This document shows positions 1 through 64,000 of a stretch of DNA of 64,000 nt, piece by piece. How positions within the stretch are numbered: the stretch's first letter is position 1; every line of letters begins with the position of its first letter. The stretch spans positions 7,582,001 to 7,646,000 of the forward strand of contig NZ_CP048113.1 of NCBI RefSeq assembly GCF_010093065.1, read 5' to 3'. The position numbers were made by a program, and so were the translations under genes. The stretch comes from Chitinophaga agri. Lineage in GTDB: Bacteria > Bacteroidota > Bacteroidia > Chitinophagales > Chitinophagaceae. Under the pieces are notes generated by a model that saw nothing but the letters and a program-made list of their open reading frames with translations, made no database searches and was not told the origin of the DNA.

Positions 1-644
1 CGGGTGCACTGGTAACCATTATGGTGATGCCGTTCATCGGGGTATCATTAGGTAAAGGGGTATCACCTATGTTCTTTGTGGTGACCGGTTTCGGTTTGTT
101 CATCCTGCATGGATATACCAGTGCGCAGGCAGCACCGGATGCGAATAAATGGTGGTTTATGTATACGCAGATATTCCGTGGAGTAGGAACAGCCTGTCTG
201 ACGGTACCGTTGTTAAGCCAGGCCGTCGTCGGACTGAAACCGCAGGACATGGCCTATGGTATATCGCTGAATAATATGTTCCGGCAGATAGGTGGTGCTT
301 TCGGTATCGCTATCATGAATACCTATTCCACACAGCGTTTTGCGGTACACCGTTCTGACCTGGTGTCCAATCTGCAGGGAAACAATGCACTGATGCATGA
401 AAGAGTGGGAGGCATTGCGCAGGGCCTGATCAGTAAAGGCGTGAATCCTTTGGCAGCCAACACAGAAGGAGCCTGGTCCGGTCTTGACCATGCCATCAGC
501 AACCAGGCTCAGATGCTGGCCTACCTGGACGGGTTCTTACTGGTAAGTGTCTTCTTCGTCTGTACGATCCCGTTCATGTTATTACTGAAAACGGAAAAGA
601 TGGATGCAGCAACAAGAGCGAGAATTGCTGCAGAAGCGCATTGA
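1..644 (+). CDS. DHA2-family (EmrB/QacA-like) MFS multidrug exporter, C-terminal part
   Basis: Partial gene: the frame is already open at the first codon of the window, so the N-terminal half lies upstream. The remaining ~214 residues contain hydrophobic segments at both ends and in the middle (for example around 60-110 and 530-590 nt) and a conserved EmrB-type stretch, GLKPQDMAYGISLNNMFRQI, followed by GGAFGIAIMNTY. Family members are 14-helix proton-driven inner-membrane exporters that work with a membrane-fusion protein (EmrA) and an outer-membrane TolC channel. A TolC-family gene starts 21 bases downstream on the same strand, which supports a tripartite efflux operon whose EmrA gene would be upstream of the window. 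Substrate cannot be read from the sequence. Confidence 0.88.
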   Translation, partial: GALVTIMVMPFIGVSLGKGVSPMFFVVTGFGLFILHGYTSAQAAPDANKWWFMYTQIFRGVGTACLTVPLLSQAVVGLKPQDMAYGISLNNMFRQIGGAFGIAIMNTYSTQRFAVHRSDLVSNLQGNNALMHERVGGIAQGLISKGVNPLAANTEGAWSGLDHAISNQAQMLAYLDGFLLVSVFFVCTIPFMLLLKTEKMDAATRARIAAEAH

Positions 645-665
645 TCTTATTTTAAAAATTACATC

Positions 666-1955
666 ATGAGAAAAATAATTATCACGTCGCTTTTATCGCT
701 GGTGGCTTTCAGTAGCCAGGCGCAGCAGGCGAACGGCGATCTGAAAGAACTGATCAACAGATCCTTTACTTATTTCCCACGGTTCAGTGAACTGGAGCAG
801 TCGGTAAAGACACAGGAAGAACGGGTGACGTTAAGCAGATCCTATGGCTTGCCGAATGTCGCCGGCAGTGCAGGTTACCGCTATTCGCATCCGGTATCAG
901 AGATGACGATACCAATCAACGGAGAGCTGAACACCTTCAAGATCATGCCTAACAGTAATTATAATACAGGAGTGAATGTCAGTTATGTATTATGGGACTT
1001 TGGTGTGGTAAAAGCGAATGTGGAGAGTGCCAAACGTGCGGTGCAGTATGCGAAGGATAACATTGAATATAATAAGTCGCAGATGGCTTACCAGGTAGCG
1101 GTGGTGTATTACCAGATCGTTTATCTGCAAAAGGCTATCGCAATACAGGACAGTGTACTGGCCTTCCTGAAAGCGAATAAGGAAGATACAGAAGTGAAGC
1201 TGAAGCATGGCGATGCCTTGAAGTATGATGTGTTGTCTATACAATCTACTATTGATCAGGAGAACAATACGCGCATTGACCTGGAAAATTCACTGGCAAA
1301 GCAGTATAATCTGTTGCAGTATACAACAGGTGTGAATGTATCTGACGGACAGGCATTCGATTTCCCACCGGCTACCGAAAATAAAGAAGGGGCGTTCATA
1401 CTTGCACAGCAGAATAACCTGGAATATACGCTGCTGAAAGACCGGGTCAGTCAGTCGGAAGCAGGACTCGAAATCAGTAAGAAAGCAGGGCTGCCATCAC
1501 TCACTGCGAATGCCAGTACCGGCTTCGCCAATGGTTATATGCCTGATCTGAACCAGTTCCGTTATAACTATGCTGCGGGCGTGACGCTGAGTGTACCCAT
1601 CTACCAGGGAGCAAGGGCCCGTAAGCAACGGCAGCTGGCAATGAGTGAACTGAAGGAGTCGCAGCTGGCCATGGCCACATTGAACAATATTATACAGAAC
1701 GATATCAAACAGGCATATACAGACATTGAAAGTAATCAGTCCAGGTTGGTCAACGCAAGGCAGCAGGTAGAAGAAGCAAAAGAGGCACAGAAATTAGCGC
1801 AGAGCAGATACAGGAATGGCACAGGTACCAACCTGGAACTGACAAATGCGAGTACGAATGTACAACGGGCAGAAAGATCGACATTACAGTATACTTATCA
1901 GCTTTGTCTCGCGCGGCTGGCATTGGCGAGCGTGTTAGGGACAAAGTACTGGTAA
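666..1955 (+). CDS. TolC-family outer membrane efflux protein
   Basis: 429 residues, the usual TolC/OEP length. Residues 1-20 form a signal peptide (basic start, hydrophobic core, cleavage after SSQAQ). The rest shows the two-fold repeated OEP architecture of long alpha-helical stretches: a first half with AKRAVQYAKDNIEYNKSQ and a second half with SVPIYQGARARKQRQLAMSE, each followed by helices rich in Gln, Ala and Glu. Members trimerise into an outer-membrane barrel plus periplasmic tunnel that accepts drugs from an inner-membrane pump. It follows the MFS exporter by 21 bases and is followed by a terminator, so the two are probably co-transcribed and this is the last gene of the operon. Confidence 0.9.
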   Translation: MRKIIITSLLSLVAFSSQAQQANGDLKELINRSFTYFPRFSELEQSVKTQEERVTLSRSYGLPNVAGSAGYRYSHPVSEMTIPINGELNTFKIMPNSNYNTGVNVSYVLWDFGVVKANVESAKRAVQYAKDNIEYNKSQMAYQVAVVYYQIVYLQKAIAIQDSVLAFLKANKEDTEVKLKHGDALKYDVLSIQSTIDQENNTRIDLENSLAKQYNLLQYTTGVNVSDGQAFDFPPATENKEGAFILAQQNNLEYTLLKDRVSQSEAGLEISKKAGLPSLTANASTGFANGYMPDLNQFRYNYAAGVTLSVPIYQGARARKQRQLAMSELKESQLAMATLNNIIQNDIKQAYTDIESNQSRLVNARQQVEEAKEAQKLAQSRYRNGTGTNLELTNASTNVQRAERSTLQYTYQLCLARLALASVLGTKYW

Positions 1956-1981
1956 ATTTTAACAGTTGTAGGTTTAGGTAC

Positions 1982-2012
1982 GGGCGTTTCAGTTCTCTGA
2001 GATGCCCTTTTT
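1982..2012 (+). terminator. Rho-independent terminator after the tolC-like gene
   Basis: An 11-bp stem (1982-1992 with 1997-2007, two G-U pairs), a 4-base loop and a run of five T at 2008-2012, 27 bases after the stop codon. It separates the efflux operon from the lanthipeptide operon. The rest of 1956-2219 holds only short repeats of the type GGAATCAGG and no convincing gene. Confidence 0.7.
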
Positions 2013-2219
2013 GTAATCAGGCATGGGGAATCAGGAATCAGGTATTTTCTATCATGCGGTACTGCTACAGGGAATGAGCGTACTGCCCAATTTTGATCGG
2101 GAGTGCTCTCTTTTATTAATAGTCTATCAGGATACCTGCTTCCTAATGCTTAGTCCCTAATTTCTAATGAAAGGAAATGAAACGTTGTTTCATATTCTAT
2201 TTTTACATAGATTGCAACA

Positions 2220-4427
2220 ATGTTTCAATTCCTGTCTTCCAGGAAGTCGTTCCCGTTCTTTAGGCAGGCTGACGCGATGGATTGCGGACCTACGTGTCTG
2301 CAGATGATCGCTGCCTGGCATGGGAAGACCTATCCTTTGCAATACCTGCGTAGCAAATGTAAGATCAGCCGGCAGGGTGTCACCTTTGCCGACCTGATAG
2401 CGGCTGGTGAACAGCTGGGGTTTAATAGTCTGTCGGCAGAACTGCCCTTCGATGTGCTGGCCGTCAAAGCCCCGTTGCCCTGTATCCTTCATTGGGACCG
2501 GCAGCATTTTGTTGTCCTTTACCGGGTGACCAGGCATATGGCCTATATTGCTGATCCGGCATTGGGACACAGTGTGCGGTATACTGTACCTGAGTTGCTG
2601 GAGGCCTGGCAGATAGCCGGAAAGCCCGGAGTAGGACGGGCGCTGTTCCTGGAACCACAACCGTCCTTTTATACCGCAGCGAATGTTCCGGCGCCAACGG
2701 CCACATTAAAGACATTACTGCCTTACTTAACCCGCCATAGAAAGCAGTTGATACCGGTGGGCATTAGTTTGCTGATAGCGGCTGTATTGTCCTTTTTTAC
2801 GCCTTTATTGACAGAAGCTGTCGTTGATCGTGGCATCAATCAGCGGGACGTTCCTGTATTGCTCCTGATATGCCTGGGACAGCTGGCATTATTCCTCGGA
2901 AAACTGATGGCAGATTTCTTTCGCGCGCGTGTACTACTGACAATGGGGGCACAGATGAGCATTATGATGCTGGAAGCTTTCCTGTTGAAGCTCATGCGAC
3001 TGCCTTTTTCTTTTTTTGATAACAGGCAGGCGGGCGATAATATGCAACGCGTCACCGACAATCAACGGGTGGAAGATTTTCTGACCACCTCCGCAGTGAC
3101 CTTTGTGATGTCACTGATGATAGTACTGGTGATGGGTGGAACATTACTGTACTACAACTGGCTGATCTTCCTCCTGTTTGCTGCAGGGGCCACGGCCGGT
3201 ATTGTATGGACAGGCGCCTTTGCGGAAAGACGCGGCCGGCTGGACCAGAAGCGGTTCAGGGTATTATCGGCGAATCAGGATACCCTGCTGGAGATCTTTT
3301 CTGCTTTCCAGGAGATCAGGCTGACAGGAAGTGAACAACTGAAAATAGGACAATGGACGGATCTGCAGCAAAAGTCTTTTGCGGTGAAACTGGAAAGTCT
3401 GAAGCTGGACCAGTTCATCCAGGGTACCGGATTATTCATCAACGAAACCCGGAACCTGGTCATTACCTGTTTTACAGCGATACTGGTAGTGCAGGGACAG
3501 CTTACATTAGGGGAAATGCTGGCGATCACTTTTATCTGCGGACAACTCAATACGCCCGTCGCACAACTGGCCGATTTTATACGGGCCATGCAGAACACGA
3601 AATTCAGTCTGCAACGTATTGCAGAGGTACATCATGAGGATGATGAGGACCCGGTACAGTCAGATACAACCGCTCCATACATGGGCGGGAGAGATCTCCG
3701 CCTTTCCAATGTATTCTTTCAGTACGGTAACAAATACGCTCCTGTTGTATTGAACAATATTGCGCTGACCATACCGGCCGGAAAGATGACGGCCATTGTC
3801 GGCATGAGCGGGAGCGGGAAGACCACCTTACTGAAATTGTTATTGAAATTCTATCAGCCTTCTGCGGGAGAGATCTTTGCAGATGACCAGTCATTCACCG
3901 ACATTACAGCTGCCGCATGGAGAGCGAACTGCGGCGCCGTAATGCAGGATGGATATGTATTCCGTGATACGATCGCCAATAATGTTTTCGGAGGTGCTGA
4001 TGACAGAAATCATGACCGCATGGTCGCCGCCTGCAAGATGGCCAACATCCATACGTTCTTTGCTGCCATGCCTTTCGGCTATGATACCATGATCGGGAAG
4101 GATGGCTACGGTTTAAGTGAAGGCCAGACACAACGCCTGCTCATAGCGCGTCTCATCTACCGCGATCCTCCCTATATTTTTCTGGATGAAGCGACCAACT
4201 CACTGGACGCCAGCAATGAACGGTCTATTATTAATAATCTAAACGGGTTCTTTCATGGAAAGACGGTTGTGGTAGTCGCACATCGGCTTAGTACGGTGCG
4301 ACATGCAGATCAGATACTGGTAATGGATAAAGGGCGTATCGTCGAATCGGGTACACATGAGACATTGACGGCTGCCGGTGGCGCTTATTACGGGCTTATT
4401 AAGAACCAGCTTGAACTGGGTAAGTAG
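2220..4427 (+). CDS. Peptidase-containing ABC transporter (C39 bacteriocin exporter, LanT-like)
   Basis: 735 residues in the classical PCAT order. Residues 1-~145 are a C39 cysteine peptidase: Cys22 in the MDCGPTCLQ motif, His96 (DRQHFVVLYRV) and Asp112 form the catalytic triad. Residues ~175-455 carry hydrophobic segments of an ABC exporter membrane domain. Residues ~490-735 are the ATPase: Walker A GMSGSGKT at 528-535, an LSEGQ signature at 632-636, Walker B ending in Asp656-Glu657 and the switch His688. Such proteins cleave a leader after a double-glycine motif and export the core peptide across the inner membrane. The precursor at 10831-11019 ends its leader in LAGG, the expected cleavage signal. 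First gene of a + strand operon with split LanB and LanC (31 bases to the next gene). Confidence 0.93.
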   Translation: MFQFLSSRKSFPFFRQADAMDCGPTCLQMIAAWHGKTYPLQYLRSKCKISRQGVTFADLIAAGEQLGFNSLSAELPFDVLAVKAPLPCILHWDRQHFVVLYRVTRHMAYIADPALGHSVRYTVPELLEAWQIAGKPGVGRALFLEPQPSFYTAANVPAPTATLKTLLPYLTRHRKQLIPVGISLLIAAVLSFFTPLLTEAVVDRGINQRDVPVLLLICLGQLALFLGKLMADFFRARVLLTMGAQMSIMMLEAFLLKLMRLPFSFFDNRQAGDNMQRVTDNQRVEDFLTTSAVTFVMSLMIVLVMGGTLLYYNWLIFLLFAAGATAGIVWTGAFAERRGRLDQKRFRVLSANQDTLLEIFSAFQEIRLTGSEQLKIGQWTDLQQKSFAVKLESLKLDQFIQGTGLFINETRNLVITCFTAILVVQGQLTLGEMLAITFICGQLNTPVAQLADFIRAMQNTKFSLQRIAEVHHEDDEDPVQSDTTAPYMGGRDLRLSNVFFQYGNKYAPVVLNNIALTIPAGKMTAIVGMSGSGKTTLLKLLLKFYQPSAGEIFADDQSFTDITAAAWRANCGAVMQDGYVFRDTIANNVFGGADDRNHDRMVAACKMANIHTFFAAMPFGYDTMIGKDGYGLSEGQTQRLLIARLIYRDPPYIFLDEATNSLDASNERSIINNLNGFFHGKTVVVVAHRLSTVRHADQILVMDKGRIVESGTHETLTAAGGAYYGLIKNQLELGK

Positions 4428-4458
4428 AAATTTTTGTTACACCTGAAAATACCTTCCT

Positions 4459-7023
4459 ATGGCACTCAGAATATTTCCGCATGTGCTGATACGCTATGCG
4501 GGCATGCCACTCCATGTATTGCATACGGCCGCGTTGCCGGATATGGAAAAGAACATCCGTGCTGTTGCACAATGGGAAACGCAGCTGCGCCAGCAGAAGA
4601 ACGCTGTTTGTGAATTACTATATACTGCCATTAACCGGGAGACCGATGGCAGGAAAAGGCAGCAACTCCTGCAGTTGAAGCGTAATATCTTTAATGACAA
4701 ACTTCTGGCAGTGCTATCAGCCGAAATGCCTCATGAGGTACAGGTGTACCTGCAGCAGATGAAAGATCGGGAGAAAAGCATACAACAATGGCAGCAGGAC
4801 ATTCATACAAATATCATTGCCGCCAGGGAGGCATTGCAGCAGTATGTTCAAACGGAGTCATTGCGCAGGGGTATTTTGTTATCAAGCCCGGTGTTGTATG
4901 AACAGCTGAATAATTTTGCGGCAGCGGATAGCCGGCAGTTCAAAAGCCGCGAGCTTAAGAATGAATATAGCCTATTGCGGTATCTCAGTCGTATGGCGGC
5001 AAAAACCTCTCCGTTCAGCACCTTCACCTACATCGGTAATGGGCAGTTGGTAAAGCAGGTTGACAAGACAGATGCGGGGCAGGTGCACAGCAGCATACGA
5101 CTACATAATGGATTGTTCAGCTATCTCCGGTTACTAATGGTGCATCATCCCGTGCTGAATGAAACAGTCCTGCTAAAATTAAATGTGACTGCAACGCTGG
5201 AGCGCGATGAGTTGCATTTCCTGGTGAACTACTTTAATGTGGAGGCTTTCCAGCGACTGCCGGCCAGGAACCTGCCGCTATGGTTGTTCCATTATCTGAA
5301 GGATCATAATGCGGTGGTGAATATCGGTCAGCTGACGGATCATCTGTGCACACAGATAGCAGACACAGACAGGACGGTGATCAAATCGTTTCTGTTGAAA
5401 TGTGTGCTGAACGGATTGCTGGAGCCATCTATTGGCTGCTCGGGTATCGATCCCGAATGGGACAGGCAACTCCTCTCATTCCTGTCGCCATATACAACAG
5501 TGCCGGAGGTAAGTCGGGTACATACAACCTTAACTGAGCTACAGCTGATCAGGGAAGCCTATGCTATTGCTGATGCCAATAGAAGGCGTCAACTATTGCA
5601 GCAGGCATCTGTTATGCTGAATGAACTCTTTCATGGGTTACAGCAAGAGGCCGGACTACCGGATGAAATGCCTGTTGAAGAAGGCGCTTTCCGGTTATTT
5701 CGCTTTCAGGCCCGCCGGTTCCTGCCGCAGGATATATTTTATGAGGATACCTACACGAAGCAGTCCGGTAGTTTATCCGCAGAAAAAGTGGCTACGTTCA
5801 TGGAGGAAATTAGCCAGCTGTGTGGACTGCTGCGCCCATTAGATGCATTACAGGAAGAACGGGAACACATGCGGACCTTCTTCCTGCAACAGTATGATAC
5901 AGGAACAACCATACCGGTCATACAGTTCTATCATGATTATTACCGGTTTGAGAAGAAGCCTGCCGCCGGCCAGGGGCCAAAGAAAGAGGTCCCCCCGATC
6001 ATTTTGCCGGAGACATTACAAACAACCCTGGATAATGACACCGTTCATATTAACGCAGGAAATGAAATGGTGTTATCAGCTACTAATGCGGGAGGCGTGT
6101 TTGCACAGTTCTATCAGGAGGGTGGGCAATTGCAGGGTGTTGTAAATGCCTTGTTACCAGGTATGGGAAAAGTAGCAGGACGTTTCCTGCACTTGCTGAC
6201 ACCGTCAGTGACAGAAACGTTCAAAATATGGAATGAGCAGTTGCATGTAGAGAAGCTGCTGCTGGAACTCAATGATGGGTCGGTGTTCAATGCAAATATA
6301 CATCCACCATTGTTATCGTACGAGGTATGTATGCCCGGCGGCAATAATATATATGCACCGGAAGCGCAGGTCGCCTTACAGGAGATAGTGGTGCGTTATA
6401 ATCAGGCGGATGATGCCTTGGAACTATTTCATATTAAGCAGCAAAGAGTCGTGTATGCGTATGATCTGAGCCTTGAGTCTTTTTATAACCGCTCTCATTT
6501 TTACCGGTTACTGGCACATTTCAATGAAGAGCAACGGGTTCCCGTGAGAGGCCTGATCAGCGCCATTGACCGGCAATACATGGACAGCTTTTCTCCGGAT
6601 GATGATATACAGGTACGTCCGCGTATACGTTTTGGAAAACAGGTGATATTGAGGCGCAAGGGATGGTTACTGAAGACATCCGGCATACCTGTTTGCGGAC
6701 AGGAGGAGTCGAACGCGGCTTATATCATACGGTTAAATATGTGGAGAGTGCAGCATGGACTGCCTGAGCAGTGTTTTTTATTCCTGCAATCGCCTTACAT
6801 ACCTGTGTCTGTCGCGTCGCAAAATAAATTACAGCGGGATGATTACAAGCCACAGTATATGAGTTTCGGTCATCCTTTGCTGGTACTGTTGTTCAGGAAA
6901 CTGCTTTCGCGGGCAGGGGAATGGTGTTACCTGGAAGAAATGTTGCCCGCAGCTGCACATGTAGATGCAACCGGGGAAGATGGTATTGTGAAGGAGTATC
7001 TATTACACTGGTATAACTGGTAG
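4459..7023 (+). CDS. Lantibiotic dehydratase, N-terminal glutamylation protein (split LanB, first half)
   Basis: 854 residues. The LanB N-domain is recognised by RYLSRMAAKTSPFSTFTYIG near residues 172-191 (family pattern: Arg, Lys/Arg-x-Ser/Thr-Pro-Phe) and, toward the end, PRIRFGKQVILRRKGWLL, which matches the segment of NisB-type proteins just before the C-terminal boundary. In the family this domain uses glutamyl-tRNA to glutamylate Ser and Thr of the core peptide. The elimination domain, which completes dehydration and is fused in NisB, is absent here and is encoded by the next gene, 3 bases downstream. Such a split LanB is known from pinensin-type and thiopeptide clusters. No signal peptide, so the protein is cytoplasmic. 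Confidence 0.9.
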   Translation: MALRIFPHVLIRYAGMPLHVLHTAALPDMEKNIRAVAQWETQLRQQKNAVCELLYTAINRETDGRKRQQLLQLKRNIFNDKLLAVLSAEMPHEVQVYLQQMKDREKSIQQWQQDIHTNIIAAREALQQYVQTESLRRGILLSSPVLYEQLNNFAAADSRQFKSRELKNEYSLLRYLSRMAAKTSPFSTFTYIGNGQLVKQVDKTDAGQVHSSIRLHNGLFSYLRLLMVHHPVLNETVLLKLNVTATLERDELHFLVNYFNVEAFQRLPARNLPLWLFHYLKDHNAVVNIGQLTDHLCTQIADTDRTVIKSFLLKCVLNGLLEPSIGCSGIDPEWDRQLLSFLSPYTTVPEVSRVHTTLTELQLIREAYAIADANRRRQLLQQASVMLNELFHGLQQEAGLPDEMPVEEGAFRLFRFQARRFLPQDIFYEDTYTKQSGSLSAEKVATFMEEISQLCGLLRPLDALQEEREHMRTFFLQQYDTGTTIPVIQFYHDYYRFEKKPAAGQGPKKEVPPIILPETLQTTLDNDTVHINAGNEMVLSATNAGGVFAQFYQEGGQLQGVVNALLPGMGKVAGRFLHLLTPSVTETFKIWNEQLHVEKLLLELNDGSVFNANIHPPLLSYEVCMPGGNNIYAPEAQVALQEIVVRYNQADDALELFHIKQQRVVYAYDLSLESFYNRSHFYRLLAHFNEEQRVPVRGLISAIDRQYMDSFSPDDDIQVRPRIRFGKQVILRRKGWLLKTSGIPVCGQEESNAAYIIRLNMWRVQHGLPEQCFLFLQSPYIPVSVASQNKLQRDDYKPQYMSFGHPLLVLLFRKLLSRAGEWCYLEEMLPAAAHVDATGEDGIVKEYLLHWYNW

Positions 7024-7026
7024 CGT

Positions 7027-7851
7027 ATGCAAACAGTATGGTTATCCGCACATCTTTTCTATGCTGGTGATTTACATGTATTACTCCGTGAGCTGGTGAT
7101 CCCTTTTCTGAAAGACAGGGGCTGCCCGGCTTTTTTTATCCGGTATGGTGAAGGTGGTTTACATATCAGGTTGAGGTGTCAGCTTAAGGTATCGGATGTA
7201 ACCGGGGTACAGGTAGCGCTGTTAGCGATGGAGAACATATTTGAAGGACTGACGGTCCGGTTTACAGACTACATACCAGAAATTAACCGGTACGGTGATG
7301 CACGTAGTATAGGTTGGGCAGAACGACAGTTTGTAGCATCTTCCAGGTACGTGCTGGAGGTATTATCTGCCGTACCGGAATGGTCTACATCGGCTGCATT
7401 GATACAGGCACTCCGGATGAATATTGCTATGGCGTGGGCATTAGAGACAGCTGAAGAGGAAATAACAGCCATCTGCAGCCTGTTCATTAAAAGCTGGGTG
7501 CGCCGTTTACTTGATCCGTCTAAACCTGCAGGAGAACAGGAGATGTATTACACTGGTTTAATGGAAGCGCGGTTTAATAGTTATGCGAACGTCTTATTGC
7601 CGGCGGCAGGCGGTATATGGCATGCATTGCGGAATGAGAACGCGGACAGTTCTTTGCAGGTATTTGCCGAAGAGAACAAACATGTTTTCAGGCAGTACCG
7701 TGGGTTAGGATTTGATACCAGTAAGATGCGGGATATTGTTGGCAGTTGTATGCACATGGGGCATAATCGCATGGGGGTATCCAATCTGGATGAAGCCTAC
7801 ATTATGTTCTTTACGCTAAAATGTTTGCAGTATGTCTATGCAGGAGGATAA
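7027..7851 (+). CDS. Thiopeptide-type/SpaB-C elimination protein (split LanB, second half)
   Basis: 274 residues, the usual length of stand-alone SpaB_C proteins. Diagnostic motifs: FFIRYGEGGLHIRLR at residues 36-50 (family pattern FFIRY..PG.HLRLR), then YIPEINRYG at 82-90 and AERQFVASS at 98-106. In LanB enzymes this domain removes the glutamate from glutamylated Ser/Thr, leaving dehydroalanine and dehydrobutyrine. It sits 3 bases after the glutamylation protein and overlaps the LanC start by 20 bases, so the three are translationally coupled and should act as one dehydratase-cyclase complex. Confidence 0.9.
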   Translation: MQTVWLSAHLFYAGDLHVLLRELVIPFLKDRGCPAFFIRYGEGGLHIRLRCQLKVSDVTGVQVALLAMENIFEGLTVRFTDYIPEINRYGDARSIGWAERQFVASSRYVLEVLSAVPEWSTSAALIQALRMNIAMAWALETAEEEITAICSLFIKSWVRRLLDPSKPAGEQEMYYTGLMEARFNSYANVLLPAAGGIWHALRNENADSSLQVFAEENKHVFRQYRGLGFDTSKMRDIVGSCMHMGHNRMGVSNLDEAYIMFFTLKCLQYVYAGG

Positions 7852-9673
7852 GCAGGTCATACTACAGGGCCTGTATGAGCTGGCCGCACGGCTGCTACCT
7901 GTTATGGACAAGCAGCAGATGATCTATGATCTGGGGCAGCCCGGTGTTTCAGTAGATCTGTTTAATGGGAAGGCAGGAGTGATACTGTTTTATTTGCGGC
8001 TGGCTGAATACGATCCCGCTTATCTGCAGGTGGCCTTGTCCGCTGCGGACGTGCTATTATCCCATCCGGCTATATTGCAGCAACAGTACTTTACGTTGTA
8101 TACAGGCGCTACGGGCTTGTTATACCTGTGCATCGTGCTGTACGAAGCGACCGCATATGAGCAATATCTGGAACGCGCGCACGAACTGGCAGCTGCTTTT
8201 GAATACGGGATTTTAAACCAGGTGATACAAGATGATCTTATCAGCGGACATGCAGGTAATTTACTGGTGCTGACGAGGCTATACAGTTATAAAAGAAAGG
8301 CCGGTTTATTGTCATTGATACAGCGACTGGCGGACAGGCTAGTAGCGCATGCCAGGATCGCATCACAGGGTTTACGCTGGGGACACCTGAAGAGATCATA
8401 TGATTGCCTCACAGGTATGTCACATGGTGCTTCCGGTATCGGTCATGCATTGCTACAGGTGTCTGCGTACTTTGGGGATGAGGAACTACTATCCCTGGCG
8501 CTACAGGCATGGGCCTATGAAATGACGTATTATGATCCGGACAGGAGGAACTGGCTGGACCTGCGTTTAACAAGTACTCACCTGCAGGAAGCGGATGTTG
8601 TGCACTGGCGGCTGGAGGATTTCAGGAAGTATATCAGTGATGTGAACGCGTGGGCGCATGGTGCTGCTGGTGCAGGACTGGCACGCTTACATGCCTGGAA
8701 GGTGACTGGCGATCCAAACTTCGCAGAGGAATGTGAGCAGGCGATCACACGCTGTCTTGATGACCTGGTTACTTTGAAGAGAGGTGATTTTACGCTATGC
8801 AGTGGATATGCCGGAGTGGCGATGTTCGTGTTGGAAGCAGCAACTTCACTGAACAGACCCTCATTGCGGGAAGCCGCACAGCAACTCGCAGTGAATGCGA
8901 TTAAGTATTATGGAGAACATCGCACCTACAATAGTTATATCAGCAATGCAGATAGTGATCCCGGGCTCTTTTCCGGATTGGCGGGGGTAGGATATCTGTT
9001 TGCCAGTGTATTGCTGCCTGACAGGAGGGAACATATTACGGCGCCATTGATCGGCATACAGCGTAATGATCAACCTTTATATGCGCCAGGGGAACTGAGG
9101 CGCCGGTTGTTTGACCGTTATTATGCCAGGACCCTGGCAAAGTTAGTGGACCGATCCCTGAAAATAGATATGGATATTCATTCCCTGGAGCAGCTATTAA
9201 AGACATTGGGAGGGGAGGATGATACTTTTACCTATGAGTACAGCCTTACTCAGGTTTGGAAAACGCATCGTGGATCTTGGGCGTATACGCAAAGAGCGAT
9301 GATACTGGCAGGCATTAATGATCAATTGCGGCGCGAGACGGACATTGTCCTATTAGATACCGTGTTTGAAATTGTACAGGGAGTGGAGGTCTGTACTACA
9401 GCACAGCCGATGCATCCGGTTGGCGAAGAAGACAAGGCGGACACGGAAGGGTATTATTATATTCATTATGCGCACCCGCAGGGTGTAAATACTTTTCCTG
9501 TCAGTCGCTTTACTGTCGTACTGCTTACTGCTATCGGGTATTCGTTACCGCTCGGGCAACTTGTAAGGGATATGCTGCATCCAAAGACAGATGTATCGAT
9601 AGCTTTACTGCAGCAGATCGTATTAGCACAGATAAGACGCTTACTGCAAGAAGGATTTATTACAAAGCAATAA
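7832..9673 (+). CDS. LanC-like lanthionine cyclase with altered zinc site and C-terminal extension
   Basis: 613 residues, about 200 more than NisC-type cyclases. Residues 1-~395 show the LanC alpha-toroid pattern of repeated Gly motifs: FNGKAGVILF near 44, SGHAGNLL near 138, GMSHGASGIGHAL at 195-207, AWAHGAAGAGLARL from 273, LCSGYAGVAM from 322 and SGLAGVGYLF at 381-390. LanC enzymes bind zinc through Cys (W-C-x-G) and Cys-His (C-H-G). Here the first Cys is Ala275 and the His is Ser324, leaving only Cys323, although His276 lies next to the lost Cys. Either another ligand is used or zinc-dependent thiol activation is lost. Residues ~410-613 are not recognised. The start at 7832 overlaps the previous gene; Met3 (7838) is an alternative. 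Cytoplasmic. Confidence 0.85.
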   Translation: MSMQEDKQVILQGLYELAARLLPVMDKQQMIYDLGQPGVSVDLFNGKAGVILFYLRLAEYDPAYLQVALSAADVLLSHPAILQQQYFTLYTGATGLLYLCIVLYEATAYEQYLERAHELAAAFEYGILNQVIQDDLISGHAGNLLVLTRLYSYKRKAGLLSLIQRLADRLVAHARIASQGLRWGHLKRSYDCLTGMSHGASGIGHALLQVSAYFGDEELLSLALQAWAYEMTYYDPDRRNWLDLRLTSTHLQEADVVHWRLEDFRKYISDVNAWAHGAAGAGLARLHAWKVTGDPNFAEECEQAITRCLDDLVTLKRGDFTLCSGYAGVAMFVLEAATSLNRPSLREAAQQLAVNAIKYYGEHRTYNSYISNADSDPGLFSGLAGVGYLFASVLLPDRREHITAPLIGIQRNDQPLYAPGELRRRLFDRYYARTLAKLVDRSLKIDMDIHSLEQLLKTLGGEDDTFTYEYSLTQVWKTHRGSWAYTQRAMILAGINDQLRRETDIVLLDTVFEIVQGVEVCTTAQPMHPVGEEDKADTEGYYYIHYAHPQGVNTFPVSRFTVVLLTAIGYSLPLGQLVRDMLHPKTDVSIALLQQIVLAQIRRLLQEGFITKQ

Positions 9674-9707
9674 AAGGGGTGGCTCTGTATATATGAGCTA
9701 CCCCTTT
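9673..9707 (+). terminator. Stem-loop at the end of the lanthipeptide biosynthesis operon
   Basis: A 12-bp stem (9673-9684 with 9696-9707, one G-U pair) directly at the LanC stop codon, with an 11-base loop. The T-run expected after a classical terminator is weak. It lies between converging genes and may stop transcription from either side. Confidence 0.5.
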
Positions 9708-9740
9708 ATGAGCTATATTTTTGGAATGTGCTGTATGGTC

Positions 9741-10661
9741 TTATTGCGCCAGGAACCCAACTACTTCTTTCACGAAAGCGTCAGCATTCTGGAACAGCGC
9801 CGCGTGTGCTGCATCCGGATATACTACCAGACGGGCATTAGGTAAATGCTGTGACATATTGATAGCGTTCTCCACAGGAACAGGTAAGTCTTCTTTACCC
9901 TGTGCAATCAGTACCGGAATGGTTACTTGCTTTAACTCATCCAGTGCAGCCGCATTTGGTTGCGCCCAGCCTAATACTGCCTGTACCGCAGCTCCCGCAC
10001 TTTCCTGGCTAACAGCTGGATCGCGGTCGGTGGTGCGTTCGTGTACCCTGTTCCAGGATGCAGTACCCGCTTTTATACTTGCGTCAGACTTTGTAAATCC
10101 GAAGAACAGGAAGTTCTGTTCCGGTGTCAGCCCAGCACCTGCTGCCAGTAAATTAGTCAGGTTGGACAGACCTACGGCGCCTTTGGGGCCTGTACCAGTC
10201 AGGATCATTTTTTTGATCAGTTCAGGTTCAGTCAGCGCGACCTGTTGGGCGATAAAGCTACCGAGTGAGAAGCCTAATAAATTTACTTTCTTCAATCCCA
10301 TGGCTTTGATAAAGGTAGTGGCGCCTTTAGCCATATCTACAATATTATTGGGAGTTGTACCTGTTGATGCGCCTACCCCATCCAGGTCCACCAGTATCAC
10401 TTTGTAGTTCTGTGCGATACCATTGGTAACAGCAGGGTCCCAGTCATCCAGTGAACTACCTAATGGCGATAACATTAGAACAGGCGTACCTGACTGGTTG
10501 CCCAGTTCACGGTAAGCATATTTTGTACCACCAGCTTCGATGAATTTCGTTTTAGCAGTCTGGTTACTCGTATTGTCGGGTGCTGCCGGTTCACTTTTCG
10601 AGCAGGAAATAAGGCCAAGTGCGATTACAGCTGTGCTGATGAGGGTTTTGATCGTTGTCAT
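9741..10661 (-). CDS. Alpha/beta-hydrolase lipoprotein
   Basis: 306 residues. Residues 1-20 are a lipoprotein signal with lipobox LISC (lipidated Cys20), followed by a short linker; export to the periplasm or outer membrane is likely. The hydrolase fold is shown by the nucleophile elbow GFSLGS (Ser132), Asp258 in AQGKEDLPVP and His286 in YPDAAHAALF, a complete Ser-Asp-His triad. The usual HG oxyanion motif is replaced by LSPLGSS. The substrate is unknown; relatives are esterases, lipases or haloperoxidase-like enzymes. It lies between the two halves of the lanthipeptide locus, downstream of the precursor on the same strand but separated from it by a strong terminator, so a functional link is open. 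Confidence 0.85.
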   Translation of the reverse strand: MTTIKTLISTAVIALGLISCSKSEPAAPDNTSNQTAKTKFIEAGGTKYAYRELGNQSGTPVLMLSPLGSSLDDWDPAVTNGIAQNYKVILVDLDGVGASTGTTPNNIVDMAKGATTFIKAMGLKKVNLLGFSLGSFIAQQVALTEPELIKKMILTGTGPKGAVGLSNLTNLLAAGAGLTPEQNFLFFGFTKSDASIKAGTASWNRVHERTTDRDPAVSQESAGAAVQAVLGWAQPNAAALDELKQVTIPVLIAQGKEDLPVPVENAINMSQHLPNARLVVYPDAAHAALFQNADAFVKEVVGFLAQ

Positions 10662-10770
10662 GTGTGTTGTTGTTTTGATGGTTCAAAAGTCGATCGACCC
10701 TGGATGAAAGTCACGGAGAAATACCGTTAGGTGGACAAATTGGAGGGGCAATCGGGCAGATCGCATATCC

Positions 10771-10812
10771 AAAATAAAACGGGGTGTCTCTTTGTTGTAA
10801 AGAGACACCCCG
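10771..10812 (-). terminator. Strong Rho-independent terminator after the lanthipeptide precursor
   Basis: On the - strand a perfect 14-bp stem (10799-10812 with 10780-10793, loop of five bases) is followed by a T-rich tract (complement of 10771-10779). It starts 18 bases after the precursor stop codon and closes the - strand exporter/receptor/precursor unit. Confidence 0.85.
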
Positions 10813-10830
10813 TAGATGGTTTACCGTTTA

Positions 10831-11019
10831 TTATGCGCAGATAATAGTGGTGCACAGGTGGCCTTCGTCATCTGTAGCTACGGTATGTGTAGGATGGCTT
10901 TGTCCTGCGAGACCACCAGCCAGACGAGTGTTCATTTCGCTGTCAATGCTGGTTACAAAGCTTTCAATTTTAAGATCATCAATGCTCAGTTTGATCTGGG
11001 ATACCTGATTGTCTTTCAT
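10831..11019 (-). CDS. Pinensin-family class I lanthipeptide precursor (LanA)
   Basis: 62 residues, with the start at the ATG that gives the standard leader; an in-frame ATG 63 bases upstream would add an unrelated extension. The leader (about residues 1-36) has KLSIDDLKIESFVTSIDSE, matching pinensin-family leaders of Bacteroidota (L-s-x-D-D-L-K-v-x-S-F-V-T-S), and ends in LAGG at 33-36, a double-glycine site for the C39 peptidase transporter at 2220. The core, residues 37-62, has Cys56 and Cys61 plus Ser41, Thr44, Thr46, Thr49, Thr57 and Thr58 as dehydration candidates, allowing at most two thioether rings, the number reported for pinensins. The last 22 residues (from Ser41) equal the mature pinensin length as I recall it, so a second trimming step is possible. 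Last gene of the - strand unit, opposite to the modification genes. Confidence 0.87.
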   Translation of the reverse strand: MKDNQVSQIKLSIDDLKIESFVTSIDSEMNTRLAGGLAGQSHPTHTVATDDEGHLCTTIICA

Positions 11020-11087
11020 AAAATAGTATTTAATAGTTATGCCTACTGTTATGGGGTTTCGGCTTATCCCCTTATTGCGCAATGTTT

Positions 11088-13220
11088 TTATAATCTGATG
11101 CCAGCAAATATTTTACAGGAGAGGGGAGCACCCTCGATGTAGTAGTAGGTGCGTACGCCTTCTTTTATTGATCCGACCAGCATGTCGCCGCTGGAGAAGT
11201 ACCGTCTATTGGTCAGGTTGTCTGCTATAAGGCGTACATACCATTTACCATGTGTGTAGGCTACGCCACCGTCGAACTTTGTATATCCTTTCAGGTCAAA
11301 GTCCGGTGTGTAGGTGGCCGTCTTCGTGACTGTCGTATGTCCGAGACTGATGCTGATCCTGGAGATCGCTGTCAGTGGTATGCTATACTGTGCCCAGCTG
11401 TTGATGACCTGCTCAGGTGTGAAGGCCAGCTTGTTACCTTCATTTTCCTTGCGGGTGTCTTTACTGGTGATAGCATGGATATAGGCATAGTTGGCGGAAA
11501 CAGTGAGCCTTTCGGATATGCGGCCGGTGACATCTGCTTCCACACCAGTGCTGGTTGCCTGGCCGATCTGTCTTCTGAAACCGGGGTGTTCAAGGTCGGA
11601 GACGAGCAGGTTGTTTTTGATGATCCTGTATCCTGCAATACTGGTAAGAAGGCGCTGCCTGAACCACTCTTTCTTCAGGCCTGCTTCTATACTGTTCCCC
11701 CGTTGCGGATCAAACCTGTTGCCGCTGGCATCTACGCCAGACTGTGGGATGAACGACTGGTCGTACATGGCATACACGGCCAGGGAGCTGCTCAGGATGC
11801 GGGTAATGCCAAGTCTGGGAGAGAAGGCAGTTTCATCCCGTTGTGGTTGCCTGCTATTAATGGTAACAGGTGTATTGATGGTGAACCGTCCCCCGTAGTT
11901 GAATAGCCAGTTAGTGTAGATACGGCTGGTACTGTAGAAGAAAGCCGAGGTCCAGTTGTTCTCCCTGACTATCAGCGCCGGTTTGCCAGTCACTTGTACA
12001 CTGTCCTTATTCAGACCATATGCAGGATGTGTCCTGTCAAATGTGAAGGCATATAGTCCATAGGCGTTGACGTAATGGTCTTTGCTATAGTTGTAGTCGA
12101 GTCCTGCAAAGACAGTATGTTCAATATGGCTGCCGGTTTTGAATTTTCCGCTGATATACGCCTGTACAGCCGCTACACGTCCGGTTATCTCATTATGTAC
12201 AGGCAACCGGCGTGTCACGTTAGAGCTGTCAAAGTTCACCAGAGAGTAGTTGTCTGATATAAGATACCATACATTTGTGGAGTTGACAGTATACTTGGAT
12301 TGTATAGTCAACCGCAGCTGCTCATTGAACCGGTGATGGAAAGCCAGTCTGATATGCTGAGAACTGGATCCTGATTGTGGCAGATGTGGATCGCCAGCAT
12401 AGTTACTGCCGATCCGGTCTTTTAATACTTCACCTTCAGTGCCGATCTTAGTTACACTACTGCCTCCATCTGATCGCATGTCTATGAGGTTGTATTCTGC
12501 CAATACATAGGTATCAGGATTGAAGTTATAGCGGACCACCGGCGCAATGACGTATTTCTTTGTCTGCAGAAAGTCCTGGAAACTCTGCTGCTGCTGCCAT
12601 ACACCATTCAGCCGGTATGAAAGGCCTTTGTCCTTCGTTATACTGCCAATATCAGCAGAGGCCCGCCAGAGACCGAACCCACCGCCAGCCAGTTCCAGTT
12701 GTCTGATGCGTTGCGCTTTGGGTACCTTGGTGGTGATGTTGATACTACCTCCCGGATCGCCGGAAGAGATGAGGAAGCCTGCGGGCCCTTTAATAAAGTC
12801 AACCCGTTCAATTAAAGCAGCATCGTCAACAATAGCGCCCATCGTACTACGTTGCGGCATACCATTTATATAGGTCTCAGCATTGAATCCCCGCATCATG
12901 ACAGTAGCGGAGGCGTCGAAAACGGAACTGTTGTAACCGATCTTTACGCCACTGGCATTGCGGACAATATCCTTCATGTCAATCCCCCCCTGTTCCCTGA
13001 TCAGGTCAGCTGTTACACCCGTTATATTCTGTGGTATTTCAAGCAGTCGTCCTTCGAGTCTTAACACCGGTGACATACTATCAGCCTTCATACTTTTTTT
13101 ACTTTCCATTACCTGAAATTCCTTCAGGTGTTGTTTGCGCAGGCTGTCTGCCTGCTGTTGGGCCTGTGTTTGCAGGACGAAAAGCGATAAGCAGCAGGAA
13201 ATAGGTATTGATGTTTTCAT
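11088..13220 (-). CDS. TonB-dependent outer membrane receptor (siderophore-receptor type)
   Basis: 710 residues from the chosen start. An upstream in-frame start (13346) would overlap the ABC permease gene and precede no signal peptide; the ATG at 13220 (or 13226) gives a clear signal sequence ending in LQTQAQ. The plug domain begins around RLLEIPQNITGVTADLI and continues with GGIDMKDIVRNASGVKIG, typical of the siderophore-receptor branch; the remainder is a 22-strand barrel pattern ending in an aromatic/hydrophobic strand (FAGIRL). TonB receptors import ligands or relay signals. It is 26 bases after the ABC-2 permease and 68 bases before the precursor, all on one strand. Possible roles are self-uptake, sensing or protection; none can be decided from sequence. 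Confidence 0.87.
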   Translation of the reverse strand: MKTSIPISCCLSLFVLQTQAQQQADSLRKQHLKEFQVMESKKSMKADSMSPVLRLEGRLLEIPQNITGVTADLIREQGGIDMKDIVRNASGVKIGYNSSVFDASATVMMRGFNAETYINGMPQRSTMGAIVDDAALIERVDFIKGPAGFLISSGDPGGSINITTKVPKAQRIRQLELAGGGFGLWRASADIGSITKDKGLSYRLNGVWQQQQSFQDFLQTKKYVIAPVVRYNFNPDTYVLAEYNLIDMRSDGGSSVTKIGTEGEVLKDRIGSNYAGDPHLPQSGSSSQHIRLAFHHRFNEQLRLTIQSKYTVNSTNVWYLISDNYSLVNFDSSNVTRRLPVHNEITGRVAAVQAYISGKFKTGSHIEHTVFAGLDYNYSKDHYVNAYGLYAFTFDRTHPAYGLNKDSVQVTGKPALIVRENNWTSAFFYSTSRIYTNWLFNYGGRFTINTPVTINSRQPQRDETAFSPRLGITRILSSSLAVYAMYDQSFIPQSGVDASGNRFDPQRGNSIEAGLKKEWFRQRLLTSIAGYRIIKNNLLVSDLEHPGFRRQIGQATSTGVEADVTGRISERLTVSANYAYIHAITSKDTRKENEGNKLAFTPEQVINSWAQYSIPLTAISRISISLGHTTVTKTATYTPDFDLKGYTKFDGGVAYTHGKWYVRLIADNLTNRRYFSSGDMLVGSIKEGVRTYYYIEGAPLSCKIFAGIRL

Positions 13221-13246
13221 CAACATAAATGTTTGTAATAATTGGT

Positions 13247-14695
13247 TTAAATACGGTGTTTCAGGAGTTTCTTTTCCAGTACCACTGTTCCTGCCAGTAG
13301 TAGTATAATAGCAAGTGACAGCATATAGCAAATCCCCCAAAACCATTGCCGGCTGCTATCTGAAGAATAGGAATGATCGTAGACGGGCATTGATCTGTAA
13401 TCATCCGCCGTAAATGGTTTGTTATTGAAGTGGAATGGATACAGGAACGATTGCCATCTTTTCCGGAATAGCGCCGCCTGTGAGTTGAAGTGGTCATAGT
13501 CACTGACGTCCGTACGGGCGATGCTGTTCAGCAATGCCTGCGCATAGACCGGTGGGTCATACCGGTATGACGCAACGAGCAGCTGTAGGTCATGTGCCTG
13601 TATCGTTCTGACGCTGGAAAGTTCTCGTTGCATCCGCCTCGATACCACTTCATAATAGGCCATCATGCGGCGGGTGCTGCCCGTACTGGTATCGTAGGCA
13701 TTGGCATTACGATAGACAGGATAATAGGTATAAAAGCTATCCAGCAATTGTTGTTGTGGCCAGTCCCACGTCTCCCATTCAATTTCCCGCTGACGCGATG
13801 CGTAGTTAGCTGTATGGTTGTCGGCATCCTGGTGATCGAGCCGTAAATGAAGCAGGGAAGGAAGTACCATGAGGAGTAACAGCCAGGTGCATAACATTGT
13901 CATCATATTAAGGACAGCGCCGGCATTCCATGACAGGATAAACCAGATGATACCTGTCCACACACCCAGGTAGGCTCCACTGACCGCCAGCCAGGCTATT
14001 GTTTCCCTCCCGGGCAAACTGCCTGTATATATTATACTGATGAGTAGAATAATGACAAGGCAGCACATGATTAGCAGATATCTCAGCAATAGGCGGAAGA
14101 AAAGGATGCCGGTAATGCTGCCTTTCTGTGTTACGAGCAGCGATAGCGTGCCTTGTTCTTTTTCCTGTGCGAGCAGGTTGTAGCTGATGCAGATCAGTGC
14201 GAGCGGCAACAGGTAGATGATCAGAAAGGAAACGTCAAAGCTGCCGGCCAGCAGGTGCTGTGGATTGTTGACTTTTTCTTCAGCAGGGATGTACTGCTGT
14301 TTAATGGTCACGGGGATGTAGTAGGTAGCGATATCGCTCATGCCTGTAGCCAGCACAGAGAAGGCTGTTGGCGGATGTATCGCTGTCCTGTGTAGTTTAT
14401 AGTCAATCACTGCCGGATGTGTAGCCGCCAGGTACGTTGCTTTTCCTTCTGGTGAAGCCGTGTCGGCATGCAGTCCGCTATATAACTTTTCGTAGGCGAT
14501 CGTATAGTCCCTCCGGATACTGTCCAGGGTGTTCAGCTGGCTTGTACGGCGGTGATGACCGAACGAAAGCGCGGCCATTCCCGCTGATATGATGATCAGT
14601 ACCAATACAGGTAATGTGCCTGTCCGGAGCAGCATACGGAGTTCGAATGCAATGATCTGTAACCAGGTATAGATTTGATTATTCAACGCTCGCAT
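13247..14695 (-). CDS. ABC-2 type permease, DUF3526-like (second subunit)
   Basis: 482 residues. One N-terminal transmembrane segment (about 27-47), a ~120-residue periplasmic domain with HPAVIDYKLHRTAIHPPTAF, then a membrane block from ~155 to 285 that contains the conserved cytoplasmic SYNLLAQEKEQGTLSLL signature, another long extracytoplasmic region and a last hydrophobic segment near the C-terminus. The QEKEQGTL motif marks the DUF3526/ABC-2 permeases, which pair with a separate ATPase. It overlaps the upstream paralogous permease by 17 bases. Together with that gene and the ATPase it forms a LanFEG-like exporter, by context a candidate for producer immunity. Confidence 0.85.
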   Translation of the reverse strand: MRALNNQIYTWLQIIAFELRMLLRTGTLPVLVLIIISAGMAALSFGHHRRTSQLNTLDSIRRDYTIAYEKLYSGLHADTASPEGKATYLAATHPAVIDYKLHRTAIHPPTAFSVLATGMSDIATYYIPVTIKQQYIPAEEKVNNPQHLLAGSFDVSFLIIYLLPLALICISYNLLAQEKEQGTLSLLVTQKGSITGILFFRLLLRYLLIMCCLVIILLISIIYTGSLPGRETIAWLAVSGAYLGVWTGIIWFILSWNAGAVLNMMTMLCTWLLLLMVLPSLLHLRLDHQDADNHTANYASRQREIEWETWDWPQQQLLDSFYTYYPVYRNANAYDTSTGSTRRMMAYYEVVSRRMQRELSSVRTIQAHDLQLLVASYRYDPPVYAQALLNSIARTDVSDYDHFNSQAALFRKRWQSFLYPFHFNNKPFTADDYRSMPVYDHSYSSDSSRQWFWGICYMLSLAIILLLAGTVVLEKKLLKHRI

Positions 14696-16109
14696 AGTGT
14701 GTGATAATTTGTAACAGGCAAATAGAAATTATCAGCCATGCCAGTAAGGCCGCTATCATAGGCCATTGATGCTGTAGCACGAATCCAAGCTCCGGCGGTG
14801 TGTATTGAAAAGCTGGCATAGTACGGTAGAATGCGGTGGTGGCTGCTACCTGCTGCGCATCTTCCTGCTGACTCGCTGTTGCAAGCAGGTGATTCAGCCG
14901 CCGTATGAAGTCATTCCTGTAAGCGCTGGCGGCTTTATAAAAGTGCTGTTGCTGTAGATAACCAGTACCACACAGATCCATAGATATACTATGGACGGCC
15001 ATATAGGGATCAATAAAGGCCAGGTAAGAGTTAAACGTATTCTGAGCCTGTATAATGCTATCTGTTTTGGCGGCATAGGTATCATAGACCATTTGTGTAT
15101 AGTCTTCGCTGGCTTGCATGAGAATGGCGTTCAGGTTCACGGGAAGCTGCTCTATACTTTCAGCATGGTATTGTTGGAGTGTTGCATCAATGACCTGTTG
15201 TTGCCGTTGTTCCCGGGAAGAGTGACCATCAATGCCGGTTTTGATCGCTTTCTCTATTTTTTCCTGTAGCCAGTACCGGGAGGGTAAAGGGTATTGTTCC
15301 GCAGCTATACCAGCGCCCAGGCGTGGCACCATGATATTCCAGCAAAGCCAGATACCTGTCAGCAGGAGAAGTGATTGCCGGGCGTTCCGCGCGAATGCAG
15401 ATACAGCTACTGCCAGTAGTACAAAGATGCTGACGTAGATGGCATAGATAAGGATCAATAACAGCAACCGCATGTAGGTGGAGATAGTTGTTGTATACAG
15501 ATCACTTATGAACAGTAAAGGAAGATACATCAGTAAACTCACCAGCAGTATTCCGTTAATGGCGGTGAGCTGATATTTTACTTTACTCCGGATAATATGT
15601 GTCTGTGTGGATCCCTGAATGAGGAGTAGTTTTAATGTTCCGGTGCTTTTTTCCTGCAGGTAACTATTGTAGCAGGCAAAGATGATCAGCAGCGGCAGGA
15701 AGAGCAATAGTACGTTAGCAGGCGTGAGTGCTCCGAAACGAAGATATGTGTCCGCAACCCGTAATGCAGGAGTGGCCATGCTATGCTGCTGGTGCGCCTC
15801 AATACGTAAGGAAGAACCTGTAAAGTGTTCCATTCCGTTATCAAAGCTGCTCAGCAGGGACACCGGTTTAAATATATAGGTACCAAAATGAGCCGCACTA
15901 TGCGGATCACCGGTTTGCAGTTGTTCCCATTGCTGCCGGAAATGCAGATTGGCAGTCTGACGTGCCCGCATAGTCTGGGCCGCCTGGTGATGTGTCCGCG
16001 CAAAGGCAATACCCATCAGCAGTATCATTATGAGCAGGGCGGCAGGTAGCGTATAGGTACGCAGTCCCGTCAGCCACTCTTTGGTTGTGAGTAGTAGCAA
16101 CATGTTCAT
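14679..16109 (-). CDS. ABC-2 type permease, DUF3526-like (first subunit)
   Basis: 476 residues, a diverged paralogue of the following permease with the same plan: transmembrane segment near 18-35, periplasmic domain with DPHSAAHFGTYIFKPVSLLS, membrane block with the motif CYNSYLQEKSTGTLKLLLIQ, a second external domain and a C-terminal membrane segment. Proteins of this type form heterodimers with a second permease and are energised by a cytoplasmic ATPase, here encoded 18 bases upstream. Large external domains suggest contact with a periplasmic or membrane-bound substrate. Location in the lanthipeptide locus suggests immunity or peptide export, by inference. Confidence 0.85.
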   Translation of the reverse strand: MNMLLLLTTKEWLTGLRTYTLPAALLIMILLMGIAFARTHHQAAQTMRARQTANLHFRQQWEQLQTGDPHSAAHFGTYIFKPVSLLSSFDNGMEHFTGSSLRIEAHQQHSMATPALRVADTYLRFGALTPANVLLLFLPLLIIFACYNSYLQEKSTGTLKLLLIQGSTQTHIIRSKVKYQLTAINGILLVSLLMYLPLLFISDLYTTTISTYMRLLLLILIYAIYVSIFVLLAVAVSAFARNARQSLLLLTGIWLCWNIMVPRLGAGIAAEQYPLPSRYWLQEKIEKAIKTGIDGHSSREQRQQQVIDATLQQYHAESIEQLPVNLNAILMQASEDYTQMVYDTYAAKTDSIIQAQNTFNSYLAFIDPYMAVHSISMDLCGTGYLQQQHFYKAASAYRNDFIRRLNHLLATASQQEDAQQVAATTAFYRTMPAFQYTPPELGFVLQHQWPMIAALLAWLIISICLLQIITHYASVE

Positions 16110-16127
16110 GAAATATGTATGGTAAAG

Positions 16128-16832
16128 TCAGACGGTGCGCATGTGCTCCATATAGATGTGTTCCAGGGTATAGTGATCAACTGCATCTGCTTCCATTGAG
16201 GTGATCAGCCGTCCGTTTTTCATAATACCTATATGTGAGGCTACTTCTCTGGCACGGTACAGATCGTGTGTAGCCATTAGTACGGCCCGTCCTTCATCAC
16301 TAAAGCGCCGGAGAAGTGCAGAGAATTCGTTACTTGCATGCGGATCCAGTCCGGAGGTAGGTTCATCCAGCAGGAGGGCCGCTGCACCCTTGGCGGTAGC
16401 AATAGCAATACCCACTTTCTGACGCATACCTTTGGAGTATGTTTTAACGCTTCTGTTGACAGCATTTTCGGGTACACCAGCATCATACAGTAATTCAGTA
16501 TAGTGATCGCGATGGAGATGCTTACCCGTCAGTGAGTGAAAGAATACAAGATTTTCCAGTCCTGTCAGGTGCGGATATAGCATGACTGTTTCCGGAATGT
16601 AGGCAATATGCCGTCTGGCTTCGTTAACTGACGCTACAACATCAATGCCATTGACCAGGGCACTGCCTTCCGTTGGCTTGAGGAAGCCAAGGAAGCAGTT
16701 GATGGTAGTCGTCTTGCCTGCACCATTAGGTCCCAGCAAACAGTATATTTCACATTTTTGTACAGTAAGGTCAAGCGCATGCAGCGCTGTATGCCGGCCA
16801 AATCTTTTGGTCAGCGCAATAGCTTGCAACAT
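16128..16832 (-). CDS. ABC transporter ATP-binding protein (LanF-like)
   Basis: 234 residues, a single ATPase domain of the CcmA/ABC-2 exporter group. Walker A GPNGAGKT at 34-41, signature YSKGMRQ at 132-138, Walker B LLLDE at 153-157 followed by PTSGLDPHAS, and a late His in MATHDLYRA. The Q-loop position reads YIPE, as often in this subfamily. It supplies energy to the two DUF3526-like permeases that follow on the same strand and, with them, resembles LanFEG immunity exporters of lantibiotic producers. Confidence 0.9.
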   Translation of the reverse strand: MLQAIALTKRFGRHTALHALDLTVQKCEIYCLLGPNGAGKTTTINCFLGFLKPTEGSALVNGIDVVASVNEARRHIAYIPETVMLYPHLTGLENLVFFHSLTGKHLHRDHYTELLYDAGVPENAVNRSVKTYSKGMRQKVGIAIATAKGAAALLLDEPTSGLDPHASNEFSALLRRFSDEGRAVLMATHDLYRAREVASHIGIMKNGRLITSMEADAVDHYTLEHIYMEHMRTV

Positions 16833-16884
16833 AGCATTATAGGAATGCGGTTATAAAGGGGATGTCAGAAAAGTGTGTGTAGCG

Positions 16885-17217
16885 TTAATTACGGGAAGTG
16901 GGAGGGCCTCTGTCCGGCTGCGTATCTTTAAACAGCTGAGAAGGTATATATAGATATGGTGTGTCTTCAGTGATATAATAAAATGCGGGCTCCTGTATGG
17001 CCGGTATCAATGGTACTACCGCATCTTTGGAAAGATTGTAATCACAGATCGTACAGTCATGCGTATGGTGTAGAGCCGGTGTGGAGGTCGCCGTTTTACA
17101 CTTTACAGAAATGGTGTCATGACGATGGAAAGCTTTCACGCCCTGTACATACACTAATGCGGCCATGAAGAGAAAGGCCGTTAGTTTTTGTATGAATGTA
17201 TGTCGGGTTGAACGCAT
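16885..17217 (-). CDS. Small exported His/Cys-rich protein of unknown function
   Basis: 110 residues. Residues 1-~30 look like a signal peptide or single membrane anchor (basic start, FLFMAALVYVQGVKA). The rest has a cluster of possible metal ligands: AFHRHD, then CKTATSTPALHHTHDCTICD with two Cys and three His within a few residues. This His/Cys arrangement resembles small Bacteroidota proteins found near metal or haem genes, but I do not recognise a named family. It precedes the ABC ATPase by 52 bases on the same strand and may be the first gene of the exporter/receptor/precursor operon. A promoter-like sequence lies directly upstream. Confidence 0.6.
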   Translation of the reverse strand: MRSTRHTFIQKLTAFLFMAALVYVQGVKAFHRHDTISVKCKTATSTPALHHTHDCTICDYNLSKDAVVPLIPAIQEPAFYYITEDTPYLYIPSQLFKDTQPDRGPPTSRN

Positions 17218-17221
17218 AGCA

Positions 17222-17252
17222 TAAAGATATATAAATGTAACTATGTTGCAAA
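17222..17252 (-). promoter_or_regulatory. Bacteroidota-type promoter candidate for the - strand operon
   Basis: On the - strand TTTG (complement of 17249-17252), a 19-base spacer and TATCTTTA (complement of 17222-17229), one base off the TAnnTTTG consensus of the Bacteroidota housekeeping sigma factor. The spacing is the canonical one. The expected start site would fall almost on the ATG at 17217, so the message would be nearly leaderless or the real start codon is later. Confidence 0.45.
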
Positions 17253-17300
17253 AAAATAAAAGAGATATTTTTTCAGGAACATCGCCTGATCGTAAGGTCT

Positions 17301-18134
17301 TTATTGTGCATAAGCGTTTAATGCTGTCAGTGCATCACTGATCTTTTTTGCCCAGCGAGCCTGTGCGTCGGCATTCAGGCCGTGTTGCGTTTCTGCGTCG
17401 TACAAGGTTTGTTGCTCACGGTACAGATCATACGTTTGTAGGAAAGCTTCTTTTGAGATGCTGGTGGCACTGGCGGGTGTTAGCGCTGCGATAGCCAGTG
17501 TTTTTCGCAGACTTCTGGCATATGCTTCACAAAGGTCGAAATGTAATTGTTCATGCGCGAGGAGGGAGGGACTTTGCTGCCCGTCTCTTACGCTGCTCTG
17601 GTAACAGATAAATTCACTGGTAACGGTTACATTGGCTTTACCCGGTGCGTGTAAGGTATCTACCCGGATGCCGAAGCGGCAGGAGGTCCTTGCGCCGACA
17701 TTAAGCTGACGGATCGTATTGGGATTGCCTTTATAATCATCCCAGGTTAATGGCCTGTCCGGACTCCAGGTAAATTTACGTTCATATGCTTTGGGGTCGT
17801 CTACTTTATACAGGTAAGCGCTGATCTGGTCACAGCGATGTTCCCTGTCAGGTGTACTATAGCTGGTTATTTTAATAACATTGGCGCCACGGGTCCTGGC
17901 AGTCTGTTTCATTCGCAACAGGATGTCATCGTATGCACAGGCTGGAGCGATGGTATTGTCTGTTGAATGCAGGACACCGGCTTTTTGTCCGCTGCTGAAA
18001 CGGTCTTCTTTCTCCAGTACCAGCACGAAAGCGGTATCAGGAAGGGGAGACAGGGAAGTATATTCCACAGTGCGGAGTCGGGGAGAACAGGCAATGATGC
18101 AGATGGCCGGTAAAAGATAAAGTAGTTTTCTCAT
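17301..18134 (-). CDS. DUF922 putative zinc-dependent protease lipoprotein
   Basis: 277 residues. Lipoprotein signal at 1-16 (ICIIAC, lipidated Cys16). The C-terminal half contains the DUF922 hallmarks: FTWSPDRPLTWDDYKG at 121-136 and the metal motif LLAHEQLHFDLCEAYAR, an HExxH-type site with His194, Glu195 and His198. DUF922 is annotated as a secreted Zn-dependent protease family; activity is not proven for most members. The segment between residues 25 and 115 is less conserved. It lies 83 bases upstream of the small His/Cys-rich gene on the same strand and could be cotranscribed with it or independent. Confidence 0.8.
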   Translation of the reverse strand: MRKLLYLLPAICIIACSPRLRTVEYTSLSPLPDTAFVLVLEKEDRFSSGQKAGVLHSTDNTIAPACAYDDILLRMKQTARTRGANVIKITSYSTPDREHRCDQISAYLYKVDDPKAYERKFTWSPDRPLTWDDYKGNPNTIRQLNVGARTSCRFGIRVDTLHAPGKANVTVTSEFICYQSSVRDGQQSPSLLAHEQLHFDLCEAYARSLRKTLAIAALTPASATSISKEAFLQTYDLYREQQTLYDAETQHGLNADAQARWAKKISDALTALNAYAQ

Positions 18135-18240
18135 GAATGAATCAGCTATTAATCGTCTGTCGGGGGTGGTATAGCAGTAATCAGTTCATTGTAAGGTACA
18201 GAAAATATGCCTGATCTCATCCGGTCATCTGCGGATGTGC

Positions 18241-19446
18241 CTAAGCTGTCTGCAAAGTATGACTGATCAGTCGTTTCTTACCGAAGGCTATCAGCAGCAA
18301 TAAAGTGAGTGTTGTACATCCGAACATGACACCTGCCATTACAACAGCCGTACCATTGAATAAAAAGCTGACCAGCCAGGAGGCCACAACGCCTGCGATC
18401 ATCTGTATAGCGCCTAATACAGCGGATGCTCTCCCTGCTGCTGCTGTGAAAGGCTGTAGTGCCAGGGCAGTCGCATTCGGATTGATGAAACCAAGGCAGA
18501 AAAGGAAACTGAACGTCAGGCACAGGGTGAGTGGCGCACCGGCTATGTTCAGCGTGGTGGTGACCAGCAGTAGTAGACCTGTTATAAACAGGGCAATACC
18601 AGCGTAATAGGTAATTATCAGACTCTCATATTTCTTCAGCAGCACCCGGTTGATCTGGCTACCGGATATGAGTCCACAGGCATTTAATGCGAAGGCCCAG
18701 CTGTAAGCCGTGTCACTGAAGCCAAATTTATGCATGAATACAAAGGGAGAACCGGCTATATACGCATACAGCCCCGCGTAGCTGATACCACCTGCGAAGG
18801 TGTATACCAGGAAGGTTTTATTTTTCAGTACAGCATTGTACTCGGGCAAGATGTCTTTCAGGCGCATAGAGACCCCGGGATCGGCTTTTTGGGTCTCCGG
18901 CAATAATGTATAGGCGGCCAGGATCAATCCCAGTGAAATAAGCCCCATAATGCCAAATACCCATCTCCAGCCGGCCAGTGTATTCACCATACTGCCAAGG
19001 GTGGGTGCGATGATAGGGGCTACGCCCATGACGAGTACCAGTGTTGACAGGACCTTCGCGGTATCTTTTGCGGGGAACAGGTCCCGTACCATAGCCCTGC
19101 TGGCCACCATGCCTGCACAACCGCCCAGTGCCATGAACAGGCGTACGGTTATCAGCATATTGATATGAACCGAAAAAGCACAGGCCAGTGCCGCCAGCAG
19201 GTAGATCAGTAAACCGGCATACAGCGGTTTTTTACGCCCGAAACGATCGATCAGGATGCCATATATCAGTTGACCGGTACAAAGGCCCGCATAATAGCTC
19301 GTAAGCGAATATCCGACATGTGCCATATCCGTATGCAGGGAGGCGGCGATACCGGGGAAGGCAGGCAGGTACATGTCGATCGAGAACGGACTGAGCGCAA
19401 TGAGCAGTCCCAGGATGATGATAATAGTGTTACGGTTGTTTTGCAT
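18241..19446 (-). CDS. Bcr/CflA-family MFS drug exporter
   Basis: 401 residues with 12 predicted membrane segments. The family is identified by LSPFSIDMYLPAFPGIA at residues 18-34 (the D-x-Y-L-P-A-F-P motif of Bcr/CflA proteins), GILIDRFGRKKPL in loop 2-3 (MFS motif A), and RAMVRDLFPAKDTAKVLS after helix 4. Members extrude bicyclomycin, chloramphenicol, sulfonamides or dipeptides by proton antiport in the inner membrane. It is transcribed divergently from an AraC-type regulator gene 161 bases away, the usual arrangement for a regulator that controls its neighbour. Confidence 0.9.
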   Translation of the reverse strand: MQNNRNTIIIILGLLIALSPFSIDMYLPAFPGIAASLHTDMAHVGYSLTSYYAGLCTGQLIYGILIDRFGRKKPLYAGLLIYLLAALACAFSVHINMLITVRLFMALGGCAGMVASRAMVRDLFPAKDTAKVLSTLVLVMGVAPIIAPTLGSMVNTLAGWRWVFGIMGLISLGLILAAYTLLPETQKADPGVSMRLKDILPEYNAVLKNKTFLVYTFAGGISYAGLYAYIAGSPFVFMHKFGFSDTAYSWAFALNACGLISGSQINRVLLKKYESLIITYYAGIALFITGLLLLVTTTLNIAGAPLTLCLTFSFLFCLGFINPNATALALQPFTAAAGRASAVLGAIQMIAGVVASWLVSFLFNGTAVVMAGVMFGCTTLTLLLLIAFGKKRLISHTLQTA

Positions 19447-19607
19447 ATTGTCAGCTTAATTCGATACAAAGTTCGTCAGCCGGCGGTCCGGTAAAGGATA
19501 CTTTTGCGTATATTCCGGATACAAATAGAACATGGCAATCCTGCTTTGTCCCGGTTGTAAGCTGAAATCCTGTTTCCGCAGGATATTTTTTGAACATTGT
19601 CAGTATC
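19447..19607. promoter_or_regulatory. Divergent promoter region of the MFS and AraC genes
   Basis: 161-base intergenic region between divergent starts. On the + strand TACTTTTG at 19499-19506 matches the -7 consensus TAnnTTTG and would serve the AraC gene; I see no good -33 TTTG at the right distance and no clear - strand promoter. Likely site of AraC-type control, by position only. Confidence 0.35.
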
Positions 19608-20477
19608 ATGAAGCGTATCGATAAATATGAAGGATTGTATGGGGAACGTGCACCGAAACCTGAGACAGGTTACCTGTATTCAGAACTGCTGTGTACCCGT
19701 AGCCGGGAATACGACTGGTATATTGAGCCGCATGTTCATCCTGCGTTATACCAGCTGTTTTTTGTGGAAATTGGTCATTTTACCTTCTTCGAGGCGGACC
19801 GGCAGCGACGGCTGGCAGCCCCCTGTCTGATACTGATCCCGCCCATGGCCCTGCATGGATTTGACTATGAGTCGAAGGCCGACGGGCATATTCTGACATT
19901 GTCGGACGTGATGGTCGATACCCTGTTTCCCGGAGAGACGTTAACGCCGATGCTCACCGGTATACGTTGTTTCAATGATTTCAGTGGTCCCTATACGGCT
20001 ACAGCTATACAGGCACTGATGCAGGCGGTAGGCATTGAATTGTTCAATGATCAGCCGGAAAAGCAGCTGATGTTACGTGCCTGTCTGCAGCAGCTTTTTC
20101 TGGCAGTTTACCGGATGTGGCAATATTCACAGCAAACCGCGACACAGTCAGATAATCATTCGCTGGGATACTTCCGTAAATTCCAGCAACGCATCAGGGA
20201 AGCGGGTACAACGCAAAGTATTGCGGCGTTGGCAAAAGAACTGGGCATTACACCTGTACATCTGAACCGCATTTGTAAAGAGGTAGCCGGAAGATCAGCA
20301 GGACAACTGGTGCAGGACCATCTGCTTGAAGAGGCGAAAAAATACCTTCGCTATACTTCTTATTCAATATCAGAAATCGCTTATCTGTTGAATTTTGAAT
20401 ATCCCAATTACTTTGCACGTTTCTTCAGAAAACATACTGGTATGACGCCGGGTGCATTCAGGGAGCATCAGGCATAG
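19608..20477 (+). CDS. AraC-family transcriptional regulator with cupin-type sensor domain
   Basis: 289 residues from the ATG at 19608; a TTG 18 bases upstream is in frame but less likely. The N-terminal part (about 20-110) has the AraC_binding cupin pattern YDWYIEPHVHPALYQLFFVE, with His residues that may bind a ligand or metal. The C-terminal ~100 residues form two helix-turn-helix units: SIAALAKELGITPVHLNRIC and SISEIAYLLNFEYPNYFARF, ending with the family tail FFRKHTGMTPGAFR. It probably regulates the divergent Bcr/CflA exporter; the inducer is unknown. Confidence 0.9.
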   Translation: MKRIDKYEGLYGERAPKPETGYLYSELLCTRSREYDWYIEPHVHPALYQLFFVEIGHFTFFEADRQRRLAAPCLILIPPMALHGFDYESKADGHILTLSDVMVDTLFPGETLTPMLTGIRCFNDFSGPYTATAIQALMQAVGIELFNDQPEKQLMLRACLQQLFLAVYRMWQYSQQTATQSDNHSLGYFRKFQQRIREAGTTQSIAALAKELGITPVHLNRICKEVAGRSAGQLVQDHLLEEAKKYLRYTSYSISEIAYLLNFEYPNYFARFFRKHTGMTPGAFREHQA

Positions 20478-20520
20478 GTAGTTGCTTTTTATAATGGACA
20501 AATACCGCGTGTCTGCCAGA

Positions 20521-20540
20521 CAGAACCTTTAAAGGTTCTG
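20521..20540. repeat. Perfect 20-base palindrome downstream of the AraC gene
   Basis: Bases 20521-20540 form an exact two-fold palindrome, directly preceded by a second small dyad (GTCTGCCAGAC, 20510-20520) and followed by eight A. Because A, not T, follows on the + strand, it is not a standard terminator for the AraC gene. It could be an operator for the cluster that starts at 20750. The remainder of 20478-20749 shows no gene; GATTTTTG near 20572 is a weak -7 candidate. Confidence 0.4.
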
Positions 20541-20749
20541 AAAAAAAATAATTTATAATTTCGAACCAAATGATTTTTGCTGCGTTTTATACATACGTCA
20601 GTTAGAAAAGATCGAATGTTATCCTCTTGAAAAAGCACAACAGCGGAAGTGATAGTGTTTCCCTTTATCGCTCCAGAGACTGGTTACAATGTTAAAGACG
20701 ACAGTACCGTGCGCGTACTGTAAGCGATTATCTATTCCCGGATTTAAAA

Positions 20750-21436
20750 ATGTCTGCTTCCATCGGTAGTACAATCGAGCAGGATACCTGTTCCATCCAG
20801 GTAGTGAATGTTGGTACGAATACGATTACGGTAAGGTATGAAGGCCTGCCTGGTAATCAACCCAAAGATTATGGGAATTTTGTGGCGGTATGGGAATCTA
20901 CAACGATCCCCTGGAATGTTGTGCCTGTAAGGATTGCGCCGGTACCACAGAACTCAGAGTCGGGTGACTTTGTGATCGGTGGACTGACCATCACTGCTAA
21001 TGCCTACATTGTTGGCTACGGCGTAGGACCGGCTATTACTGATATCTGTACCTGCGCTTTTATTTCGCCTATTGTGTCATTGGCCGCAACAAAGCCTGTT
21101 ACAGTTTCGATGACGTTGCTGCACGTAGACATCAACTCATTATCTGTTCAGTATTTTACCCTACCCGGATACCTGCCGGGGTACTACAGGAACTGGATCG
21201 GCATATGGGAAGGATACGCTTCTCCATACAATGCCGTGCAGCCGATAGGTTTTACAAACATCACCAGTAATGCCAATCAAGGCGCTGTAGGTATTGATCA
21301 TCTCACTTTGTATCCAGGTACTGTGTATACGCTTGTTTATTTTATGGGGGCAATGGATCAAAATTGCCAATACCCCAAGATATTAAAGAACGCCGCCGCC
21401 ATACTCTACTTTGAGACACCGCCGGCCACTATCTGA
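20750..21436 (+). CDS. Two-repeat beta-rich protein of unknown function (first of a paralogous pair)
   Basis: 228 residues, no signal peptide. Two homologous ~100-residue units: the first has TITVRYEGLPGNQP, then GNFVAVWESTTIPWN and ITANAYIVGYGVGP; the second has SLSVQYFTLPGYLPGYY, then RNWIGIWEGYASPYN and LYPGTVYTLVYFMG. The common pattern is x-L/I-x-V-x-Y-x-x-L-P-G, about ten residues, N-[FYW]-x-[AG]-[VI]-W-[EQ], then P-[WY]-N, suggesting a small beta-sandwich. The next gene has the same two units. I do not recognise the family. It begins a run of four co-directional genes that ends with a 4075-residue protein and probably forms an operon with them. Confidence 0.7.
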   Translation: MSASIGSTIEQDTCSIQVVNVGTNTITVRYEGLPGNQPKDYGNFVAVWESTTIPWNVVPVRIAPVPQNSESGDFVIGGLTITANAYIVGYGVGPAITDICTCAFISPIVSLAATKPVTVSMTLLHVDINSLSVQYFTLPGYLPGYYRNWIGIWEGYASPYNAVQPIGFTNITSNANQGAVGIDHLTLYPGTVYTLVYFMGAMDQNCQYPKILKNAAAILYFETPPATI

Positions 21437-21470
21437 AACCGTATTTTCTCACATTCAAACTCCAATACTC

Positions 21471-22214
21471 ATGAGTACCAAACATGATTCTTTTGCCCCT
21501 GAAGTAGCCCCTGACACGCTTATTGCAGTGAATACGCGACTGCTGACCACCTCCATCAACATTACCCAGGCAGGACAGAACTTTGTAAGTGTATCCTACA
21601 ATACGCTGCCTGGTAACAATCCAAGTGCAAACGGAAATTATCTTGCCGTATGGCAGACAAACGACAACAGTATTCCCTGGAATACACCTGCAATAAAGAT
21701 AAAGAAACTCACAGGTGTCAACTCAGCAGGTGATACCATTATCGATGGTATTAACCTGACTGCCAACAGCTACCTGGTGGCTTATGGCGTAGGACCCGAA
21801 TTAAGCGGCTCCGGTCAGCAGAAATATGGCAACGCCTGCGCGACTGCATTTATCTCCGCACTGGGACAGCCACCAAGAGATCCGTTCAGCCCAACCATCA
21901 AGCTGAATAACTTAGGTACCAATTCACTCATTGTGGATTTTCGCCTGCCTGTAAATATTACCCCTCAGTCTAATGGTGCATGGATAGGTTTGTGGGAAGC
22001 CGATTCTATCTCCTATAACACACAACCTGATTACGCAAACAGCATCACCATTGATAAGGGTACTGGCCAGGCATTCATGACCGATATCGTTATCGGACGT
22101 GATACGACCTACACACTCGGTTTATTCCTGAGCGGATGGCAGGGTAGTGGAAAGATTAATGGCCTTGGCGCTGCCGCAGCTGAGCTGACATTCCAGTCTC
22201 CGTCAGATCTTTAG
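21471..22214 (+). CDS. Two-repeat beta-rich protein of unknown function (second of a paralogous pair)
   Basis: 247 residues from the ATG at 21471; a longer in-frame start at 21411 would overlap the preceding gene and has no support. Two units again: VSVSYNTLPGNNPSANGNYL with AVWQTNDNSIPWN and LTANSYLVAYGVGP, then SLIVDFRLPVNITPQ with GAWIGLWEADSISYN and DTTYTLGLFLSGW. Its first unit is closest to the first unit of the upstream gene (shared GNxxAVW, IPWN, ANxYxVxYGVGP), so the whole gene was duplicated after the internal duplication. It has ~25 extra N-terminal residues and no signal peptide. Function unknown. Gap of 34 bases to the upstream gene. Confidence 0.7.
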   Translation: MSTKHDSFAPEVAPDTLIAVNTRLLTTSINITQAGQNFVSVSYNTLPGNNPSANGNYLAVWQTNDNSIPWNTPAIKIKKLTGVNSAGDTIIDGINLTANSYLVAYGVGPELSGSGQQKYGNACATAFISALGQPPRDPFSPTIKLNNLGTNSLIVDFRLPVNITPQSNGAWIGLWEADSISYNTQPDYANSITIDKGTGQAFMTDIVIGRDTTYTLGLFLSGWQGSGKINGLGAAAAELTFQSPSDL

Positions 22215-22246
22215 TCAACAGATAATGCCATTGCTCCTTTGAACTT

Positions 22247-22278
22247 GTCATGGGCCATAAGCGATTATGGCTCATGAC
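22247..22278 (+). promoter_or_regulatory. 14-bp stem-loop between the repeat-protein gene and the 1151-residue gene
   Basis: Arms 22247-22260 and 22265-22278 pair over 14 bp (one G-U) around the loop GCGA, followed shortly by CCCTTTTT at 22284-22290. It resembles an intergenic attenuator or partial terminator, or an mRNA-stabilising hairpin. The longest reading of the next gene would place its ATG (22250) inside the stem, an argument for the later start at 22295. Confidence 0.55.
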
Positions 22279-22294
22279 TATAACCCTTTTTACT

Positions 22295-25200
22295 ATGTAC
22301 TTCACCAGATCATTTACAGATAAGCTATATATCGCACAGAACACCTCCGGCGACAGCGGTTTTATGGCTTTGGTTACGCCGGTTAACGCGCCCGATAAAA
22401 CACAGATCAGCCTTACCGAAGCACTGACCAATAATACCTGGGGCGGTAGTTTTACGATATCTGCAAAGACGCCTCAGATAACCAATAAAGCGCAGGCGGA
22501 TGCTTTTGTAAATGCTATCAGTAATGTGGTGGGAATTACCAGGCAATTTATCTGGTTACGTGATGTCAATAACCTGACATCAGGTAATATGTTCAATGCC
22601 CAGTTCGGCGTCAGTGGTAATGCCGCTTCGCTGAATACGGGCCTGACTTTCGTACTTACGCCAACGCTAAACTTCCTTATCAGGAACGGTGCCAGCATTA
22701 CGCCCGATGCCAATGACAACGCCCTGTTGTTCTCTGGCACCGTGATTGGTTTCGACGGCGCCAGTGCCCCGAAAATGTCTCAGGCAACTGAGGCGGCACT
22801 TCCCTGTACCGGTGGCACAAAAGGATGTATAGTATTTCCCGGTTTCATTGAACGCACTTCTTTGCTGAATAATATGCAATGGGGTTTCCAGTTGCTCATA
22901 CCCGATGGGAATGGCGGCACACAATCCTCCTGGCAGCCTTTTGTGAATCCTAACGTTGGTCCTACACAATACATAGGGTTCAATATCTCTATTGATCCTA
23001 CGGATGTATTTAATGAAGTATTTGATCCCTGTGACGGTAATGAATGTGCGATCCCGGCGGCATATGCGTCCCGCAGGACCTTCTTCGATTTTACCGGCAA
23101 AGACCTGAAAGAAAATGATGTCAGACTTGTTAGCTACTATACGACCGTATTTGGTTATAACGTGACCCTGGTGCCTGGTACCACCGGTAACGTTACCTAC
23201 AATGCCCGCCTGGTATTTTCACTGAGTGATAAGGGTGGTACCGCATTTGTCGGTTTCCACCTGTCGCCGGAAGGAGACTATATTATAGCGTTACCGGATA
23301 CTGCCGGGCAGGATAATTATTACTTACTCTGTGGCATGTCGGGTACTGAGTTCTTTAAAGTAACACCACAGATCAGCAGCGCTAAAGGTGACATCCTACG
23401 CTTCCTGTCGCGCAGACCCGCCTATGTGCCTATATTCCCTTTACCTGTGGCGTCACCCGTGGGCGTGCCTATTGACCTGAACCAGTCACCGTTGAATACG
23501 CAATATCGTACTTCCTGGGCTACAATAGTAAATAACTCCGGTAATCCGGTGTTTTATGTATCTCAGCCAGCTGGCGCGTCACTATATGGTACCGACAAAC
23601 TGATAGAACCTAAGTTCAATGATCTGCTGGGACATACCACACCTGGTTTCCAGTTCTCCGCAACGGATAGTAGTTTCTTTCCGATGTTTCCTTATACGGG
23701 TATGAAGTCAGATTATAGTGTCATTCCTTCATCAGGTGTGGCAGATCTGGAGAGTACAGTGGTCAGCCCTGAACGCAGGCGTATCATTGCCGGCTTCACC
23801 GGCAATACCGGAGGGAATGGTAATCAGAAGAATGAAACGACACCGGCAGGGATTATCTCAGATATCACACAGGACGATCAGGGGGCTATCATTAAGTGGA
23901 ATGATTTCACGCTGGGCTGGAATATTGATAACGGCGTGAAGTATACACTGGCTTTCCAGGACCCGCCTGTACCCCTGGTCAATGCACTGCAGTCCAGTGA
24001 TGTTATGCTGGTGGTAGCAAATAATAAGCACCTGGGTACCTTCCTCAATGAGATGAGTATCGGCAGCTGGCTGATGAAGATCGATACAGGCGTCGATCAG
24101 GCTTATAATGACTATAGAAATGTAATCATCATCAAAGGACGGAAGGGCAAACTGTATGATGCGGGTGCTGAGGCAAACAGTCTGGTGGCGAATCCGCTGA
24201 ACTGGACACAGCGCCGTGATTTTGCTATTCCTAATGATGATGAGACACAGCTCGTCATTCTTTCACAGTGGATCCAGAATTACTTCTCTGAAGCGGCCGG
24301 GCAAAGTGGTAATCCTTATTTTGATAAGTTCAATGCGATAGCCGCAGATGAAAACTGGACGGGTATTTTATTCCTGCGCATCAATGTCGAAGATGTACCT
24401 GTGAACCTCAAAGGTATTATGGCTGGCATCACTGATCCGGATGCTTTTAATGCGCATCACCTGGGAATAGAGATCAGTCCTGTGAAGAAAGGTGACAACG
24501 GGCCCATAGCTGATCATCCGGCGGCTATCTTTGGACTGATATACTACCTGGACCCTGATTTCACTGACCAGAAAGATCCTGAGACCATTGCGCCGGCTAC
24601 CAATGGCGACTATGATTACAGACTGCTTTCCCTCAAAGTACTGTTTGAGAATACGGCTGTCAGGAGCTTTGAAAGCTATGCACAGCTAACCCTGAACAAG
24701 GTATTGGGTTCGGCGGTGACACGGATGCTCACGCCGGAAAGTATATATCACAATATACTGTTGACAGGTACTTTGCAGATCAATAATGGTAACCCGTTAT
24801 ATACATTGAGCAGCCAGAAGGATGACGCCTTTTATCTCAACAGCAATATCATCCGGAGAGTAGAGATCAATCATGTCATGCTTTCTACCCGGTCAGCCGC
24901 AGGCGCACCAGAGACGCAATGTTGGTTTGCCATGTCTGGCTTTATAGATTACTTCGCGCTCCGGGATGATACAACCGGTGTGTTTGATGTATTCTCTTTT
25001 GGTAATACTGATGGACAGGATATACCTGGACAGGGACTTGCGTTCTCTAATATGGGTATCAGTATGACCTTCCCGGCTGTTGAACCGGCTGACAGCACAC
25101 TTACCTTCTCGACGGCGGAAATTACATTTGATCTGTCTCATAGTACACCAAGAACGAATTCACTTTATACCAATATGCTGCTGGATATGGAGTCGCTGCA

Positions 25201-25750
25201 AACTGGTACTGCTACCAGCACGCCTAAAGATAATGGCTACCTGGATGTATTGCCTGACCTGCGGATGAGTGGCGTGAGCGGGCAGGAATGGCTGGGACTG
25301 CGTATGAAACTGAATATGGGTACGCCCGGAGAACTGGCAGGTAAGATAGGGCTGAACGCCTGGCTGTTGTTGTACTGGTCGCCGGATAGTACGGATGACA
25401 CGGGCTACCAGGCAGGGATCAGTATATCGCTGCCAGGCACGGAGAGCGGCGCAAAGCTCATCAGCCTGCAGAATGTAATGAAGCTGTCCATTGGTCAGAT
25501 AAGACTGTTATATATCAAAGACAAGCAATCCTTCCTATTGTTATTTACAGACATCGCACTGAAGTTCATCGGTCTGCTGAAAATACCATCTGGCGGTAAT
25601 ACACTCTTCTATCTCTTTGGAAATCCCGGTGCAGGTGGCAAGACTTCCGGCCTTGGCTGGTATGCTATGTATGCAAAGGATGCAGTAAAACTGAATACAC
25701 AAACCACCACTAAAGTTAAAGTTCATGAGCCACAACTTCTCGAGCAGTAA
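22295..25750 (+). CDS. Large beta-rich protein of unknown function (1151 aa)
   Basis: 1151 residues from the ATG at 22295 (MYFTRSFTDKLYIAQ). Starts at 22250 or 22274 would add a stretch encoded by the hairpin and look spurious. There is no signal peptide, lipobox or transmembrane segment. The sequence is dominated by short alternating hydrophobic strands and by Gly, Asn, Thr and Ser, pointing to an all-beta structure. A segment with DPCDGNECAIPAAYA near residue 253 carries clustered Cys. The C-terminal part (GLNAWLLLYWSPDS, LFTDIALKFIGLLKIPSGG, LGWYAMYAKD) resembles parts of the giant protein that follows, so they may share a domain. I do not recognise a family. It overlaps the next gene by 26 bases if that gene starts at 25725, so the pair is translationally coupled. 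Confidence 0.7.
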   Translation: MYFTRSFTDKLYIAQNTSGDSGFMALVTPVNAPDKTQISLTEALTNNTWGGSFTISAKTPQITNKAQADAFVNAISNVVGITRQFIWLRDVNNLTSGNMFNAQFGVSGNAASLNTGLTFVLTPTLNFLIRNGASITPDANDNALLFSGTVIGFDGASAPKMSQATEAALPCTGGTKGCIVFPGFIERTSLLNNMQWGFQLLIPDGNGGTQSSWQPFVNPNVGPTQYIGFNISIDPTDVFNEVFDPCDGNECAIPAAYASRRTFFDFTGKDLKENDVRLVSYYTTVFGYNVTLVPGTTGNVTYNARLVFSLSDKGGTAFVGFHLSPEGDYIIALPDTAGQDNYYLLCGMSGTEFFKVTPQISSAKGDILRFLSRRPAYVPIFPLPVASPVGVPIDLNQSPLNTQYRTSWATIVNNSGNPVFYVSQPAGASLYGTDKLIEPKFNDLLGHTTPGFQFSATDSSFFPMFPYTGMKSDYSVIPSSGVADLESTVVSPERRRIIAGFTGNTGGNGNQKNETTPAGIISDITQDDQGAIIKWNDFTLGWNIDNGVKYTLAFQDPPVPLVNALQSSDVMLVVANNKHLGTFLNEMSIGSWLMKIDTGVDQAYNDYRNVIIIKGRKGKLYDAGAEANSLVANPLNWTQRRDFAIPNDDETQLVILSQWIQNYFSEAAGQSGNPYFDKFNAIAADENWTGILFLRINVEDVPVNLKGIMAGITDPDAFNAHHLGIEISPVKKGDNGPIADHPAAIFGLIYYLDPDFTDQKDPETIAPATNGDYDYRLLSLKVLFENTAVRSFESYAQLTLNKVLGSAVTRMLTPESIYHNILLTGTLQINNGNPLYTLSSQKDDAFYLNSNIIRRVEINHVMLSTRSAAGAPETQCWFAMSGFIDYFALRDDTTGVFDVFSFGNTDGQDIPGQGLAFSNMGISMTFPAVEPADSTLTFSTAEITFDLSHSTPRTNSLYTNMLLDMESLQTGTATSTPKDNGYLDVLPDLRMSGVSGQEWLGLRMKLNMGTPGELAGKIGLNAWLLLYWSPDSTDDTGYQAGISISLPGTESGAKLISLQNVMKLSIGQIRLLYIKDKQSFLLLFTDIALKFIGLLKIPSGGNTLFYLFGNPGAGGKTSGLGWYAMYAKDAVKLNTQTTTKVKVHEPQLLEQ

Positions 25751-28700
25751 TCCCATGGATATTGCTGCACAGTTAAATAGGATTTCAATGGTGTCAGATG
25801 GTGCAAATGAGGATAGCTTTCAGGCCGAGAAAACTGATACGATCAATTATCTGAATAAACAACAGGAGATAAGGGCATTGGTAGTAGGTAGCCAGAATTT
25901 TGGCCACCTGGCGGCCACCGTTGGTCTTATCAACAGGATGGCTTCTCTCTCGGACGATGTGTTGTATTCAATCTGTTTATATTATGCAGACAACTGGCAG
26001 GGGGAAACCGAAATAAAGATAGTGATAGATGCACTGCAGGTGCTATTGCCACAATTCAAGGAACTGAATACTGAGTTCAAAGTGATTTCAGCGCAGAACA
26101 CGAACCGTGTCAGGGTGATAGATATTGTCAGGGATATTCCTTCTGCTATAGAGCTGGGTTTTACCGGTGGTTGTGATGATGGTGAGCGCTCCGATCTTAA
26201 TGACGGTATCAAGGCGATGCAGGTAGATTATTTTCTGAAATTACAACCCTATTACTGGCATCTTGGGGCAGATGAGTGTATGCGACTTATCACCAATAAA
26301 GAGAAAACGGTGAGTCTGGATGATTATTACGAAGACGAGGGGATCAATTTTCACCGGTTAGCGTATTATAAGGCATCCGCTGTGCTCACTGATTTCGACA
26401 GACAGGTGATAGCCGATTCGAAATATGCATCTAAACTGGAGGTAGCGCTTTACCTTACACAACGTACACAGGCAGCCCAGCTGAATTTGTGTGCTGTATA
26501 TGGAATAGAAACCTATACTGCACCGGAGGTCGCATTATATAATATCAGTGCCGGCATTCTTGAGACACAGTCTGAAGGAGCAGGAGGTGCTAAACAGTCA
26601 CTACCATGTGTGGTGCTGCTGTTTCAGGAAATAACGGCAGCTGGCTGGAATATATTTACAACACTGGTGAGTGATCCATCTTCGCCTGCACTGGCGGACG
26701 AAGATAGGGCTTCTGCTACTTTTCTCAGTTGGCATAAGAAGAGAAATGTCTCAGCTAATGTGAGTGTCCTCGGTGGCCCGGACAATTATCCGGACCTGGG
26801 AACAGTGACTGCTGCGGTGAATCAACTCCATGCAGGGCAGGTGCTGGTTATTTACTTTGGGAATGTTCCCCAGACACTGTATGACTATCTGTATTCCTCG
26901 TCAACATATCCTACGGTGTTTGAAGGACAGGCAACTGCTTCCACGGTTTTCAATTTTGGGAAGCCGTTCTTTAAATACAGTAAGGGACAAGAGGACGTCA
27001 CCACGGACTATCCCACCGTGGATAATATAGACAATGATGGGGAAGCGGGTGCTGACGCACAGAATAGCCGCAGGATAGCATCAGGTCTGTTCACCGCATC
27101 GCCGGCTACCTGGATTAGCAGGAAAGTTAAAAAGAAGCAACAGCATGAAATATTTCCTGTGTCAGGTATCAGCAGCATTAACAGACAGGCTTTCGATGAT
27201 GAGGATGATGGATATTTTGATGAGATCGGAGATTATTTTCATGACGAAGAGAACGATAAGTTCCTATATGGAATGTCTGCATTGCTGACATTGAAAGAGA
27301 ATGATTTTGTTTTCACTACTGACGAGGCCCTGAAGCTGCAGGCAGCCGCAGGCAATGAAAAGCTGCTGGAGTTCTATAAGAAAATAGAGGGTCAGTCTAC
27401 AGTAGACCTGACTGCGGCGTTGGGCAGCGGTTTCTGTTATGACTGGTTTAGTAAGGTCTCCCTGAAGGGGACACTGACCGTGAACGATGCTGTTGCTGCT
27501 ATTAATGGCGATAATACTTTGGTTACACTTAGCGGTAAGACGTCTTCTTTCCTGATACCAGGGTTAGGCGTTGCGTTTAAGTTCACGGAAAGCAAGGAAC
27601 AGCTCCTTGCTGTTATGACGATGACTTTTGATGCAGGCAGTTTTAGTCTGCCTAAGGTTCCCTGGTTGCAATTTCCAGGTACCACTACCTGTGAAATGAA
27701 CCTGGATCCGACAGCGACAGTGCCGGCCAAAGGTACATTCACTGTGACTGTCACAGCAGGCGTGACCACCACAATGCAACTGAAGATTCCTTCAGATCCC
27801 AATACCTGGTCATTACAGGCGCAGTTTGGCGATAACTTCCCTAATCTCAATGATATCTTTCAGTTTGTTGGTGGTATCAACCTGCGCGAGATCCTGCCGC
27901 AACAGCTGGGCATCGTGACAGATATCAGGGTGTCCAGCCTGGGGTTTGCCTATAATTATAGTACCGCTGCTATCCGTTATATTTCTTTCCGGGCCAGGAC
28001 ATCAGACGGAACTTCATGGAAACTTGTGCCTGGTGTGGAAATCAGCCAGCTATCTTTTGGGATGTCTGTGGATCGTCCCATAGATATGAACAACCGTGTT
28101 ACCATTGGTAACATTGGAGGTGTGTTTGGTATCGGTGATGGCAAGCTGAGTATCAATGCAGGTATGCCAGACATCATCATAGATGGCGGCCTGTTGCCGG
28201 ATAGTCCGCCTGTTTCTGTGCAGTCCATACTGTCCGCGTATCTGGGGGATCAATATGCGGCTGCGTTGCCCACCGCTATCAAGGATACGGCAATCGCACT
28301 ACTGACATTTAAATTAAACAGTATTGCCGGTGTATACAGCTTCGCGATGAAGGTAACTGCTGACTGGCAGATCCCATTGGCGGGTGTCAACATATTTACG
28401 ATCACGGAACTGGGATGTGACATATCGGCTATTGTCGCACAGGCAGATAATTCCGGAAATGCCGTGACAGCAAAGGATACCAGTGTGACGGGCAGCTTCT
28501 CCGGTTCAATTGTGATCCTGCCAGACTCAGATAAGATCACACTTGTTGCTTCTGCTGCGTATAAAGGCAGCGACAAGGGCTGGACATTCACCGCTAAACA
28601 GACGACTGGTGAGGTAAGCCTGATCAGACTGTTTACCGCTTATCTTCCAGCTGACTGGAAGCCAGACCCCTCCCAGTTTGACATTACCATTAATGGTTTA

Positions 28701-31700
28701 GGCATTACGATTGAAACCGTGACCAACTCGTGGGAATTTACTGGTAAAACAGCGAAGCCGATCCATATACCAGGTATTAACCTGGACATCACCATGAACC
28801 TGTTATGTGGCTACAAGGCGGCAGGAACAGCTGTAGACGCTGCAGCCCTGCTACTCTCATCGGGCGTGTCTGATGTGGTGATACCTGTGCTGGAAGTAGA
28901 TAATGAAGGCGTATTACAGGTAGCTGGTTACTATGGTGCTCTCAGTGCCACGATCAAATGGGAGAATATCGAACTGACTGTTTTCTATGATTTCAAACCT
29001 GACTATAAAGCCTATGGCATCCGCTGGTGGGTACTGGAAGGGAAGATCGTAGAGCAGGGGGGGAAACAGATCGCTACCCTGAGTTTCCGGGAATCCATCA
29101 CCTTAGGGGCGATGGTGGAGAAAATGATCTCCTGGGCCACGGGTTCTTCGTACAGTCTGGCAGCTCCATGGAGCATACTGAATGCTATTTCACTGAATAA
29201 CCTTTCCCTCGAATATAACTTTACGGATAAACAGGTCAGCTTTAACGTGAACATCGGCCCGATAGAAATGGGCTTCGCACGTATTGATGGTATCTCAGTG
29301 ACTTATAAATCCAATCAGCCGGATCCGGAAGACAACGGTGTGATCGTTGAACTGAAAGGGTCCTTCCGCTGGCAGGATGACAAGAGTAAGCCACTCAGCT
29401 GGGATGCCGCCAGACCTGAGACAACACCTGCTCCGGAAGGACAGGGGAACAAATACCTGGACCTGCGACTGCTTGCCCTGGGACAGCATGTAACGCTGCC
29501 CTGCTTTTTGACAGCTGATACTGTTCAGAAAGCGATTGAGTGTATGAAGCAGTTGCCGGTACCAGATAAGAACAATATCACCATTCCTCCTGTAACGCTG
29601 GATGCGAACAGCTCCTGGCTGATAGGAATGGACTTTGGCGTATTACGTTTCGGTGGAGATGATACTGATAAGAAGCTGTCACTGGAGGATGCTGCATCAA
29701 AAGCTGGTTACCTGCTGACCATGCAGATCATCTTCAATGATCCGAATCTGTATGCGCTGCGGATCAAGCTGGACGGGGAATCGGCGAAGGTGTTCAAGGG
29801 ACTGGATTTCCAGATCATGTATAAAAAGGTAAGTGATACCATCGGTTTGTATAAGGCAGAGATCACATTGCCCGACAAGATGCGTTTCATCAGAATGGGA
29901 CAGGTCAATTTCACCCTGCCGGTATTTGGTATGGAGTACTATACCAACGGCGATTTTCAGGTGGATGTGGGCTTCCCCTGGAAGGAAGATTTCTCCCGTT
30001 CATTTACCTTCCAGACATTGATATGGACCCCGGTAGGTATCCCTATTCCAGTCATGGGATCGTTAGGCGTGTATTTCGGTAAATTGTCCAGCGCGACGAC
30101 CAGCAGGGTGCCTGCGATTGATAATGGTACGTTTAATCCGGTACTGGTATTTGGTTTTGGTATACAGTTCGGATTGGGTTATACATTTGATATTGGCATT
30201 CTGAGGGCAGGCTTCAGCCTCACCATTGTGGCTATCCTGGAAGGGATACTCGCTAAATTCAATCCTTATCAGCTCACAGATGGCAGTGGCAGAACCGACC
30301 AGCTGGAAACATCTTATTACTTCTGGCTGAAGGGCACGGCTGGCATCATTGGTAAACTGTTTGGTACTGTAGATTTTGCTATCATCAAGGCAGATGTAAA
30401 TATCGATATCCGTATACTGGCATCCTTCACCTTTGCGCCTTACGAGCCGATAGAACTGAACCTGACCGCATCCGTAAGTGTGTCCCTCTCCGTAAAGATC
30501 AACCTGGGTCTGTTTAAGATAAAGATCAGTTTCAGCTTCTCCGCGAAGATCTCCCAGACAGTCACTATCAAGGGTATCGGTGGTACTTCTCCATGGCATG
30601 TAGTGCCTTCCGGCAATGCGATGGTATTGGCATACCGCAGGGGGCGTGTCAGGGCATTACAGCTGCGTGAAGCATCAGCTATTACGGTCAACTGGAATAA
30701 CCTGGCAGCACCGGCGGCCACTATCCCCCTCAAAGGTTATATGGGGCTCGGTCTGACAATGGCAGGTGATAATGCAGGTCAGTTGTCAGAACAGCTGCCC
30801 TGTTATGTGGCCATGATGTTTATCGACTCTGTTGAGGGACCACAGGAAGACCGCACCAGTGCACGCCTGAAGGCATTCACGGATACACCAGATACTTCTT
30901 TTGAAGCACTTGCGAAAATGATCCTGCGCTGGGTGGCAGCCGCTCTGCAATCACAGCCGGTTACACCCGGTCAGGCAGACCAGGTGATCATCAGGGAAGA
31001 TCAGCTCACGCAGTTGCTCGCTGTGTTAAATGATCCGGAAGGGGCAGGTATATTTACCAACGCCCAGATCAACGCCTTCATGACTAATCAGTTCAGTATG
31101 CAGGTGGCTGGTCCGGATACAGACCAGCAGGTGACAGGCGCTTACTTCCCGCTGGCGCCGGATGTCAGTCTGTCAATGGCTGCATATGGCAGCAGTTATC
31201 CTGCCCTGTCATACACACTGGGAGGCTATAATAATACCTCGGAAGATTACAGGAAGTTCCTCCGTGAATACTTTGAGCAACTGGCCGTATATGCGTCTCA
31301 GCAAACAGCTGCTGACGGTCGGCAATTCTCATTGCAGGATGATAGTAGCGAATCGCTCGGCAGCTTTGTCTTCAATGATTACTTTGTTATGATCTCGAGA
31401 CAACTGGTGCAGACAGCACTGGATGCCCTGAAAGAGTTCAAGTATTTCGTTCAGGCAAATGATACGCCTGCACAGATCGTTAATACCGTTAATGCTGGTG
31501 CAAACCTCTCTGGTGGTGCTGCTTACTCCGTAGCGGAACTGTTTGCGGACAATAGCGCTGCGGCATTGACGGCAGGTAGTAAACTCAGTATGCAGGGCGC
31601 TTCCTGGATCGTACAGGCCAATGATACGTTCAACAGTATCGCAGCCAATACACTGTTTGGTGGTGCTTTCAATGGTGCGGCGCTGGCTGCACGTAATGCC

Positions 31701-34700
31701 GCGATGCAGCATACCCTGAACACTGGTATTACAATCAATTATCCGGACAAAACAGCTTATACTACGCAACCAGGAGAATCGCTGGATGATGTGGCAGCAG
31801 CGATAGGAGTCAGCACGAGCGATCTGATTGCCAATGGCGGTGTTGCGTCACTTGCCAATCTGCCGCTCCCGGTAGCGACATTGGCTTTACCTGACTTTGT
31901 GTACACTACAATAGAGGGGGATACACTACAAAGCATTGCGGCTAAATTACACCTGGCAGAAGAACTGCTGGCAGTGCCTGATAGCAATAGTAAAGTCACT
32001 AACCTGTTTGCTGGGGAGACACTTGACATCGCTAACCTGACCCAATATAAGGTTGGTGAACTGATAAAGGAAATGCAGGCTACACAGGGACTGCAACACC
32101 TGTCAGGTATGACCTCCCGTTACTATATGGCAGGGCTGCGTTTGCCAACAGATGGCATCTCTCCGTTGCAGAAAGGTATGTGGGTAACCGGTACCTCAGT
32201 TAATGACTATAAACTGCCGCCATTCGCAGGTCTTTATGCGCTTACTGGTCAGCAGTTCCCGGTACCGGCGTTAAACACAACAGATACATTTAATGTCACC
32301 ATAGGTAACGGCGGTCTCGGATGGCTCACCTTCACCGGCGCCGATCCGGCTAACCTGACAATTGCTGTTGCACCAGGCAGTGATAGTGCCAACCAGATTA
32401 CACTGGTCAAGGCATATGCGACCAGTAACAGGCTGGACACCGGTATGAGTTTCCTGGGTATGAACGGCATGTTCAACACCAAACCGGCTACTTATTCATT
32501 CTCTACACAGGTGGACTGGAGCGCTGCTTCTGTTTTTGCTATGCCATATAGCGGTGCCACTACGGGTACGCCAGGTATGCAGTTATGGATGTTACCAGAC
32601 AACCTGCTACAGTTGCCTGATCCGGGGACACGTATGGTCAATCCGCGTATTATCGCGAAAGTTGGAACCTACCAGGAAGCTGTCAGGGGGATGGTCAGCC
32701 GCGATCTGCAGAATTACGGGTATGCTTCATTGGTAGCGTTCACAATTAAAAAGGTGCCGGTGGTGCTCACCAGTCCATCGACCCTGACGATCTATGAAGT
32801 AATGGGAGCCGATGGCAACAGTGCTAATATACTGGAACGTATAGTCAGTGAAGTGGGTAATGATGTTAGTATGATCCAGTCGCTGATCCTGGCTTACCAG
32901 GCAGATGCGACCAGTACGACCACCAGCGGTATTCAGACAGACAATGCTGCCGCCCTCACAATGGGACTGGCACAGGTGAACCTGTCTACCGAGACCAGGC
33001 CGGACATGACAATGGTAAGCAGTCGTGCGTTACAGCTGGATGAAAGTACTGGTATGACGTTGCTGAATGACAAAACTACCTTCATACGACTGTTATGGGA
33101 AGCAGCGATCACCCGCTCGGGAGGTTATTTCCTCTATTATTTTAACAGCGATAACAACGGTGGGTTACCCGACAGGATCTTCAATGACAAAGATGAGGCG
33201 CTGGTATCCCTGGTTGTACTATATGCTAAACCAGCAGAACAGGCATTACAGGATACGGTGACCGGATATATGAATGCGCTGGTCACTACGGAGACATTTG
33301 ATCCGCAGAAATCAACACTGTTTGGAGAAGCAACTCCACTGGAAAATCTGACGGTTCCGGCAGATGCGACGCAGACACTCTCCAGTCTCGCTTATGCATA
33401 TTATGGTAATGTGGCGGAAGTAGCAGCAGATAATGCAGGACTGCAACTGAGGAAGGGACTGACCATTAACGTGGCAGAAGGTGTCTACGAGGCAGGACCG
33501 GCAGCACCCGGTGGAGACCTGAATGCTATTGCCAGTTATTTTGGTACAACTGCACAGGCTATTCAAAGCAGTAATCCACAGCAGACAAGCTGGCCGGTAA
33601 AACAGTTCACATCGATCTATCTGCCAGCGCTGACAGTCAGTTCGAATGACTACAATACCTTAGGTGCGATTGCGAAAAAATACGGGTTATCGCTCACGGC
33701 GCTGGCTAATCAGAACAAGGATCTGCAGGGTATTTTCAGCGATGGACAACAGATCGCGATCAGTGGTGGTCCTGTAGAAATAGCGGCTACCGTACCTCAG
33801 GGCAATATCACCTGGGAAGCAGTACGTCAGCAGCCAGCGGCTATCCCGGATAAACCCGAAGGGGCGGACTATGGAAAGGTCTTCCTGCAGAATATGTATA
33901 GCCTGTTGTCTTACCAGGTCTATGGCAATGCATTCTTTAATGAAAGTAAACTGGGGCTACCAGCTAATCCAACCACTGAACCGGAAGACAACAACAGTCT
34001 CTCTAAAATGAATGTACCCAGAACGCTGGAGACAGGAGACGACTGGATATTCCGCGTAGCGGTGCCTTATACCCGCTTTGTAACCGCCAGTCCGGGTGTC
34101 GCCACCGGGTTATTACCTGATCCGGCGCAGAGTCCTTATAGCGGGTTAGGCAATCTGCTACAGGTGCAGTTCGCATGGCAGGACCTCTACGGTAACCGCC
34201 TGATCACAGACCTGTCTGATCCGCAGGCAGGAGACATTACACCGCTCAATATGCCGCCAGTGATCACTGGTTACAGTGATGCGCTCATCCCGCTGAATCA
34301 ATGGCCGTCAATAGCCGCTGTTTATAGTGTAGACAAGTATACCACGCCGCAGCTGAATGTATCATTCAGATTTGATCCCACTGTGTATGATGGACTGATC
34401 GCCGTGACAGCAATTGATAGTATTACGATCAACGCCTTGTTTACCGTGACATTGGACAAAGACAGTGCGAATACAGCCGCTAACTACACGATAGACCAGG
34501 GCGTTACTGTTTCCGCAGCGGTGTTACAGCCGGACAACAGGACCGTGAAACTGACAGTCAGCCAACTGCCGGACAATGGTGAAGTGACGGTGAATATCAG
34601 CAATATCTATAATACTGATAAATCACTGACTTTCCAGGGATACGCCGCCTTTAACCAGACGGAGGGCCTGAACAAGCCTTCATCTTCTGTCATTGATAAG

Positions 34701-37700
34701 GCAGCAGGTGATCTGATAACATATACCCAGGTATGGTATCAGCTGACGGATAGTTATGGTGTCGACTTCAAAGTAGCTACAACCCTGGTAACCGAAAGCT
34801 ATCAGCTGAGTCAGGCGCAGGTAAATAGCCTGGTGCAGGAATGGATCGCGTCGGTCTGGCAGTTCGTCAATAGCCGTGCACAGGGACTGACGACAGTTAC
34901 TACGCCGATAGGACAGCATGACATCACCTTTGATATCGATATCACGAAACTCAACCAGGAGGAGATGTGGCGGCTGGATACGGGCTTTACCATTGAAAGG
35001 AGCAGAGGTGTTGTGATGGGAGATCTGGAAACAGCGGGTAATATCCGTTCAGTAACCACTGTACTGACACCTTTTGCAGGCGCCGCGGGAGATACTGCAT
35101 CTGCGCTCAATTCATTTGTTGACAACTTTGAGGCAGCATTGGAGCAACCGGGTAATTACCGGCTGGAGGTAGCTACAGGTGTAGACAGGGAGGCCGCGCT
35201 GTCAGGTGCCCCCGGTAATCAGCTATGGGTAGTACGTACAGGACTGAAGAAAGAAACGGCGATCAACTATTATATCAATGATCAGCAGCCTGTATCAATT
35301 TTTGCACCGCGGCCGGTGTCCACACAACTACAGAGCAGGACAGGAGTGCCGATCTGGAATTTTGATCCGGTGAAGGGTATTTCTTTTGATGGCCAGCCTG
35401 ACAGAACGCTCGACTTCTCCGGCATCGATATGGACCAGTGGGCACAGTACCTGTTTGGTGTACTGGATAATGTACTGACATCCTCGTTTGTCGCACCGGT
35501 GCAGCTGGTGGATCAGCATATGGGTACCGCTTATTTCCAGACAATGCTGGACAACAAACGGGCACTGGCAGATATAATCCGTGAATGGATGACCTTCGTT
35601 TTTGCAGATGAATCGGGGCAGTTGGCCGACATACAGGAAGCATTTAAGCAGCAATTACTCGTACGGCTGACAAATGCGTATACGGTGAAGGCGGGGGTGC
35701 AATATACAGCGGTGGTGAATGCAGGTGATTTCAGGCTGTTTTTCGCGGGTGTAGATAAAACCAAACCCAACCTCGTCAACCTGGTATTTACGTCGGATAT
35801 CAGCCCGGAAACTGCTTCAAATGCGGCTAATTACAGTATCTCGGGCGGACTGAATGTAACGGCAGTGATCGCAGATGTTAACAATCCGCAGATCGTGACC
35901 TTACAGCTGAGCGGAAATGTTGTACCAGATGTGACGGTGGTGACAATAAAAAGCACTTTTTCCAGCGCCGGAGGCAGTACAATACAGCCGCCATTGTCCA
36001 TGACCGCTGTATATGGTGCGGCAGCAACGCCTGAACTGTTTGGTAACATCAGCCAGAATTTCCGCCTGCTGGCAGCAGTGCCGGCGAAGGAAGACCTGCA
36101 GTTATTGTTGTACTTCTCCGGTGTGCCGGATGCAACGGTGGTTACCAACACAGATAAATACCAGGTGTCTGGTCTGACGGTGACCAAAGCCGTGCAGGAC
36201 CCGGACAACCAGCAGATCGTTATACTAACAGTTTCAGGAGAGCCGGTGGCAGGTACGACTACCGTCGGCGTGACCCCGCCTTACTATGATGCATCAGGTG
36301 TTATGCTCCGGCCGGTGAGTGGTCTTATTGTGACTGCCACTGCGGATGTCAGCCACCGGACAGAAGGGATCAGTCTGACTTCGGCCAGGGTCAGTCTGAA
36401 GAACAGCGATAATGTGCCGCTGCCGTTCCTGGTATCGGCACCACAGCTTGTAAGAAATGACGATGGAGCGGTTCTTTCCTGGATAGACCTGGATACTTCC
36501 TATGAGGTGAGTGCTATAGAACATCAGATCGCATATCTACCGGATATAGCTGATTACAGGGCTTCCAGCTGGCTGAATTTTGCAGACCGGCCTGAAAGTC
36601 TGCAGACAGATCTTGGTCCGGTGAAAGTGCCTATGATCCTGCGGGCATATCCGACGCCACCTTCTATGGATAAACAGACAGGGGACTACCTGGTGAAGGC
36701 AGATAAGTCACTGAGCAATATTCTGTACTGGAATTATAACATCAATGTTTCACAGACGTACCATTATCCGCAGGATGAGCTGAATTTTACGGTACTGTTC
36801 AACGTGACACCTGATCCGGCTGCGAAACTCTTTGGACTGAAAGATGCATTCAACGAGCTGGCAGAATTCGTGACAGTCTATCCGGATGTAGCGAAAGTGT
36901 TCAATGATACGTTGATCAAAATAGATGCAAAGACAACAGACCAGTCAGTGTTTGATCAGTCTTCCACCGCATTACGTTCATTTAATGAGATGATAGGCAG
37001 GATCATCACCGCCGCCGCCGGTAATAATCTGAAAGCGTTCAATATGTACGCGTCTCCATGGGTGACCACGGTTGATCCTTACGTATTCAAACTGACAGAG
37101 GGTACAGGTACGGTAGATGTATATACGAATATATTGACCGTTACATTGACGGGAACACCGCCGGCGGGTATAGGTATACCAACAGTATTGATACCTGGTT
37201 ACGATACGCAGGTCTACGGTACACCAACAGCAGATACCTTCAGTTATTATTTTACTGCGAATGGCATACCGCTTTCAGCAGCCGTGGGACAGGCGATAGC
37301 ACCACGTGTGATACAGCTGCCGGACCTCAACCTGTTCGCACGGCAGAATATTCAGACCTCCGTTGAGATGAAGCGGAATGTGGATCTGGTACCTGGCCGG
37401 CAGACGGCGGACGATTTTATATACACGACCGGAGAGACTGCCTTCCCGGACCTGTTTAATCCGGTGCTTAATTATGCAGCACCGGTTGATATAGCGGCAG
37501 TGTCTACGGGTAGTGATCAGAAAGCGACTTTAAAAGCACAACTACAGTCGTTGTTTGATGTATTGCTCAGGTATAACTCGCAGGAACTGCTCAGTTTTAT
37601 GATGACCTGTTCCTATAATTATCAGTTGAACGCTGACATGCAGGGACTGGGTGAATTGCAACTGCCGGTAGTCATGCAGCCGTTGCAAACATTCAATGTA

Positions 37701-37952
37701 GATACTAAAAGCGTGGATACAGATTATAAGACACTGGTGGATATGATCGACGGATGGACCGGTAGTATACAGACCTGGTTCAATGAACATAAGCCAGACC
37801 CCATGGCCGGAAGATTATATTTTGAGTTATCTGTCTTCTCGAACCTGGATGATAATACGCCGAAGCCACTGTTACGACTGACAGGATTATACCTGGACCT
37901 GTTGTATATATCAGATGTGAGTACCGTATTCTTAAAAGAAGGCGTTCTGTAG
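25725..37952 (+). CDS. Giant multidomain protein (4075 aa) with LysM-like and SbsA/Ig-like modules
   Basis: No signal peptide. Residues ~45-450 are a globular domain beginning RALVVGSQNFGHLAATVGLI; near 371 it reads VLVIYFGNVPQTLYDYLYSS followed by PTVFEGQATAS, reminiscent of GT-B glycosyltransferase C-domains (weak). Residues ~600-1650 are long beta-rich stretches such as NGDFQVDVGFPWKEDFSRSF, possibly the uncharacterised DUF6603 type, which I cannot confirm. LysM-like motifs occur near 1910, 1962 (WIVQANDTFNSIAANTLFGG), 2011 (YTTQPGESLDDVAAAIGVST), 2060, 2550 and 2642. Three Ig-like (SbsA/Big_5) units lie near 2892-2980, 3343-3420 and 3455-3535. The start at 25725 overlaps the previous gene; Met11 (25755) would begin 4 bases after its stop. 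Biological role unknown; the preceding three genes are the obvious partners. Confidence 0.75.
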   Translation: MSHNFSSSNPMDIAAQLNRISMVSDGANEDSFQAEKTDTINYLNKQQEIRALVVGSQNFGHLAATVGLINRMASLSDDVLYSICLYYADNWQGETEIKIVIDALQVLLPQFKELNTEFKVISAQNTNRVRVIDIVRDIPSAIELGFTGGCDDGERSDLNDGIKAMQVDYFLKLQPYYWHLGADECMRLITNKEKTVSLDDYYEDEGINFHRLAYYKASAVLTDFDRQVIADSKYASKLEVALYLTQRTQAAQLNLCAVYGIETYTAPEVALYNISAGILETQSEGAGGAKQSLPCVVLLFQEITAAGWNIFTTLVSDPSSPALADEDRASATFLSWHKKRNVSANVSVLGGPDNYPDLGTVTAAVNQLHAGQVLVIYFGNVPQTLYDYLYSSSTYPTVFEGQATASTVFNFGKPFFKYSKGQEDVTTDYPTVDNIDNDGEAGADAQNSRRIASGLFTASPATWISRKVKKKQQHEIFPVSGISSINRQAFDDEDDGYFDEIGDYFHDEENDKFLYGMSALLTLKENDFVFTTDEALKLQAAAGNEKLLEFYKKIEGQSTVDLTAALGSGFCYDWFSKVSLKGTLTVNDAVAAINGDNTLVTLSGKTSSFLIPGLGVAFKFTESKEQLLAVMTMTFDAGSFSLPKVPWLQFPGTTTCEMNLDPTATVPAKGTFTVTVTAGVTTTMQLKIPSDPNTWSLQAQFGDNFPNLNDIFQFVGGINLREILPQQLGIVTDIRVSSLGFAYNYSTAAIRYISFRARTSDGTSWKLVPGVEISQLSFGMSVDRPIDMNNRVTIGNIGGVFGIGDGKLSINAGMPDIIIDGGLLPDSPPVSVQSILSAYLGDQYAAALPTAIKDTAIALLTFKLNSIAGVYSFAMKVTADWQIPLAGVNIFTITELGCDISAIVAQADNSGNAVTAKDTSVTGSFSGSIVILPDSDKITLVASAAYKGSDKGWTFTAKQTTGEVSLIRLFTAYLPADWKPDPSQFDITINGLGITIETVTNSWEFTGKTAKPIHIPGINLDITMNLLCGYKAAGTAVDAAALLLSSGVSDVVIPVLEVDNEGVLQVAGYYGALSATIKWENIELTVFYDFKPDYKAYGIRWWVLEGKIVEQGGKQIATLSFRESITLGAMVEKMISWATGSSYSLAAPWSILNAISLNNLSLEYNFTDKQVSFNVNIGPIEMGFARIDGISVTYKSNQPDPEDNGVIVELKGSFRWQDDKSKPLSWDAARPETTPAPEGQGNKYLDLRLLALGQHVTLPCFLTADTVQKAIECMKQLPVPDKNNITIPPVTLDANSSWLIGMDFGVLRFGGDDTDKKLSLEDAASKAGYLLTMQIIFNDPNLYALRIKLDGESAKVFKGLDFQIMYKKVSDTIGLYKAEITLPDKMRFIRMGQVNFTLPVFGMEYYTNGDFQVDVGFPWKEDFSRSFTFQTLIWTPVGIPIPVMGSLGVYFGKLSSATTSRVPAIDNGTFNPVLVFGFGIQFGLGYTFDIGILRAGFSLTIVAILEGILAKFNPYQLTDGSGRTDQLETSYYFWLKGTAGIIGKLFGTVDFAIIKADVNIDIRILASFTFAPYEPIELNLTASVSVSLSVKINLGLFKIKISFSFSAKISQTVTIKGIGGTSPWHVVPSGNAMVLAYRRGRVRALQLREASAITVNWNNLAAPAATIPLKGYMGLGLTMAGDNAGQLSEQLPCYVAMMFIDSVEGPQEDRTSARLKAFTDTPDTSFEALAKMILRWVAAALQSQPVTPGQADQVIIREDQLTQLLAVLNDPEGAGIFTNAQINAFMTNQFSMQVAGPDTDQQVTGAYFPLAPDVSLSMAAYGSSYPALSYTLGGYNNTSEDYRKFLREYFEQLAVYASQQTAADGRQFSLQDDSSESLGSFVFNDYFVMISRQLVQTALDALKEFKYFVQANDTPAQIVNTVNAGANLSGGAAYSVAELFADNSAAALTAGSKLSMQGASWIVQANDTFNSIAANTLFGGAFNGAALAARNAAMQHTLNTGITINYPDKTAYTTQPGESLDDVAAAIGVSTSDLIANGGVASLANLPLPVATLALPDFVYTTIEGDTLQSIAAKLHLAEELLAVPDSNSKVTNLFAGETLDIANLTQYKVGELIKEMQATQGLQHLSGMTSRYYMAGLRLPTDGISPLQKGMWVTGTSVNDYKLPPFAGLYALTGQQFPVPALNTTDTFNVTIGNGGLGWLTFTGADPANLTIAVAPGSDSANQITLVKAYATSNRLDTGMSFLGMNGMFNTKPATYSFSTQVDWSAASVFAMPYSGATTGTPGMQLWMLPDNLLQLPDPGTRMVNPRIIAKVGTYQEAVRGMVSRDLQNYGYASLVAFTIKKVPVVLTSPSTLTIYEVMGADGNSANILERIVSEVGNDVSMIQSLILAYQADATSTTTSGIQTDNAAALTMGLAQVNLSTETRPDMTMVSSRALQLDESTGMTLLNDKTTFIRLLWEAAITRSGGYFLYYFNSDNNGGLPDRIFNDKDEALVSLVVLYAKPAEQALQDTVTGYMNALVTTETFDPQKSTLFGEATPLENLTVPADATQTLSSLAYAYYGNVAEVAADNAGLQLRKGLTINVAEGVYEAGPAAPGGDLNAIASYFGTTAQAIQSSNPQQTSWPVKQFTSIYLPALTVSSNDYNTLGAIAKKYGLSLTALANQNKDLQGIFSDGQQIAISGGPVEIAATVPQGNITWEAVRQQPAAIPDKPEGADYGKVFLQNMYSLLSYQVYGNAFFNESKLGLPANPTTEPEDNNSLSKMNVPRTLETGDDWIFRVAVPYTRFVTASPGVATGLLPDPAQSPYSGLGNLLQVQFAWQDLYGNRLITDLSDPQAGDITPLNMPPVITGYSDALIPLNQWPSIAAVYSVDKYTTPQLNVSFRFDPTVYDGLIAVTAIDSITINALFTVTLDKDSANTAANYTIDQGVTVSAAVLQPDNRTVKLTVSQLPDNGEVTVNISNIYNTDKSLTFQGYAAFNQTEGLNKPSSSVIDKAAGDLITYTQVWYQLTDSYGVDFKVATTLVTESYQLSQAQVNSLVQEWIASVWQFVNSRAQGLTTVTTPIGQHDITFDIDITKLNQEEMWRLDTGFTIERSRGVVMGDLETAGNIRSVTTVLTPFAGAAGDTASALNSFVDNFEAALEQPGNYRLEVATGVDREAALSGAPGNQLWVVRTGLKKETAINYYINDQQPVSIFAPRPVSTQLQSRTGVPIWNFDPVKGISFDGQPDRTLDFSGIDMDQWAQYLFGVLDNVLTSSFVAPVQLVDQHMGTAYFQTMLDNKRALADIIREWMTFVFADESGQLADIQEAFKQQLLVRLTNAYTVKAGVQYTAVVNAGDFRLFFAGVDKTKPNLVNLVFTSDISPETASNAANYSISGGLNVTAVIADVNNPQIVTLQLSGNVVPDVTVVTIKSTFSSAGGSTIQPPLSMTAVYGAAATPELFGNISQNFRLLAAVPAKEDLQLLLYFSGVPDATVVTNTDKYQVSGLTVTKAVQDPDNQQIVILTVSGEPVAGTTTVGVTPPYYDASGVMLRPVSGLIVTATADVSHRTEGISLTSARVSLKNSDNVPLPFLVSAPQLVRNDDGAVLSWIDLDTSYEVSAIEHQIAYLPDIADYRASSWLNFADRPESLQTDLGPVKVPMILRAYPTPPSMDKQTGDYLVKADKSLSNILYWNYNINVSQTYHYPQDELNFTVLFNVTPDPAAKLFGLKDAFNELAEFVTVYPDVAKVFNDTLIKIDAKTTDQSVFDQSSTALRSFNEMIGRIITAAAGNNLKAFNMYASPWVTTVDPYVFKLTEGTGTVDVYTNILTVTLTGTPPAGIGIPTVLIPGYDTQVYGTPTADTFSYYFTANGIPLSAAVGQAIAPRVIQLPDLNLFARQNIQTSVEMKRNVDLVPGRQTADDFIYTTGETAFPDLFNPVLNYAAPVDIAAVSTGSDQKATLKAQLQSLFDVLLRYNSQELLSFMMTCSYNYQLNADMQGLGELQLPVVMQPLQTFNVDTKSVDTDYKTLVDMIDGWTGSIQTWFNEHKPDPMAGRLYFELSVFSNLDDNTPKPLLRLTGLYLDLLYISDVSTVFLKEGVL

Positions 37953-37958
37953 TCATAT

Positions 37959-37987
37959 AGCCCGGAGGCATCGTATGTTTCCGGGCT
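37959..37987. terminator. Stem-loop between converging genes after the giant gene
   Basis: An 8-bp GC-rich stem (37959-37966 with 37980-37987) seven bases after the giant gene's stop and 20 bases before the end of the opposite gene. No T-run, so a bidirectional terminator is only likely by position. Confidence 0.4.
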
Positions 37988-38006
37988 TCATTGCCGGATA
38001 TGGCGA

Positions 38007-39446
38007 CTAATCACCACCACCACAACCGCCACAACCGCCACCACAACTGCTACCGCAACTGCTTCCACTGCTGCAGCTACTACCACTGCTTCCGCAACCC
38101 GATGCACCTCCGAAGTCTTTACTGGCAGGATCGCCGTAGGTATTGCGGAAGGAGGAAATATGATCAGCAGCAAATACTGCGGTGAGGAAAGTAATATCGC
38201 TGAAACCGCTTACAGCCGGCAGACCTCTCATGGCATAGCTGGGAACAACTGTATCGGTCTGCTGTTCTATCCCGTCGTATCTTGCCTGAAAGAGTTCCTT
38301 CGCTTTTTTATACATCGAAAGGTCTCGTCTCCAGCCTTTTCTCAGGATCATACAAAGGAAGTATACAACAAGTATTTCCACGAACAGGAAGCCAACAGGT
38401 TTGTGGTTGATCAGTCCCTGTACGATCCTTAGGGCCGGTAAAGCATAGAGTATTGCCAGCAGTGAGGTGATGAACGGCCGTTTCTGTACTGCAAACTGAT
38501 CCATGGCAATGAACACAGGATGACTGGCATCAGCAGCAGTATACCAGCTATCGTATATCTGTCTGTATTCAACGATCGCCTGATCATTTGCCTGTTCATA
38601 ACCCGCGATGAGCGGATTCAGTTCTTTTTGACGTGGAGTGTACCCTTTTTTCCTGACCTTAAAGGAATGGTTATCTTCCGCTACCAGTAATCCACGTTTG
38701 ATCAGATCGACAATACCGGTTTGTACCGCGCGGCTTTTCCCGTACACAAAGGCAGCTGCCTGGAAGGGGGATGCATCTTCCGGAAAATATTTAGTCAGCA
38801 GTTCATTGGCCTGTTCCTGACTTTTTTGCTGATAGAGGAGATACATGATGAGGTAACAGCTGGCAAATACCATGAAGAACCAGATGAACTGCGGACCTTT
38901 CAGATAGAAGGGGAATGGCTGACTGAACACGATCCCTGAGAATATGAAAGGAAATGCTGCCAGCGCAACGAACCATATTTTCAGTCGTTGCGTCCACGCT
39001 ACCGGTGGGTATGCAGGTACCTGTACTTGAGTGGCCGGGGCAGGCCAGATATCTTCCGGCGGAGCGCTTTCAAAAGTCAGCAGGTATAATTCCCGTGTGG
39101 CCTTATACCAGTCAAGGTGCCTGTCATCTTCCTGTGTCCCTCCTGCAGAAGGATAGTGGTGAATATCCTTTTCAAGGGTGTTCCGGCAGAAATCTATCCA
39201 GTAGGATTTGGTATAGGTCAGATGGAGATGCCATACTTCATCTACAACACTGGAAGGTGCAGCGCCGGTTGGAGAGATACAACAGAGTAGCATAAACTTC
39301 CTGTACTCTTCAATCGCACGTTGGGTGAAAGCGGGCGTCCAGCCCTGTTCAGCAGCCAGCTTTTTCGAAAAGGTATTGACTGCTGTGCTGTCATCGAAAG
39401 TAAAGTCCCTGATCTTCGTCCAGAGGGTTTGGTGTGCTTGTAACAT
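38007..39446 (-). CDS. TIGR04222-like membrane protein with GRDP-like N-terminus and Gly/Cys tail
   Basis: 479 residues. Residues ~10-125 resemble the glycine-rich-domain-protein-like (DUF1399) module: YRKFMLLCCISPTGAAPS and VVDEVWHLHLTYTKSYW, with conserved Trp72, His73 and His75. Hydrophobic segments follow at about 155-175 and 180-200, a cytoplasmic helical region with EDASPFQAAAFVYGKSRAVQ, two more hydrophobic segments near 325-365, and a C-terminal tail built almost entirely of Gly, Ser and Cys (GSSCGGGCGGCGGGD). This arrangement fits the TIGR04222 family of uncharacterised membrane proteins. Function unknown; the Cys-rich tail suggests metal binding or covalent modification. A shortened paralogue lies directly upstream on the same strand. 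Confidence 0.78.
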   Translation of the reverse strand: MLQAHQTLWTKIRDFTFDDSTAVNTFSKKLAAEQGWTPAFTQRAIEEYRKFMLLCCISPTGAAPSSVVDEVWHLHLTYTKSYWIDFCRNTLEKDIHHYPSAGGTQEDDRHLDWYKATRELYLLTFESAPPEDIWPAPATQVQVPAYPPVAWTQRLKIWFVALAAFPFIFSGIVFSQPFPFYLKGPQFIWFFMVFASCYLIMYLLYQQKSQEQANELLTKYFPEDASPFQAAAFVYGKSRAVQTGIVDLIKRGLLVAEDNHSFKVRKKGYTPRQKELNPLIAGYEQANDQAIVEYRQIYDSWYTAADASHPVFIAMDQFAVQKRPFITSLLAILYALPALRIVQGLINHKPVGFLFVEILVVYFLCMILRKGWRRDLSMYKKAKELFQARYDGIEQQTDTVVPSYAMRGLPAVSGFSDITFLTAVFAADHISSFRNTYGDPASKDFGGASGCGSSGSSCSSGSSCGSSCGGGCGGCGGGD

Positions 39447-39452
39447 AGGTTT

Positions 39453-40157
39453 TCAGGTTACGTTGTTAAGGTAATGTAGTTTATTGTTTTTTTCATATTC
39501 ATCAGTTTTGCCATCACCGCATCCTTCTCCTCCGCCACAGCTGCTTTCATAACTGCTGCTACTGGCACTGTGCGACCTGCCGTATCCATTTTGACGGTTG
39601 TCGGATGCGCGGTGTTCACCGGAGCAGCATTGTGCTGATTGAAAGGGAGAGGCATCTTCATGGAACCAGCAGATAGCGTTCAGCTCAGTTTGTTTCAGTT
39701 TGTGTTGCAGATAGCGGGAGAGGGCGGGCAGTATACAGGCGGTATAGACAGCGAAGAAGATGATGAACGCCGGACCATTGATGAAATAAGAGGTAGGTTG
39801 CCGGAATACGAATATGCAGAAGGCGAAAGTAAGCAGGAGATAAGCCGTAAAGGCGATGGTCATTTTCGTGCACCAGGTAAACGGAGGGGCTTTGATCGGC
39901 GGGATCTTTTTCCCGGGAGGAGGCCAGATGTCTGTTGGAGGCCATGTTTTATCTACTATTTGCGGTGGTGCAGCGCCTGTTGGAGATACACTACATAGCA
40001 GCAGGAATTTTTTGTGTTCTGATAATGCGCGTGCTGTAAATGCGGTTGTCCAGTTTTGTGAAGAGGTTGTTTTTGGGGCGAAGGAGTCAGTGGCGGTGCC
40101 ATCATCGAAAGTAAAGTGTCGTAGTTTGTTCCAGCGGGTCTGATATGCTTTTAACAT
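39453..40157 (-). CDS. Shortened tandem paralogue of the TIGR04222-like protein
   Basis: 234 residues. Residues 1-72 align directly with the neighbouring 479-residue protein (FTFDDGTATDSF versus FTFDDSTAVNTF; SPTGAAP in both; VDKTW versus VDEVW). Then 56 residues of the longer protein, including its HLHLT and YW motif, are missing and the alignment resumes at PPTDIWPPP. Two membrane segments follow, and after EDASPFQ the ~200-residue soluble and second membrane region is absent, leading almost directly to a Ser/Gly/Cys tail (SSSSYESSCGGGEGCGDG). The reading frame is intact across both deletions, so it may be a working minimal version or an early stage of decay. It is 6 bases upstream of the full-length gene; both are probably cotranscribed. 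Confidence 0.65.
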   Translation of the reverse strand: MLKAYQTRWNKLRHFTFDDGTATDSFAPKTTSSQNWTTAFTARALSEHKKFLLLCSVSPTGAAPPQIVDKTWPPTDIWPPPGKKIPPIKAPPFTWCTKMTIAFTAYLLLTFAFCIFVFRQPTSYFINGPAFIIFFAVYTACILPALSRYLQHKLKQTELNAICWFHEDASPFQSAQCCSGEHRASDNRQNGYGRSHSASSSSYESSCGGGEGCGDGKTDEYEKNNKLHYLNNVT

Positions 40158-40342
40158 AGGTTAAACGAGTACCTTCACAATGTAAATTAGGGGGATTTTT
40201 CGATATCTGTTCATTTTGTTCAACTTTATTTTTGGTGTTTTAGGTTAGCCATTCTATCTGCTTGTAAATAAATTGAATACCAGTTTTGTTCAGTGTGCGT
40301 GGCGAGGTGTGCTTTATGTAGTTTTATGGGAAATTATAAAAG

Positions 40343-40690
40343 ATGATCAGATTTGTTATTACAAAAAAGGCAGAGAATAACTATGCATTTGACCTACGGC
40401 CTGAGATAGGGGAACGTTTTATTCAAAGTGTCAGGTTCCTAAATGAAGATGCCTGCCGGAGAGCGCTGGCAGATTTTAGAAATGAGGCGCAGTTAGAAGA
40501 AACTTATGTGCGTTCGACTACGATTCAGGGGGATAGATTTTATTTTACAATGGTTACCTATACTACGCTTACAGCGAGAAGTAGTGTTTTTAATAGTCCC
40601 GAAGCAAGGGAAAGCGTTATAGAGACAATGAAAAAGTATGTGGCTGATGCGCCCATTGATCCTGTAGTGGTGGATAGGTGTAAAGTATAG
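40343..40690 (+). CDS. DUF1508/YegP-like small protein
   Basis: 115 residues. Begins MIRFVITKKAENNYAFDLRP and continues with GERFIQSVRFLNEDACRRAL, which follows the DUF1508 pattern (F-x-I-x-K, Y-x-F-x-L, G-x-x-x-x-x-S, then a short helix). A second, weaker copy of the strand-helix pattern follows at YFTMVTYTTLTARSSVFNSP. DUF1508 proteins such as YegP are small tandem-repeat proteins of unknown function. It begins an AT-rich stretch and is followed 53 bases later by a PIN-domain gene. Confidence 0.6.
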   Translation: MIRFVITKKAENNYAFDLRPEIGERFIQSVRFLNEDACRRALADFRNEAQLEETYVRSTTIQGDRFYFTMVTYTTLTARSSVFNSPEARESVIETMKKYVADAPIDPVVVDRCKV

Positions 40691-40743
40691 TACCATTTTT
40701 TGCGCCATTATTTGTTAACCATTATATCAATGTTCAGATTGTT

Positions 40744-41580
40744 ATGAAAATCTTTATTGATACCAATATTTTTCTTGATTTCTATCGCTCGAATAATGAT
40801 ACCATAAAACTTTTAGAGACACTTGATAGATATTTTGATAGTATAGTTTTAACGGAGCAGGTTGTTATTGAATTTGCCCGTAGCAGGGAGGCCGTTATCA
40901 GAGATGTCAGAAAGCGTTTTCTGGCTGAAGGTACCTTACAACAGTTTTCGAGTTCTTTTCTTCACAGTTTTTCTGAGTTTAAAAAACTGATCATGCTGAG
41001 AGGACAATATGATGAGCAACAGAAAGAGGTAAGGAATATCATAGACAAGGCGATCATAGCTGAGGGAGAAGACCCGGTTACTTTTTTCTTTAACGAGTTT
41101 GTTAATCATTGTGACAGCAAAAATGCTATTCTGAATGTTACGCCTGAAATTGTCACAAAGGCATACAACCGTAAAATGATGGGTAGCCCCCCTGTTAGTA
41201 AGGACAGGTATTCGATTGGAGATGAGATCAATTGGGAAATAATATTAGCCAATGTAAGGGATAACCTGATATTGGTTACACGAGATAGCAGTTATCAGGA
41301 GAATTTTAATTTTCTGGATTTCGATTTCCTTCAGGCTTCTGGTAGCAAGATTGTTAAAGTGACCGATAAAATTTCAGATGCTCTTCAGTTAATTGACGGG
41401 ATGGCCAATCCTGCATTTAAGGCACTGGAAGAACAAATGTTGAAAGATATCCGTTATCTGAATAACTACTGGAGGACACCAGTAGAGAAAGACAAACCTA
41501 TATTTTCCCATGAGCTTCAGTCGGACGAAGAAAGTGTAAAGTTGCCCACTACACCGCCGGATTTTGATATGGGTGAATAA
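40744..41580 (+). CDS. PIN-like domain ribonuclease (DUF4935-type)
   Basis: 278 residues. Starts with MKIFIDTNIFLDFYR, the first strand of a PIN domain with catalytic Asp6. Further acidic residues fall where PIN nucleases need them: Glu43 in QVVIEFARSRE, Asp160 in SIGDEINWEIILANVRDN and Asp181 in LILVTRDSSY. The order resembles the larger PIN_8/DUF4935 proteins more than short VapC toxins (about 130 residues). PIN domains cleave RNA with Mg2+ or Mn2+. The gene is AT-richer than its neighbours and sits 53 bases after a DUF1508-like gene, which might be a partner or antitoxin; no known antitoxin fold is visible. A toxin, tRNA-cleaving defence protein or housekeeping RNase are all possible. Confidence 0.75.
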   Translation: MKIFIDTNIFLDFYRSNNDTIKLLETLDRYFDSIVLTEQVVIEFARSREAVIRDVRKRFLAEGTLQQFSSSFLHSFSEFKKLIMLRGQYDEQQKEVRNIIDKAIIAEGEDPVTFFFNEFVNHCDSKNAILNVTPEIVTKAYNRKMMGSPPVSKDRYSIGDEINWEIILANVRDNLILVTRDSSYQENFNFLDFDFLQASGSKIVKVTDKISDALQLIDGMANPAFKALEEQMLKDIRYLNNYWRTPVEKDKPIFSHELQSDEESVKLPTTPPDFDMGE

Positions 41581-41650
41581 TCCAAAGCATACTAAAAAGA
41601 CTTGCAGTTTTTCCGGAAAATCAACAATTTTGCCGTTCTATAACCAGAAT

Positions 41651-42481
41651 ATGAAGACGGCTAATTTAGTCAGCAAAACACTTGAGCAGTTTTATTCAGA
41701 AACTTACGAGGAGATCCGACTGGAAGTGGGATTAGGTCCACTCGAATTTGAACGCAATAAGGAACTTATTCAACGGTTCCTGCCGGCAAGAACAGGCGTC
41801 GTCGCAGACGTAGGAGGTGGTCCGGGTGCATATGCTGCCTGGTTGGCCAAAGCCGGTTATGACGTTTACCTGTTCGACCCTGTGCCCAAACACATAGAAC
41901 AGGCCACAAAAAAAGCGGCTAAATATAAGAAGCATCCATTCAAGGCTATCCTGGGCGAGGCCCGGAATCTGGAACTGCCTGACAGTGCTGTGGATGTGGT
42001 AATCCTGCACGGTCCACTATACCATTTACAGGAAAAGTCCGATAGGATCGCGGCGCTTAGAGAGGCATACAGGGTACTGAAACCGGGAGGCGTGCTGCTC
42101 GGCTTTGCTATTAACCATACAGCCTCTACCCTCGTTGGGTTGGCGAATGGTCATATTCATGACAGAGCGTTCCTGGATATGTGTAAGGAAGAACTGTCCA
42201 GTGGTCTGCACAATGCGCCCCACAACTGGCCGGGTATCCTGCCAGAAGCGTATTATCATAAGCCATCGCAGCTGGTGGCAGAGGTAAAGGCTGCTGGCTT
42301 TGACCATCTCGATACTTTTGCTGTGGAGGGGGTGATCTGGATGGATAGTAAGTATTTTGAGAACAGGGCCGACGAGGTGAAGAAACAGCAGCAGATGGAA
42401 TTACTGAAGGCAACAGAGAATAATCCGGAGATGCTGTCAATGAGCCCGCATATGATGATTGCAGGGCGCAGACCAGCGTGA
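41651..42481 (+). CDS. Class I SAM-dependent methyltransferase
   Basis: 276 residues from the ATG at 41651; an upstream in-frame start at 41564 lies inside the preceding gene and is unlikely. Motif I is VVADVGGGPGAYAAWLAKAG, followed by the acidic end of strand 2 (YLFDPVP), the motif near ARNLELPDSAVDVVILHGPL and the post-motif LREAYRVLKPGGVLLGFAI. This is the Methyltransf_11/25 layout of small-molecule methyltransferases. Substrate unknown; it is not obviously part of a pathway in its surroundings. Gap of 70 bases to the PIN gene. Confidence 0.88.
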   Translation: MKTANLVSKTLEQFYSETYEEIRLEVGLGPLEFERNKELIQRFLPARTGVVADVGGGPGAYAAWLAKAGYDVYLFDPVPKHIEQATKKAAKYKKHPFKAILGEARNLELPDSAVDVVILHGPLYHLQEKSDRIAALREAYRVLKPGGVLLGFAINHTASTLVGLANGHIHDRAFLDMCKEELSSGLHNAPHNWPGILPEAYYHKPSQLVAEVKAAGFDHLDTFAVEGVIWMDSKYFENRADEVKKQQQMELLKATENNPEMLSMSPHMMIAGRRPA

Positions 42482-42611
42482 GGCATAGGGTATTCCTGTA
42501 ATCGTATAACGAGCTGTTTTTCACAGCGTAACATGCTATAGATGATAGGAAATGACTGTGGACGTAAAAAGGTCTGTATTGAGATGACCGCTCAGGTAGT
42601 GGTACAATAAC

Positions 42612-42649
42612 AAACAGGAAAGACTGCTTTTAAGCAATCTTTCCTGTTT
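42612..42649. terminator. Bidirectional terminator between the methyltransferase and the small charged protein
   Basis: Near-perfect hairpin: 42612-42628 pairs with 42633-42649 with a single mismatch (C42624/A42637). It sits between converging genes, 26 bases past the stop of the - strand gene. A/T-rich flanks on both sides suit termination in either direction. Confidence 0.65.
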
Positions 42650-42675
42650 ATCTTCATATGCAGTACCTTATGTTC

Positions 42676-42942
42676 TCAGGAGGCTACTGCAGGTGGTTCC
42701 GGTACAACCGCCGGTTGCGGCTGCGCTTCATTATGCTGAATAATATTTTTCGCTGCCTTTTTAGTCTCTTTGTCGTGTTGCTTTTTCAATAGGTCTTTGT
42801 AGAATACAGCCAGTTTGTCGAGCTGCTTATCCAGATATTCCTCCATCTTTTCCTTACTCTTTCCGCTTAATCCGTCCAGCTGGGCCATCATTACAAAGGA
42901 AAGGCGTTTTTTGAGATCCTTTTTATCAACTTTGTGTTTCAT
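42676..42942 (-). CDS. Small highly charged helical protein of unknown function
   Basis: 88 residues from the ATG at 42942; a longer in-frame start at 43062 would add an unrelated segment. Sequence is Lys/Glu/Asp-rich and helical (VDKKDLKKRLSFVMMAQLDG, then KSKEKMEEYLDKQLDKLAVF), possibly a coiled coil, and ends in a Pro/Ala/Val tail (AQPQPAVVPEPPAVAS). No signal peptide. No family recognised; similar small Bacteroidota proteins are annotated as hypothetical. Followed by a good terminator, so it is probably a single-gene unit. Confidence 0.6.
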   Translation of the reverse strand: MKHKVDKKDLKKRLSFVMMAQLDGLSGKSKEKMEEYLDKQLDKLAVFYKDLLKKQHDKETKKAAKNIIQHNEAQPQPAVVPEPPAVAS

Positions 42943-43111
42943 ACAGCAAATGTAACCGCTGTGCCGCCGGGAGTCAATTGATAAACCCTCAGAATAAATG
43001 TACAAAACATGGTTTTGGCCGGATGGGGCGGCAGCCAGCGTACCGTAATCAGGTATTTCCACCTGAACTTTTCCGCTGCTTAATAGTTACTTTAGTAGAA
43101 ATAATCTTACC

Positions 43112-43465
43112 ATGCGTTGCCCCCAATCCCACAACATGTTCAGAGCCGGTCTGCTGTCTCTGATATTGCTATGTTTCGGTAGCTGTTATTCATATCGGAT
43201 AGCCACCCATGCCTTATCTTCTACAGGAGCTTCCCCCCGAAACAAGATCCGGACCTGTAGTCTCTTCTGGGGATTGATCAATAAACCACAGATCATTCAA
43301 ACGCCGGTATGCGACTCATTGGGTGTCAATGGGGTGGCCGAAGTAAAAGTGAAGAATAACCTGGGTAACGCCTTACTGACAGTTTGTACACTGGGTATTT
43401 ATTGTCCGCTTACATTGGAGTGGCAGTGTGCAACTCCTTGCACACCAACAGCCGATCCGCTGTAA
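43112..43465 (+). CDS. Bor-like lipoprotein
   Basis: 117 residues with a lipoprotein signal: hydrophobic LLSLILLCFGSC with lipidated Cys25; Met9 (43136) would shorten the signal and is also possible. The mature part has SYRIATHA, LFWGLINKP, a Cys pair and NLGNALLTVCTLGIYCPLTL followed by EWQC, matching the Bor/Iss group (Y-x-I, F-x-W-G-L, T-x-G-I-Y-x-P, W-x-C). Bor proteins are small outer-membrane lipoproteins, linked to serum resistance in lambda lysogens of E. coli; in Bacteroidota their role is unknown. The next gene starts 26 bases downstream. Confidence 0.68.
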   Translation: MRCPQSHNMFRAGLLSLILLCFGSCYSYRIATHALSSTGASPRNKIRTCSLFWGLINKPQIIQTPVCDSLGVNGVAEVKVKNNLGNALLTVCTLGIYCPLTLEWQCATPCTPTADPL

Positions 43466-43491
43466 TATTCCTCACCCCAAAATTATCCGTT

Positions 43492-45003
43492 ATGAAAATT
43501 ATCAGGAATGGTTCATTCTCCTGGAGTAATGAGCATGGTACTTTTTCACAGCCTGTAAAAGACCTGTATGATCTTGCCAATGAAACGACTGGTACTGCCC
43601 TGGAGATCTACAACGATACCACCAAAGGTATACAGCAGATCATCCGTGAGGCTATACAGAGTAATACGCCGTTAAGAGCCCTGGGGGGAAGCTGGTCTTT
43701 CACGCCTATTGCTGCAAGCCGGGGCATTATTCTAAACACCAAACCACTGAATATCCGCTTTCCCGTCTCTTCCACCAGTGTTTCTCCCCGGTATAAGGGA
43801 GATCCGAAGTACCTGTGTCTCGCCCAATGCGGCAACCGCATCTGGGAACTGAACAAGTATCTGCATGGACGGGGGCAATCATTGTCTTCCAGTGGGGCCA
43901 GTAACGGACAAACCATTGCCGGCGCAATAGCCACGGGAACACATGGCGCGGCACTGGATTTTGGTGCTTTGCAGGAAAATGTTGTGGCGCTGCATATCAT
44001 TACAGGGCCGGACAGTCAGCTATGGCTGGAGCGGGCTTCCTACCCGGTAATGGGGGATAGCTTTGCCGACAGGCTGGGAGCGGACCTGATGCGGGATGAT
44101 GAGGTGTTTGATGCTGCATTGGTGGGCGTAGGCGCTATGGGATTTGTGCATGGTGTAATGATAGAAGCGGTAGACGATTTTCTGCTGGAGTCCTATCAGC
44201 GGCGGGTGCCATATGATGACGCCCTGATCCGGCAACTGACACTCCTGGATTTTTCCAATCCTCACTTACCCTGTCCAGGGGAGCGCCCGTTCCATATGCA
44301 GATGATGATTAACCCCTATGATATGAAGAACGGTGTATATGCGACCACCATGTATAAACGGCCTTACAAGGAAGGCTATACGCCCCCTAAGCCCAATGGC
44401 GCGGGTATCGGCCCGGGAGATGATGCTCCCTGTTTTATCGGAAAGCTGGCAGGTATTATCCCCGGGGCTGTACCCATGCTGGTAACGAAGGTACTGGGCG
44501 AGAGCCTCAATATACACGAACAGCAATTTGGCCGGTTAGGAGAGATCTTTAATAATACCACGCTGAGAGGAAAGATTGCCAGTGCTGCCGTCGGAATACC
44601 GCTTACAGCTGTAACACAGGTCGTGCAGACCCTGATGGCTGTGAATGAGTCTGATGGACCTTTCGTCGGGTTGTTTGCCTTTCGTTTTGTGAAGTCTTCT
44701 CCTGCTACGCTGGCATTTACACGATTTGCACCTGTTACCTGTGTAATGGAACTGGACGCGGTCCTGACTCCGGAAACACAGCGTTTTTACGACGCCGTCT
44801 GGGATAAGCTGGAGCAGTTACAAATACCCTTCACATTCCACTGGGGAAAGATGAGTACGATCCATCCTGACCGGCTCCGTCGCATGTATGGTGACAGTCT
44901 TGATAAATTCCTGCTTGCAAGGTCAAGGATCATTGAACCTGCTACAGCTGGTATCTTCAGCAATGACGTCATGCGGTCATGGGGTATTGACCCGGTAAGC
45001 TAA
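43492..45003 (+). CDS. FAD-linked oxidoreductase (VAO/PCMH type, sugar-lactone-oxidase-like)
   Basis: 503 residues from the ATG at 43492; an earlier in-frame start (43384) overlaps the Bor-like gene. The N-terminal FAD_binding_4 domain shows PLRALGGSWSFTPIAASRGI (pattern R-x-x-G-G-x-H/W-S) and the FAD-binding SSGASNGQTIAGAIATGTHG, with VGVGAMGFVHGVMIE closing the domain. This is the pattern of aldono-lactone, alditol and cholesterol oxidases of the vanillyl-alcohol-oxidase superfamily. Whether FAD is covalent cannot be judged. No signal peptide is apparent. Substrate unknown; the short distance to the lipoprotein gene suggests cotranscription. Confidence 0.82.
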   Translation: MKIIRNGSFSWSNEHGTFSQPVKDLYDLANETTGTALEIYNDTTKGIQQIIREAIQSNTPLRALGGSWSFTPIAASRGIILNTKPLNIRFPVSSTSVSPRYKGDPKYLCLAQCGNRIWELNKYLHGRGQSLSSSGASNGQTIAGAIATGTHGAALDFGALQENVVALHIITGPDSQLWLERASYPVMGDSFADRLGADLMRDDEVFDAALVGVGAMGFVHGVMIEAVDDFLLESYQRRVPYDDALIRQLTLLDFSNPHLPCPGERPFHMQMMINPYDMKNGVYATTMYKRPYKEGYTPPKPNGAGIGPGDDAPCFIGKLAGIIPGAVPMLVTKVLGESLNIHEQQFGRLGEIFNNTTLRGKIASAAVGIPLTAVTQVVQTLMAVNESDGPFVGLFAFRFVKSSPATLAFTRFAPVTCVMELDAVLTPETQRFYDAVWDKLEQLQIPFTFHWGKMSTIHPDRLRRMYGDSLDKFLLARSRIIEPATAGIFSNDVMRSWGIDPVS

Positions 45004-45310
45004 CCTGTACCAGCCAGTTACGTCTGCTGTAAGACTTGTCCGGCCGTAGTCAAAGTTGCACACAACGGCTGAACGGTGTGCAACTTTAGCTACATGTTTA
45101 TTTGTATTACCAATCTTTTCCATACACCTGCATTTAAATTTTTATTATTAAATAGTTATATATGCAATCCTATTGCGGATAAGTCCGTATCTTGGAATTT
45201 TACCTGAAATTTGCCCATAGGTAACCGGGTGGTTTAACAAATGAGAACTAAAATTGTATTTAGTAATGAATAACAGGCGGCTTATCTTAGCAAATTCTTA
45301 ATAACAACGA
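45004..45310. other. Intergenic region with a long stem-loop, before the mla operon
   Basis: 307 bases without a gene. It contains the hairpin 45046-45093 described separately and, near the mla start, AT-rich sequence. TATCTTAG near 45282 is a weak -7 candidate, with no convincing -33 box. Confidence 0.5.
45046..45093 (+). terminator. Long stem-loop after the FAD oxidoreductase
   Basis: 45046-45063 pairs with 45076-45093: 12 perfect inner base pairs, one mismatch, one G-U and four more pairs, around a 12-base loop. It starts 42 bases past the stop codon. The following sequence is only moderately T-rich, so a terminator or transcript-end stabiliser is the likely role. Confidence 0.5.
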
Positions 45311-46105
45311 ATGGACTCAAACATCGAACAACCGGAAAAGCCAGTCATATCGAAAGGTATTGACGGTTTTTTCAAAGACATTTACAACATCTTTCTATTC
45401 ATCGCCAGGATCTTTACGGAGGCCTTCAAACGGCCTATAGAGATACGTGAAGTGATTCGTCAGTGTTATCAGGTGGGATATAAGTCGCTGGCGCTGATCA
45501 CCATGACCGGCTTCATCACTGGTCTTGTATTTACAAAACAATCCAGACCGTCACTTTCTGAATTTGGTGCGACCTCCTGGTTGCCTTCGCTGATCGCTAT
45601 TGCAGTGATCAGGGCACTGGCGCCGCTGGTAACAGCACTGATCTGTGCCGGTAAAGTTGGGTCCAGTATCGGTGCCGAGCTAGCCTCCATGCGTGTAACA
45701 GAGCAAATTGATGCCATGGAGGTTTCTGCTATTAATCCATTTAAATTTCTTGTCACTACCCGGGTAATGGCCACTACCATCTCCATTCCTATCCTGGTAG
45801 GCTATACTGGTCTCGTAGGTTTATTAGGCTCCTACCTCGATATCCATCTGAACGAGCAAACGTCTTTTGTCAGTTTTTTTCAGGAAGCATTTAAGAATAT
45901 ATCCTTTCTGGACTTTATCACTACGGGCGTCAAGGCCGTCGTATTTGGCTTTACAATTGGCGTGGTGAGTAGTTACCAGGGTTATCATGCTACACAGGGT
46001 ACCCAGGGGGTAGGTAAAGCAGCGAACATCTCAGTGGTAATTTCTATGTTCCTGATCTTTATCGAAGAGATATTTATTGTTCAAATTGCCAATTCTATCC
46101 GTTAA
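45311..46105 (+). CDS. mlaE: MlaE-type ABC lipid transporter permease
   Basis: 264 residues with about five hydrophobic segments. The family signature is intact: ICAGKVGSSIGAELASMRVT followed by EQIDAMEVSAINPFKFLVTT, and VFGFTIGVVSSYQG near the C-terminus. MlaE is the inner-membrane permease of the MlaFEDB-type system that moves phospholipids between inner and outer membranes. It overlaps or abuts the ATPase gene (stop at 46105, next ATG at 46107), and an MCE-domain protein follows, the usual mlaE-mlaF-mlaD order in Bacteroidota. Separate mlaB and mlaC genes are absent here. First gene of the operon. Confidence 0.92.
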   Translation: MDSNIEQPEKPVISKGIDGFFKDIYNIFLFIARIFTEAFKRPIEIREVIRQCYQVGYKSLALITMTGFITGLVFTKQSRPSLSEFGATSWLPSLIAIAVIRALAPLVTALICAGKVGSSIGAELASMRVTEQIDAMEVSAINPFKFLVTTRVMATTISIPILVGYTGLVGLLGSYLDIHLNEQTSFVSFFQEAFKNISFLDFITTGVKAVVFGFTIGVVSSYQGYHATQGTQGVGKAANISVVISMFLIFIEEIFIVQIANSIR

Positions 46106-46106
46106 T

Positions 46107-46880
46107 ATGAAGTCATTTACGCCGGAAATAAATATGAACGAGAAAGTGATTGATATCCATGACCTCTATAAGTCGTTTGGTAGCAATCACGTTTTGCGTG
46201 GTATTGACATCACCGTGCACAAAGGTGAGAACGTGGTGGTATTGGGCCGTTCCGGTACCGGTAAGTCGGTCTTGATCAAAATTATCGCAGGACTGCTAAA
46301 GCCGGATGCCGGTTTCGTAAATGTGCTGGGTAAGGAAGTCGATAAACTCGGCACACAGGACCTGCGTGAACTCCGTCTGAAAGTAGGGTTCTGTTTTCAG
46401 AATGGTGCCTTATATGACAGTATGACCGTAGGGGAAAACCTGGCTTTCCCACTGAAACGAAATACGCCGAAGATCACCAACGAACAGGTAAGAAAAATGG
46501 TGAATGTGACCCTGGAAGCTGTTGGCCTGGCAAAAACCATTGACCAGATGCCTTCAGAATTATCCGGTGGACAGCGTAAACGTATCGGTATCGCCCGTAC
46601 ACTGATCCTCCGTCCGGACATCATGTTATATGATGAACCGACCGCCGGCCTGGACCCCATCACCTGTACTGAGATCAATAATCTGATTAACGAAGTACAA
46701 CGCCGCTTCCATACAAGTTCAATTATCATCACCCATGACCTTACGTGCGCCAAAGACGTAGGCGATAAGATCGTCGTGATGAAAGAAGGAAAGTTTGTAA
46801 AACAGGGCACCTTTGATGAGGTATTCAGCACCAAGGATGAACTCATCAATGAATTTTATGACTATAATTTTATACAGTAA
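46107..46880 (+). CDS. mlaF: MlaF-type ABC transporter ATPase
   Basis: 257 residues from the ATG directly after the mlaE stop; an earlier in-frame start (46077) lies inside mlaE, and Met10 (46134) is an alternative. Walker A GRSGTGKS, signature LSGGQRKRIGIARTLIL, Walker B IMLYDEPTAGLDP and the switch His in IIITHDLTCAKDVGD are all present. The Walker A loop GRSGTGKS and the phrase CFQNGALYDSMTVGENLAFP are typical of MlaF/Mkl ATPases. It powers lipid transport with the preceding permease and the MCE protein encoded 3 bases downstream. Confidence 0.93.
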   Translation: MKSFTPEINMNEKVIDIHDLYKSFGSNHVLRGIDITVHKGENVVVLGRSGTGKSVLIKIIAGLLKPDAGFVNVLGKEVDKLGTQDLRELRLKVGFCFQNGALYDSMTVGENLAFPLKRNTPKITNEQVRKMVNVTLEAVGLAKTIDQMPSELSGGQRKRIGIARTLILRPDIMLYDEPTAGLDPITCTEINNLINEVQRRFHTSSIIITHDLTCAKDVGDKIVVMKEGKFVKQGTFDEVFSTKDELINEFYDYNFIQ

Positions 46881-46883
46881 GAT

Positions 46884-47903
46884 ATGAAAGAAACAAGCAA
46901 CAGACGCTCTGTAATAGTAGGCATTTTTATATTTATAGGCTTGCTGATCGTTATAGTAGGCGTACTTACACTTGGAGGACAAAAGAAGGCATTTGTTAGC
47001 GCAATCAGAGTGACTGCTACTTTCTCTGACATCGGCGGCGTTCAGACTGGCAACAACGTCTGGTACTCTGGTGTGAAAGTCGGAACTGTTAAGAAGATCA
47101 CCTTTATGGAGCATGATAAGATACAGGTGGATATGAACATTGAGAAAAGCTCAGCCAAGTTCATACATAAAGATGTATTAGCGAAAGTAGGTTCCGATGG
47201 CCTGGTAGGTAACAAGATCATTGCATTGTCCGGCGGCTCTGACGGTACACCGCCTATCGAGGATGGCGATCAGCTCAAAATAGCAGTGGCCATCAGCCCT
47301 GATGAGATCATGACCACCCTCCAGGAAAATAACAAACAATTGCTTGTCATCACGGGGAACCTGAAAACCCTCAGCCAGCGTATTGTTGATGGTGAAGGTA
47401 CGCTTGGTAAACTGGTGACCGACGAGTCACTTTACAATAACCTTGCGCAGACCATGGTAACCTTCGAGAAGGCAGCTAACAATGCCGAGAGACTTACGAA
47501 AGGTCTGGCTGATTATGCCTCGAACCTGCGTAGGGAGGGGTCGCTGACAAATGACCTGATCACTGATACAACTGTATTCAGTAATCTGCGTACTGCTGTC
47601 GCCCAGATGAAAGATGTGGCAGGTAATGCGAATGTTGTCGTATCTAATCTGAAGAGTACCACTGAAGGACTGAATCAGAATCTGAACAGTGCGACTTCTC
47701 CGATAGGGGTGTTGCTGAATGATCCGAAGTCAGGTGAGGACCTGAAACAGACGTTGCGCAACCTGAATGTAAGCACCGGTAAACTGGATGAGGACCTGGA
47801 AGCATTGCAGCATAATTTCCTGTTGAGAGGGTACTTTAAGAAAAAGGCGAAGAGAGAAGAAAAAGCCAGGAAGGATAGTATTAAGAATGCGCAGCAACAG
47901 TAG
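46884..47903 (+). CDS. MCE-domain (MlaD-type) lipid-binding protein
   Basis: 339 residues. One N-terminal membrane anchor (about residues 10-31), an MCE domain at ~38-118 with TATFSDIGGVQTGNNVWYSG, VKVGTVKKI and VGSDGLVGNKIIALSGG, then ~200 residues of helical, coiled-coil-like sequence (NLKTLSQRIVDGEGTLGKLV and repeats) and a basic C-terminus. MlaD-type proteins form hexameric rings in the periplasm that carry lipids to or from the permease; the long helical extension, absent in E. coli MlaD, may form a needle or tunnel as in PqiB or Mce proteins. Last gene of the mla operon, followed by a strong terminator. Confidence 0.9.
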   Translation: MKETSNRRSVIVGIFIFIGLLIVIVGVLTLGGQKKAFVSAIRVTATFSDIGGVQTGNNVWYSGVKVGTVKKITFMEHDKIQVDMNIEKSSAKFIHKDVLAKVGSDGLVGNKIIALSGGSDGTPPIEDGDQLKIAVAISPDEIMTTLQENNKQLLVITGNLKTLSQRIVDGEGTLGKLVTDESLYNNLAQTMVTFEKAANNAERLTKGLADYASNLRREGSLTNDLITDTTVFSNLRTAVAQMKDVAGNANVVVSNLKSTTEGLNQNLNSATSPIGVLLNDPKSGEDLKQTLRNLNVSTGKLDEDLEALQHNFLLRGYFKKKAKREEKARKDSIKNAQQQ

Positions 47904-47930
47904 TTAATCTTACTGGGATCATATTTATAG

Positions 47931-47966
47931 AGCCCGTGCAAGCAATCTGCTTGCACGGGCTTTTTT
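47931..47966 (+). terminator. Strong Rho-independent terminator of the mla operon
   Basis: Perfect 14-bp GC-rich stem (47931-47944 with 47948-47961), three-base loop, six T at 47961-47966. It follows the MCE gene stop by 27 bases. Confidence 0.9.
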
Positions 47967-48078
47967 GTTGTTTTTCCTTTAGTAAATGGTTGAAATACAG
48001 GTTATCCGGTTAATACCTGCTGTTTATCTGCCATGTATCCGAAAGGTGTTAAAAAAGCACCTGATAGGCTCACTATTC

Positions 48079-48157
48079 TATTACTAAGAGGGCACCAAAA
48101 GGGTACTTCAATATCCATTGGATATCGAAGTGCCCTTTTGGTGCCCTCTTAGTGATA
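48079..48157. repeat. 38-bp near-perfect inverted repeat with 3-base loop
   Basis: 48079-48116 pairs with 48120-48157 around the loop ATT: 35 Watson-Crick pairs, two G-U and one A/C mismatch. Transcribed from either strand it would fold into one very long hairpin. It is far longer than a terminator and lies free between two operons. It may be a palindromic mobile element of MITE/REP type, a structured RNA or a double-stranded RNA source. No copy occurs elsewhere in this window that I could find. Confidence 0.8.
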
Positions 48158-48387
48158 CTATATTACCCAATTAGTATGGGTGCCAGGCACAATTGTGATA
48201 TCCGCCTGAACAGCACCGTTGTTCCGGGAAGACCTCCCCTGAAATATCTACTTAACTTAACAATTACTTAATTCAAACTTAACATTGCCCCTTTATTTTA
48301 GCGCCCTGAAAAATAACAGGTACAGCTACCACCTCTGAATTGTCAGGTGAAACATTCATGCCGCTATGTAACGCTGATACGTATATC

Positions 48388-48462
48388 CCGAACATTGTTC
48401 AGGGCTATGCAGTAATGTTCGGACAGGCTTAACATTCCCTTTACAATGACGGTGTACTTTTG
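48388..48462 (+). promoter_or_regulatory. Candidate control region of the ECF sigma gene
   Basis: CCGAACATT at 48388-48396 is repeated inverted as AATGTTCGG at 48414-48422 (17-base gap), a possible operator. TACTTTTG at 48455-48462 matches the -7 consensus TAnnTTTG and would start transcription about 20 bases before the ATG. No TTTG -33 box at the usual distance; an ECF-specific promoter could overlap. Confidence 0.4.
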
Positions 48463-48487
48463 TTCCGTAAACACCAGGTAAAAAAAG

Positions 48488-49030
48488 ATGCGAATTAAAA
48501 CTACATATAGTGCTTCATCTGACCCTGAGATGTACTTTGACAGGCTATTTAAAGAGACCTATGCAAATACTGTCGCATACCTGGAGAAAATCAGCAGTGA
48601 TAAAGATCTCGCCCGGGACCTTGCACAGGAGGCCTATCTGAAGGTCTGGCAAAAACTGGAACTCCTGCCGGAGGAAGATGAAGAGACGCTGAGATACATT
48701 CTGATCATCGCGCGCAACTGTTTCCTTGATCACCTGAAAGGAGTGCTCAGGGAGAAAAAACAACAGGATGCCTACGCCACTGTCTTTATTGAAACAAGTG
48801 CTGCCGCCAATCATATGGAAGTAAAAGAACAGCAGCAGATCATCGATCATACCATTAATACACAAGACGAATCCGCACGCCGCTTCTATCTCTTAAACCG
48901 CGAGGAAGGTCTTACCTACAAAGAGATCGCCTTACAGGAAGGTGTATCTGAAAAGACCGTTGAACGCTATATCGGAAGAGTACTCCGCACCTTACGTACC
49001 CGCCTTGCCAGTTTTATTTTTCTTTGGTAA
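48488..49030 (+). CDS. ECF-type RNA polymerase sigma factor (FecI-like)
   Basis: 180 residues. Region 2: YFDRLFKETYANTVAYLEKI and DLARDLAQEAYLKVWQKLEL, ending with RYILIIARNCFLDHLK; region 4: REEGLTYKEIALQEGVSEKT followed by VERYIGRVLRTLRTRL, a helix-turn-helix that reads the -35 element. This is the Bacteroidota sigma-70 ECF type that pairs with FecR anti-sigma factors. A FecR gene and an STN-bearing SusC gene follow on the same strand, so it should switch on the susCD operon when substrate is bound by SusC. Confidence 0.92.
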   Translation: MRIKTTYSASSDPEMYFDRLFKETYANTVAYLEKISSDKDLARDLAQEAYLKVWQKLELLPEEDEETLRYILIIARNCFLDHLKGVLREKKQQDAYATVFIETSAAANHMEVKEQQQIIDHTINTQDESARRFYLLNREEGLTYKEIALQEGVSEKTVERYIGRVLRTLRTRLASFIFLW

Positions 49031-49102
49031 CAATTCCTTAACCTGAAAGCCTGACGGTGCCGTAATCATTTTACTGTTATTATAATAAACTAAGTCAGCT
49101 AA

Positions 49103-50101
49103 ATGCATCTACAGTATATCCGGAAACGATTGCAAGATCTCAGCACAGGTAAATTAAGCGCCGCACAAAAAAAGGAACTGCAACAACTATTAGATGCATT
49201 GACAGAACATGAGCGCGCTGCATTATTCCCCGTGGAGGAGTATATACAGAAAGCTGATCACCAGTTGCCGGATGAAGAAGTAGGTGCTGCACTCGCCCGT
49301 CTGAAACAAACCCTCAAACCAGGTAAGGTCATCCTGTTGGCCCGCTGGCGAAAAGTGAGCCAGTACGCCGCAATCCTGGTGCTGGTAATGGGTAGTACTT
49401 TTCTGCTGAGAAAGAATGCCGGCATCTTTATCAGAAAGAGCGGACAGCCAGCAAAACGTTATCATACCATGAAAGTGGCTGATGGCAATCATGCTACACT
49501 GGTATTGAAAGATGGTACACGCATCATCATAAACGGGGGCAGTGAACTACTTTATCCTGACAACTTTGATAGTAAGGAGCGTATGGTTTATCTGAAAGAT
49601 GGCGAAGCTTATTTCGAGATCGCCAAAGACGCAGCACATCCGTTTGTAGTAAAAACGCAACAAATGAGAGTGCGGGTATTGGGAACCTCATTCTCCGTAA
49701 GAGATTATAAAGAAGAACATAAGGCTTCCGTTTCGGTCAATAGCGGAAGAGTAGCACTCGAGAGCTTCTTAAAAGCAGGACCATGGCTCGAATTAGTAGC
49801 AGGCAATGGATCAGTGTTAGATAAGTATAAAGGGACATTTACAAAACAGGACATCGACATCTCAGCAACAACCGCCTGGATAAGAGGAGAGTTTAATTTC
49901 CAGGACGCCACTCTACAGGAAGTATTACATGTATTACAACATAAATATGCGGTACGATTTGAAGTGAAAGATTCAACCATATTGAAACGTAGATTCACTG
50001 CTACTTTCAGGAATAACAGTATTAATAATATCATGCAGCAGCTGAAGCTGATGGGTAACATTGAATATACTATTACAGACAACCTAATACAAATACAATA
50101 A
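49103..50101 (+). CDS. FecR-family anti-sigma factor with DUF4974 domain
   Basis: 332 residues. Cytoplasmic N-terminal ~85 residues (sigma-binding), one membrane segment at ~87-103, a periplasmic FecR domain at ~120-200 (VADGNHATLVLKDGTRIIIN, GEAYFEIAKDAAHPFVVKT, RVRVLGTSFSVRDY) and a C-terminal DUF4974 domain at ~255-332 (FQDATLQEVLHVLQHKYAVR). Such proteins hold their sigma factor until the STN domain of the outer-membrane receptor signals. Located between the sigma gene (72 bases upstream) and susC (55 bases downstream), which fixes its partners. Confidence 0.92.
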   Translation: MHLQYIRKRLQDLSTGKLSAAQKKELQQLLDALTEHERAALFPVEEYIQKADHQLPDEEVGAALARLKQTLKPGKVILLARWRKVSQYAAILVLVMGSTFLLRKNAGIFIRKSGQPAKRYHTMKVADGNHATLVLKDGTRIIINGGSELLYPDNFDSKERMVYLKDGEAYFEIAKDAAHPFVVKTQQMRVRVLGTSFSVRDYKEEHKASVSVNSGRVALESFLKAGPWLELVAGNGSVLDKYKGTFTKQDIDISATTAWIRGEFNFQDATLQEVLHVLQHKYAVRFEVKDSTILKRRFTATFRNNSINNIMQQLKLMGNIEYTITDNLIQIQ

Positions 50102-50156
50102 CACTGCCCACTGTGGGGTGTGAACAAATTCGGTACAAAAGCTAAATTATAATTGA

Positions 50157-53100
50157 ATGGACAAAAGTACAAATAAGCGGGGTGGCCCGCTAGGGAATTG
50201 CTGTCCGCAACTGAAAGGGATTATCAGGAATGCGGGGCTGCTGGTACTATTATTCCTTACTGCATTCATGCCTGCTTCCTATGCGCAAACGGGCGAAAAA
50301 AGGCTTGACATCGCTATGGAAGGTCAGCCGCTGAAAGATGTATTTCAGTTTATCCAGAAGAACACTTCCTTTGTCGTTAACCATAGCGAAGACGAAGTGA
50401 ACAGCAATATAAAGGTGACAGTAAAGCTGAAAGAGGCCACTGTTCCTGAAATATTGAGAGCTGCCCTGAGCAATACCGAGTACCAGTTTATCCGTAACGG
50501 TAACTCATTCGTGATCGCACGCAGACAACCTGATATCGTTATCCGCGGTAAGGTGTCTGATGAAAAAGGTGATGCCCTGATCGGTGTGAATGTACGTCCG
50601 AAGAGTGGTAACAGAGGTACTGTTACGAATGCGGACGGACAGTATACCATCTCTGTTCCTGCCGGTGGTACTTCCCTGGTATTCTCCTTCCTTGGATATA
50701 CCATTCGTACTATACCGGTACATGAAACCCAGACACTCAATGTACAGATGATCCCTGATGCAAAGGCACTGAGCGAAGTAGTCGTTACTACCGCGCTGGG
50801 TATCAAACGAGAAGAGAAAGCGCTGGGTTATGCAGCCACTGTTGTTAAAAATGAACAGCTGACGGAAGCTGTTTCCAACAACTGGACGGATGCATTATCA
50901 GGTAAGGTAGCTGGTCTGAACCTGGTGAGATCCAATGCGGGTCCTACCGGTTCCAATAAGATCATCCTTCGTGGTGAGAGTAACCTGAATGGTGATAACG
51001 AAGCACTGATCGTGGTAGACGGGGTAGTGATCAACCAGAGTAGCGGCCGTCGTAGTGCTATCAGTGGTGAAACGCCATATGGTACCGGTAGTGATAACAT
51101 GCCGGCTGATTATGGTAGCGGCCTGAATGACATCAACCCGGAAGATATCGAATCTATCACCGTACTGAAAGGCCCCGGTGCTGCGGCATTATATGGCCAG
51201 CGTGGTGCAAATGGTGCACTGATCATCACGACTAAATCTGGTAGCCCGAAAAGAAAGGGACTGGGCGTGACTGTCAATTCAAACGCATCTGTTGAACAGG
51301 TGAACCGCTGGCCTTCTCTGCAATATGAATATGGCCAGGGCCTGGATGGTGCTGCCTATTATTCCTATGGCGCTTCTGCTGATGGTGCAAGCACGAGTGG
51401 TACCAGCTCTGCATATGGTCCGCGTTTCGAAGGACAAAAGTTTTTTCAGTATGACCCTGTTACACAAACAGTGGGTAAGGAAAGAACACCATGGGTACCG
51501 TATAAAGATCAGCTGCAGCAGTTCTTCAATGTAGGTCAGACCTATACCAACTCTGTAAGCCTGGACGGTGGTACTGATAAAACAACGGCGCGTTTCTCCT
51601 TCACGAATGTGAGCAATAAATGGATCATTCCGAATACCGGTTATGGCCGTAATACAGTAGCCATCTCCGTTAACTCAAAGGTGAACGACAAATTACAGAT
51701 TTCTTCCAAAGTGAACTATACAAACAAATTCAGTGATAACCTGCCAGGTTCCGGTTATGGTAACCAGTCTTTAATGTACTGGTACATCTTCTGGCAGCCA
51801 AATGCTAACCTGGACTGGCTAAGAGATTACTGGGGTAATGGCATGGAAGGTAAACAGATCAAGTATCCGTTCAGTTCCTTCCCCGAAAACCCGTATGCGG
51901 TGGCGTATGAGTTCCTGAATGAAACCAACCGTCATGGCATCACCGGTAACGTACAGGCAACCTATAATATCGTGAAGGGGCTGAGTCTGCAGGTAAGAAC
52001 ATCTATTGACTTCGCCAATGAACACCGTGAGCAGAAACGTCCGTATGATGCGGGTGCCAAGTTCCAGAGAGGCAGCTACCGTACACAGAACATCTTTGGT
52101 ATGGAATCCAGCACAGACTTCCTGTTGAAATATGACACGAAGCTGGCAAGAGAACTCACCTTATCTGCAACAGCTGGTGGAAGTACGCTGAAGAACACCT
52201 ACAACAAAGATGAGGTGCGTGCTGACTCCCTCACTTATCCGGGTATCTACAGTATGTCGAATGCTGCTGGTCCATTAGTGACAATGCCTTACAGATCCAG
52301 ATATGCATTCAATAGTGTATACGGACTACTGGCCCTGGGTTATAAAGAGTTTCTTTTTGTAGACTTCACTGCGCGCCAGGACTGGGCCAGTACACTCGCC
52401 ACACCGCGTCGTACAACTAACGCGGGCTTCTTCTATCCTTCAGCTAACACCAGCTTTATTATATCCGAAGCGTTCAAAATGCCAGGAGAAATAAGCTACG
52501 CTAAAGTAAGGTTCTCTGCTTCTGCTGTAGGTAGTGGTGGTACGACCGCTTACCAGACGGCCTATGTGTATCAGTCTGCAGGTAGTTTATATAGTGGCGG
52601 TCTGGAAAATCCTGCAGGTTTGGCCAATCCTAACCTGAGACCTCTCAGAACGATCTCTTATGAAGCGGGTGCAGTAGCCAAATTCTTCCACAACCGTGTA
52701 GGTTTCGATCTGACATTGTACAGAGGCTTATCGAGAGATCAGCACCTGAACCGAATTGTTGACCGCGCTTCTGGTTATACTACCGTACTGGTGAATGCCG
52801 GTGAGGTAAGCAATAAAGGCATTGAGCTGGCATTGAATGGTATGCCAGTGTCGACAAAGAATTTTAAATGGACGACCAATGTAGTCTTCTCTGCTAACCG
52901 TAACAGGATCGAGAAACTGGTGGATAGTTCACTGGTACTGAAAACTGGTTACGTAGGTGGTGGTCAGATCGTAGCACAGGTAGGTGGTAGTATGGGTGAC
53001 CTGTATGGTCGTGGTTATCAGCGTGCTCCCGACGGACAGGTTATCTATGATAAAACAACCGGTGTCGCACTGATCACAGAAGGTGTTAAATATCTGGGTA

Positions 53101-53645
53101 ATACCATTCCTAAATGGAAACTCGGTTTCAGCAATGATTTCAACTACAAACAGTTCCATCTGAGCCTGCTGTTCGATGCGCAGTATGGTGCGGTAGCACA
53201 CTCACTGATGCATTACAAACTGGCAGAACAGGGTAAAACAACTAACACCCTGCCCGGCCGCTACAATGGTATCATTGGTAATGGTGTGATAGCAGATGGA
53301 GATGGTAAGTATAAAAAGAATGATGTTATCGCTACAGATATCGATGAATACTACCGTTCTCATTATGGTGTAGACAACGCAGAAGGCAGCACTTTCCGTA
53401 CTGACTTTATCAAGTTCAGGGAAGCGCGTCTCGATTATACACTGCACCCTAAAGTGGCAAAGCGTATGGGCTTCCAGCGTGCGACGTTCGGTGTATACGG
53501 CCGTAACCTGTTCATCTGGTCTCCATGGCCAATGTTCGATCCTGAATTCGGTACTATTACCGGAACTGATATCGTACAGGGTTTTGAAGTAGGACAGTTC
53601 CCTTCTACCCGTACAATGGGCGCTAACCTGGTACTTGTATTCTAA
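50157..53645 (+). CDS. SusC/RagA-family TonB-linked outer membrane transporter with STN domain
   Basis: 1162 residues. Signal peptide up to about residue 44 (PASYAQ). STN domain at ~48-115 (LDIAMEGQPLKDVFQFIQKN), which contacts FecR in signalling receptors. Carboxypeptidase-D-like beta sandwich at ~124-205 (IRGKVSDEKGDALIGVNVRP), TonB-box-like region ALSEVVVTTALGI, plug domain with NINPEDIESITVLKGPGAAA and LYGQRGANGALIITTKSG, then a long barrel ending in NLVLVF. SusC proteins import oligomers handed over by SusD. The SusD gene starts 11 bases downstream. Substrate is not shown by any carbohydrate-active enzyme; the downstream phosphoesterase hints at phosphorylated or nucleotide-like ligands, by inference. 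Confidence 0.95.
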   Translation: MDKSTNKRGGPLGNCCPQLKGIIRNAGLLVLLFLTAFMPASYAQTGEKRLDIAMEGQPLKDVFQFIQKNTSFVVNHSEDEVNSNIKVTVKLKEATVPEILRAALSNTEYQFIRNGNSFVIARRQPDIVIRGKVSDEKGDALIGVNVRPKSGNRGTVTNADGQYTISVPAGGTSLVFSFLGYTIRTIPVHETQTLNVQMIPDAKALSEVVVTTALGIKREEKALGYAATVVKNEQLTEAVSNNWTDALSGKVAGLNLVRSNAGPTGSNKIILRGESNLNGDNEALIVVDGVVINQSSGRRSAISGETPYGTGSDNMPADYGSGLNDINPEDIESITVLKGPGAAALYGQRGANGALIITTKSGSPKRKGLGVTVNSNASVEQVNRWPSLQYEYGQGLDGAAYYSYGASADGASTSGTSSAYGPRFEGQKFFQYDPVTQTVGKERTPWVPYKDQLQQFFNVGQTYTNSVSLDGGTDKTTARFSFTNVSNKWIIPNTGYGRNTVAISVNSKVNDKLQISSKVNYTNKFSDNLPGSGYGNQSLMYWYIFWQPNANLDWLRDYWGNGMEGKQIKYPFSSFPENPYAVAYEFLNETNRHGITGNVQATYNIVKGLSLQVRTSIDFANEHREQKRPYDAGAKFQRGSYRTQNIFGMESSTDFLLKYDTKLARELTLSATAGGSTLKNTYNKDEVRADSLTYPGIYSMSNAAGPLVTMPYRSRYAFNSVYGLLALGYKEFLFVDFTARQDWASTLATPRRTTNAGFFYPSANTSFIISEAFKMPGEISYAKVRFSASAVGSGGTTAYQTAYVYQSAGSLYSGGLENPAGLANPNLRPLRTISYEAGAVAKFFHNRVGFDLTLYRGLSRDQHLNRIVDRASGYTTVLVNAGEVSNKGIELALNGMPVSTKNFKWTTNVVFSANRNRIEKLVDSSLVLKTGYVGGGQIVAQVGGSMGDLYGRGYQRAPDGQVIYDKTTGVALITEGVKYLGNTIPKWKLGFSNDFNYKQFHLSLLFDAQYGAVAHSLMHYKLAEQGKTTNTLPGRYNGIIGNGVIADGDGKYKKNDVIATDIDEYYRSHYGVDNAEGSTFRTDFIKFREARLDYTLHPKVAKRMGFQRATFGVYGRNLFIWSPWPMFDPEFGTITGTDIVQGFEVGQFPSTRTMGANLVLVF

Positions 53646-53656
53646 TCCAAAAAGTA

Positions 53657-55165
53657 ATGAAGCACATTATAAATAAAATATCAGCTGTCATCGTGATGGG
53701 AAGTATGTTGTTCTCATCCTGTACAAAAGACTTTACAGCAACCAATACCGATCCTAACGGCACACCGACAGCATTGCCGCAGCAGCTGATGGCGCCGGCA
53801 CTGGTGGGAACGCTGGGGTATAACATGCTCCGTAACCGCAACTTCAACAATGAACTGATGCAGGTAACGGTAGATGCGAGTGATGCAGAAGGTAAGGTGT
53901 TCAGATATGATTACCGCGCCACCTGGGCCGACTATCTGTACAATGGTCTGTATTCCGAACTGACCAACTTTAAGGATATGTATAAAGTGGCCAGTCAGCC
54001 ACTGAACTACAACAAATCCTATATGGGTATCTCTGTTATCTGTCAGTCATGGGTCTATTCCATCCTGACAGATACTTATGGAGACATACCTTATTTCCAC
54101 TCCAACGAGGCAAGGGACAGCGCTATCTATGAACCAGCCTTTGATGCGCAGAAGGATATCTATATGGATATTTTCAACAAACTGGATTCTGCCAATACCT
54201 GGTTGTCTGCAGGTACTGCCATCAATGGCGGCGGCGACCCTGTGTATGGTGGTGTGGTAGCTAACTGGCGCAAGTTCGGTAACTCACTGTATTTACGTTT
54301 GCTGCTGAGGGTTTCCGGCAAATCAGAAATGACGGAGTTCTGTAAGGCGAAGATCAGGCAGATCGTAGAGACGACCACTTATCCTATTATGGCCAGCAAC
54401 GCAGAATCGGCTATTCTGAGGTGGACAGGTGTTGGTCCGCTGACGTCTCCATATATCGGTGTGAGAGAGCAGGACTTCAGATCGCCTGGTATTGCCAGCT
54501 TCTTCATCGATAACCTGAGCTCCTGGAATGACCCGCGTATCGATATCCCTACCTATGGAACCAGTAGTATTAACAGATGGGGTATTGCACCTTATTCTGG
54601 TTCCTACCAGGGTATTCCCAGTGGGTATGCGCCCGGAGAGAATCCTGTGAAGAAATGTTATTTCTATTCCAATACCTCTGCTGTGTCACTGATGACAGAG
54701 CCGATGACCGGTATGATGATGAACTATGCGGAAGTGAAGTTCATCCTGGCAGAAGCAGCTATCAGAGGATGGATCACAGGATCAGCAGAGACTTACTATA
54801 ACGACGGTGCATTGAACAGTATTACCTTATGGTTGCCTAACTATGCGGTGCCTATTAAGGACTTCCTGACTGCCGCGGATATTGAGTGGGACGATAAGCT
54901 GTCATTTGAGGATAAGATGGAACGTATTCACAAACAGAAGTATTATGCCTTGTTCCTGACAGATATGCAGCAGTGGTTTGAATATCGTCGTACTGGTCAC
55001 CCGTACCTGCCAAAAGGTGCAGGTCTGAAGAATGGCGGTGTGATGCCAGCGAGAATGACCTACCCTGTGTATGTGCAGTCCACCAATCCGACAAATTATA
55101 AACTGGCAGTTGCCAGACAGGGGGCAGATCAGATCTCTACCCAGGTTTGGTGGCAAAAACCATAA
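53657..55165 (+). CDS. SusD/RagB-family nutrient-binding outer membrane lipoprotein
   Basis: 502 residues. Lipoprotein signal with lipobox LFSSC and lipidated Cys22. The mature start KDFTATNTDPNGTPTALPQQ, then QSWVYSILTDTYGDIPYFHS and FILAEAAIRGWITGSAETYY, are typical of SusD-like_2 (the N-x-D-P-N-x-x-P pattern and the late A-E-A helix). SusD proteins cap the SusC barrel and capture ligand. It lies 11 bases after susC and 28 bases before the DUF5689 lipoprotein gene. Confidence 0.93.
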   Translation: MKHIINKISAVIVMGSMLFSSCTKDFTATNTDPNGTPTALPQQLMAPALVGTLGYNMLRNRNFNNELMQVTVDASDAEGKVFRYDYRATWADYLYNGLYSELTNFKDMYKVASQPLNYNKSYMGISVICQSWVYSILTDTYGDIPYFHSNEARDSAIYEPAFDAQKDIYMDIFNKLDSANTWLSAGTAINGGGDPVYGGVVANWRKFGNSLYLRLLLRVSGKSEMTEFCKAKIRQIVETTTYPIMASNAESAILRWTGVGPLTSPYIGVREQDFRSPGIASFFIDNLSSWNDPRIDIPTYGTSSINRWGIAPYSGSYQGIPSGYAPGENPVKKCYFYSNTSAVSLMTEPMTGMMMNYAEVKFILAEAAIRGWITGSAETYYNDGALNSITLWLPNYAVPIKDFLTAADIEWDDKLSFEDKMERIHKQKYYALFLTDMQQWFEYRRTGHPYLPKGAGLKNGGVMPARMTYPVYVQSTNPTNYKLAVARQGADQISTQVWWQKP

Positions 55166-55193
55166 TTGATCATTCAATACGAAAAATACTGTC

Positions 55194-56708
55194 ATGAAAA
55201 AGATATTCTTATACGCTTTCTATTTAACATCATTCATCTCCCTGGGGGGATGTGTAAAGGATACTTATCCGGGCGCTGAGATAAGTCCCTATATCGCCAT
55301 ATTCGACATCAGGAACCTGTACAGGGGTGAAGACCTGGTACTGAACAGAGACAATATGAAAGGGGGTACACGCCTGGCTGCGATGGTCGTATCCGATCAT
55401 TCAGGTGGTAACCTGCCGGAGGGCCTGCTGGTAGTGCAGGACGCCCGCCGCTTATCTGCCCTGCGTGGTATCTCTATTCCGCTGGGCGCAGATGCTGCTT
55501 CCTTCGTGCCGGGAGATTCCGTTATCATACATGTGGAAGGTAAAACACTATCGAGAGTAAATGGCATCCTGGAGATCAAGGGGGTAACCAGGGGCGATAT
55601 AGAGAAAGTATCTTCCGGTAATGAGATACCTATTAACCGTGTAACGATCGGCCAGATGCAGACCAGTCCTGATACGTATGAGAGTACATTGTCAGTGATC
55701 GTAAAAGGGACATTTGATCCGCTGCCAACGCCAACGGATGTACTATCCGGAGATAAGACCCTGAATGATGGTTTTGGTGATATTATCTTACATACGGAAG
55801 CAGCTGCGTCTTTCGCAAAAGACCCTGCTTTCGTGAATGCCAACTATTTTGGGATCGTATTCAATACACAGGTGAAGGAAGGACAGCTGGTGCCACAGTT
55901 CAGGGTACGTACCGGTGCGGATGTAAGGAAGCTTAGCTCTGATATACAGGTGGCTCCGGTACTGATCACTGGTTTCATGAGTGATGTGGCAGGTGGTGAT
56001 GGTAACTATGAATATGTGCAGCTGATGGCGACAACGGATATCGACTTCGCAGCGACACCATATGCAGTGGTTGTAACGAATAATGCCAATGCATCTACAC
56101 CTACGGGCTACCCTTCGCAGGGCTGGGCTACCGGTAATATGCGAACCTACAAATTTAGCCTGAGCCAGGGGAAAGCGGCGAAAGGTACTTTCTTCTATGT
56201 AGGGGGTGCCGGTAAAAAGATCAATGGTTCCGGTTCTACAGACATGGCAACGTCCAACTGGGTGAGAGCATTTGACTACACTAAGAATGATGGTGATGGT
56301 TTCGGCCTGAAGACAGGCGGTCTGCTGCCTAATAGTGGTAACGCTTCTGGTATAGCCGTATTTAAGGACTCTGCCGTGACAGTCAATTCTACACCGGTAG
56401 ATGTGATCTTTATCGCCACAGGCGGTAGCCTGTATCAATCGGGTAAAGGTTACCGTATAGCCAACACCGATTTCTATGATATCATTAACCCGATCACCAT
56501 GGCACAACAGCCGTTCTACAGACAGGGATCTAATACACTCAGCCTGGTTTACAACACAGCTGACCTGGGCTATTTCAATATGCTGGGTGGTATGTACAAT
56601 CCGGCTTTGGGTAAGTGGGTAAGGGCAAGAGCACAGAACAACAGACTGCTTACTAAATCTTCTCCGCTTTCAGATATTGAAGGCGAAGGCGCTACAGTTC
56701 TTAAATAA
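55194..56708 (+). CDS. DUF5689-domain outer membrane lipoprotein
   Basis: 504 residues. Lipoprotein signal (FISLGGC, lipidated Cys20). DUF5689 at ~35-270: ISPYIAIFDIRNLYRGEDLV, SDHSGGNLPEGLLVVQDARR, GVTRGDIEKVSSGNEIPINR. The rest, with GTFFYVGGAGKKINGSGSTD and a C-terminal strand-rich segment, may form a second substrate-binding or jelly-roll-like domain. DUF5689 proteins occur next to SusCD pairs and extracellular phosphatases or nucleases in Bacteroidota and are thought to be surface-exposed accessory proteins. Gap of 14 bases to the phosphoesterase gene. Confidence 0.83.
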   Translation: MKKIFLYAFYLTSFISLGGCVKDTYPGAEISPYIAIFDIRNLYRGEDLVLNRDNMKGGTRLAAMVVSDHSGGNLPEGLLVVQDARRLSALRGISIPLGADAASFVPGDSVIIHVEGKTLSRVNGILEIKGVTRGDIEKVSSGNEIPINRVTIGQMQTSPDTYESTLSVIVKGTFDPLPTPTDVLSGDKTLNDGFGDIILHTEAAASFAKDPAFVNANYFGIVFNTQVKEGQLVPQFRVRTGADVRKLSSDIQVAPVLITGFMSDVAGGDGNYEYVQLMATTDIDFAATPYAVVVTNNANASTPTGYPSQGWATGNMRTYKFSLSQGKAAKGTFFYVGGAGKKINGSGSTDMATSNWVRAFDYTKNDGDGFGLKTGGLLPNSGNASGIAVFKDSAVTVNSTPVDVIFIATGGSLYQSGKGYRIANTDFYDIINPITMAQQPFYRQGSNTLSLVYNTADLGYFNMLGGMYNPALGKWVRARAQNNRLLTKSSPLSDIEGEGATVLK

Positions 56709-56722
56709 AAGATTAAACAGTT

Positions 56723-58213
56723 ATGACGCTTAACAGACGAAAATTCCTAAGGAATCTTGGTATTACGGGATCACTGCTCACAGTGCCTTCGGTAATGCTG
56801 AACGCAATGCCATTATTCAAAAAAGGTAACATTGACCTTTCCAACATCACGTTAAAGGGAAAAGTGCAGAGCAATGGTAAAGGTATTCCCGGCGTACAGG
56901 TCACAGACGGTATCAATATCGTACTGACTGACAGGAATGGCGATTACCTGCTGCAAAGCAATGCGACTGCGGAGTTTGTATATATCAGTGTACCAGCGGG
57001 ATATGCGTTTCCGGAAGAAAAGGGCATCGCAGCATTCTATAAGCCACTGACGAAAGGTAATGCGGTGATAAAGCATGATTTCAGCCTGGAAAGACTGAAA
57101 GTGGACGACCGCAAACATACGTTTGTAGTCTGGGCGGACCCACAGGTGAAATCAAAGAAAGATGTGGAGCAGTTAATGAGCCAGTCAGTACCGGACCTGC
57201 AGGCATTGGTGAAATCCTATCCTAAAGACACGTTGCTGCATGGTATCGGTTGTGGAGACCTGGTTTGGGATGAGTTTGAACTGTTTGCCGATTATAAAGA
57301 AGCGGTGTCTAAATCTGGTATTCCCTTCTTTAACGTGATCGGCAACCATGATCTGGATATCGAAGCCCGTACAGATGACGGATCTGCCAATACCTTCAAA
57401 AAACAGTTCGGTCCTACGTATTATTCCTATAACAGGGGAGAGGTGCACTATATCGTACTGGATGACGTCTTCTTTGTAGGTGCTGCTAAAAGCTACATCG
57501 GTTATATCACGGAGAATCAGTTGCAATGGCTGGAACAGGACCTCGCAAATGTGAAACCAGGTAGCCTGATCGTGCTGAGTACACATATCCCGACCTTCAC
57601 AGGTCAGCAGAGACGGAACGGAAAACCGGAGGAAATAGGTGGAGGTACCGTTGCCAACAGAAAACAGCTGTACAAGATGCTGGCTCCTTTTAAAGTACAT
57701 ATCATGAGTGGACATACGCACTTTAATGATAACTGGGAAGAGGGAGATATCATGGAGCACAACCATGGTACGGTATGTGGTGCATGGTGGACCGGTCCGA
57801 TCTGCGGAGATGGTACACCAAGTGGTTATGGTGTATACGAAGTAGATGGTACAGATATCAAATGGTATTATAAATCAACCGGCTTACCAAAAGAAACCCA
57901 GCTACGTATCTATCCGAAAGGAAAAATAAAGGAATCGCCTGATGAGATCTCAGCTAATGTATGGAACTGGGATAGCAAGTGGAAAGTGGAATGGTATGAA
58001 GATGGTGTATTAAAAGGCCCTATGGAGCATCGTGTGGCTTACGATCCATGGGCAGTAGAACTGTATTTAGGTCCAACGCTTCCTAAAACCCGTAAGTTTG
58101 TAGAGCCTACACTCAACGATCACATGTTCTTCGCCAAACCTTCACCTGATGCGAAGAAGATCACGGTGAAAGCTACCGATAGATTCGGTAACGTTTACGA
58201 AGAATCCATCTGA
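56723..58213 (+). CDS. Calcineurin-like metallophosphoesterase with N- and C-terminal beta domains
   Basis: 496 residues. N-terminal twin-arginine type signal NRRKFLRNLGITGSLLTVPS. A beta domain at ~42-120 (calcineurin N type: KGKVQSNGKGIPGVQVTDG), then the catalytic core: Asp139 in VVWADPQVK (Gln141 in place of the usual His), Asp179 in GIGCGDLVWDE, Asn208-His209 in VIGNHDLD, His288 in LSTHIPTF and His331/His333 in SGHTHFNDN. A C-terminal MetallophosC-like domain runs from ~390. It hydrolyses phosphoesters with two metal ions; the DxQ variant is common in this subgroup. As last gene of the susCD operon it probably releases phosphate from the imported or captured substrate in the periplasm. 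Confidence 0.88.
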   Translation: MTLNRRKFLRNLGITGSLLTVPSVMLNAMPLFKKGNIDLSNITLKGKVQSNGKGIPGVQVTDGINIVLTDRNGDYLLQSNATAEFVYISVPAGYAFPEEKGIAAFYKPLTKGNAVIKHDFSLERLKVDDRKHTFVVWADPQVKSKKDVEQLMSQSVPDLQALVKSYPKDTLLHGIGCGDLVWDEFELFADYKEAVSKSGIPFFNVIGNHDLDIEARTDDGSANTFKKQFGPTYYSYNRGEVHYIVLDDVFFVGAAKSYIGYITENQLQWLEQDLANVKPGSLIVLSTHIPTFTGQQRRNGKPEEIGGGTVANRKQLYKMLAPFKVHIMSGHTHFNDNWEEGDIMEHNHGTVCGAWWTGPICGDGTPSGYGVYEVDGTDIKWYYKSTGLPKETQLRIYPKGKIKESPDEISANVWNWDSKWKVEWYEDGVLKGPMEHRVAYDPWAVELYLGPTLPKTRKFVEPTLNDHMFFAKPSPDAKKITVKATDRFGNVYEESI

Positions 58214-58236
58214 TAACAATGTTTCAATTTTTCAGA

Positions 58237-58268
58237 AAAGGCGGGTCATGACAATGGCCTGCCTTTTT
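58237..58268 (+). terminator. Rho-independent terminator of the sigma/susCD operon
   Basis: 11-bp stem (58237-58247 with 58256-58266, two G-U pairs), 8-base loop and T-run 58264-58268, 24 bases after the phosphoesterase stop. Confidence 0.75.
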
Positions 58269-58295
58269 CTGCTATAATATATTGAGTTAATGAGT

Positions 58296-58303
58296 TATAT
58301 TTG
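58296..58303 (+). promoter_or_regulatory. -7 element candidate for the adhesin gene
   Basis: TATATTTG fits the TAnnTTTG consensus exactly. No TTTG lies at the usual distance upstream (TTG at 58282-58284 is too close). If used, the leader would be about 155 bases. Confidence 0.35.
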
Positions 58304-58467
58304 CGCCATCGAGTACTTGGATGTCGATTGAGTGGGATACACTATCGGCATTTTTTTATGGGCATTGTTCGGAAAGATCATAATGTTCTATCCCTTATTC
58401 AAGTAGGGGAGGTACTTCCTTATATCTTTGAATACACTACATGCAGCAGTTGTAAACTGAAACACCT

Positions 58468-61400
58468 ATGAATTCATTTTTCAGTAGGGCACTATCGGGC
58501 ATATGTCTGATGCTCTTCCCCATTCTTGTGTACGGACAGTTACCTTACAGTCCCTGTAGTCCGACAGGAGGAAAAAAGGCCGATGTTCTCGGCGTAGAGA
58601 CAAAATACCGGGCCCCTGGAGGAGCCGCCCCCACCTTCACCATCCCCGCAGGCACGAAATCCATTGTGGTGTATGTTGCTTCGGAAACTGGTATTAGCAC
58701 AGCCCCGGCAAATAACATTGACACATTAAGGGGCGACGAGGATTTCATTACGATCAATGCCATTATTGACATCCCCACCAATACTTCCTCCGGTTTCCTG
58801 AACTATGCGAAGAATACCAACACCAACGGTTCGGGTACAAACGTATATGGCTGGAAAAAGGCACCACTGGGCGCACTTATCCCTAATGCAAGTAAGATAG
58901 GTGATGCATTACCCGACCTGAACAACGTTCGGTTCTCCATTACAGGTAACACGCTGACCATTGCCGAAAATGCGACGGGTATCCACTCTTCCTTCCATGT
59001 TGAATACCTTTCCCCCACCACTAACTCCCTGAATCCTTTACCTACTGTTATACGAAGTCTGCTACATGGTGCTGCTGCTGCCAACACCGACCTTGTGGTA
59101 CCTATTCCGGCAGGAACACAGCTGATCAGTATATCCGCTAAGGGTAGTAACACCAGTAATGCGGACCTGAACAGTGTTAACGGAACGGAAGAAGGATATT
59201 CCAACCTGCATTTCCTCGTAGATGTAGATAAAGCCCGGATCGATGGTTTCGCTACACTGGCGAATGGTGGTTCTGAAGACAGACGGTCAACATATGTTAT
59301 CAGTAACAAGCCAATAGCCGCAACCGGTACTTTGCTGACTTCCGGTGTTATCACCGGCGACTATACGGCAAAGAATACTGATCCGGGTGCAGTAGGTGTA
59401 TATGACATGGAGTTGTATGTAAGTGGTGGCGACCTTGTCATTAAACGTAATGCCAGTTATGCCCGCGACTTTGATGATTCCTATGTACTGGAGTTTTATA
59501 CAAGAACCGGACAGGGGATGAGTGCGGAGTTCATTGATTCGGATATCCGCAATATCGTAAGTGGTTCATATCCTGCCGCCGGAGAGACCAGGACATTTAA
59601 AATTCCTTCCGGTACCAACTTCATTTATTTCAATCAGACAGCCAACGCGATCAACTTTAACTTTGAAAGTAATGAGAACCCGCTGGCGTCTTATGCATAT
59701 ATAGATCTGCAGAAAGAAACAGCTACTGGTTATTACTACCAGCAGGTAGGTTCTTCTTCCGGTACAGGCAGACGTGAAGATAACTTTGCGTTCCGTGATG
59801 TGCCACTGGATAGTACCAGCACTAAAGCACATGCGAATACCGTTGGCTTCAAAGCGGGGTATCCGTATGATCTCACTTTCAAGCTGTCGGCCGATAAAAG
59901 TGAATTAATTGTTACCAACAAAACCGGTCTGGCCAACCAGACGTATCAGTTCCTGTTATCAGCTGATTTCTATGGTGCGCGTCCGGATGTAGCCTTTAAT
60001 CCGGCTAACATCACGTTTACCAAAGGGGCTAACTGTAACATGGTAAAGGCCCATGTACAGATCTGCAACCCCGGTTCCGGTAATAATAATGGTGGTATGC
60101 CGATCGCTTTCTATGAAGGTGATCCGACGACAGATGCAACAGCGAAGCTGTTATTTGTAGGTACTATACCTACACAGATTAAAATGGGAAACTGTGCTGA
60201 CTTCACGTTTGACCTGGATCTGAGCGGAAGAAGCAACCTGAATATCGGTATCTCTATGATCCTGAATGATAATGGTTCCTTTGTTCCGGGTGGAGCAGGA
60301 AGTGCCGTGGGTACGCCTTTCGCACTGAGTAGCCTGGCCACTCAGCATCAGTTCTATACGGAGTGTTACTATGATAACAACCTGTTCAGCACAGTATTGA
60401 ACGTGAATAACTGTCCGGTACTGGACCCTGACCCTAACCATAGTTCTGGTGCTGCAGGCAATTACAGTTACCTGACTACCTATAACGCAGGCGGTCCTGG
60501 TGTGAAGATCACTGATACCGATCTGACGATCATTGATCCTGATGGGGGCACAATCGCTTCTGCGACGATCGTCCTGTCCAATCATCCGGATGGTGCGCTG
60601 GAAGGACTGCATATCAATGGTACGTTGCCGGCAGGTATTATCGCTACAGGTGATAGCACCGGTACGATCGTACTTACAGGTGCCGCGTCCCAGGCTGATT
60701 ACATCGCTGCCATCGGATTAATCGAGTATTATAACAGGAACCTGACACCTGATCAGACCGATCGCACTATTCTTACTACCCTGAATGATGGTACAGAGAA
60801 TGGCCCGGTGGCAACGACCACTGTCCAGATCCTGACTGAACCACGTGTAGCCGTATTTGGTAACGACACGAAGATCCAGGACAACAGTACTACCACCAAT
60901 ACGGCCGATGGTACTGATTTCGGTGTGGTGGCGATCGGTTCGGCTGCTACAGAACACAGATTTGTGGTATCGAATGTGGGAACGGGGGCGCTGAATGTCA
61001 TTAGCTCACCAGCAGTTGATATTGCAGGTGATCCGGGATTCACTATTACCGCGCAACCCGGTACGAACACACTGAACGGCCATGATTCAGCTGCTTTTAA
61101 GATCAGCTTTGACCCTGCTGCACATACAGCAGGTACCTATACAGCCACCATTACTATTCTGAGTGATGATGCAGATACGGATGCTGCTAGTTACACCTAC
61201 ACGGTAAGTGTTGTGGTGCACAACCTGCCGACTGTATCCAATAGCACTGTCAATGTGGATGAAGACAATACATTAAGCTTTGCTGCGACAGATTTTACCA
61301 GCAATTATAGCGATATAGATGCCGCTGCACTGACTACAGTAAAGATCAATACCCTGCCTGCCAATGGGACATTTGAACTGAATGGTGTAGCTATACTGGC

Positions 61401-64000
61401 CGGACAGGAAGTCACTGCTGCAGACCTGGCAAATATCACATTCATTCCGGCCGCTAACTGGAATGGTACCACTTCTTTTGAATGGGTTGCTGCAGATGAT
61501 CATGCGTATGCTGCTACGGCGGCAACAATGACGATCGTTGTCGCCCCGGTTAATGATGCCCCTGTTGCTACTGTACCAGCAGGTATCAGTGTAACAGAAG
61601 GTACACCGGCCAATATCACTGGCGTTTCATTTGCGGACGTGGATGCTGCAAATAATACAGTAACAGTTACGATATCCGTTCCGGAGGGTAGCCTGGCGGC
61701 TACTACAGGTGCGGGTGTAACTGTAGGGGGGACTGCTGGTGCGCTGACATTAAGCGGTACAGTAGCAGATATCAATGCATTTATCGCAGCTGGTAATGTG
61801 GCCTACGCTACTATCTTAAATCCTTCAGCAACAGTCACCGCTACTGTTAATATTAATGACAATGGTAACACCGGCAGCGGTGGAGCCCTGCAGGATACAA
61901 AGACATTCCCGCTGAATATCACGAAAGTCAATACTCCTCCGACAGGAACTGGTGATACAAAAACAACTCCCCGTAATACGCCGGTAAATGGTGCTGTAAC
62001 GGGTAATGATGTTGATGGAGATCCACTGACCTATACGAAAGCAACTGATCCATCTAATGGCTCAGTGACTGTGAATCCTGATGGCACCTATACTTATACG
62101 CCGGCCGCCGGTTATGTAGGCAATGACAGCTTTACTGTTGATATTGCCGATGGTCAGGGTGGTTCGACCACTGTAACCGTTAGTATCACTGTGACTCCGC
62201 CGCCGAATAACCCGCCAACGGGTGCAGGTGACACGAAGACGACCGTTCGTAATACACCGGTAAATGGTGCCGTGACCGGTAGTGATGTGGATGGGGATGC
62301 GCTGACCTTTAACAAAGCAACAGATCCGGCTAATGGCTCAGTAGTTGTAAATAACGATGGCACTTATACCTATACGCCGGCAACTGGTTATACCGGTCCC
62401 GATACTTTCACTGTTACGATCTCTGATGGTAAAGGTGGTACAACTAATGTAACCGTAAATATCACGGTAACGGCTCCGCTGAATAACCCGCCAACGGGTA
62501 CAGGTGACACGAAGACAACCGTTCGTAATACACTGGTAAGTGGTGCCGTAACCGGTAATGATGTAGATGGGGATGCACTGACCTTTACCAAAGCAACAGA
62601 TCCAGCTAATGGCTCAGTAGTTGTAAATAACGATGGCACTTATACCTACACACCGGCAACTGGTTATACCGGTCCCGATACTTTCACTGTTACGATCTCT
62701 GATGGTAAAGGTGGTACAACTAATGTAACGGTAAATATCACGGTAACGGCTCCGCTGAATAATCCGCCAACGGGTACAGGTGACACGAAGACAACCGTTC
62801 GTAATACACCGGTAAATGGTGCCGTGACCGGTAGTGATGTGGATGGGGATGCGCTGACCTTTACCAAAGCAACAGATCCAGCTAATGGCTCAGTAGTTGT
62901 AAATAACGATGGCACTTATACCTATACGCCGGCAACTGGTTATACCGGTCCCGATACTTTCACTGTTACGATCTCTGATGGTAAAGGTGGTACAACTAAT
63001 GTAACCGTAAATATCACGGTAACGGCTCCGCTGAATAATCCTCCGACCGGTACAGGCGACAGTAAGACAACTACACGAGACACACCTGTGAATGGTGTGG
63101 TAACAGGTAGTGATGCAGATGGTGATGTATTGACCTTTGTCAAGGCAACGGATCCTGTTCATGGTTCCGTTACTGTAAATACGGACGGTACTTATATTTA
63201 TACCCCTGCAGCTGGTTATACCGGTACGGATAACTTCACCATTACGATCAGCGATGGTAAAGGTGGTACGACTAATGTAACCGTGAATATCACTGTTACA
63301 CCGGTTGTTACGCCACCGGTGAACAATCCTCCGACCGGTACGGGCGATACTAAAATTACCAACCAGGATACGCCTGTAAATGGCGTAGTGACCGGTACAG
63401 ACGTAGACGGTGACGCACTCACTTTTACGAAAGCTACTGACCCTGCGCATGGTTCCGTGATCGTACATGCCGATGGTACCTATACTTATACGCCAGCTAC
63501 TGGTTATGTAGGGAATGACAGCTTCACGATCACTATCTCAGATGGGAAGGGTGGTACTACTACGGTAACGGTAAATGTTATTGTTACTGCTCCTGCAAAC
63601 AATCCTCCGACCGGTACGGGCGATACTAAAATTACCAACCAGGATACGCCTGTAAATGGCGTAGTGACCGGTACAGACGTAGACGGTGACGCACTCACTT
63701 TTACGAAAGCTACCGACCCTGCGCATGGTTCCGTGATCGTACATGCCGATGGTACCTATACTTATACGCCAGCTACTGGTTATGTAGGAAATGACGGTTT
63801 CACGGTCACAATTGCTGATGGTAAGGGTGGTAGCACGACCGTGACCGTTAACATCACGGTTACGCCGGTAGTAACACCTCCGGTTAATAATCCGCCAACA
63901 GGCACTGGTGATAGCCAAACCACTAATCAGGATACACCAGTAAATGGTACAGTAACCGGTACAGACGTAGACGGTGACGCACTGACCTTTACGAAAGCCA
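58468..64000 (+). CDS. Secreted adhesin-like giant with cadherin-like tandem repeats (3' end beyond the window)
   Basis: The frame is open from 58468 to the last base: at least 1844 residues. Residues 1-~24 are a signal peptide ([11 protein letters not shown]). Residues ~25-790 are beta-rich and not recognised; they contain Cys pairs and short segments such as [20 protein letters not shown]. Residues ~794-918 resemble a choice-of-anchor D/ASH domain ([20 protein letters not shown]). Two cadherin-like units follow (~919-1155: [33 protein letters not shown]), then at least seven ~92-residue repeats with a DVDGD calcium-type loop, DGTYTYTP and DGKGG. Such proteins are surface or type IX/type I secreted adhesins; the C-terminal sorting domain that would decide is outside the window. 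Own transcription unit. Confidence 0.85.
61945..64000 (+). repeat. Tandem 276/288-bp coding repeats in the adhesin gene
   Basis: Repeat units start at 61945, 62221, 62497, 62773, 63049, 63337, 63613 and 63901 (the last cut by the window): periods 276, 276, 276, 276, 288, 276 and 288 bases. The two longer units carry four extra residues (PVVTPP type) in the linker. Units at 62497 and 62773 are almost identical at DNA level, as are those at 63337 and 63613, showing recent duplication or gene conversion. Each encodes one cadherin-like domain. Confidence 0.93.

Follow-up and report, generated by a model that had tools for sequence, protein, structure and literature searches.

Tc toxins are heteromeric complexes of TcA, TcB and TcC in which a constant carrier is joined to a variable toxic domain, as an excerpt of PMC7861908 describes them. 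The eCIS, of which PVC and Afp are examples, are one shared type of machine fitted with differing toxins and fibres in both bacteria and archaea, with LysM and S74 domains in some of them (PMC8213781, excerpt). Polymorphic toxins pair an invariant trafficking region with enzyme domains that are swapped, including HNH, and use LysM as an adhesion module, and the excerpted text of PMC3482391 places the toxin domain at the C-terminus with an adjacent immunity gene.

The locus compared with them here lies in the window, the whole stretch of 64,000 nucleotides of Chitinophaga agri that was analysed. The four co-directional genes outlined by a first-pass annotation (here A to D) were all found on the + strand, with the last two overlapping by 26 nt. 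Its two small paralogous repeat proteins were borne out as well, since A and B aligned over 222 aa with 33% identity (E 6e-33), each being internally repeated, with halves matching at E 5.5e-12 and 2.4e-4. The LysM-like module it reported was located in D, above the Pfam cut-off. For the Ig-like modules it named, no Ig family in Pfam matched D, which does contain two internal repeats of each other near residues 2900 and 3460 (hhalign 89%). The features are as follows.

19590-20477, + strand: AraC-family regulator gene directly upstream of the cluster (Pfam HTH_18, E 3.2e-23)
20750-21436, + strand: A, 228 aa, paralogue of B, built of two tandem repeats; fills the accessory small-protein slot
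21471-22214, + strand: B, about 247 aa, paralogue of A
22295-25750, + strand: C, 1151 aa, beta-rich, constant partner of D
25725-37952, + strand: D, 4075-aa giant carrier protein
25725-27269, + strand: slot domain, D residues 1 to about 515; variable, N-type, no matching family
27477-29087, + strand: repeat units, D about 585-1121, predicted from a model to have about seven amphipathic strands and a short helix each
29448-30575, + strand: predicted porin-like beta-barrel, D about 1242-1617 (model and structural matches)
33633-33725, + strand: LysM, D 2637-2667 (Pfam PF01476, E 6.3e-10, 39.3 bits against a cut-off of 20.9)
36492-37916, + strand: C-terminal domain, D 3590-4064, conserved by alignment, no matching family

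The open reading frame of B runs from 21411 to 22214 (267 aa), but a start at 21471 (247 aa) agreed better with the relatives; likewise, that of C spans 22250-25750 (1166 aa), and a start at 22295 (1151 aa) agreed with the relatives' N-termini. An AraC-type gene also lies upstream in one relative (L094), and the AraC-family gene upstream of A is a possible regulator of the module. The upstream scan gave 5 promoter-like sites against 4.0 in shuffles, a difference that says little, and no terminator upstream of the module. Ten flanking proteins were scanned with Pfam, and the seven that had a family (three had none) included no phage or transposon families, as the first-pass annotation had said of the neighbourhood, and no secretion or lysis families. 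The GC content of A-D (0.486) was close to that of the left flank (0.484), so there was no sign of recent foreign DNA. A mobile island with an empty site was considered and set aside, since flank-gene searches in 58 relatives gave no empty site: the gene to the right of D had 0 matches at E 1e-60, and the left DUF922 gene matched at E 1e-40 in 7 of the 58.

Matches were found in 21 of 99 genomes, own genome included; G040, with an 81-residue match in a 1403-aa open reading frame, was not counted as a relative, and the locus of G043 was not fetched whole. In all 20 same-genus loci fetched, C lay upstream of D with at most two genes between. The wider set consisted of the best 80 of 214 related stretches (L152-L155 are short extra loci with the core only), and here C lay upstream of D, no more than one gene away, in 74 of 74 testable loci, three of these linkages being detected solely by six-frame profile search. 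A and B were present in 10 of the 20 same-genus loci, and of the 80 wider ones 38 had AB-type genes. The expectation that the genes stay together therefore held for C and D and failed for A and B, and the four genes do not form a single unit: what stays constant, in bacteria and archaea, is C with D, and A/B are replaceable accessories.

The pair had no family in any library searched; with its linkage in every testable locus among the best 80 of 214 stretches, and its bacterial and archaeal hosts, this supported the proposal of an undescribed system. Narrow word searches of open-access papers returned no description of the module. The D core was found in Clostridium, Streptomyces and Methanosarcina. 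The module occurred in 4 of 395 Bacteroidota genomes (own genome included), which is a patchy spread. Eight plasmid records matched the module, and phage records gave no match. The tree, in which the window groups with Oscillatoria, and Methanosarcina with Alphaproteobacteria, suggests transfer. Near-identical and incomplete rows were omitted from the model alignments. Structure searches gave no clear match for the fold of C; its best Foldseek matches include Rhs and TcB-TcC shells, the best of these with a probability of 0.07 and a TM of 0.05, values that do not establish a shared fold.

The variable part of the module is either residues 1-515 of D or a separate gene upstream of D. In the best 80 of 214 loci, this slot was N-type and fused in 46, N-type and separate in 5, EEP-like (endonuclease/exonuclease/phosphatase) in 22, MBL-fold (metallo-beta-lactamase) in 2 and other in 2, with none seen in 3. 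The sister loci L065 and L066 (100% SH-aLRT) share 56% in C and 59% in D, but their slots are unrelated, N-type in one and MBL in the other, which means that the slot was exchanged. Across 44 aligned rows of the N-type domain R50, E400 and G401 were invariant; its 44 members had no Pfam family, and the best PDB match (E 0.28) was not convincing. By eye, the N-terminus of D has what we take to be Rossmann- and GT-B-like motifs, but a GT-B identity was rejected on these Pfam and PDB results and on an hhalign value of 0.1%, obtained with a MurG-type alignment that included some wrong open reading frames.

The EEP pattern occurred in 22 of the 31 separate slot genes, and E, H, GDFN and DN were invariant in 22/22, the selection itself having used the WN and SDH motifs; Pfam lists no EEP for L133 or L151, and the EEP call is motif-based. 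Six MBL-fold proteins all had HHGS, with HxHxDH in four and HxDxDH in two. Above the Pfam cut-off were an MBL in L140 and one member of an HNH pair in L064. Judged by these motifs, the EEP-like and MBL-fold slot proteins have kept their active sites, which fits an exchanged enzyme domain on a constant carrier; the window's exchangeable part would be the N-terminal domain of D, and the exchangeable part is probably enzymatic. Signal peptides were found on the MBL slot proteins of L139 and L140 (crude rule) and L066 (by eye), so these would be exported separately from D. The first three genes downstream of D formed no cluster spanning many genera: the largest came from five Chryseobacterium loci and the other nine listed had two to four members each, and unrelated immunity genes per locus are possible. 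With no widely shared downstream gene, no immunity gene was seen, which is unusual for an antibacterial nuclease toxin.

Five regions of D were compared, and the predicted barrel sits within the best conserved one. Its model (pLDDT 75.9, pTM 0.42) gave Foldseek matches with TM of at most 0.23 among those listed, and the prediction for D 1242-1617 is a beta-barrel of membrane type. Clostridium, Streptomyces and Methanosarcina have no Gram-negative outer membrane. Because D has no signal peptide and its core is found in such hosts, the barrel probably has no role in an outer membrane of the producer itself. The profile of the C-terminal domain of D was found in 75 of 84 loci (the best 80 of 214 and four with the core only), and a PDB search with this domain gave no convincing match.

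Upstream partners vary between loci and include A/B-type repeats, collagen-like proteins and a tailspike-like fibre; the partner in L097 carries Peptidase_S74, a tail-fibre chaperone domain, and A has no Pfam family. No signal peptide or lipobox was seen by eye in A-D, and among the relatives a crude rule flagged a signal peptide in one of 71 C proteins and in none of 75 D proteins. By the same rule, 12 of 59 AB-type proteins carried one, and a signal peptide was also found on the gene adjoining C in most EEP-type loci. The absence of export signals noted at first thus applies to the window's four proteins but does not extend to some small proteins and MBL slot proteins of relatives.

The first-pass annotation had offered three readings, a giant intracellular assembly, a toxin-like complex and an exported cargo, and the evidence favours the second. 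We tentatively propose that C and D are a constant pair forming a toxin-like delivery complex, in which the predicted barrel of D would carry the exchangeable part into another cell. This is based on exchangeable enzymes with intact motifs, fibre- and adhesin-like partners, a predicted barrel without signal peptide, and LysM. Such a complex would form in the cytoplasm, with no need of signal peptides, and leave the cell by lysis or by an unrecognised route. LysM, with the small or fibre proteins, would bind the target or anchor the complex; once the barrel had inserted into the membrane of the target, the slot enzyme would pass through and act inside. Where a locus encodes one, the exported small-protein paralogue may tether the complex to the surface of the producer or shield that surface. 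With still more reserve, the module could represent a new class of delivery machine in bacteria and archaea: a giant soluble D with a barrel and an exchangeable enzyme, a constant partner of 1150-1200 aa, exchangeable fibres or adhesins, and no export signal.

The same barrel region can be read in another way. Amphipathic strands run through most of D 600-1615. Face alternation averages 3.37 in the last seven strands, but the earlier ones also reach 2.37 and 2.84, and the same pattern would be expected of a long sheet that binds lipid or has a structural role; Foldseek also lists LptD and ApoB100. The module might then be a structural or lipid-binding complex at the surface or outside the cell (adhesion, matrix or scavenging) whose slot enzymes process nutrients, and LysM, the collagen-like partners and the signal peptides of some AB-type proteins and of the neighbour of C in most EEP-type loci would fit. 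But C and D, lacking signal peptides, have no ordinary route to the surface, and a structural complex would hardly need whole enzyme folds swapped in its slot, so that we regard this as unlikely.

A wholly intracellular role is also conceivable, because some slot enzymes resemble anti-phage effectors: C and D would be a giant sensor or scaffold in anti-phage immunity, and the slot enzyme an effector freed on infection. The HNH slot pair matched PtuB of Septu (PADLOC, E 2.6e-26 and 5.7e-23), three MBL slot proteins matched LmuA of Lamassu (PADLOC, E 1.6e-12 to 2.1e-11), and one MBL slot protein resembled the 6A-MBL anti-phage protein, far below the cut-off. In a related locus on a plasmid (L180), a Nal1-type trypsin-like gene precedes the large genes, and the patchy distribution and the missing signal peptides of C and D would agree with such a role. 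However, LysM, the collagen-like and S74-fibre partners and the predicted membrane-type barrel indicate the outside of the cell, as do the signal peptides on some small-protein partners and MBL slot proteins. Moreover, no ATPase family matched C or D, and PADLOC gave no match for the window's C or slot domain. We regard this reading as slightly more doubtful than a surface complex.

Dependence of the module on an eCIS is very improbable and was rejected as a requirement by counts of the eCIS marker Pvc16_N and by a sheath family check in five genomes. With module genomes drawn from the best 80 of 214 loci, the marker was enriched, in 22 of 46 module genomes outside Chitinophaga against 77 of 395 Bacteroidota genomes (Fisher p 5e-5, kinship ignored) and in 10 of 16 hand-sorted Bacteroidota module genomes (p 3e-4, kinship ignored), but it was absent from the other 24 of the 46 and from G054 and G059, which are, among module carriers of the genus, closest to the window, and it occurred in 55 of 60 genus genomes with the module present or absent. 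The own genome's marker lies 44 kb downstream of D, a sheath family was found in 4 of the 5 module genomes (prophage origin possible), and LysM and S74 are eCIS shell domains in the excerpt of PMC8213781; on the other side, A-D and the window's flanks have no sheath or baseplate family, and a 4000-aa protein would exceed the length of a tube cargo.

If the toxin-like delivery complex is real, a class of giant machines that occurs sporadically in soil and marine bacteria, cyanobacteria, Gram-positives and methanogens has been overlooked, because its core proteins fall in no family and carry the labels hypothetical, LysM or Ig-like. It would also pose a question for membrane biology, namely a porin-like barrel without signal peptide in hosts without an outer membrane, and the exchangeable slot would be a ready list of candidate effectors.

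Among known systems, DUF6603 proteins are also large and beta-rich and lie in uncharacterised operons, with one copy elsewhere in the own genome; membership of D was rejected, since Pfam gave no match in D and hhalign gave 24-29% for the core and 47% on a 164-column stretch of D 520-1100. Type V secretion (two-partner or autotransporter) would be expected to show signal peptides, unlike the D and C proteins counted above. D 1242-1617 is predicted to fold like outer-membrane beta-barrels (porins, SprA of T9SS, SlpA), but it lies within a 4000-aa protein without signal peptide, in hosts without an outer membrane too. For Septu and Lamassu, PtuB- or LmuA-type matches came from slot proteins of L064, L066, L067 and L140 and none from the slot domain of the window, and their partner ATPases, presumably PtuA and LmuB, have no counterpart family in C or D. 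The eCIS have exchangeable fibres, LysM and S74, and bacterial and archaeal hosts in common with the module, and their various toxins would correspond to its slot proteins, but no sheath, tube or baseplate family was found in A-D or the ten scanned flanking proteins of the window. Polymorphic toxins likewise place an exchangeable enzyme-like domain on a constant carrier, the toxicity of the module being putative, whereas in the module the slot lies at the N-terminus of D or in a gene of its own, and no gene following D is widely shared across genera. Tc toxins and the module both have a constant carrier with a variable part; no Rhs or Tc family was found in A-D (Pfam, E up to 1), and the variable part is the C-terminus of the Rhs protein in Tc toxins but N-terminal or a separate gene in the module.

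The four genes A to D lie in the window as follows:

20750-37952, forward strand: open reading frames of the small paralogous repeat proteins A and B, the 1151-residue beta-rich protein C and the 4075-residue giant protein D

Comparison with relatives placed the likely starts of B and C at 21471 and 22295, and C and D share a 26-nt overlap. The paralogues A and B are each built as a tandem repeat. Pfam, PHROGs and NCBIfam (E up to 1) gave no convincing match for A, B or C, LysM was the sole family above cut-off in D, and PADLOC had no match for C or for the N-terminus of D. An AraC-type regulator gene lies upstream of A. A family was found for seven of the ten flanking proteins (ABC ATPase, DUF922, MFS transporter, AraC, PIN, methyltransferase and FAD-binding), none of the seven being of phage or transposon kind, and the other three had none. 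The product of the reverse-strand gene at 38007-39446 is 479 residues long, contains hydrophobic stretches, ends in a tail rich in Cys, Gly and Ser, and had no match at E 1e-60 among 58 relatives.

The second half of D was present in 21 of 99 genomes including its own, all of the same genus (one, G040, was a marginal match and was left out of the relatives' count). At the 20 same-genus loci, from 18 genomes, C was always upstream of D with at most two genes between, and A and B were found at 10. For a wider search, a D-core profile (alignment A1) was run against GTDB contigs, and the best 80 of 214 encoding stretches were used. Six of these 80 loci were set aside for too little upstream sequence; C lay within 2.2 kb upstream of D in 71, directly or with one slot gene between, and in the last three a six-frame search placed C overlapping an over-extended D reading frame, giving 74 of 74 testable loci. 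The first-pass annotation had treated the four genes as one unit and proposed checking whether they stay together, which held for C and D and failed for A and B. The C-D pair is constant and the module is widespread. Of 84 loci searched with profiles, four of them with the core only, 74 contained C, 75 the C-terminal region of D, 51 the N-type domain and 38 A/B-type proteins. D is split into two reading frames in L039/L040 (genome G013) and L088, as is C in L095, which may reflect a natural split, decay or a sequencing error.

Among these best 80 of 214 stretches, the D core occurred in Bacteroidota, Cyanobacteria, Clostridium, Planctomycetes, Spirochaetes, Actinomycetota, Proteobacteria and Acidobacteria, and also in Methanosarcina and others. 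The module is sporadic, since only 4 of 395 Bacteroidota genomes, own included, have it. Plasmid records annotate its proteins as hypothetical, LysM or Ig-like. In a tree of 81 D cores, some long branches of which are uncertain, the window and a genus relative grouped with Oscillatoria (98% SH-aLRT), Methanosarcina grouped with Alphaproteobacteria (99%), and Pseudomonadota required at least six changes on well-supported branches; this pattern suggests that the module moved by transfer.

Many D proteins lack the first ~515 residues, in which case the slot is taken by a gene of its own located between C and D. Over the 80 loci (best of 214), the slot was a fused N-type domain in 46, a separate N-type protein in 5, endonuclease/exonuclease/phosphatase-like (EEP-like) in 22, metallo-beta-lactamase-fold (MBL) in 2, other in 2 and not seen in 3, two of which were cut by the contig. 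The putative EEP assignment rests on motifs: the pattern fits 22 of 31 separate slot genes, and E, H, GDFN and DN, none of which served to select them, do not vary among these 22. Pfam did not list EEP for the slot proteins of L133 or L151, and for that of a Nostoc plasmid it was slightly below cut-off (E 1.2e-4). Within the genus, L064 has an HNH pair (one above the Pfam HNH cut-off, both matching PtuB), L066 an MBL pair, and L067 and L068 single MBL proteins; HHGS is found in 6/6 MBL slot proteins, HxHxDH in 4/6 and HxDxDH in 2/6. The sister loci L065 and L066 have D 59% and C 56% identical, and their slot pairs are unrelated. In the window's N-type domain R50, E400 and G401 are conserved, and comparison with Pfam, PDB and a MurG profile identified no family. 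The slot genes of L148 (Fibrimonadaceae) and L150 (Lachnoclostridium) encode 377 and 358 residues, and a scan gave no family for the former. At a related locus on a Paenibacillus plasmid (L180, 6252-7232), a Nal1-type trypsin-like protein (Pfam E 1.1e-7, above cut-off) lies ahead of the large genes.

The A/B-type position is also exchanged, being taken elsewhere by collagen-like proteins, by a pepsin-like protease (L072) or by a Peptidase_S74 fibre whose gene follows a C10 peptidase gene (L097). In Chitinophaga variants (L092, L130), a gene upstream of the collagen-like one encodes a conserved protein of ~380 residues that by eye resembles a glycosyltransferase. By a crude rule, signal peptides were flagged in 12 of 59 A/B-type proteins (one, L118, doubtful), 1 of 71 C and 0 of 75 D. 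Some loci have two small proteins, one with a signal peptide and the other without; pairs with a signal peptide or lipobox on one copy were frequent, being seen in L079-L085, L090, L091, L121, L122 and EEP-type L124-L149. By the same crude rule, 17 of the 21 EEP-type loci that have genes upstream showed the gene adjoining C flagged and the one before it unflagged, the exceptions being L127 (one flagged gene), L134 (two), and L128 and L151 (none).

The same genome holds another operon of large beta-rich proteins with no obvious function (L157, contig C1:519001-539000), including:

8944-12147 of the L157 locus: DUF6603 protein, 1067 aa

Its products are of 234 aa (tail-collar-like by eye), 241 aa, 1067 aa (DUF6603), 764 aa, 1197 aa and 620 aa, and DUF6603 was present in 19 of 59 genomes searched, own included.

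The eCIS marker was raised in module genomes (22/46 versus 77/395, groups that differ in taxa) and present in 55 of 60 genus genomes. The module does not require eCIS, because G054 and G059 carry it without the marker. In the own genome, the marker Pvc16_N lies at C1:7664312-7664860, 44 kb downstream of D and outside the window.

The carrier is constant, the slot and the binding proteins are exchangeable, LysM is present, a barrel of membrane type is predicted and export signals are lacking; taken as a whole, these features match a toxin-like delivery complex, comparable to Tc toxins and eCIS, more closely than they match a structural role or one confined to the cell interior. An intracellular immune system keeps weight as an explanation, because slot proteins of the HNH and MBL types are similar to PtuB and LmuA. 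Downstream of D there was no immunity gene common to many genera, which would fit a eukaryotic target and would also fit an intracellular role; PMC3482391 applies the same missing-immunity-gene logic to latrotoxin-type toxins.
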